Shown in pieces: positions 1 through 64,000 of a stretch of 64,000 nucleotides of DNA. The notes under the pieces are model-generated. The model saw nothing but the letters and a program-made list of their open reading frames with translations. It was not told where the DNA came from and searched no databases. Each line of letters opens with the position of its first letter. Within the stretch, counting starts at the first letter, position 1. A program made the position numbers and the translations under genes. The DNA lies in assembly GCF_000190735.1 (NCBI RefSeq), contig NC_015177.1, forward strand, positions 992,001 through 1,056,000. Direction: 5' to 3'. This DNA comes from Pseudopedobacter saltans DSM 12145 (GTDB lineage Bacteria; Bacteroidota; Bacteroidia; Sphingobacteriales; Sphingobacteriaceae).

Positions 1-768
1 CCAAAACATCTTGGCCAGGGATACCCTTCAAAAAACGGTGAATTGGGCCCACTGCAGGGCGTGGTGAAAATTAGTGATCCTGAAATTTCCACCTATCAGC
101 TCTTTAAGGGCGTTTCATTAAAATTTACTGAGGCTGCAGAGCCCGAAAGTCATCTTCATCCTGATAAAAATAATGATGCACTTTGGGCAAACCTTTCTAA
201 AGATAATACCAGGTTATGGAACGGCATGCGAGGAGGATTAATTGTGCCGGCCGCAGATATGGAGTTTTCCGGATTGAGTTCCAAAGCCTTTATGTCTCAA
301 TGGACAGCCAGGGGGGCCAATGAAAGTCAGATAAAGAAGGGGCCTTATTATGCATATGAGTTGCAGGGATTTTATGAGTTTTCATCCAAAGCGAATGATG
401 AGGCAGTTCAGAAAAAGCTAAAAGCCAAGGTAGAGTTTCTGGTAGAAGATGCACCAGCGTTAGCGAGTGCCATCAATCCCAGAACGCCTGTAAGTATGAC
501 AGATCTTGCTTTGGGCTATCTGGAATCCCAGAAGGGGACGGCCGAAAGCTTTGCGCCATTGGCCAATTGCGGTAAAAACTTAACCCGTACTCCGGTTGCC
601 ATGATAAATTTCGGAACTGGAAAAGGAAAGCTTATCGTTTCGCAATTGCTTACGGCAGGCCGTATGGCGAAAGGATTTGGTGAAGCAGGGTTGTATGATA
701 TCCGGTACGACGAGGCTGCAGTTCAAAACGTTTTAAATATGATGAAGCTTGCGTTGCAAGGAAAATAG
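1..768 (+). CDS. C-terminal part of a probable large glycoside hydrolase (5' end outside window)
   Basis: The reading frame is open from base 1, so this is the 3' part of a longer gene; a TTG at 43 is internal and not a convincing start. About 255 residues are visible. The last 60 residues (a GKGKLIVSQLLTAGR segment, then a short helix ending in KLALQGK) resemble the glutamine-amidotransferase-like or beta-sandwich tails of large Bacteroidetes GH2-type enzymes. No catalytic motif lies in the visible part, so family and activity cannot be fixed. It ends 8 bp before the next gene and is probably in the same operon as the GH28 and GH2 genes that follow, consistent with a role in degrading a pectic glycan. 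Confidence 0.5.
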   Translation, partial: PKHLGQGYPSKNGELGPLQGVVKISDPEISTYQLFKGVSLKFTEAAEPESHLHPDKNNDALWANLSKDNTRLWNGMRGGLIVPAADMEFSGLSSKAFMSQWTARGANESQIKKGPYYAYELQGFYEFSSKANDEAVQKKLKAKVEFLVEDAPALASAINPRTPVSMTDLALGYLESQKGTAESFAPLANCGKNLTRTPVAMINFGTGKGKLIVSQLLTAGRMAKGFGEAGLYDIRYDEAAVQNVLNMMKLALQGK

Positions 769-776
769 ATAGAAAA

Positions 777-2696
777 ATGAAGAATAAAAAAATTAAAATG
801 CTGTTTATGGGAGCCTTTGCTATGCTCTTGTTTACTGATGTAAAAGCTGATTCACGACTAATAAACAAGCTAGATATATGGGATATCTGGACCTATAACT
901 ATAATGCTTCGCATTGGATTGAACAAGCTAATTTGCATGCTGGTACTCAGATGTATGGAGATGCTCCGCAAATCACGATAAGCTCTTTACCAGCTACGCT
1001 GGAGGGGGCAGATTGGATACAAACGGCTTATGGATCAAAGGCGTTTTCACAATCTAAACTAGCGACTTTTGAATTGGCTGGAGATGCTGATGTTTTTATC
1101 GTACATAACCGGAAAATCGATAAAAAGCCTGATTGGTTAAAGTCTTATAATAAACTATCAGAGAAGGTAGAAAATTCGACCGGTGAAATCTTTGATGTAT
1201 ACAAAAGAAGTTTCAAGAGAAATGATAAAGTAAGTTTGGGCAGCAATGGAAGTATGGATCATTCTATGTATTCCGTAGCAGTAAAGCCAATAGGAAATCC
1301 CCCAGCTTTACCTAAACCCACCGGTAAAATTTACGATATTGTGAAATTTGGAGCTAAAGGAGACAATCAGACTGTTAATACAGTAGCTATACAAAAAGCC
1401 ATAGACGCCTGTACAGCAGACGGAGGAGGAAGTGTCTATATCCATGACGGTATTTATGTAACTGGAACACTGGAGCTAAAAGATAATGTGACCCTGTTTG
1501 TACAGGCCGGATCGATTTTAAGAGCATCCTCTAACCATGCAGATTATCCGCAAAAGATATGTGCTTTCAAATATTACAGAGGTAATGAACATTACCAGCT
1601 AATTTATGCAGAAGGCAAAAAGAATATAGGTATCACCGGAGGTGGAATTATCGATGGTTTTTCTCATGGAGACAATTGGCCATGGAGAGGCAAATCAAAT
1701 GAACACGAGAGACCTCGCCTTATTAGAATGGTACAATGTACTGCGGTAAACGTCAGAGATATCACCCTTATCCGCCCGGCAAACTGGACACAGTTATACG
1801 AAGCCTGCGATAATGTAAAGCTAATTAATGTAAGGGTAAGGGCTTATACAGGGCAGCATAACCAGGATGGAATAGATATTAGCAGCTGCAATGGAGTGGA
1901 AGTAAAAAACTTTTATGCCATGACCGGTGACGATGCCATTTGTTTAAAAGCGATGTCGCAAAAACCTACGGAAAATATATTTGTAGACGGAGTAGTGGCA
2001 CGATATGCCAATTGTAATGCGGTAAAAATAGGTACGGAGACACACGGCGATGTAAAGAATGTACATGTTAAAAATGTAGTAGCTAATACCAGATATTCCA
2101 TTGCTATAGAGGCAGTAGACGGTTCGAATATAGATGGAGTAACCTACGAGAATATTTTATTAACCAGTTGTAGTTCGCCCTTATTTATCCGAGCAGGAGA
2201 TAGAGGCAGAACTTACGAAGGCGGACCAAAGAAAGCACCGGTAGGTTCTATAAAAAACGTAACCATTCGAAATGTAAGAAATACGGATATAGGGTATGTT
2301 GATATGCGAAACGGGCCGGGAGTAGGTGCCGCAATTGGAGGAATTCCGGATAGCAAAATAGAGAACCTATTGATAGAGGATTGTGACTTCCTGTTCTACG
2401 GAAGCATTCAGGATACTACGCTCATTTATACCGCACCACCGGAAAACAGAGATAAATATCCGGAATTTAATATATATGGCACTTGTCCGGCTTACGGATT
2501 GTATTTAAGACACGTAGATAATGTAACATTGAAAAATGTGAGTATCCGTTCGAAAAACCCAGATGTAAGGCCGGCAATAGTAATGGATGATGTGGATAAA
2601 TACAATTTCTCCAATCTTAATTGCGAAGAATTCCCGATGACACAGCCAGCACCGATTTGGCATAAACAAAAAGATAATCCAAAAAGAGTAAAATAA
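777..2696 (+). CDS. Secreted GH28-family beta-helix glycosidase (polygalacturonase-like) with N-terminal accessory domain
   Basis: 639 residues starting with a signal peptide (lysine-rich start, LLFTDVKA cleavage region). Residues about 79-171 form a separate domain ending in a KKPDWL...MYSVAVKP pattern; a related domain occurs in the gene at 12612. From about residue 180 the right-handed beta-helix of GH28 begins (VKFGAKGD, then TADGGGSVYI). The GH28 acidic residues are present as NQDG (D364) and GDD (D385, D386), and THG carries H423 where polygalacturonases have GHG. This supports an active retaining-fold, inverting hydrolase on galacturonate or rhamnogalacturonan chains, probably exo-acting; substrate is inferred. 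It lies 8 bp after the preceding gene and 21 bp before the GH2 gene. Confidence 0.85.
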   Translation: MKNKKIKMLFMGAFAMLLFTDVKADSRLINKLDIWDIWTYNYNASHWIEQANLHAGTQMYGDAPQITISSLPATLEGADWIQTAYGSKAFSQSKLATFELAGDADVFIVHNRKIDKKPDWLKSYNKLSEKVENSTGEIFDVYKRSFKRNDKVSLGSNGSMDHSMYSVAVKPIGNPPALPKPTGKIYDIVKFGAKGDNQTVNTVAIQKAIDACTADGGGSVYIHDGIYVTGTLELKDNVTLFVQAGSILRASSNHADYPQKICAFKYYRGNEHYQLIYAEGKKNIGITGGGIIDGFSHGDNWPWRGKSNEHERPRLIRMVQCTAVNVRDITLIRPANWTQLYEACDNVKLINVRVRAYTGQHNQDGIDISSCNGVEVKNFYAMTGDDAICLKAMSQKPTENIFVDGVVARYANCNAVKIGTETHGDVKNVHVKNVVANTRYSIAIEAVDGSNIDGVTYENILLTSCSSPLFIRAGDRGRTYEGGPKKAPVGSIKNVTIRNVRNTDIGYVDMRNGPGVGAAIGGIPDSKIENLLIEDCDFLFYGSIQDTTLIYTAPPENRDKYPEFNIYGTCPAYGLYLRHVDNVTLKNVSIRSKNPDVRPAIVMDDVDKYNFSNLNCEEFPMTQPAPIWHKQKDNPKRVK

Positions 2697-2717
2697 TTGA
2701 AATTTTAATAGAAGAAG

Positions 2718-5700
2718 ATGAAGAAGCTTATTAACAAGACCTCGTTGTGTTTTCTACTTACAGCCAGCTGTATGACGTTTTCCACGGATTTGGTAAAGGG
2801 ACAATTGCCAGATCCTATTATTCTGAAAGAAGCTAATATCAAGTTACCCAAAGATCCAAAAAGAATATCCAAAACGATAAACGAGAACTGGACCTTTAAC
2901 TATTTTCCTAAAAAGGATGCAGATAAAGCAGGCTATGAACAACCTGGGTTTAATGATGCTAAATGGAGTGTAGTTGCTGTTCCGCATACCTGGATGACTT
3001 ATGAAACGACGGGAGAATTACATCCTTATGTCAAAAATGCCTCTCCGAAAGATAGTCCATATTGGTGGGATGGATGGGGAATTTATAGGAAGAAAATCGT
3101 GATAGGTAAAGAATTTGCAGACAAGAAGTTGTTTGTAGAATTCGACGCTGTACAGAAATATTCTAAAGTATGGTTGAATGGTAAATATTTAGGAGATCAC
3201 AAAGGTGGTTATGGAGGTTTCTATTTTGATATCACAGATGCTGTGAAATTTGGGGAAGAGAATCTTTTGGTTGTGGCGGCTAATAATACCATGGATGACA
3301 AATATTCGATTCCGCCAATGAGTGCTGGTAATTTTGATGTTTATGGTGGAATTAACCGGGATGTAAGGATTGTTATAAAAGATAAGTTGCATATACCTTA
3401 TCAGGGATCTTATAAACACGAAGGCGGAACATTTGTAACCACTCCGGTAGTGAACCAGAAAGAAGGTGTAGTTAATGTACTTACCTACGTAAAAAACGAT
3501 TATAAAGAAGATAAGAATGTAAAACTGGTAACCATTATCACCGATGCGGATAATAAAGAAATAGATCGCATGGAAGTGAGTAAGATACTTTCTACTGACA
3601 AAATACACCAGTTTTCTCAAAAAAGTAAAACGATAAATAAACCGAATTTATGGAGTCCGGAGACGCCTTATGTATATAACGTTCATACGGAACTGTATCT
3701 GGATAACAAACTGGTAGATACCTATTACAGTCCACTAGGATTCCGTTGGTTTAAATGGGATTATACAAAGAATAAATTACACCTTAACGGAAAAGAAGTT
3801 CATGTACACGGACAAAACAGACATGAGGAATATGTATGGTTAGGAGGAGCTTTCCCTAAATGGATTGCCATGCGGGACATGAAGGATATCAGGTATGGTT
3901 TGGAACATAATTTTATGCGTACCGCACATTATTCGCATGATGCATCCATTTATCATTTTACGGATAGAAACGGAATTTTTATTAATGAGGAACTTCCAAA
4001 CATAAAGAATCAGGTATTTAATCAGGAAGTGCAAGAGCAAAATCTGCGTGAAATGATCAGGAGGGACAGAAACCACCCGTCCATTTTCTTTTGGAGTATG
4101 GGAAATGAAACTACCGATGCCGCTGATTCTAAATGGGCGGTAGAGGAAGATACAACCCGTATCGTTACCTCGCGCCATGTCTATAATGATTCTGCTGGCG
4201 AGTTTAACCCGCATACAGAAAAAAATATGTCAATTGAAGGCTTCCTGCGTTGTACAATAAAAGGCTGGTATAGTAAAGATGAAAGGGATCTGGAACCTAC
4301 TGACGGACAACATGCGGGTACAGAAGAAAATGATGTAAAGAGGGCATTGGAAAAAAATGTACAATCTCATTACGGCTCTGTTTGGTTGTATGCGGACCAC
4401 GGTGCAGATAGGGAGTATGTGAATTCTCCGTTAAAGCATATTAATCCTAAAGGATGGGTTGATTCGTGGAGAAATCCGAAATACAAATACTATCTATGGC
4501 AGGCCAATTTTGCAACAAAACCAATGGTTTTTATTCAATATCATTATTGGAGAAAACAATACATTGGGCAAAAGAAGAATTTTATGATTCATTCGAATTG
4601 CGATGTTGTAGAACTGTTTGTTAATGGCAAGAGCAAAGGAAAGAAAAATCTAAATGCAGCAAACCAGTTTACAACGACCTTTAACGACATTCTTGTAGAA
4701 AAAGGAATTATAGAGGCTGTTGGAACTAAAAAGGACGGAACTAAAGTTTCCTATAAAATAGAAATGGCAGATGATGCCAAAAAGATTGTTTTGGAAGCAT
4801 CGCATACCAAACAGTTTGCCGGAAGAGATGGCGTTATAGAAATCAGAGCAAAGGCGTTTGATAAAAATGGAGTTCAGGTTATAGGAGCCAGGCCGACACT
4901 AAAATGGACAGTGAAAGGACCGGCAACATTAGTCGGACCAGAATCTTATACTAGTGATATACACAAGGTAGAAGAGTCTGAAGGTACGATGTATATTGAC
5001 CTGCCTGTTACCAATTTAATCAGATCGACAGGAGAGCCTGGAAAAGTAGAAATCACTGTAAGCACAAGCGATTTGGAAACGGGTAAAGTGGAAGTTGAGT
5101 TTGTGGCTAAAGATAAATCGGATGTTGTGAAAGGTATAGAAGAACCGGTGCTGTCTTTGCAGGGACGTGAAGCAATTCCGCATAATATGACTCAGGTTTC
5201 AAGGATAATAGCACCACAGGAAATGAAATATTTCACCGGTGAGCTTCAGTACCCTATGGACAAGATTAAACCGAGTGTGACAGCCTTTATTAAGAAGGAA
5301 AATCCTACTATTTCAACAACAACATTGGAGTTCAATTATGTGATTGCAATTTTTACGCAAATGATGCAAGCGAATAACGGACGCTTGGTTGCGGATGATT
5401 ACAATTTTACGGTAGATCAGTACAATATTTCCAGAGAGATAACACGCTTTATAGATAAACAAGATTTTCCACAAGCTTATAAAGACGAGCTTAAAGACTA
5501 TTATGCTTACAACATTGTGTTTAAAGGACGTGACAAGAATTTTATTTATCAAAAAGACTTGATAGCTAAAATTCCTACAGGCGGAAAATCGGTAATACTA
5601 AATGCGAAACAGAAAAAGTATAAAGATGTAATTTATACTTCTGAAACAGATTTGAAAAAGCTTGTTCATCAGGTTTATCCGGAGACGGCAAAGTTGGAGG

Positions 5701-5888
5701 ATGGAGAAATGGAGACTATTTTAAACTTCATTGTAAATGTAAATCCTTATGTTTCATCTTCAAGAACAAGAGATCGTAAGACGAAAATCTATACGTATAC
5801 TTATAGTATAGATGCTGATAAGGCAATATTACTGCCAGATCCGGCTAAGATTCAAAAAATTAAAAAATTTCCTTCAAAAGAGTTTTAA
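2718..5888 (+). CDS. Secreted glycoside hydrolase family 2 enzyme (beta-galactosidase-like)
   Basis: 1056 residues with a signal peptide. The GH2 order is clear: a sugar-binding jelly roll (WDGWGIYRKK, then VWLNGKYLGDHKGGY and GGINRDV), an Ig-like sandwich ending in LWSPETPYVY, and a TIM barrel beginning near NGKEVHVHGQNRHEE. The acid/base motif MGNE gives E464. The usual nucleophile motif is not obvious: the equivalent region reads WLYADHGADREY (D560, with a glutamate six residues on), which may mark a distinct subfamily. C-terminal Ig-like domains and a region of about 200 residues of unknown role follow. Its place among GH28 genes suggests removal of beta-linked side-chain sugars, for instance galactose, from pectin. 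Confidence 0.85.
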   Translation: MKKLINKTSLCFLLTASCMTFSTDLVKGQLPDPIILKEANIKLPKDPKRISKTINENWTFNYFPKKDADKAGYEQPGFNDAKWSVVAVPHTWMTYETTGELHPYVKNASPKDSPYWWDGWGIYRKKIVIGKEFADKKLFVEFDAVQKYSKVWLNGKYLGDHKGGYGGFYFDITDAVKFGEENLLVVAANNTMDDKYSIPPMSAGNFDVYGGINRDVRIVIKDKLHIPYQGSYKHEGGTFVTTPVVNQKEGVVNVLTYVKNDYKEDKNVKLVTIITDADNKEIDRMEVSKILSTDKIHQFSQKSKTINKPNLWSPETPYVYNVHTELYLDNKLVDTYYSPLGFRWFKWDYTKNKLHLNGKEVHVHGQNRHEEYVWLGGAFPKWIAMRDMKDIRYGLEHNFMRTAHYSHDASIYHFTDRNGIFINEELPNIKNQVFNQEVQEQNLREMIRRDRNHPSIFFWSMGNETTDAADSKWAVEEDTTRIVTSRHVYNDSAGEFNPHTEKNMSIEGFLRCTIKGWYSKDERDLEPTDGQHAGTEENDVKRALEKNVQSHYGSVWLYADHGADREYVNSPLKHINPKGWVDSWRNPKYKYYLWQANFATKPMVFIQYHYWRKQYIGQKKNFMIHSNCDVVELFVNGKSKGKKNLNAANQFTTTFNDILVEKGIIEAVGTKKDGTKVSYKIEMADDAKKIVLEASHTKQFAGRDGVIEIRAKAFDKNGVQVIGARPTLKWTVKGPATLVGPESYTSDIHKVEESEGTMYIDLPVTNLIRSTGEPGKVEITVSTSDLETGKVEVEFVAKDKSDVVKGIEEPVLSLQGREAIPHNMTQVSRIIAPQEMKYFTGELQYPMDKIKPSVTAFIKKENPTISTTTLEFNYVIAIFTQMMQANNGRLVADDYNFTVDQYNISREITRFIDKQDFPQAYKDELKDYYAYNIVFKGRDKNFIYQKDLIAKIPTGGKSVILNAKQKKYKDVIYTSETDLKKLVHQVYPETAKLEDGEMETILNFIVNVNPYVSSSRTRDRKTKIYTYTYSIDADKAILLPDPAKIQKIKKFPSKEF

Positions 5889-5908
5889 GAAAAGACAATC
5901 AGATTAAT

Positions 5909-5940
5909 ACACACTGCAGCGAATTAGTGTTGCAGTGTGT
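5909..5940 (+). promoter_or_regulatory. Intergenic stem-loop before the tandem GH28/GH49-like genes
   Basis: A perfect 10-bp inverted repeat (ACACACTGCA and its complement) encloses a 12-nt loop between the GH2 stop and the next start at 5956. There is no downstream T-run, so it is not a classical terminator. It could be an mRNA processing or stability element, or an operator. The role is inferred. Confidence 0.5.
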
Positions 5941-5955
5941 AAATACTCACAATGT

Positions 5956-7509
5956 ATGATTCGAAAGCTAAGTGTTTTGATATTGATGTTCCTGTTTTTT
6001 AAAGAAAGCAAAATATTTGGGTATAACGAGAACGATATTGTTTTATATCCAGTAGTAAAAAGTGCTGAAAGAAGTATTCTGTTTTCTACCAAAACAAATG
6101 GGGTTTCTGTATTTACGGAAAAGTTTAGGGATATATCTTACGCCAATTTTGCTCATAATCGCCCAGCTTCTATAGAAGTGAAAGTAGAAGAGAAGATTTT
6201 AAATTGGGATATCAGTCCGAAAAAGAATATTAAGATGGCCAGGATGGTCGGTAATTCGGTACAATTTAATTTAGAAAAGCCCGGTTTTCATGTGCTAACC
6301 ATTAATAACAAACATCGTTATTTTTTACTTGCTGATAAGAAAGAAAAAGGAATATCAGCAACTCCAAAAGCAAAAATAATTGATATTAAGAGCTATGGAG
6401 TTGATTCTACCGGAAACAAAGTGGAAACTAAACTTATTCAGCGCGCTTTAGACGAGACAGCCAGAGATAAAAAAATATTGGTCTTTTCTTCTGGTATCTA
6501 CAGGACAGGTACATTAAAGATTAGCAGTAATGCGAATATTTATCTGGCTCCGGGTGCGGTGATTAAAGGCTCGGATGATAGAAATGATTATCCCGCAGAT
6601 GGTAATAAAAAAGAATCCGATCATGTAAATGACAAAGCCAATTTTACAGATAATGGAGAATGGATGACATTTAGCAGGTTGATATTGATTGGAGAAGCTG
6701 AAAATGTAAGGATTTGGGGATCTGGAATAATTGATGGAAACGGAAGAGTAGTGAGAGCACAGGGAAAGCCAGCCAATCTTATTCGCATCAGAAACTCTAG
6801 AAATGTAACGATAGAAGGTATTATGTTAAGAGATCCAGCAAGTTGGAACACACATATCCTTAAATCAGAAAATATTACTATCCGAAATGTTAAGATTTTA
6901 AATGATAGAGAGGTAGCAAACACTGACGGTTTTGATCCGGACGCTTCGCAAAATGTTAAAATCGATAATTGTTTCGCGTATTGCGGGGACGATAGCATTG
7001 CCATTAAGAATACGAATAATAGCGATTTAATACAGGATTGCGACAATATTGTAATAAAGAATTCGGTGTTTATTACTAAAAAATCGGCCTTAAAAGTGGG
7101 AACAGAAACGAAGGGAAATACCATGAAAAATATCCTTTTTAAGAATAATACCATCTTAGAAGGAGATAGGGGAATGGTACTTTATTGCTACGATGGAGCT
7201 GGTTTTAGAAATATAAAATTTCTAGGCAATAGTTTTGAGAAAGGTTATAAAAGTAAAAACCTGAAAATTCTCCATTTCGAAATATTGAGCAGGAACGGAC
7301 AGGGAAGCATAAAGGATATTTTGATAAAAAATAGTCGTGTGTCGTCAAGCTTTTCCACTATTTCCGAAATATCCGGATTAAATAACGAACATACCGTTTC
7401 AGGAGTGAGATTTAAGAATTTCAGACTGGATGGCAAGATGTGTTCAACACCGCAAGACATAGGATTGAAAGCTAATCAATTTGTTAAAAATTTAAAAATC
7501 ACCAAATAA
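5956..7509 (+). CDS. GH28/GH49-like beta-helix glycosidase, tandem paralog 1
   Basis: I start at ATG 5956, which gives a normal signal peptide (MIRKLSVLILMFLFF); a GTG 21 bases upstream would sit inside a hairpin. An N-terminal beta-sandwich of about 110 residues (KSAERSILF ... DISPKK ... RYFLLAD) resembles the N-domain seen in clan GH-N enzymes such as GH49. The C-terminal beta-helix holds NTDGFDPDAS (D324) and GDDS (D345, D346), the clan GH-N acidic triad. The product should be a periplasmic or surface glycoside hydrolase acting on pectin-like chains. It is a close relative of the next two genes and of the one at 15206, which points to duplication with specificity split between linkages or chain lengths. 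Confidence 0.8.
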   Translation: MIRKLSVLILMFLFFKESKIFGYNENDIVLYPVVKSAERSILFSTKTNGVSVFTEKFRDISYANFAHNRPASIEVKVEEKILNWDISPKKNIKMARMVGNSVQFNLEKPGFHVLTINNKHRYFLLADKKEKGISATPKAKIIDIKSYGVDSTGNKVETKLIQRALDETARDKKILVFSSGIYRTGTLKISSNANIYLAPGAVIKGSDDRNDYPADGNKKESDHVNDKANFTDNGEWMTFSRLILIGEAENVRIWGSGIIDGNGRVVRAQGKPANLIRIRNSRNVTIEGIMLRDPASWNTHILKSENITIRNVKILNDREVANTDGFDPDASQNVKIDNCFAYCGDDSIAIKNTNNSDLIQDCDNIVIKNSVFITKKSALKVGTETKGNTMKNILFKNNTILEGDRGMVLYCYDGAGFRNIKFLGNSFEKGYKSKNLKILHFEILSRNGQGSIKDILIKNSRVSSSFSTISEISGLNNEHTVSGVRFKNFRLDGKMCSTPQDIGLKANQFVKNLKITK

Positions 7510-7519
7510 GCTGTTACAA

Positions 7520-9079
7520 ATGAACTATTTCCATAAGATAATTTCGACGACGATAACAATGTGTATCATGCTGGCCTTTTTAAGCCTGAATTCTTTCGGC
7601 ATGAGTAAAGGTTTGGGCCTATATACTATACCAAAAGGGGCTGAAAAAAGTAATCTTTTTAATACAACTGTTAACGGAAAAGAGGTTTTTACAGAGAAAT
7701 TTAAAGATGTAAACTATGTAAGATTCTCTCATACAAAGGCTGTAAGTATACTCGTAAAAAGTGCTGAAGATATTAGCAGTTTTAGAATTTCGCCACAAAA
7801 GGACATTATATCTCCAAAAGCAAATGGAAAATCTTTGGAGTTTTCCATTTCAAAACCGGGATATTATGTAGTTACTATTAATAACAAAGAAAAGCTATTT
7901 GTATTAAGCGATACTCCCGATAAGGATAAACTTAAAAAATCTGATTTTATAGATGTGAAATCCTATAATATTGATTTTACCGGAACAACCATTGTTACGG
8001 AAAAACTCCAGAATGCCATTAATGATGCTATCAGTAAAAATAAAACCCTTGTTTTTTCAGCGGGAATCTACAGAACAGGTACGTTAAAAATAGGCAGTAA
8101 TGCCAGAATTTATATTGCCGATGGAGCCATGATCAAAGGGTCTGAAAGTAGGAATGATTATCCAACAGATGGAGGGAAAAAAGAATCGGATCATATTAAT
8201 GATAAAGCCAACTATACTGATAATGGCGAGACCATGACCTTTAGCCGTTTGATTTTGATAGACAATGCCGAAAATGTAAAGATATGGGGCGACGGCGTTA
8301 TTGATGGAAGCGGAAGTATAGTAAGGGCTCAAGGAAAACCTGCCAATCTGATTCGTATCAGAAATTCTAAAAATATAGAACTCAAAGGATTGGTACTACG
8401 TGATCCGGCATGCTGGAATACGCATATTCTAAAATCAGAAAATGTGGTGATCAGGAATATCAAGATGTTGAATGATCCCAATGTGCCAAATACAGACGGT
8501 TTTGATCCAGACGCATCTAAAAATGTTCTGATAGAAGATTGCTTTGCCTATTGTAGTGATGACAATATTGCGATAAAAACGACCAATAATGGTGGTCTTC
8601 TGCAAGACTGCGAAAATATTAAGGTAAATAATTGTGTGTTTTTGACCCGGAAATCTTCGCTTAAAGTTGGTACCGAAACCAAGGGAAAATCTATGAGAAA
8701 TATTGTTTTTAGCAATAATTATGTGGTGGAAGCCGACAGAGGACTGGCATTGTATTGTTATGACGGTGCCACGTTTGAAAATATACAATTCATCAACAAT
8801 TATATCGAAAGAAACTATCCGGATAGCCGACGAAAAGCGATCCATTTTGAGATAAAGAACAGGAACGGAGCTGGAACAATTAAAAATGTATTGATCAAAG
8901 ACTGTTCTATCGGCGAAGGTTTTTCTAAAGGTTCGGAAATGCTGGGTTTAGATGCTAACCATACTATAGACGGAGTGGTTTTTAAAAACCTTAAGGTTGA
9001 TGGAGAACTTTGTTTACAACCGGAAAAGTTGAGGTTAACAACCAATAAGTTCGTTAAAAACATTCGATTTGAAAAATAA
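7520..9079 (+). CDS. GH28/GH49-like beta-helix glycosidase, tandem paralog 2
   Basis: 519 residues with a signal peptide (TMCIMLAFLSLNSFG). It has the same two-domain plan as the gene just upstream: an N-terminal sandwich containing FRISPQKD, then a beta-helix from about residue 145. It carries NTDGFDPDAS (D326) and CSDDN (D347, D348); the residue before the acidic pair is serine instead of glycine. Long stretches match paralog 1 (for example RTGTLKI and QGKPANLIRIRNS), so the duplication is fairly recent. It follows paralog 1 by 10 bp and precedes paralog 3 by 6 bp, so the three are surely co-transcribed. Function inferred as hydrolysis of a pectic or related glycan. Confidence 0.8.
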   Translation: MNYFHKIISTTITMCIMLAFLSLNSFGMSKGLGLYTIPKGAEKSNLFNTTVNGKEVFTEKFKDVNYVRFSHTKAVSILVKSAEDISSFRISPQKDIISPKANGKSLEFSISKPGYYVVTINNKEKLFVLSDTPDKDKLKKSDFIDVKSYNIDFTGTTIVTEKLQNAINDAISKNKTLVFSAGIYRTGTLKIGSNARIYIADGAMIKGSESRNDYPTDGGKKESDHINDKANYTDNGETMTFSRLILIDNAENVKIWGDGVIDGSGSIVRAQGKPANLIRIRNSKNIELKGLVLRDPACWNTHILKSENVVIRNIKMLNDPNVPNTDGFDPDASKNVLIEDCFAYCSDDNIAIKTTNNGGLLQDCENIKVNNCVFLTRKSSLKVGTETKGKSMRNIVFSNNYVVEADRGLALYCYDGATFENIQFINNYIERNYPDSRRKAIHFEIKNRNGAGTIKNVLIKDCSIGEGFSKGSEMLGLDANHTIDGVVFKNLKVDGELCLQPEKLRLTTNKFVKNIRFEK

Positions 9080-9085
9080 CAACAA

Positions 9086-10567
9086 ATGAAAAAGATAATT
9101 GCTATAATATTATTTATATCGGTTAGTTTGAGTGTTGCTACAACATCAGCTGCCGGTTTAGCTAAAATAGTACCTGTAAGTAACTATAGTTCCGAAAGTA
9201 GTCTGTTTCAGGTAGCCATAAACGGAATTGCTATTCCAACGGCATCGTTTAGCGATATTAGCTACTGTTCCTTTGTACAGGAGGGTGAGGCTACTGTTTC
9301 TGTAAAGTTCAAAGAAAAAGTAGTTGATTATGTTGTAAGCCCACTAAATAAGAAAATAGAAACGAAACTTATAGGAACAAATGAAGTTCAATTTAAGCTA
9401 AAAGAAGCTTCGTATATAGTCGTTACCATCAACAAAAAAGAAAGACTGTACCTTTTTGGAGATAAAACAGATTTTAAAAATGCTGATAAGTTAGTTGACG
9501 TTAATCAGTATTTGTCTGAAAATAAAGCAGTCCAGACAGCGGAAATACAAAAAGCGATTAATGAGACGGCTGCAAAAAAGCAAACTTTACTTTTTCCTTC
9601 AGGTGTTTATATTATCGGAAATCTGAATATTCCGTCGAATACCAAAATTTTTATGGCACCGGGAGCCGTGATAAAAGCTTCCGATAATATGGAAGATCTA
9701 AAAAATGACGATAAACTACCTGGAAGAGGATTTTTTAGAATACAAAACGCAGAAAACGTAAGTATAAGAGGTTTGGGCATCATTGATGGAAATGGAAGAA
9801 AGCTGAGAGACCAATATGGTGATCAGGCTCGTATGAGAATCTTCCTGATTATTTCGTCAAAAAATATCAATATAGAAGGAGTTATTGCAAAAAATCCGGG
9901 TTCCTGGAATACACAAATTAGATTTTCTGAGATAGTGAACCTAAGAAATGTAAAGCTCTTGAATGACGCGACTTTATCCAACACGGATGGTTTTGATCCG
10001 GATGCTTCGTCCCGTGTTGTTATAGAAAACTGCTTTGCTTATTGTGGAGATGATAATGTGGCGATTAAAGTTACGGACGCTAAAGGACCTGTGAAAAAAA
10101 CATCGGATATAACCGTGAAAGGTTGTGTGTTTTTAACCAGAAAATCTTCACTGAAAGTGGGGACAGAATCTCGGGGAACCAGCATTAGCAATGTATTGTT
10201 CGAAGATAATGATGTGATAATGTCGGACAGGGGAATGGCATTATACTGTTCTGATGGGGCAGCTTACGAAAATATCAGGTACATAAACAACCGCTTCGAA
10301 ACCAATTATCCGGATTCGAAAAGAATGGGGATTCAATTCGTTATCAATAAAAGAAACCCGAATAGCCTGATAGGTACCATGGACAAAGTACTGATTAAAG
10401 ACTGCAAATTTTATCAGGCTTTTCCGAAAGCGTCAGAAATCAAGGGAATGGATGAAGGGCATAAAATTAAAGTGAAAATCGAAAACTTGGTTATTGGTGA
10501 TAAAAGGTGTAAAGATTTGTCATCTGCGGTTATCAATACAGAATTTGCGGAGGTTATAATCGATTAA
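9086..10567 (+). CDS. GH28/GH49-like beta-helix glycosidase, tandem paralog 3
   Basis: 493 residues, signal peptide with ATTSAAG cleavage region. It has the same N-terminal sandwich (YVVSPLNKK ... RLYLFGDK) and beta-helix as its neighbours, with NTDGFDPDAS (D301) and GDDN (D322, D323). It is the more divergent of the three and shorter: the insertion found in paralogs 1 and 2 around the NDYP...KKESDH segment is largely missing here, which would alter the substrate cleft. Fully intact acidic residues argue for activity. A 75-bp AT-rich gap follows before the T9SS protein gene. Confidence 0.8.
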   Translation: MKKIIAIILFISVSLSVATTSAAGLAKIVPVSNYSSESSLFQVAINGIAIPTASFSDISYCSFVQEGEATVSVKFKEKVVDYVVSPLNKKIETKLIGTNEVQFKLKEASYIVVTINKKERLYLFGDKTDFKNADKLVDVNQYLSENKAVQTAEIQKAINETAAKKQTLLFPSGVYIIGNLNIPSNTKIFMAPGAVIKASDNMEDLKNDDKLPGRGFFRIQNAENVSIRGLGIIDGNGRKLRDQYGDQARMRIFLIISSKNINIEGVIAKNPGSWNTQIRFSEIVNLRNVKLLNDATLSNTDGFDPDASSRVVIENCFAYCGDDNVAIKVTDAKGPVKKTSDITVKGCVFLTRKSSLKVGTESRGTSISNVLFEDNDVIMSDRGMALYCSDGAAYENIRYINNRFETNYPDSKRMGIQFVINKRNPNSLIGTMDKVLIKDCKFYQAFPKASEIKGMDEGHKIKVKIENLVIGDKRCKDLSSAVINTEFAEVIID

Positions 10568-10642
10568 AATGAAAAAATAAAGCTTATATGGAGTAGTCTA
10601 TTAAAAAAAATATTAACCAATTATAAACCAAAAATTATAAAT

Positions 10643-12604
10643 ATGAGAACAAAACTACTTTTTCTGATACTGGCATTGATTTGCCTAACAGCTGTGTCTT
10701 ATAGTGAAGAGAAGCAAAACACAGAGATAACTGGGCAGTTGACTTTTGCTACAAAAGGTAGCGGAAATTGGCAAGATAACACTATATGGGAAACTTTTCC
10801 ATATGATGCAGTGGGAGAACCTGGTACAGGTACGCCTGTTCCAGTAGGAACTACGGCAAACACAAACTATCCGGGGAATAGCCGTAATGTACTGATAAGA
10901 AGTGGACATACGGTTGCATTAAATGGAAACAACTCAGATTGCTATCATCTCAAAATTGAGGCGGGAGGAAAATTGTGGTCGGGGGAAGCTAGTGGATCAC
11001 GTCGTTTGCAGGTTGCGGTCGGTACTGGATCTTCCCCATATAATGTCCCTATTACTAGTACTATCATTAACGATGGTATATTGGGAGATGCTACAGATCC
11101 ACTTTATATAGAGTTTAGTGGAAGAGCATCAGATATTACCTTAACGGGTTCAGGGATAACCAAACTACAACGTATTAGAATTAATGGTAGTCTTTCGGCT
11201 AATGTCCCTTCATTTTCTCTAACCATTAATCAGGATGTCGAGCTTACTCAATCCGGCAGTTATGCGCTGAGTGCATATAATCCACGAGTAACAGATGATG
11301 TTACTATTACAATTAATTCTGGGAAGACAGTTAAAATCAGTAATTCAGGAAGTTTTTTCTATAATAATCTAATTAATTCAGGTACTGGTTTTGGGACTTA
11401 TACCTATAATATAAACGGAACTTTAGATCAGAGTGCAACCAATACGGCTAATTCTTCAATCTCTCCAAGTGGAGGCACAGTTAATGTAAATGTATCAGGT
11501 GTACTGAAAACAGGAGCCATTTTCAATTCATCGCCAAGCGGTACAGGAATAGCAAATTTGGTAATCAAACCAGGAGGAGTGGTAGATGCCAGCTTGGCCA
11601 ATACCATGACATTTAATAATTCCTACTTTGTTACAGAAGGTACCGGTGTATTAAAAAGAAATGTGCCTAATGACGGTACAGAAGTTTTATTTCCGATAGG
11701 TACAGATTCTTACAGCCCTGTTATATTAAGCAATACAGGAAGCGAGGGAAGCAATTTCTCTGTAGGAGTAAAAAATACATTTGATTACGTAGTTGCAGAT
11801 GTAAATAAGGTAGTAAACAAGCAGTGGAATATTGCAGCGGAAACGCCATTAGTAAGCAATTTGAAAATCGGGTTGGGTTGGAATGGTTCTGTGCAGGCTG
11901 CTGGTTTTAATCCGGCTTTGCCTAATATTTCTTTAATCAGATATAATGGTACTGCATGGGAAGAAACTGCAGCAGCTATTAATGGCACTGATCCTTATAG
12001 TGCACAAGCATCGGGCTTTACAACTTTTGGATATTTCGGTGTTGAGAACGGAACCTTGGTATTGCCATTGAAATTACTTGCGTTTAAAGCATCGTCAGGG
12101 AATGGTCTAAACAAACCAGTAAGGTTGAGCTGGACTACAGTAAATGAAATAAATACCAAAGGGTTCGATATAGAAAGAAGTACAAATGGGAAAAACTTTA
12201 ATCTTGTTGACTATGTAAGTTCAAAGAACAGACCAGATGTGCAGAGTTACGTCTATAATGACACAGATCCATTACCGGGAATCTCCTACTATCGTCTAAA
12301 ACAGATAGATAAAGATGGGAAATATGAGTATAGTGAAATCATCTCTGTGGATAATAAAACAGCATTAAGTTTTTCACTTTATCCCAATCCCGTTGCTTCC
12401 ATATTAACTATACAATATCCAGTAGTTAATACAAATACACAAATAACAGTTTATAGTTCAGACGGAAAAAAACTACTTCATAAAGCACTTGATTTGGGTA
12501 AATATGAAACAGCAATAGATATCTCTGAATTGGAGTCAGGAATTTATTTGTTAGAACTGAATGATAACACTGAAAGAGCTATAGCTAAGTTCTTTAAAAA
12601 ATAA
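10643..12604 (+). CDS. T9SS-exported beta-rich surface protein with Por C-terminal sorting domain
   Basis: 653 residues. A signal peptide is followed by a motif common in Bacteroidetes T9SS cargo (GSGNWQDNTIWE ... NVLIRSGHTVAL), then long Ser/Thr/Asn/Gly-rich beta-strand repeats that look like a beta-helix or adhesin stalk. A fibronectin-like segment (LLAFKASSGN ... VRLSWTTVNEINTKGFDIERS) precedes the type A sorting domain: SLYPNPV, ITVYSSDGKKLL, and a final SGIYLLEL ... KFFKK. It should cross the outer membrane by T9SS and be released or anchored. No catalytic motif is recognised. The next gene carries the same tail, so both are probably displayed together on the polymer being degraded. Confidence 0.8.
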   Translation: MRTKLLFLILALICLTAVSYSEEKQNTEITGQLTFATKGSGNWQDNTIWETFPYDAVGEPGTGTPVPVGTTANTNYPGNSRNVLIRSGHTVALNGNNSDCYHLKIEAGGKLWSGEASGSRRLQVAVGTGSSPYNVPITSTIINDGILGDATDPLYIEFSGRASDITLTGSGITKLQRIRINGSLSANVPSFSLTINQDVELTQSGSYALSAYNPRVTDDVTITINSGKTVKISNSGSFFYNNLINSGTGFGTYTYNINGTLDQSATNTANSSISPSGGTVNVNVSGVLKTGAIFNSSPSGTGIANLVIKPGGVVDASLANTMTFNNSYFVTEGTGVLKRNVPNDGTEVLFPIGTDSYSPVILSNTGSEGSNFSVGVKNTFDYVVADVNKVVNKQWNIAAETPLVSNLKIGLGWNGSVQAAGFNPALPNISLIRYNGTAWEETAAAINGTDPYSAQASGFTTFGYFGVENGTLVLPLKLLAFKASSGNGLNKPVRLSWTTVNEINTKGFDIERSTNGKNFNLVDYVSSKNRPDVQSYVYNDTDPLPGISYYRLKQIDKDGKYEYSEIISVDNKTALSFSLYPNPVASILTIQYPVVNTNTQITVYSSDGKKLLHKALDLGKYETAIDISELESGIYLLELNDNTERAIAKFFKK

Positions 12605-12611
12605 TATTGAG

Positions 12612-15173
12612 ATGATAAAATTTAATCTGAGCGCACCGTTATTTTTATTAATCTTTTTTCTTTTGGCAACAGCAAAAAAGATGGAGGCACAAACCAATGC
12701 CGAAATGGAGGATATTGCAATTGATGTATTGGACGGTGTGAGCTCAATGGGCTGGGACCCGGCCAATCAGGGGATTTATATCAATTGGCATAGAGAAAAT
12801 TTTCAACAGGTAAATAGCGAAAGTGGAGGTGCGTCAGATTTAAGAGATGAACCTACCCGCCATGATACGCAAAATGACATCAGAGCTTTACAGCATTATT
12901 ACTGGTGGAAATGGTTGAACAACGGAGATACTCGTTATGATCTAGCTATAGCCCGTTTATTACCTACGGTAAAATCAAAGTTTAAAACAAGTTCCTCAGA
13001 GAAGGGCTGGATGTATTACGTTTTTTTAAGGTTATACCAATATGCCGACTCACAAGCAGAAAAAGATTTTTGGGAAGGAGTCATTTTACAGTGGGCACCA
13101 AAAATGATTAATAAGATAGATCCAACCTATGGGGTAATTTATCAGAATGGGTTAGGTAACTGTGATTGTGGTTCTAAAACCATATATCTTGATAAGGCTT
13201 ATCGTGTTGGACATAATGTGCAAATGGGAGCAGCATTGGTAGATGCAGGTACACGTTTTAATAAACCAGACTGGGTAACAAAAGGGTATGCCCTTACTAT
13301 GAAAGCCTATGAACAGGCGTTTGTAGAAAGTTATGGGCTTTTTGGTAGGATATACCTCATTAGTGATGACGTTTATGGAACAGACAAACTTTGGGATACA
13401 CAAGCAAAGCTTGGGGAAACATCAGAGACTATAGATGCCTTAGTGAGGGCAGCATCGATTACCGGGAATCAACAAATTAAAACTGATTTTAATATGATCG
13501 CTACGAAAATGTTGAATGCATTGAGAGATCAGCCGGTACATGATAAAAGTATTTATGGAGGCTATTTTTCAGCGCAATACGTTGGTGTAAACCACGATGG
13601 AAAAACAGGTGTAAGCGATGGTAATAAAGAGATGCGACAGGGATCTTTACTGGGTACATTTACTTTAGCGAACCGATTGATTGTGCCTAATAATCAGTGG
13701 ATAGATCTGGAAAACGAAATGAAGAGAATAGTTTGCCGGACCTCAACAGATTCGAAACCGGGAATGTATCTTAGAAACTCTCCTGCACCTGATGGCGATT
13801 ATAATGAATATAGGAAAACTATTGCAGGATGGACTTTTGATATGAATCCTAACTGGTCTCTGGCAGGAAATATAGAGGGTGGAAAAAATTGGGTAAGTAA
13901 TGAGTCCAATTCATTATGTCTGCTGGGAATATTTCAGTACCTGACCGAAAAACCAGACGAAAGTGGTAAACGGACTTACGAATTGGAGTTAAACTCTACT
14001 GAAGGTGGAACAGTAATAACCAATCCGAACTTACCGGATTATGAGGCTGGTACATCAGTAAATTTAACAGCCACTGCTAATCCGGGATATGTATTTAAAA
14101 GCTGGAGTGGAGACCTGACGGCTACGACGAATCCTGTAACTTTAGCTGTAGACGGATTTAAGCGTATAACGGCAAATTTTGAGAAAGACGGAGTGCTCAT
14201 CGTGAATTTGACAGTTTATGATGCGCCTCATGCAGCTGGGTGGTCTATAGAAGATAATCTTCAACAAGGAGATTTCCTATATTCAGATAGAGTCTTTACC
14301 GTAAAAACTTTACCGGCGGCTTATGCTGGACTGCAATGGATAAAGCCTGCTAATGACTCAAAAGGAGTAAATGCTGATCCTTTGTTAAGTTTTAAGGTAA
14401 CAAAAGATGCAGAGGTATATATCGCTTTTATTAACAATAGTGCGGTAACAAAACCAGATTGGTTGATTAATAACTGGACCAATACGGGAGATCTTATAGT
14501 GAGTAGTAATAGCAATGCCAGTTATACCGTTTATAAAAAAGAAATTACAGCAAATACGCTCATTAATTTGCCTCCGAATAATAATAGTAAGGATACTTAT
14601 TTTGTAATGGCAAAGTCTTTAACAACTACGCCCTTAACTATCCTTTCCTTTAAAGTAGTGAAGGTTGCGCCAGGTTATACAAAAGGAGCGGAATTGACAT
14701 GGACTACAACAAATGAGATTAATACAGATAAATTTTTGGTAGAAAGAAGTTTAGACGGTGTAAACTTTAAGGTTATAGGAAGTGTAAAGTCAAACAATGT
14801 ATCAGGCATTCAGCGATATTCTTTTATTGATGAAAATGCACCGGTAAATACATGTTATTATCGTTTACAACAGCTTGATCAGGACGGGAAATGTACTTAT
14901 AGCAGAGTTTTAGCTTTTACAAACGAAACCGCCTATAAATTGTCTGTATATCCTAACCCAGCCGGAAATCAAATAAAAATTTCTCATGCTGAAACTGGAG
15001 CTGATGCATGGCTGCGGATATTTAATGCGGATGGAAAGCAGGTAAAAAAACAAAGAATAGAAAAAGGTTGGTTTGATAGTGAATGCAATATTGAAGAATT
15101 GCCTGCTGGTGTATATATCCTTGAATTTAGTGATAAACCTGTTGCCGAAACAATAAGGTTCTTAAAAAAATAG
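12612..15173 (+). CDS. T9SS-exported multidomain enzyme: alpha/alpha barrel, InlB-type repeat, accessory domain, sorting tail
   Basis: 853 residues with a signal peptide. Residues about 25-455 are helix-rich with repeated Trp/Tyr/His/Asp patterns (HYYWWKWLNNGDTRYD, GHNVQMGAALVDAG), suggesting an (alpha/alpha) barrel like those of GH76, GH88/105 or some lyases; I cannot name the family. Residues about 460-520 are a divergent InlB B-repeat (GGTVITNP ... YVFKSWSGD). Residues about 573-669 match the accessory domain in the GH28 gene at 777 (KPDWL motif). A fibronectin-like piece and a T9SS type A tail (VYPNPAGNQ ... GVYILEF ... RFLKK) end the protein. It starts 7 bp after the preceding T9SS gene. 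Likely a cell-surface polysaccharide-degrading enzyme. Confidence 0.75.
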   Translation: MIKFNLSAPLFLLIFFLLATAKKMEAQTNAEMEDIAIDVLDGVSSMGWDPANQGIYINWHRENFQQVNSESGGASDLRDEPTRHDTQNDIRALQHYYWWKWLNNGDTRYDLAIARLLPTVKSKFKTSSSEKGWMYYVFLRLYQYADSQAEKDFWEGVILQWAPKMINKIDPTYGVIYQNGLGNCDCGSKTIYLDKAYRVGHNVQMGAALVDAGTRFNKPDWVTKGYALTMKAYEQAFVESYGLFGRIYLISDDVYGTDKLWDTQAKLGETSETIDALVRAASITGNQQIKTDFNMIATKMLNALRDQPVHDKSIYGGYFSAQYVGVNHDGKTGVSDGNKEMRQGSLLGTFTLANRLIVPNNQWIDLENEMKRIVCRTSTDSKPGMYLRNSPAPDGDYNEYRKTIAGWTFDMNPNWSLAGNIEGGKNWVSNESNSLCLLGIFQYLTEKPDESGKRTYELELNSTEGGTVITNPNLPDYEAGTSVNLTATANPGYVFKSWSGDLTATTNPVTLAVDGFKRITANFEKDGVLIVNLTVYDAPHAAGWSIEDNLQQGDFLYSDRVFTVKTLPAAYAGLQWIKPANDSKGVNADPLLSFKVTKDAEVYIAFINNSAVTKPDWLINNWTNTGDLIVSSNSNASYTVYKKEITANTLINLPPNNNSKDTYFVMAKSLTTTPLTILSFKVVKVAPGYTKGAELTWTTTNEINTDKFLVERSLDGVNFKVIGSVKSNNVSGIQRYSFIDENAPVNTCYYRLQQLDQDGKCTYSRVLAFTNETAYKLSVYPNPAGNQIKISHAETGADAWLRIFNADGKQVKKQRIEKGWFDSECNIEELPAGVYILEFSDKPVAETIRFLKK

Positions 15174-15205
15174 TGGTAAAAAAGTGAACTAAAAATAAAA
15201 TTAGA

Positions 15206-16819
15206 ATGAAAGTAATGAGTAAAGCGATTTTTATGTTGCTGTTTTTTATGGCCTTCCAGAATGTACTTATTGCGGCAGAAGTGATAGCGTATACTACTTT
15301 ACCAGAAGCCGAAAAAAGTAAGGTATATACGCTAAAGGTAAACGGTAAAGAAATTTTTGTTGAGAAGTTTAAAGACATCAGTTATGCAAGGTTTGCTTTT
15401 TCGGGAAATATAAAACTGGAATTAACGGCATCCAAAACCTTCTCGAGTTACATCATAAGCCCCAAAAGTTATGAGATTCCATCTCGTAGAGCAGAAAATA
15501 CTATTCTTTTCGATTTGAGTAAACCGCGTAAGCTGATCCTACAATTAGAAAATGTGGAAGAAAAGCTGTTCATTTTCGCTGATGCTCCCGAACAGGACAA
15601 ACCCAAGTTAGGAGACCAGAATGTCACCAATCTTAAAGACTATGTAGATGACCATACCGGACAGGTATTACAAACCAAACAGATTCAAAAAGCAATAGAT
15701 TACGTGTCTGCTCATAAAGGCATTCTGTATGTACCAAATGGCAAATATCTGACCGGTACCTTAATTATGAAAAGAGATGTGACCTTATATCTCGAGAGTG
15801 GGGCAATCATACAGGGCTCGGGTAATTTGGCGGATTATAATGATAATGGTGATAATAAAACAGGAACTGTAACGAGTAAAAAAGGTGCGCTCATTTATTT
15901 TGACAAAGCCGAAAATGCAAAGATAATAGGGCGCGGTGTTATTGCTATGCAGGGGACAAAGATAAAGACGGAAACCAATCAAAAAATTAGGGTGGTCAAT
16001 ATCAGGGAGAGTAATAATTCCGAAATACACGATATCATTATCCGAGATTCAGGAGGTTTTACAGTACATATACTTAACTCCAACCACGTCACCATGAAAG
16101 GCTATAAGATCATCAATGATTTGTCTCTTGTAAATGAAGACGGAACCGACCCCGATGGCTGTGATGGCGTTTTGATTGAAGATGTTTTTATGTACACTTC
16201 TGATGACGCCGTTGCTGTTAAAGCAGATCATAGGCTTTGTCAAAATGTTTTGGTAAAAGACTGTGTGTTCTGGACGGTAAAGTCGGCCTTAAAAGTTGGT
16301 TCTGATCCGGCAAACGGGGCAAGAAATATTGTATTCCAAAATAACGATGTCGTACATGCGGACAGGGCACTTGCTCTATATGTGGGGAAAGGATTTATCG
16401 AAAATGTAAAGTTCATAGATAATAAATCTGAGTTTGTTGGCGGAAATGCAAAAAGACAGCTTATTGTTTTTCAGGTATCCAATTCAAAAGAAAATCATAC
16501 AGAACGAACTAAAAGAGGGATAGGCTATATAAAAGGTGTAGAGGTCAAAAATTATACTGCCTATCAGCAGAGTCAAAATAAAAGTTTAGTTTCCGGAACC
16601 ATTGCTGCTAATGGAAATATCCATAAGGTGTCAGACGTCGTTTTTGATCATGTGGTTATTGAAGGGAAACATATACTTTCTGCTGAGCAGGGAAATATGA
16701 TTATCAATTCGAAAGAATTACCAAAAGACCCAAACCTTACTTTTAAACAAATTCAGGAGTTGAAAAAGAGTGAACCGAAAAACGCAGCGGTTACGACCGA
16801 AAATATTGTGTTTAAATAA
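15206..16819 (+). CDS. GH28/GH49-like beta-helix glycosidase, paralog 4
   Basis: 537 residues with a signal peptide (MLLFFMAFQNVLIAAE). The architecture matches the tandem trio: N-terminal sandwich (EAEKSKVYTLKVNGKEIF ... YIISPKS ... KLFIFADAP), then a beta-helix. The acidic motifs vary: NEDGTDPDG (D312) replaces NTDG, and TSDDA (D333, D334) replaces GDD. The paralog is separated from the other three by two T9SS genes and is the most diverged, so it may attack another linkage. The C-terminal 50 residues are rich in Lys and Glu and extend beyond the helix. The gene starts 32 bp after the T9SS enzyme gene and ends 9 bp before the esterase gene. Confidence 0.75.
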   Translation: MKVMSKAIFMLLFFMAFQNVLIAAEVIAYTTLPEAEKSKVYTLKVNGKEIFVEKFKDISYARFAFSGNIKLELTASKTFSSYIISPKSYEIPSRRAENTILFDLSKPRKLILQLENVEEKLFIFADAPEQDKPKLGDQNVTNLKDYVDDHTGQVLQTKQIQKAIDYVSAHKGILYVPNGKYLTGTLIMKRDVTLYLESGAIIQGSGNLADYNDNGDNKTGTVTSKKGALIYFDKAENAKIIGRGVIAMQGTKIKTETNQKIRVVNIRESNNSEIHDIIIRDSGGFTVHILNSNHVTMKGYKIINDLSLVNEDGTDPDGCDGVLIEDVFMYTSDDAVAVKADHRLCQNVLVKDCVFWTVKSALKVGSDPANGARNIVFQNNDVVHADRALALYVGKGFIENVKFIDNKSEFVGGNAKRQLIVFQVSNSKENHTERTKRGIGYIKGVEVKNYTAYQQSQNKSLVSGTIAANGNIHKVSDVVFDHVVIEGKHILSAEQGNMIINSKELPKDPNLTFKQIQELKKSEPKNAAVTTENIVFK

Positions 16820-16828
16820 AAAGAAGAA

Positions 16829-18259
16829 ATGAAATTTAGTTTTTTAACGATAATAGTTGTGCTGTTTGCTTCTTATGCTAAATTGGTGACAGCACAATCT
16901 GCAGACGAAGTTTATCGACAGGATCTTAAAAAGGTTTTGAACGAAATTGAACGGAAATATCAGGTGAAGCTTTTATATGAAGAAAAAAATATAAAGGGCA
17001 AAATGGTAGATTATGCTGACTGGAGGTATCGCAAAGATATATCGAGTACGCTGGATAACGTATTGTTGCCTTTAGATATGGTTTGGAAAGCAAAAGGGAA
17101 TGGTACATACGAAATTGGAAAGTACGAATATTTCAGAAAGGAATTTGAAGAAGGTAAAGCCAATTTGGACAAACTTCTAAGTTTTTATCCAGACCAGAAT
17201 TCCTGGGAGAAAAGGAAATCAGAAATCAAAGATTCCATTTTGAAAGTTTTAGGAATTAACCCAAATGCCAGTAGAAAAGACTTAAAGGTGATTACTACCT
17301 CCAGGCGAATTAAAGATGGTTACTCTGTGGAGAACGTAGCCATCGAAAGTTTTCCTGGTTACTATATTACCGGGTCATTGTACAAACCACTAAAAAAGGG
17401 ACAACACCCCGCTATATTGAATCCACACGGACATTTCTATAATAAAATAGATCCGTCGATACCAGATGAGCGTGGTAGATATCGTCCTGATATGCAATAT
17501 CGCTGTGCAGCACTTGCAAAAATGGGAGCTGTCGTTTTTAATTATGATATGTATTCTTATGGAGAGTCGGTTTTGCAAAGCGGAAATAAATCTTATCACA
17601 AAACAGGATTTGCATTGGCAATCCAAACCTGGAATAGTATCCGCGTAGTTGACTTTTTGACTTCTCTGCAAAGCGTGGATAAAAGCAGGATTGGGATAAC
17701 CGGAGCTTCGGGAGGAGGAACGCAAACTTTTATAGCCACAGCCTTAGACGATAGAATAACGGCGAGTTGTCCAGTTGTTATGGTTTCTTCAAGTTTTTAT
17801 GGTGGGTGTAATTGCGAAAGCGGTTTACCTATTCATACCAGTTGCGGTACTAATAATGCTGAAATTACTGCAATGGCTGCTCCCAGACCACAAATGGTGA
17901 TTTCGGACGGTAACGATTGGACTAAGACAGTACCAACTATCGAATATCCATATTTGAAAAAGATATACGCTTTTTATTCAAAAGATAAGCTTGTTCAAAA
18001 TGTGCATTTGCCGGAAGACAATCACGATTATGGTTTTAGTAAACGTGTACCCATGTATCAGTTTTTTGCCAACCAATTCAATTTGGATCTAAAGGCTATC
18101 AGCGACAAAAAAGGGAATATTGACGAATCTGGCATTAATATCGAAAAAAGTGATCAGCAATTGGTATTTGCGAATCCGTCTGATATACCTGTAAATATGT
18201 TGAGAAAACACGACGACATTGTTAAATCATTTCAAAAATATCATAACCGAAAGCCTTAA
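16829..18259 (+). CDS. Periplasmic alpha/beta-hydrolase (carbohydrate esterase-like) with N-terminal STN-like domain
   Basis: 476 residues with a signal peptide. Residues about 27-95 look like an STN domain (LKKVLNEIERKYQVKLLYEE ... TLDNVLLPLDMVWK), normally found at the N-terminus of TonB receptors and secretins. An alpha/beta-hydrolase follows, with a nucleophile elbow GASGGG (S294), a probable acid in SDGNDW (D360 or D363) and a histidine in EDNHDYG (H399). Related proteins are deacetylases or pectin methylesterases (CE7- or CE19-like); the exact CE family is uncertain. In a pectin-type operon it would remove acetyl or methyl esters so that the GH28-type enzymes can act. The STN-esterase combination is noteworthy. 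Confidence 0.7.
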   Translation: MKFSFLTIIVVLFASYAKLVTAQSADEVYRQDLKKVLNEIERKYQVKLLYEEKNIKGKMVDYADWRYRKDISSTLDNVLLPLDMVWKAKGNGTYEIGKYEYFRKEFEEGKANLDKLLSFYPDQNSWEKRKSEIKDSILKVLGINPNASRKDLKVITTSRRIKDGYSVENVAIESFPGYYITGSLYKPLKKGQHPAILNPHGHFYNKIDPSIPDERGRYRPDMQYRCAALAKMGAVVFNYDMYSYGESVLQSGNKSYHKTGFALAIQTWNSIRVVDFLTSLQSVDKSRIGITGASGGGTQTFIATALDDRITASCPVVMVSSSFYGGCNCESGLPIHTSCGTNNAEITAMAAPRPQMVISDGNDWTKTVPTIEYPYLKKIYAFYSKDKLVQNVHLPEDNHDYGFSKRVPMYQFFANQFNLDLKAISDKKGNIDESGINIEKSDQQLVFANPSDIPVNMLRKHDDIVKSFQKYHNRKP

Positions 18260-18272
18260 TATTATTTAGAGC

Positions 18273-19337
18273 ATGGAAAGAAGGAAATTTATTAAAAATG
18301 CAGTTCTGGCATCAGCAGGAACAGCTTTACTCCCGGAATTAGTTCAGGCAAAAACAGCGAGTAGCAAAGCGCTTATAAAAGATGGAAAAATATTAAATGC
18401 GTATTATTTCAGGGCACATACTTATACTATCGTTCCCCGCCAGGTTAAAGAGGATCTGAAATGGATGGCAGATTTGGGGACAAATGTGGTTTCTGTAGCC
18501 GTTTTAGAACAGGACCTTTTTGCTGCGGTAGAAAACATCCAGATTATCTGCAACGAGGCAAACAAATTAGGTATGAAAGTTTTTGCGGTACCATCAAGAT
18601 GGGGCGGTATGTTTGCAGGTGCTCCGAAAGTACCCAGCTTATTTTCTGTTAAAAATCCACGAACATGGGTCCTTAATAAAGATGGTAAACCGCTTACCAA
18701 TAGTATATCAGGAGTAATTAGCAGTATTCATTACCCGGAAACTAAAGAGTTTTTCATTGAGTATTTGGATAATGTGTTTAAAACCTGGGATATTGGCGGG
18801 ATTATCTGGGATGAACCGAAATCATTTATCAAGGATTATTCAAAGAAAGCAATTGAAAATTTAGGGCCAAATGCAGATTTGCAGGCTCATGTTAAAGCAA
18901 CTATAGATTTTTATTCGCAAATCAATAAACACATCAAAACAAATTATCCTAAAATCCAAACTTCAATGTTTGCTTATTCCAATTTATCAGACATGATAGT
19001 AAAAGAAGCCGCTCAGACACAATACCTGGATTATTATGGTTGTGATGGACGTCCATGGAGGAATGAAGATGGTGGCCAACAGGAAGGAGACGGTAAAGTG
19101 CTTTTGGGAATAGGTGAACGTTATTTAAAAGAAGCTAAAAACGCAGGGAAAAAAGGACTTTGGCTTATAGAAAACCACAATATGCAAATGACCGATGTAA
19201 AGTTAATGGACAAAAGGATGCAGGAGGTTTTGAGTAAGGATATAGATCAGCTGATATACTATTACTATCCAAGAAATATAGAAAATCCTGAGGTTGCGAT
19301 GAACATATTGGCCAAACATTTAAAGAAATTCAGATAA
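18273..19337 (+). CDS. Exported TIM-barrel-like protein with twin-arginine-type leader, putative glycosidase
   Basis: 354 residues. The N-terminus MERRKFIKNAVLASAG has an RR-FIK pattern typical of twin-arginine or RR-lipoprotein-like leaders in Bacteroidetes oxidoreductases and glycosidases. The rest suggests a TIM barrel: alternating strands and helices with KWMADLGTNVVSVAVLEQD, KVFAVPSRWGG, IGGIIWDEPK (an acidic pair at a strand end), YYGCDGRPW and GLWLIENHN. I do not recognise the family. The WDEPK and IEN strand-end acids are candidate catalytic residues. It starts 13 bp after the esterase gene and is the last enzyme before the LacI regulator, so a role in the same glycan pathway is inferred. 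Confidence 0.6.
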   Translation: MERRKFIKNAVLASAGTALLPELVQAKTASSKALIKDGKILNAYYFRAHTYTIVPRQVKEDLKWMADLGTNVVSVAVLEQDLFAAVENIQIICNEANKLGMKVFAVPSRWGGMFAGAPKVPSLFSVKNPRTWVLNKDGKPLTNSISGVISSIHYPETKEFFIEYLDNVFKTWDIGGIIWDEPKSFIKDYSKKAIENLGPNADLQAHVKATIDFYSQINKHIKTNYPKIQTSMFAYSNLSDMIVKEAAQTQYLDYYGCDGRPWRNEDGGQQEGDGKVLLGIGERYLKEAKNAGKKGLWLIENHNMQMTDVKLMDKRMQEVLSKDIDQLIYYYYPRNIENPEVAMNILAKHLKKFR

Positions 19338-19382
19338 AGATTTTGTTTGTCGGGGTTGAAGCGAAATATTGAAAGTTGAAAA

Positions 19383-20453
19383 ATGAAAAGATTTAAACCT
19401 ACAACTCAGCGGGATATTGCAAATGTATTGGGGCTTTCGGTATCCACTGTATCCAGAGCCCTTAATGACTTTTATGGAATATCGGCGGAAACCAAAAAAT
19501 TGGTTTTGGATTATATCAATGAAATAGAATATTATCCTAATCCGATGGCGTTGAAGCTTAGAGATTGTCGTAGTTATTCTATTGGAGTGATCGTTTCCGA
19601 GATTGCCAATAGTTATTTTTCGCAAATAATAAATGGAATAGAGTCGGTGGCATACAAGAAAGGATACAATGTTTTTGTTACCCAATCTCATGAATGCTTT
19701 CAGCAGGAAAATACGAATATAAAGCAATTGATATCACATTCAGTAGATGGAATTCTTGTTTCAATCTCTTCCGAGACTACTGACTTTTCCGGTTTTTATT
19801 CTTTAAAGGAAAAAGGAATTCCTGTTGTCTTTTTCGATAGAGCGCCCAGAGATATCGACGCACACAAAATAATAGTGGACAATTTCGAGGGGGCTTATAA
19901 AGCTACTGAGCATTTAATAAAACAAGGCTTTTATAAAATAGCGCATATTACAAACTCTTCGGACTTATTAATTGAAGAAGAACGTATAGAGGGATATAAA
20001 GCAGCACTTAGTACCTACAATATTGATTATAATCCCGAATACGTTTTTTATTGCCAATGTAGAAAAAATATTAGGGAAGAGACTGAAGCTATAGTTAACC
20101 AACTTTTGCATCTAGACAATCGACCAGATGGAATTTTTAGCGCAAGTGATAAATTGAGTACTGAGATTTTGATTGCTCTCAAGAAAAGAAATATAACAAT
20201 ACCTAAAGACATGGCCTTTGTAGGCTTTACCAATATGGCTGAAGCGGATATATTCGAATGTCCGCTTACAACTATAAGTCAGCCCGCTTTGGAAATTGGC
20301 GAAGCTGCAGCTAAGTTGCTTATAGGTCAAATAGAAAGTAAATCAACAATTTCGCAATATAAAACTAAAATATTCGAAACGGAGTTGACGATAAGGGAAT
20401 CCTCTTTGAAATGTTCTAAGAGTGAGTTTGTAAGTGAATCTTTAAATCAATAA
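19383..20453 (+). CDS. LacI-family transcriptional regulator
   Basis: 356 residues. The N-terminal helix-turn-helix is textbook LacI (TQRDIANVLGLSVSTVSRAL, then PNPMALKLRD hinge), followed by a periplasmic-binding-protein-like effector domain (IGVIVSEIANSYFSQIINGIE ... VDGILVSIS ... FDRAP ... PDGIFSASDKLSTEIL ... TTISQPALEIGEAAAKLL). It ends the degradation operon, 45 bp after the TIM-barrel gene and on the same strand, so it probably senses a released sugar and controls these genes. I did not find an obvious palindromic LacI operator in the short gaps of the operon; the promoter is probably upstream of the window. Confidence 0.9.
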   Translation: MKRFKPTTQRDIANVLGLSVSTVSRALNDFYGISAETKKLVLDYINEIEYYPNPMALKLRDCRSYSIGVIVSEIANSYFSQIINGIESVAYKKGYNVFVTQSHECFQQENTNIKQLISHSVDGILVSISSETTDFSGFYSLKEKGIPVVFFDRAPRDIDAHKIIVDNFEGAYKATEHLIKQGFYKIAHITNSSDLLIEEERIEGYKAALSTYNIDYNPEYVFYCQCRKNIREETEAIVNQLLHLDNRPDGIFSASDKLSTEILIALKKRNITIPKDMAFVGFTNMAEADIFECPLTTISQPALEIGEAAAKLLIGQIESKSTISQYKTKIFETELTIRESSLKCSKSEFVSESLNQ

Positions 20454-20644
20454 TACAATCTACAGAAGAAGCCCTTTTGTAAAAGGTACTCAGATAAATT
20501 TTTTTTGCGGGGTTTTAATAGCGTCTGTCTTTGAAAGTTGTTTTGCGTATAAATACATGATTTTTAGATTTATACCTAAAAAATAAAATACGAAAACCGC
20601 TGATGTATATTGAGTGTTGAGCTAGTAATTACAAATTAAAAACT

Positions 20645-20860
20645 ATGAAAAAGTTAATGATGATTCTGGTGCTATTTGTTTTTTGTTTTTCGGCATCGGC
20701 AAGTGGAATACAACAACAACGCACTACTAAACAGCACACGACAAAAACTCCTACGAAGAAAAAAAGTGGAAGTAAAAAGCCTATGAAAAAAGACTGGTCG
20801 CAACGAGATACGGTAAAGAAAACTGATCATAGAAGAGATACGACCACAATGCCAAGATAA
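20645..20860 (+). CDS. Small secreted lysine/threonine-rich protein
   Basis: 71 residues: a clear signal peptide (MKKLMMILVLFVFCFSASA) and a mature part of about 50 residues dominated by Lys, Thr, Arg and Gln (KKKSGSKKPMKKDW, then DTVKKTDHRRDTT). No known domain and no cysteines. Mature charge is strongly positive. A 191-bp gap separates it from the LacI gene, and a hairpin terminator lies 53 bp downstream, so it is probably a single-gene transcript. Similar short basic secreted proteins are common but uncharacterised in Bacteroidetes; a function is not claimed. Confidence 0.6.
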   Translation: MKKLMMILVLFVFCFSASASGIQQQRTTKQHTTKTPTKKKSGSKKPMKKDWSQRDTVKKTDHRRDTTTMPR

Positions 20861-20912
20861 GTAAGGCTTCTAATTGCTAAGCAGTGGATTACTTAATCCC
20901 TTTTAACAGGTT

Positions 20913-20946
20913 ACAAAAGCCTTAAAAATATTTCTAAGGCTTTTGT
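20913..20946. terminator. Bidirectional intrinsic terminator
   Basis: A perfect 12-bp stem (ACAAAAGCCTTA with its complement) encloses a 10-nt loop. It lies between the convergent small-protein gene (stop at 20860) and the histidine kinase gene (stop at 20964). The A-rich and T-rich stem ends give short T-tracts on both strands. Confidence 0.75.
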
Positions 20947-20963
20947 GGCTAAAAATTATCCGC

Positions 20964-22505
20964 TTAAAATTTGATTTTAAAGGAAGTTCCTTTATTCAAT
21001 TCGCTTTCAACGCTAATATTACCTTTCATTAATTTAATATAGTTATACACTATATTTAAACCCAACCCTGTACCTTTTGTATGTAACGCATTAGAACCTC
21101 TAAAAAAGCGTTCGAAAAGGTGTTTTTGGTCTGTTTCAGAAATACCTATACCATCGTCTTTAAAAACAAGTTCCAGATTTCCATTATTATTGATGCTCAA
21201 GATTTCTATCCTCCCATCGCTTCTGGAATATTTTATAGCATTTGATATCATATTAACTACTATATGGCGAAGTAACACCGGATCTAGATTTACACAAGAT
21301 GCACCCATATGTTTGTAATCTAAATTCTGTTCTTCTTTTAAGAGGTATTTTAGTTCAGAAATAATCGAGGTTATATGACCTTTGATGTTAAAGAAGCAAA
21401 TATTCGTTTTTATCTGATTTTCTTCAATTTTTCTAATCGTTAGAAAGTCATTTAAAAGACCGGTTATTAATTGAACTGAAGAGACAATTCTGTCCACATG
21501 TAAATCTATTTGATCTGTTTGCTCTACTTCCAGGTATTTGGAGATTAAAGTGGCAGATGACAACACAATATTTAAAGGTGTTCTCAATTCATGAGAGGCA
21601 ACACTTATAAAACGTGTTTGGGTTGTTAGTAATTCTTGCTGTTTAAAAAGCTCTTGTTTTAAAATTTTCTCATTTTCAATAAATTCGGCAATTCCAAGAT
21701 AACAGTGTTCTCTATAACCTTCATCAGGAGATAATTTGATTACGGTAAGAGCAATTGAAAGTTTTGAACCGTCTTTTTTTACTAATAGTATGTCAGCTCG
21801 TTTTTCGAGATATTCTACGTTGTTTTTTAAAGGTTGAAAGTCTGTTATGGCTGTATCAACTGTACGTTCATTAAACTTGATTTTTTGCTTCTCTTCAAAA
21901 ATGAAAATCCTGTTTTCCTTTATCTGTACCTCAGATAGTGTGTATCCGGTCTTTTCTTCTGCAGCTGGATTCAGATATTTAACAAAGCCATTCTTGTCAA
22001 ATATGAAAAGTAAATTGTCACTATGATTCCAGATCTTAGGTAATAAATCTTTGCTTAAATAATCATTAAAAGAAATTGGGTTATCACTGTGATCAGTTTC
22101 CTCGTTAATATTTAACAAAGGGGGGCTAATCTCATTTTGATTTAAAGGAATAAGGAATAGTACTAACTTTACTTTTCCTTCTAAATCTTCTTCACCTAAG
22201 CTTAATTGAAAAGAGTGCGTTTGACCGTAATGCTGATTATTAGCAAAGATTTGTATGATAATAGAAGATTTCTTATTTCCCTTTCCGCTGACAAAATTGG
22301 TTTTAAAGTTCAAGTAGTTATTGCGGGTTTCCTTGGGTAGAAAAGAACAGAAATTTGTTTGAGGAAAAATTATTTCATTTAAGCCTATAATTTCTGCTAA
22401 AAAGGGGTTGATATAAATTAAGTCGTCGTTTGTATTTATAACAGCAACCCCAAAGGGTAAGTATTTATACGGTAAACCTAATTTTTTTTCGATAATGTTT
22501 TTCAT
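20964..22505 (-). CDS. Cytoplasmic PAS-domain sensor histidine kinase
   Basis: 513 residues with no signal peptide or convincing membrane segment. An N-terminal PAS-like domain (LPFGVAVINTNDDLIYINP) is followed by a second PAS (LLFIFDKNGFVKYLNPAAEEKTGY) at about 162-270, then HisKA with the phospho-acceptor motif SVASHELRTP (H305) and an HATPase domain with NMISNAIKYS, DDGIGIS, and GTGLGLNIV. There is no receiver domain, so a separate response regulator must exist; the receiver-CRP fusion at 54598 at the other end of the EPS locus is one candidate partner. The gene is divergent from the Wza-like gene with a 215-bp shared upstream region, which suggests a link to EPS control. Confidence 0.9.
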   Translation of the reverse strand: MKNIIEKKLGLPYKYLPFGVAVINTNDDLIYINPFLAEIIGLNEIIFPQTNFCSFLPKETRNNYLNFKTNFVSGKGNKKSSIIIQIFANNQHYGQTHSFQLSLGEEDLEGKVKLVLFLIPLNQNEISPPLLNINEETDHSDNPISFNDYLSKDLLPKIWNHSDNLLFIFDKNGFVKYLNPAAEEKTGYTLSEVQIKENRIFIFEEKQKIKFNERTVDTAITDFQPLKNNVEYLEKRADILLVKKDGSKLSIALTVIKLSPDEGYREHCYLGIAEFIENEKILKQELFKQQELLTTQTRFISVASHELRTPLNIVLSSATLISKYLEVEQTDQIDLHVDRIVSSVQLITGLLNDFLTIRKIEENQIKTNICFFNIKGHITSIISELKYLLKEEQNLDYKHMGASCVNLDPVLLRHIVVNMISNAIKYSRSDGRIEILSINNNGNLELVFKDDGIGISETDQKHLFERFFRGSNALHTKGTGLGLNIVYNYIKLMKGNISVESELNKGTSFKIKF

Positions 22506-22720
22506 TTTGTAGTATTTGTTATTCCTTACTTATCAATTACAAATTGTTTTGAAAATTGTTTTATCGTGTAATGTGAAGTCGTAAATGAGAAAATGAATGT
22601 ATAAAGTTTACAATTCGATTTACAACCACTCCCAACCCATTTCTTTTATAAGTATTAGTATATACTTTTATAATGTTATTTAATTAATAGTTGTTTAAAA
22701 GGATATAAAATATTAATTAT
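22506..22720. promoter_or_regulatory. Divergent promoter region between histidine kinase and EPS export genes
   Basis: 215 bp, very AT-rich, between the start of the minus-strand kinase gene and the start of the Wza-like gene. It must hold the start signals of both. I cannot assign a confident Bacteroidetes -33/-7 pair by eye; the T-rich and TATA-like runs at about 22600-22700 are candidates for the EPS promoter. Confidence 0.45.
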
Positions 22721-23488
22721 ATGTGTAAATATACTTTCTATTATTCGCTGTGTTTAATTTTGTTTACTACAGCGTGTTCTTCAAGGAGAAATCTGGTTTA
22801 TTTCAGTGATTTGGGAAAGAAAACCGTAGACACAGGAATGGCTGTTAATAATATAGAACCAAAAATACAGCCAAATGATGTTTTGAGTATTAGTATAAAT
22901 ACCTTAAGTAGCGAATCTAATAACCTTTTTACTTTAAATTCTGGCTATACTAATAAAATGGGATTTGCAGAACGGGAAGGCTATCGTGTTAGCAAAGAAG
23001 GTTTTGTTCGCCTACCTGTGGTTGGAGAAATTGATGTAAAGGGACAGACTATAGACCAGGCGCAACAGACCATTGCAAGACGGCTTAATAGTTATGTAAA
23101 AGATCCTCTTGTAAATATTCAGTTTTTAAACTTTCGGGTAACTGTTATTGGGGAGGTAAATCATCCATCAACATTTACTGTCAATAACGAAAAGATCAAC
23201 CTCTTAGAAGCACTTGGAATGGCAGGAGATATGACAGTTTACGGGAAACGCGAGAATGTATTGCTAATTAGGGAAACAGACGGAAAAAGATTAATGACTA
23301 GAGTAAACTTGAATGAAAAAGATGTACTTAATTCACCCTATTTCTACCTTAAACAAAATGACATAGTTTATGTCGAACCAGACAAAGAGAAAGCCAGTGA
23401 ATATAGCCCCAATAATAGGTTAATGCCTCTTATTGTGGCAACGATATCCGCAATTGCGGTCTTGGGAACCGCATTGTTGGGAAGGTAA
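22721..23488 (+). CDS. Wza-like outer-membrane polysaccharide export lipoprotein
   Basis: 255 residues. The leader has a lipobox (FTTAC, Cys19), so the mature protein is a lipoprotein. A polysaccharide-export domain follows (IQPNDVLSISI ... GFVRLPVVGEIDVKGQTIDQAQ), then an SLBB-like region (FRVTVIGEVNHPSTFTV ... NLLEALGMAGDMTVYGKRENVLLIR), and a C-terminal hydrophobic helix (LIVATISAIAVLGTALL). This is the short Bacteroidetes form of Wza/BexD, which forms the export channel with the Wzc-like protein encoded 34 bp downstream. It is the first gene of the EPS operon. Confidence 0.92.
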   Translation: MCKYTFYYSLCLILFTTACSSRRNLVYFSDLGKKTVDTGMAVNNIEPKIQPNDVLSISINTLSSESNNLFTLNSGYTNKMGFAEREGYRVSKEGFVRLPVVGEIDVKGQTIDQAQQTIARRLNSYVKDPLVNIQFLNFRVTVIGEVNHPSTFTVNNEKINLLEALGMAGDMTVYGKRENVLLIRETDGKRLMTRVNLNEKDVLNSPYFYLKQNDIVYVEPDKEKASEYSPNNRLMPLIVATISAIAVLGTALLGR

Positions 23489-23522
23489 TTTATTGAGTTA
23501 ATTTAACAAAACATCTACTACT

Positions 23523-25826
23523 ATGAACTCAAACAAACAGGAATCGTTAGAAAATAACGATAACATCGCAGAAAAGATTAAGGGATATCTAAAACACTGG
23601 CCTTTCTTTGCCTTAGCTTTGGTGGTGAGTATTACGGTAGCGTATCTTTATATACTTTATACCGTACCGGAATATAAGATAACAAGTACGCTGCTGATAC
23701 AGGACGATGAAAAAGGTGATGGACTTTTAAAAGGCACCGCTTTTAGCGACCTTAATATGTTCCGAATGTCTAAGACTGTAGACAATGAGATGGAAGTTTT
23801 ACGATCAAGAGATCTCATTTACAAAGTTCTTAGCAAACTGGGGATGGACGTAGAATTGACAAAAAAGGATCGATTCAAGGATAAAATTCTATATGGTAAG
23901 AATAGTCCTATTAAGATTATCCCTTACAAATTAGATAATAATACCTACAGTAAAGAGTTTAAACTCTCTATAGATATAAAAAATGATTCGATGTTTTCTA
24001 TAACCGATAAAGACAGAGAATCCACCTATAAATTTGATGAGTTGGTTACAGGAAAGGGATATCAGTTTAAAGTAGTAAAGGCACCGGCATTTAAAACAAA
24101 CTATCCAAAAATTGACCTTCGTTTTAAAGATTTATATGTATTGTCAGAATACTATAGTTTAGGAGGAATTACTGTACTTCCAGTGATAAAGGACGCCAAT
24201 ACTGTTTTGATAACTTTATACGATCCGGTTCCTCAAAGAGGTATGGATATCCTTAACGAACTGATCACCGCTTATAATCAGGAAAACCTGGATTCTAAAA
24301 ATATTACTGCCAAAAATACAATCGCTTTTATAGATAAAAGATTAAAATACCTTATCAGCGATTTGACTGGTGTAGAGCAGGATGTTGAGCGCTATAAACA
24401 AATGAATCGCGTGACCGAGATAAATACAGATGCCCAGGTAAATTTACAGAATTCAGGTAATTACGATCAGCAATTAGCAAGCTCTCGAACTCAACTGGAT
24501 TTGATCAACTCTGTAGAAGATTACTTAACCCAATCTGATACAAGAAATGAGCAGGTTCCAAACGCTTTGGGAATAAGGGATGGTATGCTTACAAATTTAA
24601 CGGATAAATATAATGAACTCCTGATAGAAAAACAGAGACTGCTTAGAACGAACCGGGCAGGAAATCCTCTTGTTGTTAGTGTAGACGAACAATTAGCAGC
24701 TCTTAAACAAAATATTCTTGAAACTTTAAGAAACGTTAGAAAGGGAATATCTCTGGAGCGGGGCAATCTGTTGGCTAAATCATCAAAATACGAATCTATG
24801 ATTAGGAATGTACCAGTTATAGAGCGCGGTTTGTTGGAGAGAAGCAGAGAGCAAAGCGTTAAACAAAATTTATATCATTATTTGTTACAAAAAAGGGAAG
24901 AAACAGCGCTTTCTTTGTCGGCTACAGTGCCAACTTCTAAAGTGATTTCTAAACCTGCTTACCAGACAAATCCTGCAAAGCCGAAAACCACGTTAATTTA
25001 TTTGTCTGCGATACTTATAGGGTTTATTTTACCTGTATCTGTAATTTATGGAAGAGGCAGGCTTAATAATAAAGTAAATTATATCAGCGACATCCAGATT
25101 CCAAGTGGAATGAAAGTTTTGGGAGAGCTGACACATAAAGATGACAACAATACAATTGTTGTTAAAAAAGGAAGTCGTACCACTATTTCCGAATTATTTC
25201 GATATATCAGATATAATTTGAAACATCTGGACGATCATGGAAATAGTCAGGTGCTTTTAATTACATCTACCACCAAAGGCGAGGGCAAAACATTTTTTAC
25301 GACAAACCTTGGAATAACTCTGTCTATGGTAGATAAAAGGGTGATTATACTGGAGTTTGATCTTAGGAAACCAGATTTATTGAAAGGAATAAATTTGGAG
25401 CAAAAGAAAGGAATAACCGATTATCTTGAAAATAACAATGTGGATATTGATCATCTGATCAGACCGTCTACAGTATCTCCAGGACTTTTTGTAATGGGGT
25501 GCGGGAAAATTCCACAAGATCCGTCTGAATTGCTGATGAATCCAAAATTGGATGAGTTGTTTGCCGAGCTGAGAAAGCGTTTTGATTATGTAATAGTCGA
25601 CACTTCTCCGGTAGGCCACGTAGCCGATGCATTTAGCTTAGCGAAATACACTGATTCCAGTATATATCTTATAAGATATAATTATACGGATAAAGACCAA
25701 TTGGCTGTTCTCGAAGATATCAGTTCAACCAATAAATTAAAAAATATGATGTTGGTGTTTAACGATGCCAAGAAAGATCATAAACATGCATATTCCTACG
25801 GAGGATATGCTTATACGGGAAGTTAA
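23523..25826 (+). CDS. Wzc-like chain-length regulator and tyrosine autokinase
   Basis: 767 residues: Wzz domain with a first membrane helix (FFALALVVSITVAYLYIL), a long periplasmic coiled-coil region (residues about 260-430), a second membrane helix (IYLSAILIGFILPVSVIYG), then a BY-kinase. Walker A is TTKGEGKT (residues 583-590), Walker A' is IILEFDLRKP and Walker B is VIVDTSPVG. The first acidic residue of Walker A' is Glu where most BY-kinases have Asp. The short tail contains a few tyrosines (YSYGGYAYTGS) that would be autophosphorylated. With the Wza-like protein it controls polymer length and export. Confidence 0.93.
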   Translation: MNSNKQESLENNDNIAEKIKGYLKHWPFFALALVVSITVAYLYILYTVPEYKITSTLLIQDDEKGDGLLKGTAFSDLNMFRMSKTVDNEMEVLRSRDLIYKVLSKLGMDVELTKKDRFKDKILYGKNSPIKIIPYKLDNNTYSKEFKLSIDIKNDSMFSITDKDRESTYKFDELVTGKGYQFKVVKAPAFKTNYPKIDLRFKDLYVLSEYYSLGGITVLPVIKDANTVLITLYDPVPQRGMDILNELITAYNQENLDSKNITAKNTIAFIDKRLKYLISDLTGVEQDVERYKQMNRVTEINTDAQVNLQNSGNYDQQLASSRTQLDLINSVEDYLTQSDTRNEQVPNALGIRDGMLTNLTDKYNELLIEKQRLLRTNRAGNPLVVSVDEQLAALKQNILETLRNVRKGISLERGNLLAKSSKYESMIRNVPVIERGLLERSREQSVKQNLYHYLLQKREETALSLSATVPTSKVISKPAYQTNPAKPKTTLIYLSAILIGFILPVSVIYGRGRLNNKVNYISDIQIPSGMKVLGELTHKDDNNTIVVKKGSRTTISELFRYIRYNLKHLDDHGNSQVLLITSTTKGEGKTFFTTNLGITLSMVDKRVIILEFDLRKPDLLKGINLEQKKGITDYLENNNVDIDHLIRPSTVSPGLFVMGCGKIPQDPSELLMNPKLDELFAELRKRFDYVIVDTSPVGHVADAFSLAKYTDSSIYLIRYNYTDKDQLAVLEDISSTNKLKNMMLVFNDAKKDHKHAYSYGGYAYTGS

Positions 25827-26034
25827 AACGCATTTGTTTTGTTTCCATATCATAGATTATCATTGTTCAGACTATTTTATTTGCCGAAGCTTTAGATAAC
25901 ATACTACCTTGAAAACTTTACCTTTTTAGAGAGAAACGCTTTATTTAAGAAGATACCGGCCTCCTCTAGGTCAAAAAATCCAATTCAACAAAATAAAATT
26001 AAAAAATTAATCACGTAAGTGAGTTGGCGAAGCC
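25827..26034 (+). promoter_or_regulatory. 208-bp leader upstream of the UpxY-like antiterminator gene
   Basis: This is the longest gap in the first half of the EPS operon. UpxY-family proteins act on the 5' untranslated leader of their own operon, so a second promoter or pause/antitermination element is expected here. No T-tract hairpin is evident; a GC-richer patch at about 25955-25972 (CCGGCCTCC) stands out from the AT-rich background. Confidence 0.4.
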
Positions 26035-26577
26035 ATGCCTTTTACTAACCCTCTACCTATGGAAAACCTTTATAAAAGAGATCTCAGCAAACAATGGTTT
26101 GTAATTTACACGCGTACCCGATGGGAAAAAAAAGTAGATACCTTGCTAAAGCAAAAAGGGATCGATTCTTATTGTCCGTTAAAAAAAGTCCGTAGCAAAT
26201 GGGCTGATAGGATTAAAACAGTAGAACTCCCTCTTTTTACCTCTTATGTCTTTGTAAATATCAATTATAAAGAGGAGTTAAAAGTAAGACAAACCCATGG
26301 CGTCATTAATTTCATCTATTATATGGGTAAGCCTGCTGTGGTTAGAAACCAAGAAATTGAAGAGATTCAAGATATTTTGGTTAAAAATCGGGAAATAGAA
26401 GTTAGCAGTATACGGGATCTTAATATTGGAGATCGGGTATTGATAAAAAATGGGGCTTTATTCAATCAGGAAGGTAATATAGTGCAAGTTGCCGGTAAAA
26501 CAGTTTTAATGCTGTTGAACAATTTGGATTGCGCCATTTATACCAGGGTTCCTGTTGAAGATTTGGTTAAAAAGTAA
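26035..26577 (+). CDS. UpxY/NusG-like transcription antiterminator of the EPS operon
   Basis: 180 residues. A NusG N-terminal domain (QWFVIYTRTRWEKKVDTLLKQKGIDSYCPL ... LPLFTSYVFVNI) is followed by a KOW-like C-terminal domain (LNIGDRVLIKNGALFNQEG ... ). Family members such as UpxY in Bacteroides and RfaH let RNA polymerase read through long polysaccharide operons. A second in-frame ATG at 26059 gives a start closer to the usual family length; I keep 26035 but consider 26059 equally possible. It precedes about 19 kb of co-oriented biosynthesis genes, fitting this job. Confidence 0.88.
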   Translation: MPFTNPLPMENLYKRDLSKQWFVIYTRTRWEKKVDTLLKQKGIDSYCPLKKVRSKWADRIKTVELPLFTSYVFVNINYKEELKVRQTHGVINFIYYMGKPAVVRNQEIEEIQDILVKNREIEVSSIRDLNIGDRVLIKNGALFNQEGNIVQVAGKTVLMLLNNLDCAIYTRVPVEDLVKK

Positions 26578-26601
26578 TTATAATTTTAAGAATTCTCGCA
26601 A

Positions 26602-28044
26602 ATGAGTTTGAGAAAAAAGACGGTATCTGCCCTAATTTGGACTTACGGACAACAGATTGGGGGGCAGATGATTAGTTTTTCAATAACCATTATACTAGCA
26701 AGAATATTAGTTCCAGCAGAGTTTGGACTAATTGCAATGATTACCATATTTATTTCAATAGGGACATTACTGGTAGATAGTGGTCTTTCTTCGTCATTAA
26801 TAAGAACAAAAGATTCTACCCAAAAAGATTATTCCACAGTATTTTATTTCAATTTAGCCGGAAGCATAGTTATTTATCTGATTATCTACTTTATTGCGCC
26901 ATATATTGCTAAATTTTATAAACATGATATATTAACCTCGATAATTAGGATTTACTCCGTAACGTTCATTTTAAATGCACTTTATGTGGTACAAAATGCA
27001 CATTTAGTAAAGCAAATGAATTTCAAAACTCAGGCGTTTATTCAAATTCCGGCTATTATTGTAAGCGGTGTCCTGGCCATTTTTATGGCAAAATCAGGTT
27101 ATGGAGTTTGGAGTTTAGTTTGGATGAATATTGTGCAGTCACTGATAATTACATTTTTTCACTGGATCTGCTCAGATTGGCGCCCATCGCTGGAGTTCAG
27201 TAAAGAAAGCTTTCATACTCATTTCCATTTTGGATATAAAATGACACTTTCTGGTTTATTAGAAATCATTTATAAAAATGTCTATGTACTGATTATTGGA
27301 AAGAATTATTCAGCGACAAAGTTAGGATATTATTCACGGGCAGACAGTTTGAGCATGTTGCCGTCGGAAAATATTACTACAGCAATGAGTAAGGTAACTT
27401 ACCCAATGTTTGCATCTATTTCTTCTGATAATGTAAAACTAAAAGAAGTTTATAAGAAATTAATGCAACAAGTTATTTATTGGAATACGGCAATTTTAGT
27501 GTTGTCTTATATAATAGCTGAACCGTTAATAAGATTTATTTTAACAGAAAAATGGCTTCCCGCAGTACCTTTTTTTAAAATACTTTGCCTGGCTAATATT
27601 TTATATCCTCTAAATGCCTATAACCTCAATATTTTAAAGGTAAAAGGTAGAAGTGATTTAATTCTTAAAATAGAAACGGTAAAAAAAACGATAAATATAA
27701 TAGCAATTATACTTGTAGTACCCTTTGGGATATACGGATTACTTTATTTCCAATTGTTATCCAGCATTTTATCATATTATTTAAACTCATTTTATAGCGG
27801 AAGATTTATAGATTATAATGTCAAAGAGCAGCTTATAGATATTACTCCTACTATAGGTTTAGCCTTTTTTGTAGGGTTTATAAGTTATTTTCTGGATGCT
27901 TTTCTGGTTAACTCGTTCTCAGTTCCAGATTTTGGGAGATTGGTTACCGATACGCTGTTTTTCTTTCTGTTATATCTTGCTTGTAGCTATGTAATGCAGT
28001 TCAATGCAGTAGTCGATCTTAAACAACTAATCTTGAAAAAATGA
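26602..28044 (+). CDS. Wzx-type lipid-linked oligosaccharide flippase
   Basis: 480 residues of mostly hydrophobic helices, about 12-14 membrane segments, beginning with the polysaccharide-transporter signature SLRKKTVSALIWTYGQQIGGQ and LARILVPAEFGLIAM. This is the WzxC-like branch of the MATE/MOP superfamily. It would flip undecaprenyl-linked repeat units to the periplasm. Its stop overlaps the next start by 4 bp (ATGA), so expression is coupled to the aminotransferase. Confidence 0.9.
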   Translation: MSLRKKTVSALIWTYGQQIGGQMISFSITIILARILVPAEFGLIAMITIFISIGTLLVDSGLSSSLIRTKDSTQKDYSTVFYFNLAGSIVIYLIIYFIAPYIAKFYKHDILTSIIRIYSVTFILNALYVVQNAHLVKQMNFKTQAFIQIPAIIVSGVLAIFMAKSGYGVWSLVWMNIVQSLIITFFHWICSDWRPSLEFSKESFHTHFHFGYKMTLSGLLEIIYKNVYVLIIGKNYSATKLGYYSRADSLSMLPSENITTAMSKVTYPMFASISSDNVKLKEVYKKLMQQVIYWNTAILVLSYIIAEPLIRFILTEKWLPAVPFFKILCLANILYPLNAYNLNILKVKGRSDLILKIETVKKTINIIAIILVVPFGIYGLLYFQLLSSILSYYLNSFYSGRFIDYNVKEQLIDITPTIGLAFFVGFISYFLDAFLVNSFSVPDFGRLVTDTLFFFLLYLACSYVMQFNAVVDLKQLILKK

Positions 28045-29195
28045 TACCAGTAACAAAACCTTTCCTTCCTAAAGTGGAGGAATATGATGACTATTTGGCG
28101 AGCATTTGGGAGAGGCAATGGCTAACCAATAACGGCCCTTTGGTAAATGAACTCGAGTTAAGGCTTAAAGAGTATTTACAAGTAAATCACTTATTATATG
28201 TTGCCAACGGTACTGTTGCATTACAAATTGCAATTGAGGCTTTAGCGCTTTCCGGAGAGATTATTACCACACCTTTTTCTTTCGTAGCGACTACAAGCAG
28301 TATTGTATGGCAAGGCTGTAAACCTGTTTTTGTAGATATTGACGCAAAAACATTAAATATTGATCCGCAAAAGATAGAAGAGGCTATAACGCCACAAACC
28401 TCGGCTATTTTAGCAACACATGTTTATGGAAATCCGTGTGATATCGATGCCATTCAGGAGATTGCGGACAAATATAAATTAAAAGTTATCTACGATGCTG
28501 CGCATTGTTTTGGTACAAAATATAAAAACAGATCGGTTTTTGAATATGGAGATATTAGTACAACAAGCTTCCACGCTACGAAACTATTTCATAGTATAGA
28601 GGGAGGCGCTGTTTTTACTCAATGCCCAGAGTTGTTAAAAAAAATGTCCCAAATAAGAAATTTCGGATATAATGGACCGAACGAATTTACAGTTTTAGGT
28701 TTGAATGGGAAAAATAGCGAATTCCACGCGGCCATGGGGCTTTGTAACCTTAAACATATAAATGAAATCTTAAAAAAGAGAAAACAGCTTTCTCATCACT
28801 ATTGGAAAAAATTAGAAAAACTTGCTGCAACTTATCCAAAGATAAATCCTGATTCGGAATATAACTACTCTTACTTTCCTATTCTCTTTGAAAGCAAAGA
28901 GTTGATGCTAAAATGTATAGCGGCATTGGAAGTAAATAAAATTTATTGCAGACGCTATTTTTATCCCGCTTTGTCACATTTGCCTTATGTACAAGACCAA
29001 ATATTGCCGGTTTGCGAAGATATATCAGACCGTATTTTATGTCTCCCTTTATATCATACATTAACTTTTGCAGACATAAACTATATAGCCAGAATTATAT
29101 TAAGGATACAGAATTATCAAGAAACACCGGTTATTGACATGCCTGTAAATCTGCAAATAGAGTTAGACACTATTCTAAAAACTAAAGAAAATTAG
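28041..29195 (+). CDS. DegT/DnrJ/EryC1 family sugar aminotransferase
   Basis: 384 residues, PLP-dependent fold type I. Signature pieces are PVTKPFLP, WLTNNGPLVNELE, ANGTVALQIAIEAL, YDAAHCFG and the Schiff-base lysine in HATKLFHS (K181), followed by EGGAVF. Members convert a 4-keto (or 3-keto) nucleotide sugar to an amino sugar with glutamate as donor, as VioA, FdtB or PglE do; the substrate cannot be told here. It would act after a 4,6-dehydratase such as the one at 52082. Confidence 0.88.
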   Translation: MIPVTKPFLPKVEEYDDYLASIWERQWLTNNGPLVNELELRLKEYLQVNHLLYVANGTVALQIAIEALALSGEIITTPFSFVATTSSIVWQGCKPVFVDIDAKTLNIDPQKIEEAITPQTSAILATHVYGNPCDIDAIQEIADKYKLKVIYDAAHCFGTKYKNRSVFEYGDISTTSFHATKLFHSIEGGAVFTQCPELLKKMSQIRNFGYNGPNEFTVLGLNGKNSEFHAAMGLCNLKHINEILKKRKQLSHHYWKKLEKLAATYPKINPDSEYNYSYFPILFESKELMLKCIAALEVNKIYCRRYFYPALSHLPYVQDQILPVCEDISDRILCLPLYHTLTFADINYIARIILRIQNYQETPVIDMPVNLQIELDTILKTKEN

Positions 29196-29197
29196 GT

Positions 29198-30082
29198 ATG
29201 GAGAATGAAGACATAATGGTTAGCATTTGTTGTATAACCTACAATCAGGAAAAATATATAGGACACGCTATCGAAAGTTTTTTGATGCAGAAGACTAATT
29301 TTAAATACGAGGTAATTATTGGCGATGATTGTTCAACAGATAGAACCTGTGAAATTATGGAAAGCTACTGCCAAATGCACCCCAATAAGATTAAACTATT
29401 AAAGAATGTACAAAATTTGGGCGGTACAAAAAATCAGGTTAAAGTAATACGTGAGGCAAAAGGGAAATATATAGCCATTTGTGACGGAGACGATTATTGG
29501 ACAGATCCATTAAAGCTACAAAAGCAAGTTGATTTTATGGAAGCCAATCCAGACTGTGTTATTTGTTGTCATTATACAAAAGTAATTGATGAAGAAGGGA
29601 AGCTGGTATACGAACATCCGGAACCGAAGATGCTGATACATTATTATGAGGATCTATTAATCGGAAATCGAAAAGAGACACGTACGTCTTCTCTACTGGT
29701 AAGAAATACTAAAGAAGTAACAGATATAGATACCTATAACTGGTACTATAAAGCTTATGGAGCAGATGTAATGTTCAAATTGTTTATTCTTTCTAAAACA
29801 GAACAAAAAATTTACGTTTTACCCGAAGTAATGGGGGTTTATAGACTACATCGCGGAGGCATGTGGAGCTTGCTTGATAGCAAGATCAAACAAGATAGAT
29901 CGATTAGTGATTTCAATATAATAATAGCGCATTTCCCATATTCTCGTCTTTACAAGAAAAAATTGCTGACTTATTATCTGAATAAATATTTTCTTTTTGA
30001 ATTAAAAACATTGAATTTATCTCGGGCTTTTCACACCATTTATAGACTAACATTCACTTTTTGCGGAGTTAGCTATATATAA
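29198..30082 (+). CDS. Glycosyltransferase family 2
   Basis: 294 residues. GT-A fold with the family 2 opening VSICCITYNQEKYIGHAIES, IIGDDCSTDRT, and the DXD-like metal motif in CDGDDYW. The central YEHPEPKM and TSSLLVRN parts resemble capsule GT2 enzymes. It would add one sugar to the growing repeat unit on the cytoplasmic face. It follows the aminotransferase by 2 bp. Donor and linkage are unknown. Confidence 0.88.
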   Translation: MENEDIMVSICCITYNQEKYIGHAIESFLMQKTNFKYEVIIGDDCSTDRTCEIMESYCQMHPNKIKLLKNVQNLGGTKNQVKVIREAKGKYIAICDGDDYWTDPLKLQKQVDFMEANPDCVICCHYTKVIDEEGKLVYEHPEPKMLIHYYEDLLIGNRKETRTSSLLVRNTKEVTDIDTYNWYYKAYGADVMFKLFILSKTEQKIYVLPEVMGVYRLHRGGMWSLLDSKIKQDRSISDFNIIIAHFPYSRLYKKKLLTYYLNKYFLFELKTLNLSRAFHTIYRLTFTFCGVSYI

Positions 30083-30102
30083 TTCAGAAAATATCTATAA
30101 CA

Positions 30103-31200
30103 ATGAAATTAAAGCTACATTTTGTCATTAATAGTCTCCATGGAGGTGGGGCGGAAAGAGTTTTAAGCTCACTAGCTTCATTCTTTGACGCACAAGGACA
30201 TGATGTATTAATTATCTGTCTCAATTATGCCAAATCCGCTTATGAAATCCCAAAAGGAATAAAAATTCATTATCTGCTAAAAGAGAGGAAGAAAGGTTTA
30301 CTTTATAGAGGAGTTTACGCTTATTCTACATTGAAAATGTTGGTTGACATTTTTAAAAGAGACCGTCCAGACTGTGCGATATCATTTATGACAAGTGCTA
30401 ATATATGGATGGGATTAGCTGCAAGGATAACAAAAACACCTTACATTGTATCGGAGAGAATAAATCCTGATCATATAGAAGAATTTAATTATTTACAGGG
30501 GCGTCTTCTAAAAGAAGTTTACTCTAAAGCAAAGAGTGTTGTGGCACCAAGCAGAGGGGTGGAAATAGCTATGTTACAGACAAAAGCACTTAGAGGGTTA
30601 GAAAACACAAAAGTTATTATTAATCCGGTAAAAGAATTAGGCAAAGTTTCTAATAATGTAATCCATACAAAAAGTTATGTTTTAGCTGTAGGACGATTAG
30701 ACCGTCAAAAGGGATTTGATATATTAATAGAAGCTTTTTCAAAATTAAAAAAACATGATCTGGACTTACTTATAGTGGGAGAGGGCAACGAACGTAAGGC
30801 CTTGCAAGATCAAATAAACCGTTTAGGGTTACAAAATAAAATAAAACTGATTGGTGCTAAGAGTCAAATCCAGGATTATTATCATTATGCAGAAATATTT
30901 GTATTGCCTTCTAGAAATGAGGGCTATCCGAACGTTTTATTAGAGGCTTTAAGTATGGGATGCCCAAGTATTGCAATGGATTGCGAATTCGGCCCATCTG
31001 AAATTATAGTCCATGAGGAAAACGGCTTATTAGTGAAAGAAAAAACTGCAGAAGCTCTAGCCGCAAATATGGAAAGGCTACTATCAGACTCGTTGCTTAA
31101 GAAAAAGCTAAGTAACAACGCAAGACTAATTAATATCACCAATTCTTCAGAGGAAGTTTTTGCGAAATGGCAAAATTTGGTTTACGAATCTATTCAGTAG
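30103..31200 (+). CDS. Glycosyltransferase family 4 (GT-B)
   Basis: 365 residues. The N-terminal domain begins LHFVINSLHGGGAERVLSSLA, and the C-terminal domain holds AVGRLDRQKGFDILIEAF and the nucleotide-sugar binding signature PSRNEGYPNVLLEALSMGCP. This is a typical retaining family 4 enzyme as in PglA/PglJ-type capsule genes. Donor unknown. Confidence 0.9.
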   Translation: MKLKLHFVINSLHGGGAERVLSSLASFFDAQGHDVLIICLNYAKSAYEIPKGIKIHYLLKERKKGLLYRGVYAYSTLKMLVDIFKRDRPDCAISFMTSANIWMGLAARITKTPYIVSERINPDHIEEFNYLQGRLLKEVYSKAKSVVAPSRGVEIAMLQTKALRGLENTKVIINPVKELGKVSNNVIHTKSYVLAVGRLDRQKGFDILIEAFSKLKKHDLDLLIVGEGNERKALQDQINRLGLQNKIKLIGAKSQIQDYYHYAEIFVLPSRNEGYPNVLLEALSMGCPSIAMDCEFGPSEIIVHEENGLLVKEKTAEALAANMERLLSDSLLKKKLSNNARLINITNSSEEVFAKWQNLVYESIQ

Positions 31201-31252
31201 CCATACTCTATAAAAGTTAATCACGCTTTTAATTACAATAAATCTTATTGTT

Positions 31253-32494
31253 ATGAAAATACCTTTTTCACCACCTTTTATCGATCAGGCTGTGATAGAC
31301 AGTGTGATGGATACGCTAAGATCTAAATGGATTACATCTGGACCAAAAGTGAAAGAATTGGAACAAGAGATGTTAAATCTGACAGGTTCGAGAGCCGCAA
31401 TTTGTGTTAACTCCTGGACTTCTGGAGCCATAATGATGTTGAAATGGTTTGGCGTGAAAGAAGGAGATGAGGTTATTGTGCCCGCATATTCTTATTGTGC
31501 AACCGCATTATGTGTTCTACATGCTGGCGCAAAGCCCGTTATGGTAGATGTTCTGGATGATTTTACTATAGATCCGATTAAAGTGCGATACGCTATCACC
31601 GAAAGAACAAAAGCCATTTTAGCTGTTGATATAGCCGGATGGCCTTGCAATTACAATTTGTTAAATGCGGTGATAAAAGATTCCGCTGTAACAAAGATGT
31701 TTTATCCGGAAACTGAAAACCAATTGAAACTGGGAAGAATCCTACTTATTTCAGATGCGGCACACTCTATTGGTGCTACATATGGTGGTGTACCGGCGGC
31801 TCAGAAAAGCGATATAGCTATTTTTTCTTTTCACGCGGTTAAAAACGTAACTACGGCAGAAGGTGGTTGTATTTGTCTAAACCTAACAGATAACTTTAAT
31901 GTAGCAGAAGAATATACCTATTTAAAGATGTATTCTCTAAATGGGCAAACAAAGGATGCATTTACCAAGACAATGGGGTCTGGTTGGAGATACGATATAT
32001 TGTTCAACGGACTTAAAATTAATATGCCGGATATTTGTGCAGCAATCGGCTTAGCACAACTTAGGCAATATAAAGATTTACTATTGCCGGTAAGAAAAAA
32101 AATAGCTTATAAATATAATAATACATTCAGCCTTTTTAGCTGGTTTGTACCTCCACCTTTATCAAATGATGAGAGGGAATCCTCTTACCATTTATTTCCG
32201 TTACGTATAAGAGATATTACAGAAGAAGGTAGGGATCAGATAATAGAATATTTGTCGGGCAAAGGAATAACTGCTAATGTTCATTTTATACCAATGCCGA
32301 TGCTTACTTACTTTAAGAGTATTGGTTATGATATACAAGATTATCCAAATAGTTACAGACAATATGCATGTGAGATTTCTTTACCGATTTACCCTCAACT
32401 AACCAATGCGGAAATCGATTATATCATCGTAAATGTAGCCAATGCTGTTAAAGAACAGATTTATAAAACAAAAATGCTGAAAAAAGCATCCTAA
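31253..32494 (+). CDS. DegT/DnrJ/EryC1 family sugar aminotransferase, second copy
   Basis: 413 residues. Begins KIPFSPPFIDQAVIDSV and WITSGPKVKELE; the catalytic lysine is in FHAVKNVTTAEGG (K197), after SDAAHSIGA. Sequence and length match UDP-4-amino-4-deoxy sugar transaminases of the PglE/ArnB kind better than the first copy does. It sits 11 bp upstream of the PglC-like initiating transferase, so it probably makes the amino sugar that is first loaded on the lipid carrier. That pairing is inference. Confidence 0.88.
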   Translation: MKIPFSPPFIDQAVIDSVMDTLRSKWITSGPKVKELEQEMLNLTGSRAAICVNSWTSGAIMMLKWFGVKEGDEVIVPAYSYCATALCVLHAGAKPVMVDVLDDFTIDPIKVRYAITERTKAILAVDIAGWPCNYNLLNAVIKDSAVTKMFYPETENQLKLGRILLISDAAHSIGATYGGVPAAQKSDIAIFSFHAVKNVTTAEGGCICLNLTDNFNVAEEYTYLKMYSLNGQTKDAFTKTMGSGWRYDILFNGLKINMPDICAAIGLAQLRQYKDLLLPVRKKIAYKYNNTFSLFSWFVPPPLSNDERESSYHLFPLRIRDITEEGRDQIIEYLSGKGITANVHFIPMPMLTYFKSIGYDIQDYPNSYRQYACEISLPIYPQLTNAEIDYIIVNVANAVKEQIYKTKMLKKAS

Positions 32495-32505
32495 ATTTAA
32501 ATGAA

Positions 32506-33141
32506 ATGATTACTAAGCGGGTATTCGATGTATTGATGTCTATTGTAGGACTTATCGTACTTGCTCCAATATTTATTGTTATATCGGTTGCAATAAAATT
32601 TGGCTCTAAAGGAAACGTGTTTTATAAACAAAAAAGGGTAGGTAAAAATAAGTCCAGTTTTATTTTGTATAAGTTTAGAACGATGCAGAATGGAGCAGAC
32701 AAGAAAGGCTTACTAACAGTAGGAGACAATGATGTAAGAGTCACGAAAAGTGGCAAATGGTTGCGTAAGTATAAAATGGACGAGTTGCCCCAATTATTTA
32801 ATATTCTTAAAGGAGATATGAGTTTTGTTGGTCCCCGACCTGAGGTAAGTAAATATGTGGAGTTATATAATGAAGATCAACAAAGGATATTAAGCGTAAA
32901 GCCTGGGATTACTGATTGGGCATCTATTAAATATATTGATGAAAATGAAATTTTGGCTAATGTGCCAAATCCAGAAGAATATTATATCAAATATATAATG
33001 CCTTCGAAAGCAGAATTCAATTTGAAATATGTTGAGGAGCATAGTTTTATGATAGATTTAGAAATCATCTTTCTTACAGTCAAAAGCATATTTATGAAGA
33101 GCAGGCAATTAGTTAACGAAAATATTTTAGAATCAAAATGA
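32506..33141 (+). CDS. PglC-like initiating sugar-phosphate transferase
   Basis: 211 residues, the size of monotopic phosphoglycosyl transferases. It has a single N-terminal hydrophobic reentrant segment (FDVLMSIVGLIVLAPIFIVISVAI) and the signatures FYKQKRVGKN, YKFRTM, DELPQLFNILKGDMSFVGPRP. It would transfer a sugar phosphate from UDP-sugar to undecaprenyl phosphate to start each repeat unit. Its stop overlaps the next gene by 4 bp. The small form without an N-terminal membrane domain resembles PglC, which uses diacetamido sugars. Confidence 0.92.
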   Translation: MITKRVFDVLMSIVGLIVLAPIFIVISVAIKFGSKGNVFYKQKRVGKNKSSFILYKFRTMQNGADKKGLLTVGDNDVRVTKSGKWLRKYKMDELPQLFNILKGDMSFVGPRPEVSKYVELYNEDQQRILSVKPGITDWASIKYIDENEILANVPNPEEYYIKYIMPSKAEFNLKYVEEHSFMIDLEIIFLTVKSIFMKSRQLVNENILESK

Positions 33142-34211
33142 AGAAATTACGAATTTTAGATTGGCCAAAACAAAGATTCTATTCGGAAACACATCCATTC
33201 TATAGATGGAAAAAGCAGTTCAGAGAAAACGGTCTTGATGTCAGCTGTCATCATAAACATACCGACAATGCTTTAAATGATACAGATTATTTGGTTATAC
33301 ATTCCAGGTATTTTGATATGGCCTGGCAAAACATCAATACCAGAAATAGTGAAAATACGGAACAAGTTATATCATTTTTAGAAGATATGCGTAAGAAAGC
33401 AAATAGAATTATTTGGTTTGACGCTGCAGACTCTACTGGTTCTCATGATTTTCCCATTATCCATTTGGTAGACGTTTTTTTAAAAAAGCAAGTTCTTAAA
33501 GATAAAAGTTATTATACGCAAAGAAATAACCTGCGTATTTGGTTAAACCATCAGCAACCGGAAACGCCAATTAATATTTTTGAACCATGTCCCGTCTCTG
33601 AATTAAAAAAAATAAAAGTAGGATGGAATATCGGACTTAATGATTATAGATATTTTGGATATAAAATGAGCAGATTAAGTAATTATTTAGGCTATTCATT
33701 GTATCCCGTAACATTTAGTGAAGTAGATAAATTTAGACCTATTGATTTAACTTTTAGAGGTACAATACACAAAGACAAAACAGGATCTTATAAAGTATCA
33801 GAGCAAAGAAATAAGGTTTTGGAATGTTTGGAAGACACTCTTCTTGTGGCAGTAAAAGGGAAACCAGTTGCTAAACGTCAATATTGGAAAGAGCTTAGAA
33901 ACTCTAAATTATGTGTTAGCCCTTATGGCTGGGGTGAAATTTGCTATCGTGATTTTGAAGCGTTTATTTCGGGCTCTTTACTGGTAAAACCCAGTATGGA
34001 ACATCTAGAGACTTATCCGAATGTGTTTTTACCCCACCAAACCTATATTCCTTTAAATTGGGATTTAGATCAACTATCTGAAAAATTGGAAGATATTATC
34101 CGCCAACCTCAAAAATATCAGGAAATTGCTATGGAGGGGCAAAAAATATATAAGGAAGTCATTTACAATTCACAAGAATTTATAGATCATATTAAAAAAA
34201 TAGTTAGTTAG
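33138..34211 (+). CDS. Putative glycosyltransferase, CgeB/group 1-like C-terminal domain
   Basis: 357 residues, no membrane segments. The C-terminal part reads LRNSKLCVSPYGWGEICYRDFEAFISGSLLVKP and EHLETYPNVF, typical of the CgeB-like and related GT-B proteins that bind nucleotide sugars. The N-terminal half (ILDWPKQRFYSETHPFYRW) is not recognised. It starts within the stop of the PglC-like gene, so it may add the second sugar. Family assignment is tentative. Confidence 0.65.
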   Translation: MKKLRILDWPKQRFYSETHPFYRWKKQFRENGLDVSCHHKHTDNALNDTDYLVIHSRYFDMAWQNINTRNSENTEQVISFLEDMRKKANRIIWFDAADSTGSHDFPIIHLVDVFLKKQVLKDKSYYTQRNNLRIWLNHQQPETPINIFEPCPVSELKKIKVGWNIGLNDYRYFGYKMSRLSNYLGYSLYPVTFSEVDKFRPIDLTFRGTIHKDKTGSYKVSEQRNKVLECLEDTLLVAVKGKPVAKRQYWKELRNSKLCVSPYGWGEICYRDFEAFISGSLLVKPSMEHLETYPNVFLPHQTYIPLNWDLDQLSEKLEDIIRQPQKYQEIAMEGQKIYKEVIYNSQEFIDHIKKIVS

Positions 34212-34275
34212 TGCTATAAATTATGAAAACACATATATAAGTCTTATAAACAGTTAGTTATAATTTATTGTTGTC

Positions 34276-35304
34276 ATGGCACATCGCTTGATTAATTTTC
34301 AGCAATCAGAAGAATGGACAGCATATGTTCACCGTTCTGTAAATTATGATTTTTATCATACCTGGCATTACCACTCATTAGAAAAAGGAGGAGAGCCTTT
34401 TCTTTTTGTTTACGAGGAAGATGATGTTTTCATCGCCTTACCGCTTTTGAAACGAAAGATCACTAATTCAAATTTTTTTGATTTGACTTCTGTTTACGGT
34501 TATGCAGGGCCGATTTCAAATAAAGAATTCAAATCTGTAGATACACGCATTCTGGAAAACTTTAAAAATTGTTTTCTGGATTTTATGAGTACAGGAAAAT
34601 ATATCTGTGCTTTTTCCAGACTTAATCCATTTGCAGATCAAAAAGTTCTAATGGAAAAAATTGGTGGTATTTGTAATAATGGCAAAACTGTATATATAGA
34701 TTTGTCTATTCCCATTGAACAACAAAGGAGCTGTTATGAAAAGAGGTTAGGTAAAGATATAAGACATTTAAGGAGGATATCTTATAGTATTTGTGAGGCA
34801 GTTTCTTCGGACGAAATTAAAATGTTTACAGATATGTATAATGAAAATATGCTTAGACTGGGTGCAGAAAGCAGATATTTTCATGACGAAGAATACTTTA
34901 TAAAGTTAATTAAAAGTGAAGATAGCGATTGTAAGCTTGTAGTAATTTATGATGGGGAAAAGATGATCTGTGGGGCAGTAATTACCTGTTCCGGAAATAT
35001 TATCAGGAGTCATCTTTCCGCTACAGCAACAGCTTATGTTAATCAATCACCTAGTAAACTACTTACAGATGAAATTAGTGTTATCGGTAGAAAATTAGGC
35101 AAAAGATATTTTCATTTAGGTGGGGGTGTAGCAGGTCATGAAGATTCTTTATTCAAATTTAAAGCAGCTTTTTCACCTTTATTTCTAGAAGATATAACAT
35201 GGAAATTTGTATCGGACATGTTTGTATACGAAGATTTAGTAAAATCATGTAAAGACAATATAAACACAGACTATTTCCCCCTATATCGCAGTGCTGCCAG
35301 TTGA
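34276..35304 (+). CDS. FemAB/GNAT-like acyl or aminoacyl transferase
   Basis: 342 residues. The C-terminal GNAT-like fold of the Acetyltransf_6/FemAB group is visible: IICGAVITCSG-like core, then YFHLGGGVAGHEDSLFKFKAAFSP. The N-terminal half repeats the same fold in a less conserved form. The protein ends in TDYFPLYR, like its paralog at 51002. Family members attach amino acids or acyl groups to cell-wall or surface polymers. It may decorate the amino sugar or uronic acid of the EPS; the donor is unknown. Confidence 0.7.
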   Translation: MAHRLINFQQSEEWTAYVHRSVNYDFYHTWHYHSLEKGGEPFLFVYEEDDVFIALPLLKRKITNSNFFDLTSVYGYAGPISNKEFKSVDTRILENFKNCFLDFMSTGKYICAFSRLNPFADQKVLMEKIGGICNNGKTVYIDLSIPIEQQRSCYEKRLGKDIRHLRRISYSICEAVSSDEIKMFTDMYNENMLRLGAESRYFHDEEYFIKLIKSEDSDCKLVVIYDGEKMICGAVITCSGNIIRSHLSATATAYVNQSPSKLLTDEISVIGRKLGKRYFHLGGGVAGHEDSLFKFKAAFSPLFLEDITWKFVSDMFVYEDLVKSCKDNINTDYFPLYRSAAS

Positions 35305-35450
35305 GAGGATAAGCATGAATTTTTTTGATTCCAAACTTCGATGCAATCATTTAAGAATGATAGTATAATCTTACATTAAGAGGCGGCTATAACAGCTTCA
35401 TTTGCAAGTTAGAAATCATCTGCCAATAAGAACTCTAAAATCTTAATATC

Positions 35451-36254
35451 TTGGAAAATAGATTTAATTACTCAGAAGCCACTATTAGTGATTTCGAGTC
35501 GGCAATGGATCAATTTGGCTGGGTCATTTATGAAAATGCCGTTGAAGAAAATTTCATAAATGAAATTATTAATGATCTCGAACCAGCCTATTTACTAAGG
35601 AGAGCAATTCAAATTCAGAATGGAATAGAAGAAAACATGGAGGGAACCCTCCATCATCTGTTAGAGAAGGATAATTTTAGTATGCCTTTTTTGGAGCAGA
35701 AGTATTGTGATAAAGAAATGAAGCACTTTCTGAATGGAAATTATATTCTGAATGGTTTTAGTGGAGTGCTAAATTTTAAAAATTTTAAAGCTTATGTTCA
35801 TAATATACATCGGGATATCAGAAGCTTTACCGGCAATTTTAAAATAGCAATTCAGATGATTGTTCCGCTGGATGATTATACGTTAGAGAATGGCGCAACT
35901 TATTTTCTTACCGGATCCCACCATATAGAAGATAAGCCTGATGAGCAATTTTTCTATATGAATGCCGATAGAGCCGTTTCGAAAAAAGGAAGTATCATCT
36001 TATTCGATTCTAATATTTGGCATGCAGTAGGAAATAATAATACAGATAACCCAAGAAGAGCCTTGACACTTACTTTTACCAGACCATTTTTTAAACCGCA
36101 GTTCGATTTTCCTAGATATCTTGGCTACGATTTTACAGATTACCTAAGTCCGCATTTAAAACAGGTTATTGGATATAATTCGCGTATTTCTGCCAATTTT
36201 CAAGAGTTTTACCAGCCACCCCATCTAAGAATGTATCAACCTGGCCAGGGATAG
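35451..36254 (+). CDS. Phytanoyl-CoA dioxygenase (PhyH)-like Fe(II)/2-oxoglutarate oxygenase
   Basis: 267 residues from a TTG start; ATG 35505 would cut off 18 residues of an otherwise conserved N-terminus. PhyH landmarks: HRD iron-binding motif (HNIHRDIRS), GATYFLTGSHH, distal histidine in SNIWHAVGNN, and the 2-oxoglutarate arginine in RRALTLTFTRP. Such oxygenases in polysaccharide loci hydroxylate sugars or attached acyl/amino-acid groups. It stands between two acyltransferase genes, so it may tailor their substrate. Substrate is not known. Confidence 0.75.
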   Translation: MENRFNYSEATISDFESAMDQFGWVIYENAVEENFINEIINDLEPAYLLRRAIQIQNGIEENMEGTLHHLLEKDNFSMPFLEQKYCDKEMKHFLNGNYILNGFSGVLNFKNFKAYVHNIHRDIRSFTGNFKIAIQMIVPLDDYTLENGATYFLTGSHHIEDKPDEQFFYMNADRAVSKKGSIILFDSNIWHAVGNNNTDNPRRALTLTFTRPFFKPQFDFPRYLGYDFTDYLSPHLKQVIGYNSRISANFQEFYQPPHLRMYQPGQG

Positions 36255-36308
36255 GAGACTTGAAAGATATCAGTAAACTTTTCATTGTCAATATTAAACA
36301 AAAATATT

Positions 36309-36845
36309 ATGGGAAATTTGATTTACCTAAGACCATTGGTTCCGGAAGATGCAAAAATTTCTTATCAATGGAGAAATGATCCTCGTATTTGGGAGTTTAC
36401 CGAGTTTAAACCAACTAGTATTATCACCGAAGAAATAGAGACAAAGTGGTTGGAAGCAAAGTTGAAAAAGGCTAATGATCAACGATTTGCTATATGTTTG
36501 AGTGATACGAATCAATATATTGGAAATATTCAGATCATTGATATAGAATCCAATAAAGGCGAGTTTCATCTGTTTATTGGAGAAAAGCAATTTTGGAGAA
36601 AAGGAATAGGGATGAACGCTGCTAAGCTTATCCTTCAGTATGGTTTTTTCGATATGAAATTGGAAATGATTTTCCTTTTTGTACATAAAAATAATACTGC
36701 AGCCCTTTCTATCTATGATAAACTGGGTTTTATAACCGTACATAAACGTCATAATCAGTTTAAAATGGTATTAACCAAATCCATGTATTTGTTAGAGAAT
36801 AAATTCTCTGAGGATCGGATGACTGATAATGAAGCAATAAGTTAG
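36309..36845 (+). CDS. GNAT acetyltransferase (PseH/RimJ-like), copy 1
   Basis: I use ATG 36309, because it aligns with the start of the paralog at 50422; a TTG at 36285 would add eight residues. 178 residues. Motifs: IYLRPLVPEDAKISYQWRNDP, RIWEFTEF, GEFHLFIGEKQFWRKGIGMNAAKL and FLFVHKNNTAALSIYDKLGF. The WRND and WRKGIG features are typical of RimJ/PseH-like N-acetyltransferases that act on 4-amino sugars. In this locus it may acetylate the product of one of the DegT enzymes. Confidence 0.78.
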   Translation: MGNLIYLRPLVPEDAKISYQWRNDPRIWEFTEFKPTSIITEEIETKWLEAKLKKANDQRFAICLSDTNQYIGNIQIIDIESNKGEFHLFIGEKQFWRKGIGMNAAKLILQYGFFDMKLEMIFLFVHKNNTAALSIYDKLGFITVHKRHNQFKMVLTKSMYLLENKFSEDRMTDNEAIS

Positions 36846-36849
36846 TAAA

Positions 36850-38052
36850 ATGAAATATATTGTTTTTCTATTGATGGTATTATATCTATATGTGCTAACA
36901 TATGGAATTTTTATGACCGAAACTTTCAGGCTGCCTGCGCCGGTATTATTTGGGATACCTTTAGTTATTTTGTTCAACACTAAAGTTAAAGGTTTCGCTT
37001 ATACAAAAGAGCTTATTGCACTGTTAATCGCTGTGTTTTTTTATTATGTTATAGGGTTACAAGAGCTTGAAACATTTGCTTCCTACGCCATAGGTATCTT
37101 AATGTGCAGTTTATTCTTCAATTATTTTATAGGAAATAGCGGGCTCAGATTTCGGACTTCGGTATTTATATTTTACACGTTATTGTTATTCTCTGCTGTT
37201 GTCATGGTCATGGATCATATTTATCCGGGTACTCGCCAAATTAGAGAATTATTGGTGGACGATAAAGTTGTGCAAAGTCCATCGGGTATTGCTGTTTATC
37301 AGTTTACTTTTGGTTATCAAATAGCAGCATTAACTCCATTTCTGTTTATTTATACCATTTTATATCAAAGATCATTCTTACTTAAATCATTAGTATTAGT
37401 TAGTTGTTTAGGGTTTCTTTATTTAGGCATGCAGAGATCTGCTTTTGTAGCCTTTTTAGCTTGTGTGTTAATTCTTACTTTACTGTATTACAGACACAAA
37501 GCATTGGTAATATGGTCTTTAGGTGCACTGGTAGGAATGCTTTTTTACACTCTGGTTTTAAAGGATAATACAGATGAACGAAATAATATTTTTGCAAAGA
37601 ATGCCAATGACGGTACTGAGTTTAATCGTTCTGGATTAGCATTAGAAAATATAAACATATATTCCGATTATCCATTGGGGTTAATATTTTATGGGAAAAA
37701 TTGGGGAGATGTTATTTACCGTAATCCTGTGTTTTCATCCGGTATAACCTCACATAATGCTTATCTCATGTTTATTACCTATTTGGGACCAATTGTTGGC
37801 CTCACACTCTTGTGGATTATTTATGCTAAGGTTTTAAAAATAAGTTTTCTAGCCTTAAAAAGGATACGTGATCCTGATAACGCATTATTAATTTGTTTGT
37901 GCTTCTCTTTTTTAGGTGTTTCTATAAATTCTTTATCACATAACGCCTGGTTAATCAGTGCTGACGGACCTACATTATTTTTATATTTCTCAATCTTGCA
38001 TTTGTATAGAATGAAAAACCAGGATGATTTTAAAACCTTAACAATTACTTAA
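36850..38052 (+). CDS. Wzy-like O-antigen/EPS polymerase (polytopic membrane protein)
   Basis: 400 residues with about 10-12 hydrophobic segments and one larger extracytoplasmic loop (DHIYPGTRQIRELLVDD ... ). Sequence conservation is low, as expected for Wzy. Features consistent with the O-antigen ligase/polymerase group are the central LGMQRSAFVAFLACVLILTLL and the SHNAYLMFITYLGPIVGLTLL stretch. It would polymerise flipped repeat units in the periplasm. Wzy assignment is by topology and context, since no other candidate polymerase is in the locus. Confidence 0.75.
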   Translation: MKYIVFLLMVLYLYVLTYGIFMTETFRLPAPVLFGIPLVILFNTKVKGFAYTKELIALLIAVFFYYVIGLQELETFASYAIGILMCSLFFNYFIGNSGLRFRTSVFIFYTLLLFSAVVMVMDHIYPGTRQIRELLVDDKVVQSPSGIAVYQFTFGYQIAALTPFLFIYTILYQRSFLLKSLVLVSCLGFLYLGMQRSAFVAFLACVLILTLLYYRHKALVIWSLGALVGMLFYTLVLKDNTDERNNIFAKNANDGTEFNRSGLALENINIYSDYPLGLIFYGKNWGDVIYRNPVFSSGITSHNAYLMFITYLGPIVGLTLLWIIYAKVLKISFLALKRIRDPDNALLICLCFSFLGVSINSLSHNAWLISADGPTLFLYFSILHLYRMKNQDDFKTLTIT

Positions 38053-38054
38053 TT

Positions 38055-38822
38055 ATGTTACTCTCTTTTGTTATCCCAACATATAATAGATCAGAAAAAA
38101 TAGTAAGAGCTGTAGAAAGCATTTTAAGACAGCCAAATTGGTCAGATTATGCTGAAATTGTTGTAGTTGATGATGGATCTACAGACAATACGGCGTCTGT
38201 TCTGGAAGACTATGTCAACAAAAAGCAAATCAGATTAATTCGACACGATTCCAATAAAGGCGTTGCCCAGGCAAAAAACACAGGTATCTTACATGCAAAC
38301 TATCAGTACGTGGTGCTTTTAGATTCTGACGATTTGCTTCGCGAAAATGGAGTCGAATATTTGGTAACACAGTTGAAAGCTATTGATACTGATTTATTTT
38401 TCGTGGGTACTGAACGTATTAGAAATGGCGAGTTAATGTATAACCCCAATTTTTATGGCTATAAAAGTTACTTGGAAATGATTACGGCACCGATTGGAGA
38501 ATATTTACCGATAGGGCGAACAGAGGTTTTACAAAGTAATTTATTAGAAAATCTTAGAGGATTTGAAGGCATAACTTGGTTAAAAATAGCGAGGAAAGGA
38601 TATAAAGTTTTTTACGACCAAGAGTCTCTAGTGCGTTGTGATGACGTTGGAGAGGACAGGCTTTCTAATAGATTTAGTGGCTTTAAAAATGCAAAAAAAA
38701 TGAACGCAGGTTACAAAAGATACTTAAACGAGTTTCGGTCTGATCTAAAACGACTGAATTATAGAAATTATTTGAAAATGAGATTTAAAAGTTTTTGCTA
38801 TTCCATATTTAGTATACTATAG
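38055..38822 (+). CDS. Glycosyltransferase family 2, second copy
   Basis: 255 residues. Begins LLSFVIPTYNRSEKIVRAVESIL, then VVVDDGSTDNT and the DXD-type VVLLDSDDLL, so a GT-A family 2 enzyme. It follows the polymerase gene by 2 bp. The C-terminus is basic and hydrophobic (YRNYLKMRFKSFCYSIFSIL), suggesting membrane attachment. Donor and acceptor are unknown. Confidence 0.88.
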   Translation: MLLSFVIPTYNRSEKIVRAVESILRQPNWSDYAEIVVVDDGSTDNTASVLEDYVNKKQIRLIRHDSNKGVAQAKNTGILHANYQYVVLLDSDDLLRENGVEYLVTQLKAIDTDLFFVGTERIRNGELMYNPNFYGYKSYLEMITAPIGEYLPIGRTEVLQSNLLENLRGFEGITWLKIARKGYKVFYDQESLVRCDDVGEDRLSNRFSGFKNAKKMNAGYKRYLNEFRSDLKRLNYRNYLKMRFKSFCYSIFSIL

Positions 38823-38843
38823 TTTCTGTCTTGCACCTATAAT

Positions 38844-39923
38844 ATGAAAAAAAAAGTATTTTTTATGCTCAGCCATTTGGGAGCGGGCGGGTCAGAACGT
38901 GTTTTCTGGATTTTATCACAACACTTTGATAAATCCGCTTTCGAAGTCAGTTTAGTTCTCTTAGATTCTAGAAACTGTTTTTTCTCTACAGATTTAAAAG
39001 ATGTTAAATTGATTCATCTAAATACAATCAGAGTATCTACATCTTTTTTAAAATTATATAAATTGATTAAAAAAGAACGTCCTTATGCTGTTTTTACAAC
39101 CGGAGGACACATTACCGGTTTGCTTAGTTTGCTTTCTGTTTTTGTAGATATTCCCGTGCTTATCGGAAGAGAATCTAATTTACCAGAGTTCATGACTAAA
39201 CTGGGTGGGATAAAAGAAAAGCTTTTAGATTACTTTGTTCCTTTAACCTATAAACGAATAAATATTGCTGTTTGTCAATCAATAGATATTAAATATTCGC
39301 TATCTACTCATTATAGAATAGATAGAAATAAATTGGTTGTTATTCATAATCCTGTTTTGCCTAATAATTTTAAGACAAAAGAAAATTCGAATAGTGAAAA
39401 GAAAATTATCATTGTTGGGCGCTTGGCTATACAAAAAGGAATCGTTCCTTTTTTAGATATTATGGCAAGGTTACCGTCAAATTATTCGTTAAATATTGCT
39501 GGAATTGGACCTTTGGAAGAAGAAATAAGATTTAAAATAGAAAAATTGGGATTAAGTGATCGTGTGAAATTGCTGGGGTTGGTTAAAAATATAGCAGAAC
39601 TCATTAGTCAACACGATGTGCTTGTATTACCATCCGTAGCAGAGGGTTTTCCTAATGTTGTCTTAGAGTCGTTGTCTGCGGGAGTTCCTGTTGTTGCTTT
39701 CAGAGTAAGTGGGATAATCGAACTATTAAAAAATGATTTTAACGGATATATTATTGAACCTAATGATTTTGAATCTTTCGAAAAATCAGTTTTAAAAACC
39801 TGCAGCAAATTTTGGGATACAGAATTAATTAAAGACGATGTAAATAAAAGATTTGGGGTAGAAAAAATAGTTAGACAGTATGAGAATTTACTTATGTCAA
39901 CCAACAGTTTAAGTCTTAAATAA
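38844..39923 (+). CDS. Glycosyltransferase family 4, second copy
   Basis: 359 residues. GT-B enzyme with SHLGAGGSERVFWILSQHF, IVGRLAIQKGIVPFLD, and LPSVAEGFPNVVLESLSAGVPVVAF. Typical retaining family 4 enzyme acting on the lipid-linked repeat. It sits between a GT2 gene and an amidotransferase gene, with a 21-bp gap upstream. Confidence 0.9.
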   Translation: MKKKVFFMLSHLGAGGSERVFWILSQHFDKSAFEVSLVLLDSRNCFFSTDLKDVKLIHLNTIRVSTSFLKLYKLIKKERPYAVFTTGGHITGLLSLLSVFVDIPVLIGRESNLPEFMTKLGGIKEKLLDYFVPLTYKRINIAVCQSIDIKYSLSTHYRIDRNKLVVIHNPVLPNNFKTKENSNSEKKIIIVGRLAIQKGIVPFLDIMARLPSNYSLNIAGIGPLEEEIRFKIEKLGLSDRVKLLGLVKNIAELISQHDVLVLPSVAEGFPNVVLESLSAGVPVVAFRVSGIIELLKNDFNGYIIEPNDFESFEKSVLKTCSKFWDTELIKDDVNKRFGVEKIVRQYENLLMSTNSLSLK

Positions 39924-39941
39924 ATATAATTTGCTAATAAT

Positions 39942-41762
39942 ATGTGTGGAATTTACGGATCTACTATCAAGTATAGCGATGACGTTGTACGTTCGAAACT
40001 TGGCATTATAAATTTTAGAGGACCTGACTATTGTGGAATTATGCAAATTGATGACGTGACACTTGGACACAATAGGTTAGCAATTTTGGATCTGGACTCG
40101 CGTTCAAACCAGCCACTAAGTTATTTTCATCTCCAAATAGTATTTAATGGAGAAATTTACAATTATAAAGAAATAAAGGAAAAACTATTAAAAAAAGGAT
40201 ATAGGTTCTCTACTAAATCGGATACAGAGGTTATTTGTGCAGCGTATTTGGCTTACGGTAAAGAATGTTTAGACCATTTTAATGGTATGTTTGCTTTTGT
40301 AATATATGATTCGACAAGAAAGCGGTTCTTTGGTGCAAGAGATAGGTTGGGAAAAAAACCATTGTACTATAGTCACCAGGGGAGGTTATTTGAATTTGCC
40401 AGCCAGTCTTCTCAAATTAAAATAAATAGGGAGTTTTCGCTGGACAACCAATCTGTAAATGATTATTTGATTTGGGGATATATACCGGAACCAAATTCTA
40501 TTTGGAAAGAGGTAAAGCAATTACCTGCAGGAAGTTTCTTTGTGTATGACCTTGAAAAAGGTGCATTGGAAATTGATAAATATTGGGATGTCGATTATGA
40601 CCGTAAAAATATCTTCAGCGGTACTTATGACGATGCAAAAATTAAGCTGAAAGAGATTTTAAACGATGCGGTTTCGATAAGAATGCATGCGGATGTTCCA
40701 TTGGGTGTTTTTCTTTCCGGAGGAATCGACTCGTCATTGGTAGCGGCTATTGCAGCTAGTAAAAAAGATAAAGTCAAGACTTTTTCTATTAAATTTCAAG
40801 AAAAGGATTTTGATGAAAGTCAATATGCGATTCAAGTTGCCGAGCATTTACGAACAGAGCACCATACAATCTTGTGCAACTATGATGAAGGAATAGATTT
40901 GATTAATAATTTTTCTACTTATTATGATGAACCTTTTGCGGATTCCAGTGCAATACCTACTATGTTATTAAGCAAACATACCAGAAAACAGGTTACTGTT
41001 GCTTTAAGTGGAGATGGAGGTGATGAAGCTTTTGCCGGATACGAAAGATATAAATGGATAAATCTGGTAAACAAAAGCATATTCAAATTACCATTACCAA
41101 TAAGAAAGCCTATAGGAAAACTGGTATCTATGTCGCCAAAATACAAGCATAAACTAATAGGGTTGGGAGTTGGAGAAAAGGACATAGAAAGCCTTTATAT
41201 CAAAATGCTTGGAGGACTAGAAAACTCCTGGATTAAAGATCCTGAAAAAGGAATGCCGACTCCCTTTATGCATATTTTCGAAAATAAATCTGATAAAGAC
41301 TTTTTAGAAAGAATTTCTGATTTTGATATAAAAACCTATTTAAATGGCGATATCAATACTAAAGTAGATAGAGCTTCAATGGCTTTTTCTCTCGAATCCC
41401 GGGCTCCGTTAATGGATTATAGAGTGGTTGAATTTAGCAGAAGTCTGCCGTTAAGTTTTAAATATAACCGCGGAAATCAAAAAATGATACTGAAAGATGT
41501 TTTATACGATTATTTGCCTCATAGACTATTTGATAGACCTAAATCCGGCTTCACGATGCCTCTCAAAGATTGGTTTAGAAATGAGTTAAAATCGTATGTT
41601 ATGGACAACCTTTCTAGCTCAAGTTTACAAAATATTCCAGGGATAAACATCCAGAGAACACAGGAAATTATAAAACAGCATATGGATGGCAAATGGAATA
41701 GATATCCACAAATATGGAAATTGCTAGTACTATCACAGTGGTTGAAAAAACATAATTTCTGA
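39942..41762 (+). CDS. asnB: Asparagine-synthase-like glutamine amidotransferase, copy 1
   Basis: 606 residues. Class II glutaminase N-domain with catalytic Cys2 (MCGIYGS), FRGPDYCG, LGHNRLAILDL, FNGEIYNYKEI; then ATP-pyrophosphatase domain with FLSGGIDSSL and SGDGGDEAFAGYERY. Both active sites look complete. In O-antigen and capsule loci, AsnB homologs such as WbpS amidate uronic acids to uronamides rather than make asparagine. The surrounding glycosyltransferases support that reading here; a true asparagine synthetase cannot be excluded. Confidence 0.85.
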   Translation: MCGIYGSTIKYSDDVVRSKLGIINFRGPDYCGIMQIDDVTLGHNRLAILDLDSRSNQPLSYFHLQIVFNGEIYNYKEIKEKLLKKGYRFSTKSDTEVICAAYLAYGKECLDHFNGMFAFVIYDSTRKRFFGARDRLGKKPLYYSHQGRLFEFASQSSQIKINREFSLDNQSVNDYLIWGYIPEPNSIWKEVKQLPAGSFFVYDLEKGALEIDKYWDVDYDRKNIFSGTYDDAKIKLKEILNDAVSIRMHADVPLGVFLSGGIDSSLVAAIAASKKDKVKTFSIKFQEKDFDESQYAIQVAEHLRTEHHTILCNYDEGIDLINNFSTYYDEPFADSSAIPTMLLSKHTRKQVTVALSGDGGDEAFAGYERYKWINLVNKSIFKLPLPIRKPIGKLVSMSPKYKHKLIGLGVGEKDIESLYIKMLGGLENSWIKDPEKGMPTPFMHIFENKSDKDFLERISDFDIKTYLNGDINTKVDRASMAFSLESRAPLMDYRVVEFSRSLPLSFKYNRGNQKMILKDVLYDYLPHRLFDRPKSGFTMPLKDWFRNELKSYVMDNLSSSSLQNIPGINIQRTQEIIKQHMDGKWNRYPQIWKLLVLSQWLKKHNF

Positions 41763-41768
41763 TGGATT

Positions 41769-42842
41769 ATGGCAAATCGAATACTCTTTATTACTTCTGG
41801 AATGAACAGAGGAGGAGCTGAAACTCAACTCTTAAAAGTAGCAATGTTTCTTAGAGATAAGAAATACCAAATCAAGATAATCTCCTTAACATCTACTAAT
41901 GAATTTGATATAGATTACGATAAGGAAAAGATACCAGTGGTATTTCTAAAACCTTGGAAAACTAACTTTTATTCAAATTTAAAAACGCTTTACTCTATTA
42001 CTAAGGATTATAAGCCAAATGTTGTAATAGCTTTTATGTTTATTTCCATCATTTTTGCTCGTTTATTGAAACTAGTTTTTAGATTCAAACTGATCTCGAG
42101 TATAAGAACATCGGTCCTTCCGAGAAAATGGTATATCCCCTTTAAGCTAACAAATGGATTAGATGATGAGATAATCTATAATTCTATTGCTTCTAAAATA
42201 GATTTTGAAACAAAAAAGCTGATAAATAAAGGAGGTAAAGTTATACATAATTGTATATCAATACCCGAAACAGAAGATCTGATTAACGTAAAATCAATAT
42301 CTTTTGTATGGGTGTGTATAGCACATTTCAGATGGAACAAAGATTATAAAACTTTATTTCAAGCTATCGAAAGAATGAAAGGGCTAAATTTTCGAGTGGA
42401 TATTGTAGGGGGGATTGATAAAAAATATTCTTCCTGGGCAAATCAATTTATTGAACAAGCAGATATTGGAGCTCATGTAAGGATTTTAGGGTTCAGAGCA
42501 GATGCGCAACATTTTTTGAAACAGAGTAATGCATTTGTTCTATCTTCTTTTTCCGAGGGGATGCCAAATGCACTTTTAGAAGCCATGGCTCATGAAAAGC
42601 CTGTTGTAGTAACGGATATTGACTGTAATAGGTTAATCGTACAGAGCGTAAAATGTGGATTTTTAGCCGAAAAGCAAAATGCAGAGGATTTAGCTATAAA
42701 AATGAAAGCTATAATGGAAATGACAGAAGCAAAAAGATCTCTGTTGGGGCAGAATGGAAGGATTTATATTGAAGAGAATTTTTCCGAAGGTGTAGTTCTT
42801 GATCATTGGCTTTCTACAATAAAATCATTAGCAACAGCCTAA
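41769..42842 (+). CDS. Glycosyltransferase family 4, third copy
   Basis: 357 residues. GT-B fold: ILFITSGMNRGGAETQLLKVA, later VLSSFSEGMPNALLEAMAHEKPVV. It has a shorter, more diverged N-terminal domain than the other family 4 genes. It is 6 bp after the first amidotransferase and is followed by a 76-bp inverted-repeat element. Donor unknown. Confidence 0.88.
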   Translation: MANRILFITSGMNRGGAETQLLKVAMFLRDKKYQIKIISLTSTNEFDIDYDKEKIPVVFLKPWKTNFYSNLKTLYSITKDYKPNVVIAFMFISIIFARLLKLVFRFKLISSIRTSVLPRKWYIPFKLTNGLDDEIIYNSIASKIDFETKKLINKGGKVIHNCISIPETEDLINVKSISFVWVCIAHFRWNKDYKTLFQAIERMKGLNFRVDIVGGIDKKYSSWANQFIEQADIGAHVRILGFRADAQHFLKQSNAFVLSSFSEGMPNALLEAMAHEKPVVVTDIDCNRLIVQSVKCGFLAEKQNAEDLAIKMKAIMEMTEAKRSLLGQNGRIYIEENFSEGVVLDHWLSTIKSLATA

Positions 42843-42857
42843 TTAATTTATAAACCA

Positions 42858-42933
42858 AGAGAGGCTGTTTCAAAAAGGTATTTTATCGTTTTGAACGCTC
42901 TCAACGAAAAGATCTTTTTTGATCAGCCTCTCT
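42858..42933. repeat. 76-bp imperfect inverted-repeat element between GT4 and the second AsnB-like gene
   Basis: The outer 10 bp are a perfect inverted pair (AGAGAGGCTG at the left, its complement at the right). Inner arms continue as CAAAAAGG / CTTTTTTG-type pairing and CGTT/AACG, so nearly the whole segment folds into one hairpin. The GAGGCTGTTTCAAAA-like end resembles terminal repeats of some Bacteroidetes insertion sequences, suggesting a MITE or IS relic. No transposase is present. It may alternatively be a processing or attenuation hairpin. Confidence 0.5.
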
Positions 42934-42959
42934 TATTCATTGAAAATTTCAGTTTAATT

Positions 42960-44855
42960 ATGTGTGGAATTTTTGGAACCTTAAATTTCAGCGCTTCGCA
43001 TAGGGCGCCAGAAATATTCTGTGGTCTTTATCATCGTGGTCCTAACGATCGTGGCCTTTATAAGAACGATAATGTTGAACTTTTCCATACCAGATTAGCT
43101 ATTCAGGACTTAAGTGAGCAGGGAAAGCAACCAATGCGTCAAGACCATGTTGTTATAGTTTTCAATGGAGAAATTTATAACCATCTTGAGCTTCGAAAAA
43201 AATATAATTTACAAGCAGAATCAAATTCAGATACCCAAACCATTTTGATGCTTTATAAAAAGCTTGGAATGCAAATGCTGAAAGAATTCGATGGGATGTT
43301 TGCTTTCGCACTTTATGATGAGCAAAAAAAGCAGCTCTTTCTTGCAAGAGACAGAGCGGGGAAACGTCCACTTTATGTTTATCAAAAAGGCGATTCCTTA
43401 GTATTTTCATCAGAACTAAACACCTTGTATAAAATAACAAAGCCCTGTGTTAATTATGAATCACTATCATCTTATTTATATATAGGCTATCATTATAAAC
43501 AAGATACTCCATATAAGGAAGTTATCGATTTACAAGCTGGAAGCTATTTGCAAATAGATACCGTCAGTTGTAAATCAAATAGTATTAGATGGTTTGATAT
43601 TAGTCAACATTATTTTAAAAGCAACAATATCAAATATCCAGATGCAATTACTGAATTGGATGCTAAATTAAATTTAGCTGTAAAAAGAAGAATAGAAAGT
43701 TCAGATTTGGATGTAGGTTGTTTTTTAAGTGGGGGAATTGATAGTGGGTTGGTGACTGCGATTGCATCAGGATATAAAGAAAAGCTAAAAACATTCACAG
43801 TAAAACTAGACGGAGCATATGATGAATCAGCTTTAGCTTATGAAGTTGCCAACAAATATGCAACCGAACATACAGTTGTCGATATAACTTTCGACGATTT
43901 AAATCAAAATATTGAAAAAATTCTGATTAATTACGGAGAGCCATTTTGTGACAGCTCTGCAATACCAAGCTATTACGTTGCGAAGGCTGCCAAGCAACAC
44001 ATCACGGTAGTATTAAACGGAGATGGAGCTGATGAATTATTTGGGGGTTATAGGCGATACGTACCTTTCAGATATTTCGATTTTTTTAATACTTCAGCTT
44101 TGTCAAAATACACTTTCAAATCTTTATTGAATATTTTGCCGATTGCAAATGAGAAAAAAAGCAGATACAACTATTTTTATCGCATGTTGAAGTTTGCAAG
44201 TTATCGTAAAGATATTGAGCTATATACATCTGCATCTTATGACCTTCTTGTCGGATTTGAAAAATACTTTGTAACCCAGCCAAATTTGGGGGAAATAGAA
44301 AATGATCTTTTGCGATATAAACAGTATAATCTTTCTTCATTAAGCAAGATTTTATTGATAGACTTTGAGGCAATCCTATTCAGTGATATGCTTCCGAAAA
44401 TGGACATCGCTACCATGTCGAATTCATTAGAAGGAAGAAGCCCTTTTTTGTCAAAAGAGATCTTAGAATTTGCACCTGGTTTAGAAGATAATTTTAAAAT
44501 AAATAATCTGCAAACTAAGAAGATTTTAAGAGACTTATCGCAAAAATATCTTCCGGACAATCTGATAAACCAACCGAAAAGAGGTTTTGAAGTTCCTTTG
44601 AAACGATGGATGGATACGCAGTTGAAGGAAATTGTAAATGACTATTTATTATCAAAAGGTGCTTTATATCCAAGTTTAGTAAACAAGAATTTTATTCACG
44701 ATTTAATGAACAGAAAAATAAAAATATCCGATGAACGCCGGGCCAAGATATTATATAACATTTTCGCTTTGGAAGTATGGCATAAAAATTTAAAGTCTAA
44801 TGTAGTTTCTCACGATACGACATTTTATAAATCACAAAACTTACAGCTTACCTAA
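42960..44855 (+). CDS. asnB: Asparagine-synthase-like glutamine amidotransferase, copy 2
   Basis: Start set at ATG 42960 because class II amidotransferases need Cys directly after the initiator Met (MCGIFGT); a TTG at 42891 would bury this cysteine and overlap the hairpin element. 631 residues. Motifs: YHRGPNDRG, HTRLAIQDLS, FNGEIYNHLEL, FLSGGIDSGL, NGDGADELFGGYRRY. The glutaminase and synthetase sites are intact. The differing sequence from copy 1 argues against a simple recent duplication. Possible role: amidation of a second uronic acid or aminoacyl group on the EPS. Confidence 0.85.
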   Translation: MCGIFGTLNFSASHRAPEIFCGLYHRGPNDRGLYKNDNVELFHTRLAIQDLSEQGKQPMRQDHVVIVFNGEIYNHLELRKKYNLQAESNSDTQTILMLYKKLGMQMLKEFDGMFAFALYDEQKKQLFLARDRAGKRPLYVYQKGDSLVFSSELNTLYKITKPCVNYESLSSYLYIGYHYKQDTPYKEVIDLQAGSYLQIDTVSCKSNSIRWFDISQHYFKSNNIKYPDAITELDAKLNLAVKRRIESSDLDVGCFLSGGIDSGLVTAIASGYKEKLKTFTVKLDGAYDESALAYEVANKYATEHTVVDITFDDLNQNIEKILINYGEPFCDSSAIPSYYVAKAAKQHITVVLNGDGADELFGGYRRYVPFRYFDFFNTSALSKYTFKSLLNILPIANEKKSRYNYFYRMLKFASYRKDIELYTSASYDLLVGFEKYFVTQPNLGEIENDLLRYKQYNLSSLSKILLIDFEAILFSDMLPKMDIATMSNSLEGRSPFLSKEILEFAPGLEDNFKINNLQTKKILRDLSQKYLPDNLINQPKRGFEVPLKRWMDTQLKEIVNDYLLSKGALYPSLVNKNFIHDLMNRKIKISDERRAKILYNIFALEVWHKNLKSNVVSHDTTFYKSQNLQLT

Positions 44856-44909
44856 GAGCTGACTGATCTAACGAAAAACATTTATTAATCTTCTTAAATA
44901 CTTTCTATC

Positions 44910-45989
44910 ATGAAAATTTTAGTAACAGGAAGCGCAGGCTTCATTGGATTCCATTTAGTGAACAGTTTATTACAAAGGGGAGACGAAGTTGTAGGGATAG
45001 ATAATTTAAACGACTATTATGACGTCAATTTAAAATATGCAAGGTTGGCTCAGGCAGGAGTTTATCAGGAAACAATAACATATAAAAAAGAGATTCGAAG
45101 CTCACTTTTTGAAAACTATATTTTCGTGCAACTGGATATTACGGATGAAAAAGGCTTAAGCGCATTGTTTAAAAAGCATAAATTTGACGCTGTCTGCAAT
45201 TTAGCTGCTCAAGCAGGGGTAAGGTATAGTTTAATAAACCCGAGTACGTATATCGATACAAATATCAAAGGTTTCCTGAATATTTTGGAATGTAGCAGGC
45301 ATACCAACATGAAAAATCTGGTTTATGCAAGTTCTTCCAGCGTATATGGATTAAATAAAAAGATGCCTTTTAATGTGAAAGACAATGTAGACCATCCTGT
45401 TTCGCTGTATGCCGCTTCTAAAAAAAGTAACGAATTAATGGCTCATGCCTATAGTCATTTATTCAATATTGCTACAACCGGCTTGCGCTTCTTTACTGTT
45501 TATGGCCCATGGGGCAGGCCTGATATGGCAGGTTTTTTGTTTGCTAAAGCCATATCGGAAGGAAAATCTATTCAGATATTTAATAACGGAAACATGAAAC
45601 GGGATTTCACTTATATAGATGATATAATAGCAGGTGTTATTACGGTTATAGATAATCCTAATTATAACGGAACGGAAAGTTGGAGTGGACTAACACCAGA
45701 TCCGTCTTGTTCTAAAGCGCCGTATAGAGTATTTAATATAGGAAGAGGGAATTCTATAGATTTGATGAGTTTTATCAACGAAATAGAAGGTAATCTCGGT
45801 ACAAGAGCTCAGAAGACATATTTACCTTTACAAGATGGCGATGTAGTATGTACTTGGTCCGATGTTAAAAATTTAAAAAAAGAGTTCGACTATGAGCCAA
45901 AAGTGTCTGTAAAAGAAGGTGTAAAAAGATTTACAGATTGGTATAAAAGTTACTATCTGGATAGACAAGATCAGCATATAGCTGTTTAA
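44910..45989 (+). CDS. NAD-dependent sugar epimerase, UDP-glucuronate 4-epimerase-like
   Basis: 359 residues. Short-chain dehydrogenase fold with GSAGFIG for NAD binding, IDNLNDYYDVNLKYARL (typical of the GlcA-4-epimerase/CapI group), AAQAGVRYS, and catalytic Ser plus YAASK (SSSSVYG, SLYAASKKSNE). Family members convert UDP-glucuronate to UDP-galacturonate. This makes a galacturonate-containing EPS plausible. A 366-bp gap and the pectate lyase gene follow on the same strand. Confidence 0.85.
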   Translation: MKILVTGSAGFIGFHLVNSLLQRGDEVVGIDNLNDYYDVNLKYARLAQAGVYQETITYKKEIRSSLFENYIFVQLDITDEKGLSALFKKHKFDAVCNLAAQAGVRYSLINPSTYIDTNIKGFLNILECSRHTNMKNLVYASSSSVYGLNKKMPFNVKDNVDHPVSLYAASKKSNELMAHAYSHLFNIATTGLRFFTVYGPWGRPDMAGFLFAKAISEGKSIQIFNNGNMKRDFTYIDDIIAGVITVIDNPNYNGTESWSGLTPDPSCSKAPYRVFNIGRGNSIDLMSFINEIEGNLGTRAQKTYLPLQDGDVVCTWSDVKNLKKEFDYEPKVSVKEGVKRFTDWYKSYYLDRQDQHIAV

Positions 45990-46355
45990 ACATATTTAAA
46001 TGACATTGTAATGACATTTTATTGATCTATATCATAGGTTTTTAGTTTTATAATTTGTATTATTTTGTAACAAATTTAGTACATTAAAACAAAAATGACA
46101 TTTTTAAATCTGAAAGGCAAATCCTACGCTTCTGGATTGCCCTCTGTTTTGAATAATTTTATTTTTTTATAAATTTTTTAGTTATATAAATATGATAAAT
46201 TACTGACATTTTTAATTAAATTTTCAATTTAATTAAATTTGGTTTTATTGAAAAACAATTGATGTCATATAAATAAATATTGATTTTCCTAATTCTTTCG
46301 AATGTACCCTATTCATTTATACGCTCGTTTAAATGAGGTATAAAAAAAGAATTAA
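45990..46355 (+). promoter_or_regulatory. 366-bp AT-rich regulatory region upstream of the pectate lyase gene
   Basis: No ORF is supported here. It holds TGACATT at 46001, 46012, 46096 and 46204, a perfect 12-bp inverted repeat with a 3-nt loop at 46211-46237 (TTTAATTAAATT arms), and a bulged 8-bp hairpin at 46116-46142 that may weakly terminate the upstream operon. The repeated heptamer suggests an operator array for the lyase gene; no binding protein can be named. Confidence 0.5.
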
Positions 46356-48080
46356 ATGAAAATCAAAAACAGTTTTAAAAAAGGCTCACTCATGACATCG
46401 TTCTTATTAGTTGCGTTAATATTTTCGCAATGTCAAAAGGATGTTAACACAATTCCTAATATTGAGGAAGAAGCAGCAAGAAAAAATAGTAATGGGACAA
46501 CCTCAATTACTTCAGGTGAACAAGTTAAATTAGATTTGACCAAAGCATCTAAGGAATCTGGCTATGCATATTATATGGATTTGAATATCCCTATTTCAGG
46601 AGATTCAGATACTCAGCCAACAGTCTCAAGTTTAAAAGTATTTGAAAACGGAAAAGAATTGGGTCCAGGGCATGCTTTACATAAAGAAATAAGAAGTACT
46701 GGTAATGGACGCTTTAGCCATTGGGGCAATAGTTTATACTTTTCAGCTTCAGACAATACAAATCCCTCAACTAATGGAAGAACTTATACCATTTCGTATG
46801 CGGGATCTAGCGGTGCCGGAAGTGGAACGGGTATAACTTCTCCGATTGTCGCAGACGGACAGGTTAAACTGGATTTAACGAAAGCGTCTAAAGAATCTGG
46901 TAATGCTTATTATATAGACATAAATGCTCCTATTGCAGGCGATTCAGGAAGTCAACCAACTGCCTCAACTTTAAAATTATTTGAGGATGGGAAAGAATTA
47001 GGACCGGCACATGCTTTACATAATGATATCAGAAATTCTGGGCAGGGACGTTTTAGCCATTGGGGAAATAGCTTATATTTCTCAGCATCAGATAATACAA
47101 ATCCGTTGACTAACGGGAGAACTTATACTGTGTCTTACACTGGTTCTACGGGCTCTACCAATAATTCAGAGTCAGGAGTTGTAACAACACCTCCATCTTT
47201 TTCTACAGACTTACCTATCGGTTTTGCTTCCGTAAATGGAAAAACTACTGGAGGACAAGGTGGAAGAACTGTAACTGTAAGTACTATTGCAGAATTTACC
47301 AAAGCAGTTGGTTCGTCAGAAACATTAATCGTTCAGGTATCGGGTAATCTTAAAGGTACCGGAATGATTAGAGTGGGATCAAACAAAACGATATTAGGGC
47401 TAAGTGGTTCTTCTTTAGACGGTGCAGGTTTGGCCATATATGAAGTAAGTAACGTTATTGTAAGAAATATGAGAATTAGTAATGTTGTAGGTGGCGATTG
47501 CGTTACTATAAAATTTGCATCTCATCATATCTGGATTGATCATAACGAGTTCTGGCATGATAGAAATCATGGGTGGGATTATTATGATGAATTACTTGAA
47601 GTGACAGACCGTTCAGATTTTGTTACAATTTCCTGGAATAAGTTCCATGACAGTAATATCGCATTACTTATTGGTAGTGGCGACTTACAAACTACGGATA
47701 TTGGGCATTTAAGAGTAACACTGCACAATAACTATTTCTATAATAACTCCGAGAGACAACCGTCTACAAGATTTGGATATATCCATTGTTTCAATAACTA
47801 TCTTTATAATGGAAGTGGATACGGTATTGGTGTGACTATGGATGCTACAGTTAGAACAGATAATAACTACTTTGAAAGTCAGAAATATCCAATTTTCACA
47901 GATTACAATGCAAAGCCTGGATATGTTAGTGGAGCAAGTACAAATATTTATAAAAACTCCGGTGAAAATAAGATATCAACAAAAGAATCTAATTGGATAC
48001 CTGAATATGAATATAAATCTGCTTTAATACCAGCAGCAGATGTACCGAATGTTGTAAAAAATGGGGCAGGACCTCGATAA
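46356..48080 (+). CDS. PL1-family pectate lyase lipoprotein with two tandem N-terminal modules
   Basis: 574 residues. Lipobox FSQC ends the leader, so it is a lipoprotein. Residues about 54-148 and 167-261 are two near-identical modules (both contain KLDLTKASKESG, KELGP, GRFSHWGNSLYFSASDNTNP) of unknown fold, perhaps binding modules. The PL1 beta-helix starts at about 285: IWIDHNEFWHD, DELLEVTDRSDFVTISWNKF, LIGSGD, and RQPSTRFG (R467-R472), the arginine motif of PL1. The enzyme cleaves polygalacturonate-type chains by beta-elimination in a calcium-dependent way. Embedded in an EPS locus right after a UDP-GlcA-4-epimerase-like gene, it may trim the organism's own polymer. Confidence 0.9.
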   Translation: MKIKNSFKKGSLMTSFLLVALIFSQCQKDVNTIPNIEEEAARKNSNGTTSITSGEQVKLDLTKASKESGYAYYMDLNIPISGDSDTQPTVSSLKVFENGKELGPGHALHKEIRSTGNGRFSHWGNSLYFSASDNTNPSTNGRTYTISYAGSSGAGSGTGITSPIVADGQVKLDLTKASKESGNAYYIDINAPIAGDSGSQPTASTLKLFEDGKELGPAHALHNDIRNSGQGRFSHWGNSLYFSASDNTNPLTNGRTYTVSYTGSTGSTNNSESGVVTTPPSFSTDLPIGFASVNGKTTGGQGGRTVTVSTIAEFTKAVGSSETLIVQVSGNLKGTGMIRVGSNKTILGLSGSSLDGAGLAIYEVSNVIVRNMRISNVVGGDCVTIKFASHHIWIDHNEFWHDRNHGWDYYDELLEVTDRSDFVTISWNKFHDSNIALLIGSGDLQTTDIGHLRVTLHNNYFYNNSERQPSTRFGYIHCFNNYLYNGSGYGIGVTMDATVRTDNNYFESQKYPIFTDYNAKPGYVSGASTNIYKNSGENKISTKESNWIPEYEYKSALIPAADVPNVVKNGAGPR

Positions 48081-48116
48081 GTCATTGGGTTTATAATCCA
48101 AATTAATAAATGTTTG

Positions 48117-48149
48117 AAACACGCTTGTATAATACAAGCGTGTTTTTTT
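48117..48149 (+). terminator. Intrinsic terminator of the pectate lyase gene
   Basis: AAACACGCTTG pairs with its complement around a short AT loop, followed by a run of seven T. It lies 36 bp after the lyase stop. Its presence inside the 5' extension of the next reading frame supports the later start (48206) chosen for that gene. Confidence 0.85.
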
Positions 48150-48205
48150 CTGGAAGTATTTCTACGCTATCAATTCTTCTTACTACTGATTATAAAACTG
48201 TATCT

Positions 48206-49390
48206 ATGGAACGCAAAAAAATACTCATAGTCTGCGATTCCTCTAAATCCCTTCTGGATTTTAGAGGTAAATTAATAGAAAGCCTAGCATATAAAAACGA
48301 AATATTTGTTTTTACACCACAGATTAAGCAAGATAATGTCCGTGATTTATTAATTAGATTAAAAGTCAATATCTATGAAAACAAATTGGAATCTAGCAAT
48401 GTATCCATATTTTCAGATTTAAGATATATACTGGATCTCTATAAACTGATTAATAAAGTAAAGCCTGATGTATGTTTTTCTTACGCTTTCAAACCGGTTA
48501 TTTATAGTAGTTTGGTAGCTACTGTCTGTAGAGTAGGTAGTGTTGTGCCAATGTTAACCGGTTTAGGATATAATTTCTCAACAAACGGTTCGAAAAAGAA
48601 ATTGGTTACCCGAATAACTAAATACCTTTTAAAATTAAGCTTGATGTCTCCTAGAACCAATTTAATTCTACAGAACAAAGACGATTATCAAACTTTAATG
48701 GCTGAGAATGTAATATCCTTAAAACGTAAAGCTTTTGTCGTTAATGGTTCGGGAGTAGACTTGTCACATTATAACGTTTCAGATCCACCGCCAGGTAACC
48801 GTAATTTTTTGATGATTTCCAGATTAATAAATGCAAAGGGCATAAAGGAATTTTACGAGGCAGCCAAGCTGGTAAAAGAGAAACATCCTGAATCTTCGTT
48901 TACTCTTATTGGAGCGTATGATAACAATATCGACGCTATAGAAAAGGCATTGTATAATGAAATTTGTTCAGGTACGACTATCAATTACTTAGGAGAAGTA
49001 CAGGACGTAAGAGAACATATTAAGGCTTCTTCGGTAGTTGTTTTGCCTTCTTATTATGGGGAAGGTGTGCCACGGTGTTTGCTCGAAGCAATGGCTATGG
49101 GAAGAGCAGTAATTACAAGTGATTCTGTTGGATGCAGAGAAGTGGTGAATTTAGAAAGAGGAAAGCAAAACGGCTTTTTAATTCCAGTAAAGAATTATAA
49201 GGAATTGGCCGATAGAATGATCTATTTTTTGTCTCATCCAAAAGACATTAAATCCTTTGGGTTAAATGGATACAAATACGCACTGGAAAAATTTGATGTT
49301 ATAAAAGTCAATAAACACATGGTTGATATCATAGAAAACAACCACTATACTCATAGCAAAATTGTCGGCTTTCCGGTTTTGTTGAGTTAG
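48206..49390 (+). CDS. Glycosyltransferase family 4, fourth copy
   Basis: Start at ATG 48206 (MERKKILIVCDSSKSL); an upstream ATG at 48110 would place the terminator inside the coding region. 394 residues. GT-B fold with FSYAFKPVIYSSL, MISRLINAKGIKEFYEAA, LPSYYGEGVPRCLLEAMAMGRAVITSD. This WbpH/Pgl-like pattern is common for capsule family 4 enzymes. It opens the last part of the EPS locus, after the terminator, so a new promoter must lie just upstream. Confidence 0.88.
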   Translation: MERKKILIVCDSSKSLLDFRGKLIESLAYKNEIFVFTPQIKQDNVRDLLIRLKVNIYENKLESSNVSIFSDLRYILDLYKLINKVKPDVCFSYAFKPVIYSSLVATVCRVGSVVPMLTGLGYNFSTNGSKKKLVTRITKYLLKLSLMSPRTNLILQNKDDYQTLMAENVISLKRKAFVVNGSGVDLSHYNVSDPPPGNRNFLMISRLINAKGIKEFYEAAKLVKEKHPESSFTLIGAYDNNIDAIEKALYNEICSGTTINYLGEVQDVREHIKASSVVVLPSYYGEGVPRCLLEAMAMGRAVITSDSVGCREVVNLERGKQNGFLIPVKNYKELADRMIYFLSHPKDIKSFGLNGYKYALEKFDVIKVNKHMVDIIENNHYTHSKIVGFPVLLS

Positions 49391-49456
49391 AAAATCCCTT
49401 TCTTATCCAGATTAATTTTTAAATCTATTATAAACCTCTCAAAATTGTAATTGTAC

Positions 49457-50425
49457 ATGCGACACTACGCCCGAAGAGTTAAGGCAATTGGCGGCTATTT
49501 GGAATTGCAATTGCCCTCAGGTAAAGAGTATTATCCTGATTTAATCAAGCTGAATACAGCAAGAAATGCGTTGGAATATATCGTTAAAGTAAATCAATAC
49601 TCTTTGGTTTATGTGCCTTATTATACATGCGAAGTTATTTTAGAACCGCTAAAAAAGCTTGGAGTCACTTTTCATTTCTATACTATAGATAAGAATTTAG
49701 ATCCTATTATAGATTTTAAAATAGCTCCAACAGAGTGTCTGTTATATACCAATTACTTTGGCATTAAACAAACTACTGTTAACAGACTTAGCAGATCCAT
49801 TAAAAACTTGATTATAGACAATTCACAAGCTTTTTTTGCGAAACCAATAAGAGGAATAGACACTTTTTACTCCTGCAGGAAATTCTTCGGAGTATCAGAC
49901 GGAGCCTATCTGCAAACTAATATTTTATTATCGACAAAATTTGAAAGAGACGTTTCTGTATGGCGTGTATCACATCTTTTGAAAAGTATTGATCTCAGTG
50001 TAGAAGAAGGATATCAGGACTATTTAGAAAGCAGGGCCTCTTTAAGTAATGGTGCCATTAAAAGAATGTCTAAGTTAACTGAGAGGGTGCTTAAAGGAAT
50101 TGATTATGAAGAATGTAAGTCTATCAGAATACGTAATTTCAAAATAATCCATGAGGGATTGGGAAGATATAACACACTTTTTATAAACCTGGAAAATATT
50201 GATGGACCTATGGTTTATCCGTTTTTAATAAATAAAAAAATCAGAAAAAAGCTAATAGATAAAAGAATATATATAGCAACCTATTGGCCTAATGTGTTAA
50301 AATGGACTAGTGAGCGAATGTTTGAAAATTATCTCACTGAGCATTTGGTCGGAATCCCGATAGATCATAGATATAATGAAGAGGATATGGAACGAATTTT
50401 AAATATAGTAAAGCAAATGATATGA
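49457..50425 (+). CDS. Diverged DegT-like PLP-dependent protein
   Basis: 322 residues from ATG 49457 (a TTG two codons upstream is possible). The pattern LNTARNALEYIV, VYVPYYTCEVILEPL, NYFGIKQ, IIDNSQAFFAKP, and SCRKFFGVSDGAYL matches the DegT aminotransferase order; the lysine of SCRKFF (K142) is at the Schiff-base position. It is about 50 residues shorter than the two canonical copies, so it may be an aminotransferase of unusual specificity. Its stop overlaps the GNAT start by 4 bp (ATGA), which ties the two steps together. Confidence 0.65.
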   Translation: MRHYARRVKAIGGYLELQLPSGKEYYPDLIKLNTARNALEYIVKVNQYSLVYVPYYTCEVILEPLKKLGVTFHFYTIDKNLDPIIDFKIAPTECLLYTNYFGIKQTTVNRLSRSIKNLIIDNSQAFFAKPIRGIDTFYSCRKFFGVSDGAYLQTNILLSTKFERDVSVWRVSHLLKSIDLSVEEGYQDYLESRASLSNGAIKRMSKLTERVLKGIDYEECKSIRIRNFKIIHEGLGRYNTLFINLENIDGPMVYPFLINKKIRKKLIDKRIYIATYWPNVLKWTSERMFENYLTEHLVGIPIDHRYNEEDMERILNIVKQMI

Positions 50426-50955
50426 GCGCAGCTATTTACTTAAGAGAATTAAGCATCGAGGATGCTGAAATATTATATAAATGGAGAAATGAACCGGAAA
50501 TTTGGGTATTTACAAAATTCCGCCCTCTTACAGAAGTCACATTGGAAACAGAAACAAAGTGGTTAAAGAAAGTTCTTAATAACAAAAATGAGTATCGTTT
50601 TGCAATTTGTTTAAGTCAAGATGATAAATACGTTGGTAATGTACAGCTTTTAAATGTTGAGAATGGTAATGCGGAATTACACATTTTTGTTGGGGTAAGA
50701 ACTCTGTGGGGAAAAGGAATAGGAAAAGCAGCTACAATTAATATACTAGATTTTGCTTTTTATGAACTTAAATTGGAATCAATTTTTTTGGAAGTTCATA
50801 AAGAAAATAAGAAGGCTAAAGGTATTTATAACTCACTAGGATTTAGAGAACTAAATCGAAAAGGTCAGGAGGGTAACACTTTTGCCTACATGGAACTTCG
50901 CTCTAAATCATATAGAATGAATTGTGAAAAGCTAAAATTAAAAAAGGTCTCGTGA
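50422..50955 (+). CDS. GNAT acetyltransferase (PseH/RimJ-like), copy 2
   Basis: 177 residues, clearly paralogous to the gene at 36309: IYLRELSIEDAEILYKWRNEP, EIWVFTKF, AELHIFVGVRTLWGKGIGKAA and FLEVHKENKKAKGIYNSLGF. It overlaps the PLP-protein gene by 4 bp. Transamination followed by N-acetylation of a sugar amine is the likely pair of steps. Donor acetyl-CoA is the family norm; another acyl-CoA is possible. Confidence 0.78.
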   Translation: MSAAIYLRELSIEDAEILYKWRNEPEIWVFTKFRPLTEVTLETETKWLKKVLNNKNEYRFAICLSQDDKYVGNVQLLNVENGNAELHIFVGVRTLWGKGIGKAATINILDFAFYELKLESIFLEVHKENKKAKGIYNSLGFRELNRKGQEGNTFAYMELRSKSYRMNCEKLKLKKVS

Positions 50956-51001
50956 AGTAGCAGAAACCTTAACATCTACCTGACAAACAAATTTAAATTT
51001 T

Positions 51002-52036
51002 ATGATACATCTAATTGATTGTAAAGAGAAAAACAGATGGGATAAGTACGTTAAAGAATCACTAGAAACAGCCTTCTGTCACACCAACGATTATCACTCC
51101 TTAGAAAAACACAAAGAGTCATTTTTATTTGTATTTGAGGAAGATTGGGGATTTATTGCAATTCCATTTTTAAAGCAGCCTATTCCGAATACAAATTATT
51201 ATGACTTAACCTCTGTGTATGGTTATGGCGGTCCCATTTCAAATTTAGACCTCCAAAATTTGGATGAGGAGCGGTTAAATTTGTTTGAAGAGAGCTTCTT
51301 GCGTTTTTTGAAAGAAAACAATTTTGTCTCGGTTTTTTTAAGGCTTAATCCATTTACTAACCAAAGTTGCTTATTTAAAAATATTGGTGGGCTATTTCCA
51401 AATGGAAGAACAGTTGCTATTGATTTAAACTTGAGCGTGGAGGAAAGGAGAAGACAATATAGAGCAAACGTAAAATATTCTATAAGAAAATGCAAACAAA
51501 AGGGGTTTTGTTTGGAAGAAGTAAATTCGGAAAAAGGATTACACCATTTTATGGATATTTATAATGCAACTATATATCGTAAAAATGCATCTGAGTTTTA
51601 TTTCTTTAGTTTTGAATACGTCTCGAAATTATTGCGTTCTACTGAATTTGAAGCAAAAATATATGTGGTCTATGACGGAGATATACCAATATGTGGTACA
51701 TTGATAATTTTTTATAATGAAATAGTCCATGTACATTTAATAGGGACAGTTTATGATTATTACAAGTATTCTCCGGCAAAATTCACAGTTGACAGATTGT
51801 GTGATATTGGGAAAGAAAAAGGAATGAAATTTTTGCATTTAGGAAGCGGAGTTTCTTTTAAAGAGGATTCGTTATTTGAATGGAAAAAAGGGTTTTCTAA
51901 TATTCTTCTGGATTATCATAGCTGGCGCTACGTTCCTGAAAAAAGTATCTATTTAACATTAGTGAAAAATAGGGGAATAGACCCAAATACGCTGATAGAC
52001 TTTTTTCCTTTATATCGCTATAAGTTAATAGGATAG
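51002..52036 (+). CDS. FemAB/GNAT-like acyl or aminoacyl transferase, second copy
   Basis: 344 residues, paralog of the gene at 34276. Both share the FLFVFEED / FLFVYEED beginning, the LTSVYGYGGPIS segment, KFLHLGSGVSFKEDSLFEWKKGFS, and a PLYR end. The shared DLTSVYGY(A/G)GPIS element is a strong family signature. It follows the GNAT gene, mirroring the order transferase-oxygenase-GNAT in the other half of the locus. The two copies may put the same group on two different residues. Confidence 0.7.
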   Translation: MIHLIDCKEKNRWDKYVKESLETAFCHTNDYHSLEKHKESFLFVFEEDWGFIAIPFLKQPIPNTNYYDLTSVYGYGGPISNLDLQNLDEERLNLFEESFLRFLKENNFVSVFLRLNPFTNQSCLFKNIGGLFPNGRTVAIDLNLSVEERRRQYRANVKYSIRKCKQKGFCLEEVNSEKGLHHFMDIYNATIYRKNASEFYFFSFEYVSKLLRSTEFEAKIYVVYDGDIPICGTLIIFYNEIVHVHLIGTVYDYYKYSPAKFTVDRLCDIGKEKGMKFLHLGSGVSFKEDSLFEWKKGFSNILLDYHSWRYVPEKSIYLTLVKNRGIDPNTLIDFFPLYRYKLIG

Positions 52037-52081
52037 AGCATTCTATTGATTAATTTATTTAAAATTTCCTACCAAATACCT

Positions 52082-54028
52082 ATGAAAAAAATAATTTTTA
52101 ATGAAAAAATATATTCCAGGTGGCTTATATTATTTATTGATAGTTTGATAATGACTTGGACATTTTGTATGTCATTTTTATTAGTCCACAAATTTCAATA
52201 CCAAACAATTTCAATCCGCGAATTTTTGACCATGCTTATATTAAGTAATACAATTACTGTGTTGGTTTTTGTAGTAATGAAAATTCATTGTGGAATTATC
52301 AGACATTCTAATACAGGAGATATTCTGAGAATAGTAACCGCTGTAGCAGTAAGCAATTTGGCTCTGTGGGTTTTATTTCAATTATTAACAAATTTAAGTC
52401 TTGCTAGTAATGTAAAATGGTTTAATGAAGTTATAATGGTTAACTTCTTTATGGAAGCGTTGCTATTAGTTGTTCTGAGAACAGCTGTCAAAACTTTGTA
52501 TAATTATGTTAAACAAACGGAAAATAAGAAAATAGAACCTATTCTAATATACGGATCAGATAAAAAAGCTATTCTAATTAAACAGGCTTTTGATTTTGCA
52601 TCTGAAAGTAATTATAAATTGATAGGCTTTGTTGATAATAATACGGACAGATGGCATAAAAATATTGAACAAAAAAAGGTTTATCCGATAACTGATATCA
52701 AACGACTAAAAGAAAAGTATCAGGTACAAAAGATAGTTATAATGGACGAAAGTTTGAGTAAAACAGATCAATCCAGTCTTATAGATAAATGTATTTCTCT
52801 TGGAATTAAAGTGATTATAGTACCTCCGTCTGCGCAATGGTTAAATGGCCGTGTTAATTTGAAACAAATGCGGGAACTTAAAATAGAGGACTTGCTACAA
52901 AGAGATCCGATAGTTTTGGAGAATGAGAATGTTTTAAAAGAAGTAGAAGGTAAGTGCGTATTGGTGACAGGTGCTGCAGGGTCAATTGGTTCCGAGATAG
53001 TAAGACAACTTATAAAATTCCAGCCTGGTAGAATAGTCCTCTGTGATCAGGCAGAAACACCGCTACACGAATTGCAAACTAGCATTGAAGATAACTTTCC
53101 GGATGTATCAGTCTCTGCTTTTATGTGTAATATTCAGAATAATACCAGACTTAAACGATTATTTAGTACTTATCATCCGCAAATTGTTTTTCATGCAGCT
53201 GCTTCCAAACATGTTCCAATGATGGAAAATCATCCATGCGAGGCTATTTTAACGAATGTTTTAGGAACGAAACAGTTGGCAGATATCTCAATGGAATACA
53301 AAGTCGAAAAATTTGTAATGATTTCTACGGATAAAGCCGTTCGACCAACAAATATAATGGGCGCATCCAAGAGATTAGCAGAAATGTATATCCAGTCTTT
53401 AAATTTTTATCAACTTAGGGACTTACCAATGGATGACATGCTAAAAATGCCGTTGATGTCTCAAATTAGGACAAAATTTATCACTACAAGATTCGGTAAT
53501 GTACTTGGTTCAAACGGTTCTGTAGTTCCAAGATTTAGAGAACAAATAGAAAAAGGCGGACCGATAACAGTGACTCATAAGGAAATAACGAGATATTTTA
53601 TGACCATACCTGAAGCCGTACAACTTGTCTTAGAAGCAGGAGCCATGGGCAAGGGAGGAGAGATTTTTATTTTCGAAATGGGAAAACCGGTGAAAATATT
53701 TGATTTGGCTAAAAATATGATAAAGTTAGCTGGATTTTCAACTAATGAGGTAGATATTGTGTTTACAGGACTAAGACCCGGAGAAAAGCTCTATGAAGAA
53801 TTACTGAATGATAAAGAGCAGGTTATGCCAACTTATCATGAGAAGATTAAAATATCCAGAGTTGTAAATCATCATCACAACCACATAAAGAAATCAATAG
53901 ATGAGTTATTAGAGCTTGTCGCTTTGGATGATGATTTTAGCCTGGTAAAGAAAGTAAAAGAAATTGTTCCCGAATATATAAGCAATAATTCAATTTACAA
54001 CGAATTAGACAGGATGGTGATCAACTGA
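52082..54028 (+). CDS. WbpM/PglF-like membrane nucleotide-sugar 4,6-dehydratase
   Basis: Start at ATG 52082; a TTG at 52046 would add twelve residues. 648 residues: four N-terminal membrane helices (about 1-120), a linker with a CoA-binding-like Rossmann fold (YGSDKKAILIKQ), and an SDR domain with TGAAGSIGSEIV (G297 onward), HAAASKHVPMMENHP, STDKAV, and PTNIMGASK (M426, K430), which is the Ser-Met-Lys triad of long WbpM-type dehydratases. It turns UDP-GlcNAc into the 4-keto-6-deoxy sugar that a DegT enzyme then aminates. It ends the EPS locus. Confidence 0.92.
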   Translation: MKKIIFNEKIYSRWLILFIDSLIMTWTFCMSFLLVHKFQYQTISIREFLTMLILSNTITVLVFVVMKIHCGIIRHSNTGDILRIVTAVAVSNLALWVLFQLLTNLSLASNVKWFNEVIMVNFFMEALLLVVLRTAVKTLYNYVKQTENKKIEPILIYGSDKKAILIKQAFDFASESNYKLIGFVDNNTDRWHKNIEQKKVYPITDIKRLKEKYQVQKIVIMDESLSKTDQSSLIDKCISLGIKVIIVPPSAQWLNGRVNLKQMRELKIEDLLQRDPIVLENENVLKEVEGKCVLVTGAAGSIGSEIVRQLIKFQPGRIVLCDQAETPLHELQTSIEDNFPDVSVSAFMCNIQNNTRLKRLFSTYHPQIVFHAAASKHVPMMENHPCEAILTNVLGTKQLADISMEYKVEKFVMISTDKAVRPTNIMGASKRLAEMYIQSLNFYQLRDLPMDDMLKMPLMSQIRTKFITTRFGNVLGSNGSVVPRFREQIEKGGPITVTHKEITRYFMTIPEAVQLVLEAGAMGKGGEIFIFEMGKPVKIFDLAKNMIKLAGFSTNEVDIVFTGLRPGEKLYEELLNDKEQVMPTYHEKIKISRVVNHHHNHIKKSIDELLELVALDDDFSLVKKVKEIVPEYISNNSIYNELDRMVIN

Positions 54029-54181
54029 TCTATTGATGAGAATCAGTAACAATATTGATACAAATCAATATCAAAATCGGGATAATACATTTTCTTTGTA
54101 TAGAAAACATTGACAGCGGACACTTTTCGCTGAAATCGTATTGTTCCTATGTGAAATTTTGTACAATTTAAATTTACGCTC

Positions 54182-54541
54182 ATGCACAATGGTGAAATTG
54201 TAGAACTAGTAATTCGTCGTCACGGCTTAAGTATTACAGAAGTTTCGAGGAGACTTCAAGTTAGCCGGAGATCTATTTACAATTGGTTTACGCAGCAAAA
54301 TCTGGCACTTAATGTTATTTGTAGAATAGGAGAGGTCCTCGATTACGACTTTTCTATAGACATGCCAGATCTGTTTAATGCTACGGATAGTCAGGTAAAT
54401 GTAGCCAGATCTCACTTTAAGCAAGCAATAGGTGATTATCAGAATTCTGCAAGCTATTGGAGAAATAAGTACATCAGCCTACTTGAAAAACACAATGACA
54501 TGTTGAACCAATTTAGAACTACAAATTTACAGCTTGTATAA
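54182..54541 (+). CDS. Small helix-turn-helix regulator
   Basis: 119 residues. The N-terminal half has an HTH (HGLSITEVSRRLQVSRRSIYNWF) followed by VICRIGEVLDYDFS, resembling the XRE/HTH_17 or Cro-like type. The C-terminal half is predicted helical and coiled (SHFKQAIGDYQNSASYWRNKYISLLEKHNDML), suitable for dimerisation. It lies between the dehydratase gene and a palindromic terminator, with its own 153-bp upstream region. A role in controlling the EPS genes is guessed from position only. Confidence 0.7.
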   Translation: MHNGEIVELVIRRHGLSITEVSRRLQVSRRSIYNWFTQQNLALNVICRIGEVLDYDFSIDMPDLFNATDSQVNVARSHFKQAIGDYQNSASYWRNKYISLLEKHNDMLNQFRTTNLQLV

Positions 54542-54554
54542 AATTTGTGGCTAA

Positions 54555-54594
54555 ACAAAAAACGGCGTTGCAAATTTGCAACGCCGTTTTTTGT
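54555..54594. terminator. Perfect 40-bp palindromic bidirectional terminator
   Basis: A 20-bp arm (ACAAAAAACGGCGTTGCAAA) is followed directly by its exact complement. It lies 13 bp after the HTH gene stop and 3 bp before the end of the minus-strand regulator gene. GC-rich centres flanked by A and T runs make it a terminator on both strands. Confidence 0.9.
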
Positions 54595-54597
54595 TAT

Positions 54598-55668
54598 TTA
54601 ATATTTTAAAAACCTGAGTTTCTTCTCATCTAAAACAACAATATGTCCGTTGTTTCCCACTTCTATCAGGTTCTCCAGTTTAAATTCTTTTAATGTCCTG
54701 ATCATCGATTCCTGGGAAGCTCCTATTATATTAGAAAGATCTTCTCTAGATATATCAATGATGTGTTTTCCTTGATTAGTTTCGTTAAATTTATCTATCA
54801 ATTTTATAATACCCTGAGCTACTTTTTTTCTTAAGGAATTATAAGCCATATTAAGAATCATTTCTTCGTTGTCGGAGATATTTTGAGACATCAGTTTAAT
54901 AAACTTTTTTGCCAGAGAAACATCTGTGTAAATATGACTCAGAAAATCCTCCTTGGGTATTAAAATTAAGGATACATCTTCTAAAACCTGAGATTTTTTA
55001 AGATAATTAGACTCTTTGAAAATTTCTGTAAACCCAAAAAAATCTCCTTTTCCATATATACCCGTAATCAATTCCTTTCCATCGCTGTTTATTAAGAACT
55101 CTTTAATTTTTCCTTCAGTAATATAATAAAGAAACAATGGGCGTTGTCCTATTTCATAAAGTATGTGTTTCTTTTTATAATGAACAATTTCGTGATCAGC
55201 CCGTATCAATTTGGATTGTTCAATATCAAAAAAATCCTGATCTAAGCCATTTTGAGATTCTGTATAGCTATGCAGTTGTTTCGCATGCATCTCATTCTTC
55301 TGTAGTCTGGTTTTTATAGTATTCAGCAAATCAACTTCGTTAAAAGGTTTTACCAGGTAATCATCGGCCCCCAATGTCATCCCTTTTCTTAGGTTATCCG
55401 GTTCACTACTTCCACTAAGAAAAATAAAGGGGATAGTTGCTGTTTTTGGATGATTACTTAAAATGTGCAAAACACCGTATCCATCAAGGTTCGGCATTTT
55501 TATGTCACAAAGTATTAAATCGGGCAATTCCCGCAAAGCCGTTTCGACACCTGACTTGCCATCATTTGCACAGTAAACATTATATCCTGATAAGTTTAAA
55601 AGCAGGGAGATATTTTCGCTCAGCAGACTGTCGTCTTCGATAATTAATATTTTCTTCATAGGTAGCAT
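54598..55668 (-). CDS. Response regulator fused to CRP/FNR-type cyclic-nucleotide-binding and DNA-binding domains
   Basis: 356 residues. Receiver domain 4-120: ILIIEDDSLL, phospho-acceptor D55 in LCDIKMPN, and the conserved LVKPF lysine. The cNMP-binding beta-barrel is about 150-260 (LYEIGQRPLFLYYITEGKIKEF, YGKGDFFGF), followed by a CRP-type HTH (ISREDLSNIIGASQESMIRTLKEF). An alternative start is the third-codon-downstream Met (MKKILIIEDD). It combines phosphorelay input with CRP-style output. Its partner kinase is unknown; the orphan PAS kinase at 20964 is a candidate. Confidence 0.9.
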   Translation of the reverse strand: MLPMKKILIIEDDSLLSENISLLLNLSGYNVYCANDGKSGVETALRELPDLILCDIKMPNLDGYGVLHILSNHPKTATIPFIFLSGSSEPDNLRKGMTLGADDYLVKPFNEVDLLNTIKTRLQKNEMHAKQLHSYTESQNGLDQDFFDIEQSKLIRADHEIVHYKKKHILYEIGQRPLFLYYITEGKIKEFLINSDGKELITGIYGKGDFFGFTEIFKESNYLKKSQVLEDVSLILIPKEDFLSHIYTDVSLAKKFIKLMSQNISDNEEMILNMAYNSLRKKVAQGIIKLIDKFNETNQGKHIIDISREDLSNIIGASQESMIRTLKEFKLENLIEVGNNGHIVVLDEKKLRFLKY

Positions 55669-56279
55669 TAATTTAGATAATAAAAATCAGCGATTTCAAG
55701 AACATCTGTTCATTTTCAATATGTATCATTAGTTATTTATTCATATTTATTTTTTATATGCACAATAAAATCGGCTTCTGTCCGTTTATGATACATTAGG
55801 TGTCTTATTGTTAAGTCATCAATTGGGCCAATAAAAACAAATCTAAATCGCAAGTCAGCTTTAAAGAGTTTATCTTGCGTAAATAAGGTTTCTAAGGTCA
55901 TTAAGTTTACTTTTTTAATTAAAACATATATGTAAATTAAACGGTAGGCTAAAGAAATTTATTTTCAATGTGTAAATGATGCAACCAATTTGGGGAAATA
56001 AATCTACATTCCACATGATTTTCGTCAATTGTTTGCATGATATATATCATTGTTTTAGGTGATTATTCCAAAAATTAATAAAATTCCTTTATATTTTCTT
56101 AATTTTTAGGAATAAAATGCGTAAATTAGAATGAGTCTAAACTAAAGTAGGAGGACTAATTGGAAATTTATTTGTTAAATTTTTTTCGGAGATTAATCTT
56201 CGCTACAAAAAACTCAACTTCTTCCTTGAGAGAGTCATATCTTACTTTGTAAAATATAGAACAGTTGATTCCAATTTAT
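55669..56279. other. Long AT-rich intergenic region without a supported gene
   Basis: About 610 bp upstream of the receiver-CRP gene. I see a perfect 14-bp palindrome ATGATATATATCAT at 56037-56050, set in an extended near-palindromic context, which may be an operator. The right part (about 56150-56279) contains a short reverse-strand frame resembling a protein C-terminus, but no complete gene. Confidence 0.4.
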
Positions 56280-56638
56280 ATGGAAATTAAAACGAAAAGC
56301 GTCGAAACTTATTTAATGAGATTTCAAAAGAACAAACTGTTTCTTTTGAATTATTTAGAAACTTTTTGAAAGAATTGGTTCTCCAGGCAATAGAAATTAT
56401 CAATTATGGGGATTCCTACACTAAAATTAAAGGGTAATCTGGTTCATTATGGAATATTAAAAAACAAGCTAGTTTACCCTGGACAAATTGTATAAATAAA
56501 TTTCAAAAGGAATTGAAAGGATTTAAAACTTCAAAAGGTATAGTGTAATTTCCATTTGATCAGGAATTTCCTAAAGATGTTGTAAAGCAAATGCTGATAT
56601 ATAGAATAGAAGAAAATTTGAAAAAGAAAAACAAATGA
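56280..56638 (+). pseudogene. Decayed DUF1801-type gene (YdhG-like)
   Basis: No single frame is intact, but the three frames together follow a DUF1801 protein. Frame one gives VETYL near the start, a -1 shifted frame gives EIINYGDSYTKIKG, then a further frame gives GNLVHYGILKNKLVYPG, and finally FQKELKGFKTSKGIV, a TAA stop at the codon after GIV, and FPFDQEFPKDVVKQ...EENLKKKNK. At least two frameshifts and two in-frame stops are present. The relic stop overlaps the next ATG as ATGA, preserving the old translational coupling. Sequencing error is unlikely given several lesions. Confidence 0.75.
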
Positions 56639-56916
56639 AATCGTTAAGAATTTGTGCAAACGGACATAAATATTTTAAAACAAGTGATTGCCCGGTATGT
56701 CCGGTTTGTGAAGGAAAAAGAGAACCACATGCAAGTTTTATGATTCAGTTAGCTGCGCCTGCAAGGAGAGCTTTAGAAAATGCTGGAATTGACACATTGA
56801 ATAAACTATCGCTATATTCCGAAAAAGAAATACTAAAATTACATGGAATCGGAAAAACTGCAATTCCTAAACTTAAAGAAGCCTTGTTAACAAAAGGATT
56901 AACATTTAACGAATAA
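56635..56916 (+). CDS. Zinc-ribbon plus helix-hairpin-helix (RpoA C-terminal-like) small protein
   Basis: 93 residues. N-terminal Cys/His cluster (C, GH, DCPVCPVCE) suggests a zinc ribbon. Residues about 40-88 form an RNA-polymerase alpha C-terminal-like or HhH domain (APARRALENAGIDTLNKLSLYSEKEILKLHGIGKTAIPKLKEAL). Such genes often follow DUF1801 genes in Bacteroidetes, matching the relic upstream. It is followed within 3 bp by the SRPBCC gene. Function is unknown; DNA or RNA binding is plausible. Confidence 0.75.
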   Translation: MKSLRICANGHKYFKTSDCPVCPVCEGKREPHASFMIQLAAPARRALENAGIDTLNKLSLYSEKEILKLHGIGKTAIPKLKEALLTKGLTFNE

Positions 56917-56919
56917 AAA

Positions 56920-57363
56920 ATGAAACTAACTATAAAAGCCAAAATACAAATTTCTAAACCGGCAAAGCAAGTTTTTGATGCTATTATCGACCCGGAAAAA
57001 ATGAGCAACTATTTTATAGAAAGAGGATCTGGTAAAATGGAAACCGGAGAGTCGGTTATTTGGAACTTCCCGGAATTTCCAGACGATTGCCCAATAAAAG
57101 TTAAAGAAATAAAACCTGATAACTTTATTTCTTTTTCATGGGACAATGGGAATGTCGAAACATTGGTTTCAATTAAATTAGACGAAGTGAGGGGTGGAAC
57201 CGTTGTTACTGTAGTTGAAGATGGTATGGAAAATGATGAAAAAGGTATACAGTGGCTTAAAGGAAATACCGAAGGATGGGCAAATTTTCTGGCTTGTCTT
57301 AAAGGGTATTTGGAGTACGGAATAAATTTAAGAAAAGGCGCTTTTGACTTTATGAAGCAATAA
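56920..57363 (+). CDS. SRPBCC-family protein (AHSA1-like)
   Basis: 147 residues. Begins IKAKIQISKPAKQVFDAIIDPEKMSNYF, then MENDEKGIQWLKGNTEGWANFLACLKGYLEYG, the classic START-like helix-grip fold of Activator of Hsp90 ATPase homologs. It has no signal peptide and is cytoplasmic. Proteins of this type bind hydrophobic ligands, but no ligand is known. It forms a small operon with the gene before it. Confidence 0.85.
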   Translation: MKLTIKAKIQISKPAKQVFDAIIDPEKMSNYFIERGSGKMETGESVIWNFPEFPDDCPIKVKEIKPDNFISFSWDNGNVETLVSIKLDEVRGGTVVTVVEDGMENDEKGIQWLKGNTEGWANFLACLKGYLEYGINLRKGAFDFMKQ

Positions 57364-57558
57364 TTCCTAATTTTTAATATTCGCCGGCACTATTAATTGA
57401 ATTTTCCTGATTTTTTGAATAACGAAGCATATTTGTTATGTTTACATGTAAGAAAATACTCCAAAATTTTAAAATAAACTACCCCGATATTGCCCCTTTA
57501 AATTTAAATTAGCATAATTGAGAAAACTATTTCTCCACCAAAATCTAATTTGTCATAT

Positions 57559-60500
57559 ATGCTTGCTGCAAAGAGATGGAGTTTTAAACTGTTCATAATC
57601 CTTTTTCTTGTCTCTCCGTCAATTTTCGCCCAAATGAAAAATACATTTGAGCATATCACTGTTGAACAAGGTCTTTCCCAAAGTGCAGTGTTATCCATTG
57701 CGCAGGACAGCTTGGGCTTTATGTGGTTCGGAACAAAGGACGGTTTAAATCGGTACGATTCGAAAAATGTAGAGGTTTATCGAAGTAAATCAAAAGATCC
57801 TAAATCTTTAAGCAGCAGTATAAATATCAATACCCTTCTTGTTGATTCTAAAGGTTTTTTATGGATAGGAACGCAACATGGCTTAAATAAGTATTTGGCC
57901 GAAAGTGATTCTTTTCAGCAATTTCTACATCGGGGGGATAATCCGAAAACAATTTCTAATGAGGTTATCAGATCTTTATTCGAAGATAATGAAGGGAATG
58001 TTTGGGTAGGTACCGAAAAGGGATTGAATAAAGTGCTGCCAGACGGAAGTATCGAAAGGTTTGAAGTAGAAAAGTATAGTAAAAATGGCTTAACAAATGA
58101 CTTTATTAAAACAATTTATCAGGATCGGCAGGGCATTATGTGGTTGGGAACTACCGGTGGTTTGGTGAAGATGACAAATGCGGGAAAAACGTATAAATTT
58201 AAATTTTACGAGTCAGATAAAAATAAAGAAAATTCAATATCAGGTAATGATATTAGTTCAATAATCGAAGATTACCAAGGGAATTTGTGGATAGGAACAC
58301 GATTAAAAGGGTTCAATCTCTTTGATCGCAACAAAGAAACATTTGTTAGATTCGATATTAGGTCGGGGGTGGGGTTAAGCAGTGATGATATCAGGAAAAT
58401 TACGGTAGATAAAAACGGGAAGCTATGGATTGCCACACTTGGAGGAGTAAACATTTTTAATCCTCTAATTAGCAAGGTAGAACAAATATTTGTTAACGAA
58501 CCCGAGAATCCCAACAGTTTAAGCCAAAATTCAACCTATGATATTTATCAGGATAAATTGGGCTCTATGTGGATCGGAACCTACTTTGGCGGGCTGAATA
58601 TTACCCACACTTTAAATCCTCCATTCACTTTATATCAGCATTTCTCTTATAAAAATTCTCTTAGTAGCAATATAGTTAGCGCAATGGTGGAAGATGGTTA
58701 TGGGAATCTATGGATAGGGACAGAAGGAGGCGGTTTAAATTATTTGGATCGGAAAACGGGTAGATTTAAAGAATACAAACATACTCAGGGCGAGGAAAAT
58801 TCGCTAAGTTCCAATCTTGTAAAAGATCTTGCTTTAGACGCAGAAGGGAATTTATGGGCAACGACGTTTGAGGGGGGCTTAAATGTATACAATCCTAAAA
58901 CTGGTAAATTCCGAATATATAAACATACTTCATCATTAAAATCAAATAGATTATCTAATATCTTAATAGACAGCAAACAAAAGGTTTGGGTAGGAAGCAG
59001 AAATGGCCTGTTTATTTATGATAGCCATTTAGATATCTTTAAACAAACAGATGTACCGCATTCCTTTATATCATCAATTTATGAAGATAGTGAGGGCCGA
59101 ATCTGGGTAGCAAGTGATACCGGTTTGTTTTTAAAAGGGAACAAATCAAATCACTTTGTCAATATCACATTAAAAGATAATCCATCCTGGTTTTTACGTA
59201 TAAATGCAATATCAGAAGATTCAAAAGGAAAAATATGGTTTGCTACACATAACGGAATATTAGTTTACTCGGATAAAGATAAGACGGTTAAACTTTATAC
59301 CGAAAATCAGGGTTTGCCTACCAATTCTATTTTAGGAGTAATAGAAGATAACCAAAAGAATTTATGGTTTAGTACGACAAAAGGGCTGGTTAAGTTTGAA
59401 AAAGGCATATTTAAAACTTACAATACGGCAGATGGTCTTGCAGGGAATGTTTTTAATTTTAACTCTTTTTTGAAAGGCGGAAACGGAGAACTCTTTTTTG
59501 GTGGTTTTAATGGTATGATAAGCTTTAGGCCGGAGGATATCAAGGAAAATAAAGCAAAACCTACAGTAATTTTAACCGGAGTTTATTTACCTGATAAAGT
59601 TGTTAAAGTAGGTGACGAAACAGAAATATTAAAAAAGGCCATTTGGGATACTCCTAAAATAGGTATTCCTTATAAAGAAAGTGTTTTCAGTCTCGACTTT
59701 GCAGTTTTGAATTACATAAGTCCAAATAAAAACAAATACGCATATAAATTAGAAGGCATCGATAAGCAATGGATAGAGCTGCAGTCACCTAATATTTCCT
59801 TTAATAAACTTTCTGATGGAGAGTATATATTATTGGTAAGAGGAAGTAATAATGATGGTGTTTGGAGTGATATTAAAAAGCTTAAGATAACGATCTATCC
59901 GCCGTTTTGGAAAAGTTGGTGGGCTTATCTTTTTTATCTTGCGATAATAGCGGGTATTGGTTTTGTTGTCATCAGGTATTTTATCATGGAAGCCCTGTTG
60001 AAAAAGGAACATGAAGTTCACCAATTGAAAGTAGATTTTTTTAGAAATGTTTCTCACGAAATCCGAACTCCTTTAACCCTGATTTTAGGTCCAATTGAAA
60101 AGTTAATAGGAGATCCGGAAACGAGTTTACCAATTAAGGACCAATTATCAGGAGTTAATAAACATGTAAAGCGTCTGACCAAACTTATTAACGAACTGCT
60201 AGACTTTAGCAAAGTAGAAGCAGGTAAGATGAAACTGCGTGTTGAAAGAGTCAATTTGGTTGATTTTACACATGATATTTATCAGTCTTTTCAATACAAG
60301 GCAAGAGAAACAGGTATTCAATATCGTTTTAGCAGTGCCAAGTCGTCGATAGAAGCTTATATAGATAAAGCTCAGTTAGAAAAGGTTTTCTATAATTTAT
60401 TGTCAAATGCTTTTAAATTCACGCCTAATGATGGTAGGGTTGATGTTACTATAGAAGAAACTGCTACTGATATTTTGGTAAGAATAATCGACAGTGGAAA

Positions 60501-61545
60501 AGGAATTGGTAAGGAAAACAAGGAAAAGATATTTACAAATTTCTATCAGGAGGATACCGATCAAAGGAATATAGGTACCGGTATAGGATTGGCGTTATCG
60601 AAAAGTATCGCAAAGCTGCATAAAGGTGATTTAATAGTTGAAGACGATGATAGAGAAACAATATTCTGTCTTTCATTAAAAAAGGGGTTCGAACATTTAA
60701 ATGAGTTTGAAATTATAGAAGACCAATACGAAGGTAAATTAGCAGATTATGATGTAGATGTTGAAGAACAGGAAAATGAAGCTGAGTTACCTTCCATACT
60801 TGTGATAGAAGACAATAAAGAAGTACGTGATTTTGTTGTGGATACGCTAAAAGAGAAATATAGTGTATTAACTGCCGAAAACGGAAGCGAAGGATTGAAG
60901 CTTACATTGACTCATATGCCCGATATTGTAATAAGTGATGTTATGATGCCGGTTATGGATGGAATAGCGTATTGCAGAGCAGTAAAATCAGATGAAAGGA
61001 TAAACCATATTCCTGTAGTTTTACTAACTGCCAGAACAGGAGAATCCGATGAATTGGAAGGATTGAAAATCGGTGCTGATGCATATATGACAAAACCTTT
61101 TACGATAGATAAGCTTAAATATACCGTTTCTAATCTTGTTGCTTTACAGGAAGCAATGCGCAGCAAATTTACAAGAAGATTGAGTTTGGAACCTAATCAA
61201 CCCGAAACCGAACATCCTGACAATCGATTTATAGAAAAAGTATTGCATCTTTTGGAAGAGAACATTGGTAATCCAAATTTTGGAGTAAATGATTTTGCTT
61301 CGGAAATAGGAATGAGTACACCTATCTTCTATAAAAAAATTAAGGCCATTACGGGGCTTACTGTTAATAATTTTATGAAGTCTTTCAGGCTAAAAAGAGC
61401 CCTCCAATTAATGGAACAAAAACGCGGAACAATTTCCGAAATAGCCTATAATGTTGGTTTTACCGATCCAAAATATTTTAGCAAAGAATTTAAGAAGCAA
61501 TTCGGGAAGACGCCAACAGAGTTTATTTCGTGCCAATATAGTTGA
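57559..61545 (+). CDS. Hybrid two-component system regulator (one-protein sensor/response regulator)
   Basis: 1328 residues from ATG 57559 (a TTG three codons upstream is also possible). Signal peptide, then 14 propeller repeats with the (L/M/V)W(I/V/F)GT...GL pattern (two seven-bladed Reg_prop domains), a Y_Y_Y domain (YAYKLEGIDKQW), and a membrane helix (WAYLFYLAIIAGIGFVVIRY). Cytoplasmic part: HisKA with VSHEIRTPLT (H833), HATPase (LLSNAFKFTP, GTGIGLALSK), receiver with D1127 (ISDVMMP), and an AraC HTH at the C-terminus (VGFTDPKYFSKEFKKQFG). Such proteins sense oligosaccharides in the periplasm and switch on the adjacent locus, here starting with the GH2 gene. Confidence 0.95.
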   Translation: MLAAKRWSFKLFIILFLVSPSIFAQMKNTFEHITVEQGLSQSAVLSIAQDSLGFMWFGTKDGLNRYDSKNVEVYRSKSKDPKSLSSSININTLLVDSKGFLWIGTQHGLNKYLAESDSFQQFLHRGDNPKTISNEVIRSLFEDNEGNVWVGTEKGLNKVLPDGSIERFEVEKYSKNGLTNDFIKTIYQDRQGIMWLGTTGGLVKMTNAGKTYKFKFYESDKNKENSISGNDISSIIEDYQGNLWIGTRLKGFNLFDRNKETFVRFDIRSGVGLSSDDIRKITVDKNGKLWIATLGGVNIFNPLISKVEQIFVNEPENPNSLSQNSTYDIYQDKLGSMWIGTYFGGLNITHTLNPPFTLYQHFSYKNSLSSNIVSAMVEDGYGNLWIGTEGGGLNYLDRKTGRFKEYKHTQGEENSLSSNLVKDLALDAEGNLWATTFEGGLNVYNPKTGKFRIYKHTSSLKSNRLSNILIDSKQKVWVGSRNGLFIYDSHLDIFKQTDVPHSFISSIYEDSEGRIWVASDTGLFLKGNKSNHFVNITLKDNPSWFLRINAISEDSKGKIWFATHNGILVYSDKDKTVKLYTENQGLPTNSILGVIEDNQKNLWFSTTKGLVKFEKGIFKTYNTADGLAGNVFNFNSFLKGGNGELFFGGFNGMISFRPEDIKENKAKPTVILTGVYLPDKVVKVGDETEILKKAIWDTPKIGIPYKESVFSLDFAVLNYISPNKNKYAYKLEGIDKQWIELQSPNISFNKLSDGEYILLVRGSNNDGVWSDIKKLKITIYPPFWKSWWAYLFYLAIIAGIGFVVIRYFIMEALLKKEHEVHQLKVDFFRNVSHEIRTPLTLILGPIEKLIGDPETSLPIKDQLSGVNKHVKRLTKLINELLDFSKVEAGKMKLRVERVNLVDFTHDIYQSFQYKARETGIQYRFSSAKSSIEAYIDKAQLEKVFYNLLSNAFKFTPNDGRVDVTIEETATDILVRIIDSGKGIGKENKEKIFTNFYQEDTDQRNIGTGIGLALSKSIAKLHKGDLIVEDDDRETIFCLSLKKGFEHLNEFEIIEDQYEGKLADYDVDVEEQENEAELPSILVIEDNKEVRDFVVDTLKEKYSVLTAENGSEGLKLTLTHMPDIVISDVMMPVMDGIAYCRAVKSDERINHIPVVLLTARTGESDELEGLKIGADAYMTKPFTIDKLKYTVSNLVALQEAMRSKFTRRLSLEPNQPETEHPDNRFIEKVLHLLEENIGNPNFGVNDFASEIGMSTPIFYKKIKAITGLTVNNFMKSFRLKRALQLMEQKRGTISEIAYNVGFTDPKYFSKEFKKQFGKTPTEFISCQYS

Positions 61546-61558
61546 ATTTTGTAAAAAG

Positions 61559-61594
61559 ATAGGTGTTATTTTTATAAAATGACACCTATTTTTT
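61559..61594 (+). terminator. Intrinsic terminator after the hybrid regulator gene
   Basis: 14-bp stem ATAGGTGTTATTTT with one G-T wobble pair, a 3-nt loop and a run of six T, starting 14 bp after the regulator stop. It separates the regulator transcript from the GH2 gene, so that gene probably has its own inducible promoter in the remaining short gap. Confidence 0.85.
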
Positions 61595-61661
61595 AAGAAA
61601 GTATACCTTCCTCAGGCGAATTTTATTTTAGGTTTGTTTCAATAACCTAAAGAAAGTTTTA

Positions 61662-64000
61662 ATGAAAATTCCTTTTAAGATTAAAGCCGTACAAATCAGA
61701 CAAGCTTTATTATGTCTCTTTGTTCTAGCCGGTCAGATGGCATTTGCCCAACAGTCTAAAAGATTGACTCAAAATTGGGAATACCTAAAAGGAGATCTAG
61801 GAAGTGTTTGGGAAGCTATGCGCCCGGCAAAACCAGGATCTTCAGAATCGGTGCCGTTATGGTCGAATGTTATTTTACCACATTGTTTTAATGAAACAGA
61901 TGCTGTAGATCCCAAAGTAAATTATTACGAAGGACCGGGTTGGTACAGAACAAATCTGAAATTAGAAAATCCGTATAACAAAGGACGTATTCTATTGCAT
62001 TTTGAGGGTGCAGGACAAAAAACCGAAATTTATGTTTATACTAAAAAAGTAGGTAGCCATGTAGGTGGATATGACGAATTTACGGTAGATATTACAGATG
62101 CCGTAGAAGAGTTTAAAAAAGATCCATTATTCAAATCACAATTTAAAGGCTTAATACCTTTGGCAATCAGATGTGATAATACCCGCGATCTGGAAATGAT
62201 TCCTTCAGATTTATCAGATTTTAATGTTTACGGTGGTTTATACCGTTATCTTAATTTAGTTTATACACCGCAAGTTTCTGTAGACAAACTTTTTGCTTTA
62301 GCAGAAGTAGATGCTCAGGGAAAGCAAGGACAGCTAAAAATTACCGGAAGATTTTATAATCCTATTGGTCTGAATACAGCTAATGTAAATATATTGGTTA
62401 AAGATCCGCAGGGAAAAACTGTGTTTACAGGTAAAAGTGATATAACTTTATCCAGCTCAGACCAGGTACTTTGGACGACAAAATTGAACAAGCCGGCGCT
62501 TTGGTCACCTGAAAGGCCACAGTTATATTCAGTTGAGCTAACTATTAATGCACAAGGTCAGGAATACAAGCATATCGAAAAAGTAGGTTTCAGACATTTC
62601 GAATTCGTTCAAAAAGGGCCATTTATGCTTAATGGCAAGCGACTTTTGCTAAGAGGCACACATAGACATGAGGATCATGCAGGTGTAGGTGCGGCAATGA
62701 CAGAAGAAATGATTAAAACTGAAATGAAGATGATGAAGGATATGGGCGTGAATTTCATTAGATTGGGACACTACCAACAGTCCAGAATTGTACTTCAAGA
62801 ATGTGATAGGTTAGGCATTTTGGTTTGGGAAGAAATTCCATGGTGTCGCGGAGGCTTAGGCGGTGATGTTTACAAGCAACAAGCCAGAAGAATGCTCACA
62901 AATATGATTGAGCAACATTATAACCATCCATCGGTAATTATTTGGGGTTTGGGTAATGAAAATGATTGGCCTGGCGACTTTACGTATTTCGATAAAGAGC
63001 AGATCAGAACTTTCATGAAAGAGCTTAATGATTTAAGCCATAAACTGGATAAAACCAGAAAAACAGCTATCAGAAGATGTGATTTCTGTAAAGACATAGT
63101 GGATGTATATTCTCCATCAATTTGGGCTGGTTGGTATAGAGGTATCTATCAGGAATATAAAGAAGTTTCTAAGAAAGAAATGGAAGGGGTGAATCATTTC
63201 CTTCATGTGGAATGGGGAGGTGATAGCCATGCGAGAAGAAATGCTGAAGAACCGGAAAAGATTATCAATAGATTAAAAATTGGTGGCGAAGCCGATGAAA
63301 GAGCTGGAGATGCCACTTTCTACGGTGGTGATGCTCGTTTTTCTAAAGATGGCGATTGGAGTGAGAGCTATATTTGTAATCTAATAGACTGGCATTTAAA
63401 AGAACAGGAAACTATGCCATGGTTAACGGGAGCAGCTTATTGGCCTTTTAAAGATTTTTCAACGCCGGTAAGACCAGAAAATCCGGTTCCTTATATGAAT
63501 CAGAAAGGCGTTGTTGAACGTGATTTTACCAAAAAAGAGGCTTATTACGTTTTTCAATCATATTGGACAGCAGAACCGATGTTGCGTATATCTGGACATA
63601 ACTGGCCAGTAAGATGGGGAGATAAAGGAGAGCAAAAAGTAGTTAAAGCTTATTCGAATTGTGATGAGGCAGAGCTTTTCTTCAACGGTAAAAGTATGGG
63701 AGTTAAGAAAAGAAATAGTCAAAACTTTCCTGCAGCGGGTTTAAGATGGAATGTTGTTTTTAATGAAGGGAAAAACACGATAAAAGTAGTTGCCAAAAAA
63801 GGAAAAACTGTAGTTACCGACGAGATTACTCAATATTATCAAACAGCAAAATGGGGTAAGCCAGCAAAGTTAACTTTAGAAAAGATTGCCGAAGATAAAG
63901 ACACCGTAACGTTAGAAGTTAAATTATTCGATGCCAATAATGTGCAATGCTTAGAAGCAGCAAATTATGTTAGTTTTGAATTGGCCGGAGATGGAAAACT
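61662..64000 (+). CDS. Glycoside hydrolase family 2 enzyme, beta-galactosidase-like (3' end outside window)
   Basis: The ORF starts at ATG 61662 and is open to the window end; 779 full codons are visible. Signal peptide (LLCLFVLAGQMAFAQ), then GH2 jelly roll (YEGPGWYRTNL, GGYDEFTVDITDAV, VYGGLYR), Ig-like domain (ALWSPERPQLYSV), and TIM barrel (NGKRLLLRGTHRHEDHAG). Catalytic residues are both visible: acid/base E433 in GLGNEND and nucleophile E517 in HVEWGG. A further Ig-like domain follows (YSNCDEAELFFNGKSMG). Likely acts on a beta-linked side-chain sugar of the glycan sensed by the regulator upstream. The two GH2 enzymes in the window differ at the nucleophile region. Confidence 0.92.
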   Translation, partial: MKIPFKIKAVQIRQALLCLFVLAGQMAFAQQSKRLTQNWEYLKGDLGSVWEAMRPAKPGSSESVPLWSNVILPHCFNETDAVDPKVNYYEGPGWYRTNLKLENPYNKGRILLHFEGAGQKTEIYVYTKKVGSHVGGYDEFTVDITDAVEEFKKDPLFKSQFKGLIPLAIRCDNTRDLEMIPSDLSDFNVYGGLYRYLNLVYTPQVSVDKLFALAEVDAQGKQGQLKITGRFYNPIGLNTANVNILVKDPQGKTVFTGKSDITLSSSDQVLWTTKLNKPALWSPERPQLYSVELTINAQGQEYKHIEKVGFRHFEFVQKGPFMLNGKRLLLRGTHRHEDHAGVGAAMTEEMIKTEMKMMKDMGVNFIRLGHYQQSRIVLQECDRLGILVWEEIPWCRGGLGGDVYKQQARRMLTNMIEQHYNHPSVIIWGLGNENDWPGDFTYFDKEQIRTFMKELNDLSHKLDKTRKTAIRRCDFCKDIVDVYSPSIWAGWYRGIYQEYKEVSKKEMEGVNHFLHVEWGGDSHARRNAEEPEKIINRLKIGGEADERAGDATFYGGDARFSKDGDWSESYICNLIDWHLKEQETMPWLTGAAYWPFKDFSTPVRPENPVPYMNQKGVVERDFTKKEAYYVFQSYWTAEPMLRISGHNWPVRWGDKGEQKVVKAYSNCDEAELFFNGKSMGVKKRNSQNFPAAGLRWNVVFNEGKNTIKVVAKKGKTVVTDEITQYYQTAKWGKPAKLTLEKIAEDKDTVTLEVKLFDANNVQCLEAANYVSFELAGDGK

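Follow-up and report, generated by a model that had tools for sequence, protein, structure and literature searches.

The stretch of DNA analyzed here (the window, 64,000 nucleotides of Pseudopedobacter saltans DSM 12145, GC content 35%) contains an EPS locus encoding a lipoprotein-like protein of the PL1 fold, called PL1 below. PL1 is most likely a lyase adapted to altered, perhaps amidated, galacturonate residues of the EPS, and the change in its active site suggests that it serves the cell's own polymer rather than plant pectin. We lean towards the whole of this proposal, namely that a lipoprotein of the PL1 fold acts on the organism's own galacturonate EPS, amidated by AsnB-type enzymes and supplied by an epimerase-like protein (EPI).

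PL1 is encoded within an EPS locus

The EPS locus spans ~22.7–54.5 kb of the window and, from its gene content, is of the Wzx/Wzy type. Its 5' portion (22721..42842, + strand) encodes Wza-like (22721), Wzc-like (23523), NusG (26035) and Wzx (26602) proteins, aminotransferases, glycosyltransferases, an initiating sugar transferase (32506), a Wzy_C-like protein (36850; a weak match that scores 28.2 bits and so misses the Pfam cut-off, 31.7) and the amidotransferase AsnB1; several GT2/GT4 genes and acyltransferases are found in the locus. Between 39942 and 49390, the gene order is AsnB1–GT4–AsnB2–EPI–PL1–GT4. The last of these genes, GT4d (48110..49390, + strand), encodes a GT4 glycosyltransferase, lies directly 3' of PL1 and is followed by the remainder of a conserved 3' block (49451..54028, + strand) comprising DegT3 (49451; our own label for a product with neither a Pfam nor an NCBIfam match), GNAT (50422), a FemAB/GNAT-like protein (51002) and a CapD-type dehydratase (52046). 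The domain matches thus bear out the preliminary description of this DNA, which had placed an epimerase-like gene, two AsnB genes and a lipoprotein-like PL1 in one EPS locus, AsnB1 lying just outside positions 42960–48080.

PL1 (46356..48080, + strand; 574 residues) matches Pectate_lyase_4 with an E-value of 2.5e-31 and passes the curated PF00544 cut-off (109.4 versus 24 bits); it is the single PF00544 match in the whole genome, and the lyase domain is the sole match in a Pfam scan of the whole protein. Residues about 280–574 form a right-handed parallel β-helix of the PL1 type. The N-terminus carries a lipoprotein-like signal with C26, from which the sequence (CQKDV) partly fits the surface-export motif C-X-K-(D/E)2, as given in the available part of its source. 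The N-terminal part consists of two repeats of ~98 residues: repeat 1 (residues 52–149, 46509..46802, + strand), delimited by alignment, and repeat 2 (residues 165–262, 46848..47141, + strand), 76% identical to repeat 1. Searches with the window copy of repeat 2 returned no Pfam match up to an E-value of 1 and no clear match among solved folds. In nine loci, the repeat domain also forms a small stand-alone ORF just 5' of EPI, and eight of these nine ORFs start with a lipoprotein-like signal; we infer for the repeats a candidate role in EPS binding.

The available part of PMC9820310 describes a Lys-Arg-Arg triad in PL1 pectate lyases (K190, R218 and R223 in PelC numbering). The corresponding residues of PL1 are I435, the base arginine R467 and the second arginine R472; because the triad is thus incomplete, we do not class PL1 as a pectate lyase. 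The calcium-ligand positions are D381, D411 and E415 by alignment, the D381 region aligning unsteadily and the model being devoid of metal.

The AsnB–EPI–PL1 module is conserved but patchy

We compared 399 genomes of the family, taking E≤1e-30 to define a PL1 relative, E≤1e-110 for EPI and E≤1e-150 for AsnB2. Since each search scored at most 3 or 5 candidates per genome, the numbers below are minimum values, and a missing match does not establish absence. A close PL1 relative is present in at least 65 of the 399 genomes, the other 334 having none among the matches listed; for the genus, the figure is as low as 2 of 18. EPI is present in all 65 PL1-bearing genomes. Conversely, EPI at E≤1e-110 occurs in 122 genomes, and for 57 of these there is no PL1 among the matches listed; at E≤1e-141, a tighter threshold chosen post hoc from the scores, at least 64 of 68 genomes, which are related to each other, carry PL1.

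Neighborhoods were compared in 77 stretches around PL1 matches. EPI lies directly 5' of PL1 on the same strand in 58 of them; the other 19 comprise pieces truncated at the fetch border, a contig end, PL1s situated at another point of an EPS locus or beyond one, and distant PL1s. Counted by genome, the EPI–PL1 order is found in 58 of 65 (including the window, and G007 and G036 with split stretches), the seven in which this adjacency was not observed being G026, G600 (contig break), G613, G709, G712, G752 and G772. The 58 EPI–PL1 stretches contain GT4d (57), CapD (57), FemAB-like (57), PhyH (54), AsnB1 (40) and AsnB2 (23), with one or the other AsnB in all 58; these labels are best BLAST matches to the window genes, some of the AsnB1 matches being only 38–41% identical. 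AsnB2 occurs in at least 23 of the 399 genomes, at 26 places, all of them beside EPI and all 23 genomes bearing PL1; a counterpart was also seen in G036, beyond the AsnB2 matches listed. Altogether, the AsnB/EPI/PL1 module is conserved but patchy. Since the gene order recurs in relatives of several genera, the grouping is more than chance, and the tie between PL1 and a galacturonate-type EPS locus put forward earlier holds up, with EPI in 65 of 65 PL1 genomes and PL1 mostly between EPI and a GT4 gene. Outside the family, the more distant PL1s of the class that we compared (L028, L106–L109) have no EPS neighbors by comparison with the window genes. We counted the patchiness of the module, the EPI genomes without PL1, the seven genomes lacking the EPI–PL1 adjacency and these distant PL1s against the reading that PL1 acts on the EPS of its own cell.

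An ordinary pectin-scavenging pectate lyase, lying in the EPS locus by chance, was considered because pectin-type genes abound in the genome: it has 18 GH28 matches, 5 of them in the first 17 kb of the window, and 17 GH88-family matches, 16 of which are above the cut-off, a gene content suggestive of an organism that uses pectin. This explanation is nevertheless highly improbable, as PL1 is flanked by EPI and GT4d in the majority of the family's genomes that bear it, has EPS genes for neighbors, is without any PF00544 companion in the genome and has lost the triad lysine.

Three active-site states occur in one syntenic slot

We compared 64 proteins occupying the PL1 slot, including second copies from one genome and near-copies, and excluding repeat-only ORFs and 14 proteins not directly 3' of EPI, another PL1 or a contig end. 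Three states were found: (i) in 20 proteins, Ile/Val replaces the triad lysine and the calcium-ligand positions are retained; (ii) in 17 proteins, the triad lysine is retained; (iii) in 27 proteins, Leu replaces the triad lysine and Asn the second arginine, with Gly/Ser at one calcium position and Ser/Thr/Ala/Cys/Ile at the other. All 27 proteins in the third state have a new Asp between the two calcium positions, within a Lys-Asp pair that might still bind metal. A single change accounts for the third state (SH-aLRT 99) on a quick tree of the slot proteins, which has SH-aLRT support values and contains some long branches. R467, D395, H396 and H477 are retained in 64 of 64 proteins, including those with substitutions at the calcium positions.

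The loss of the triad lysine in PL1 could mean a loss of activity. PL1 would then be a pseudo-enzyme whose domain binds EPS as a scaffold, anchor or export helper, cutting having been lost, an explanation in line with the substitution of Ile/Val or Leu for the lysine, seen in 47 of 64 slot proteins, with the near loss of activity of a pectate lyase after a lysine-to-alanine substitution, as reported in the available part of PMC9820310, and with the existence of the repeats as stand-alone proteins. We regard it as unlikely: the conservation of R467, D395, H396 and H477 in every slot protein is unlike a decaying active site, and the invariant base arginine in particular speaks against decay. Our preferred reading remains a lyase acting on the cell's own EPS, in which the carboxylate-handling site of PL1 would be altered because the substrate is not pectate. 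One part of the preliminary description is not supported, namely that PL1 could cut unamidated stretches of the polymer, since the window protein is devoid of the triad lysine and a sister clade lacks all the usual carboxylate-handling positions. These losses, with the base arginine kept, point rather either to altered, perhaps uncharged, residues at the cleavage site or to a loss of pectate-type activity.

A bolder extension is that PL1-fold lyases track polymer chemistry, the base arginine staying fixed and the carboxylate-handling residues being shed as galacturonate becomes amidated, which would yield uronamide lyases with no need for a charged residue at the cut site; we hold this tentatively, as clearly less likely than not. 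Equally conjectural are the two routes by which carboxylate handling would then have been lost, either Lys to Ile/Val or the calcium positions, the lysine and the second arginine jointly. AsnB2 is present beside 19 of 19 proteins in the first state (those with a visible flank), 7 of 17 in the second and 0 of 27 in the third, where AsnB1 accompanies 27 of 27. The difference between the Ile/Val and lysine states (19/19 versus 7/17) gives an uncorrected p of 8e-5. On the tree, AsnB2 changes just three times and an independent-pairs test of its link with the active-site state is not significant, and we therefore treat this association as a lead only. The non-significance of this link on the tree was counted, like the partial export motif and the richness in pectin-type genes, against the reading that PL1 acts on its own cell's EPS.

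EPI, the AsnB amidotransferases and the putative pathway

EPI (44910..45989, + strand) is a UDP-glucuronate 4-epimerase-like SDR (Epimerase, E-value 8.2e-56). Its closest solved relative is 5u4q (422.8 bits), an entry named dTDP-glucose 4,6-dehydratase, and it reached no NCBIfam equivalog cut-off among the 25 families listed. R204 of EPI aligns with R185 of 6zl6, which we take to be the Bacillus cereus UDP-glucuronate 4-epimerase. In the available part of PMC12338863, Arg185 is the product-carboxylate arginine of UDP-glucuronate 4-epimerase, a residue that EPI thus possesses. Outside the window, the genome encodes both a UDP-glucose dehydrogenase-like and a TviB-like protein; the two score above the general nucleotide-sugar dehydrogenase cut-off and neither scores above an equivalog cut-off. 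EPI probably makes the galacturonate-type sugar for the polymer.

AsnB1 (39942..41762, + strand; Asn_synthase, E-value 2.3e-97) and AsnB2 (42960..44855, + strand; class II glutaminase and Asn_synthase domains, the latter with an E-value of 1.1e-76) both have an MCGI start and an SGGIDS sequence, presumably the N-terminal Cys glutaminase motif and, as SGGxDS, the ATP-binding motif, respectively. The longest ORF of AsnB2 covers 42891–44855, with the glutaminase start MCGIFG at 42960, the position at which the preliminary description begins. The two proteins are the sole PF00733 members of the genome, so that one of them may make asparagine. This is half of a rival account that bears on the amidation step only and overlaps the other readings: one AsnB would make asparagine, the other would act on a different acid group, and the PL1 changes would reflect the linkage or the neighboring sugars. 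We give this account an appreciable, though minority, chance. Both proteins exceed the cut-off for the asparagine synthases of TIGR01536 (439.9 and 384.8 bits versus 267.1) and fall under that of the EPS-type (WbpS) family TIGR03108 (816.9 bits; 527.6 for AsnB1, of which this family is the best NCBIfam match, and 362.3 for AsnB2), and the tree correction removes the link between AsnB2 and the active site. Against it stand the confinement of AsnB2 to EPI–PL1 genomes (23 of 23, 26 places, among the matches listed) and a genetic precedent for the earlier claim that AsnB homologs amidate uronates: according to the available part of PMC7468200, which places WbpS and WbqG in TIGR03108, P. gingivalis loses a uronamide when the putative asnB gene PGN_1234 (wbpS) is deleted.

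In the pathway that we propose, UDP-glucuronate, which may arise through the UDP-glucose dehydrogenase-like gene elsewhere in the genome, would be converted by EPI to UDP-galacturonate and incorporated in the EPS repeat unit. A uronate of the EPS would be amidated by AsnB1, AsnB2 or both, and the polymer would be exported via Wzx/Wzy/Wza. PL1, as a lipoprotein, may hold the EPS through its N-terminal repeats and cut it by β-elimination next to a galacturonate-type residue, with R467 as the base; this cleavage would set chain length or release polymer. If the proposal is true, PL1 could serve as a tool specific to the polymer in a group of EPS producers, the annotation 'pectate lyase' misleads in such loci, and the three states found in a single syntenic slot would provide a natural enzyme series for studying how a uronate lyase shifts from charged to uncharged substrates.

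Comparison with known systems

VexL (PDB code: 6fi2), a depolymerase that has the PL1 fold and is associated with the secretion of a capsule, resembles PL1 in its fold and its link with a polymer. By its entry title, VexL is periplasmic and belongs to ABC-transporter-dependent secretion, whereas PL1 is lipoprotein-like and its locus has Wzx, Wzy-like, Wza-like and Wzc-like genes instead of VexL-like export; the extra repeats and the AsnB–EPI–PL1 block are further features on the side of PL1. RbmB of Vibrio cholerae (the VPS lyase; PDB codes: 9ozl and 9ozd) is likewise a β-helix lyase of an EPS, which, in the available part of the source, contains a modified gulose with amide-linked glycine; its sugar differs, its identity with PL1 is 18% in a structural alignment, and it is absent from the PL1 sequence matches. 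The PL1 pectate lyases 7bbv and 7xks (the latter, from B. clausii, being presumably BacPelA) share with PL1 the fold, the base arginine, the second arginine and, going by the alignment, apparently the calcium-ligand positions, but have a lysine in place of Ile435; PL1, in turn, carries N-terminal repeats and is encoded in a biosynthesis locus. Lyases from EPS biosynthesis loci, such as AlgL, are required alongside synthesis of their own polymer, a likeness to PL1, although their fold family and polymer are different. WbpS and WbqG, in the available part of PMC7468200, are AsnB-type enzymes whose genes adjoin uronate genes within a glycan locus, as here, but their known substrates are N-acetylated uronates, and the window AsnBs score under the cut-off of their family. 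The statement of the preliminary description that no such system had been described is too strong given VexL and RbmB; for the exact AsnB–EPI–PL1 combination, our literature search found no described case. By analogy, an EPS-dedicated PL1-fold lyase would work like VexL and RbmB.

The ~98-residue domain of the PL1 protein

The N-terminal repeats of the PL1-fold protein, encoded at 46509–47141 of the window, belong to a ~98-residue domain with the pattern ENG..LGPAHS..H..I...G.GRFSHW..LYFS.SDN..P..NGR.Y; a Pfam search with the window copy returned no match. The domain also occurs apart from the lyase. In nine EPS loci, it forms a stand-alone small protein, encoded by a small ORF upstream of the epimerase-like gene (stretches L067, L073, L077, L078, L080, L089, L100, L104 and L105, fetched around PL1 relatives), and it is carried by an SGNH hydrolase whose gene shares its stretch of a Solidesulfovibrio plasmid with glycosyltransferase genes. 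In viral contigs, the domain is found at 13 loci, and giant-virus proteins detected by fold probably contain it as well.

Organization and surroundings of the EPS locus

The epimerase-like gene and the PL1 gene are separated by an AT-rich gap of 366 bases (45990–46355), in which searches for a promoter consensus and against Rfam found neither. In relatives, the length of this gap ranges from 7 to 538 bases, exceeding 125 bases in 55 of the 58 fetched stretches where the epimerase-like gene lies directly upstream of PL1 on the same strand. The locus is flanked by pectin-use-type genes, as judged from five GH28 matches within the first 17 kb of the window (1563–16576), a hybrid two-component regulator (57550–61545) and a weak GH88-family match 1.5 kb beyond the window end.

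Both Asn_synthase (PF00733) proteins found in the whole genome are encoded within this EPS locus. The AsnB2 counterpart of genome G036 reads as two ORFs (L023:15704–17592); the gene may be disrupted there, or the sequence may be misassembled. The locus of a further genome, G023 (L021:427–2819), encodes a TviB-type dehydrogenase that scores above its cut-off, after which comes another epimerase-like gene (29% to the window epimerase), so an N-acetyl uronate may be a further constituent of some polymers of this group.
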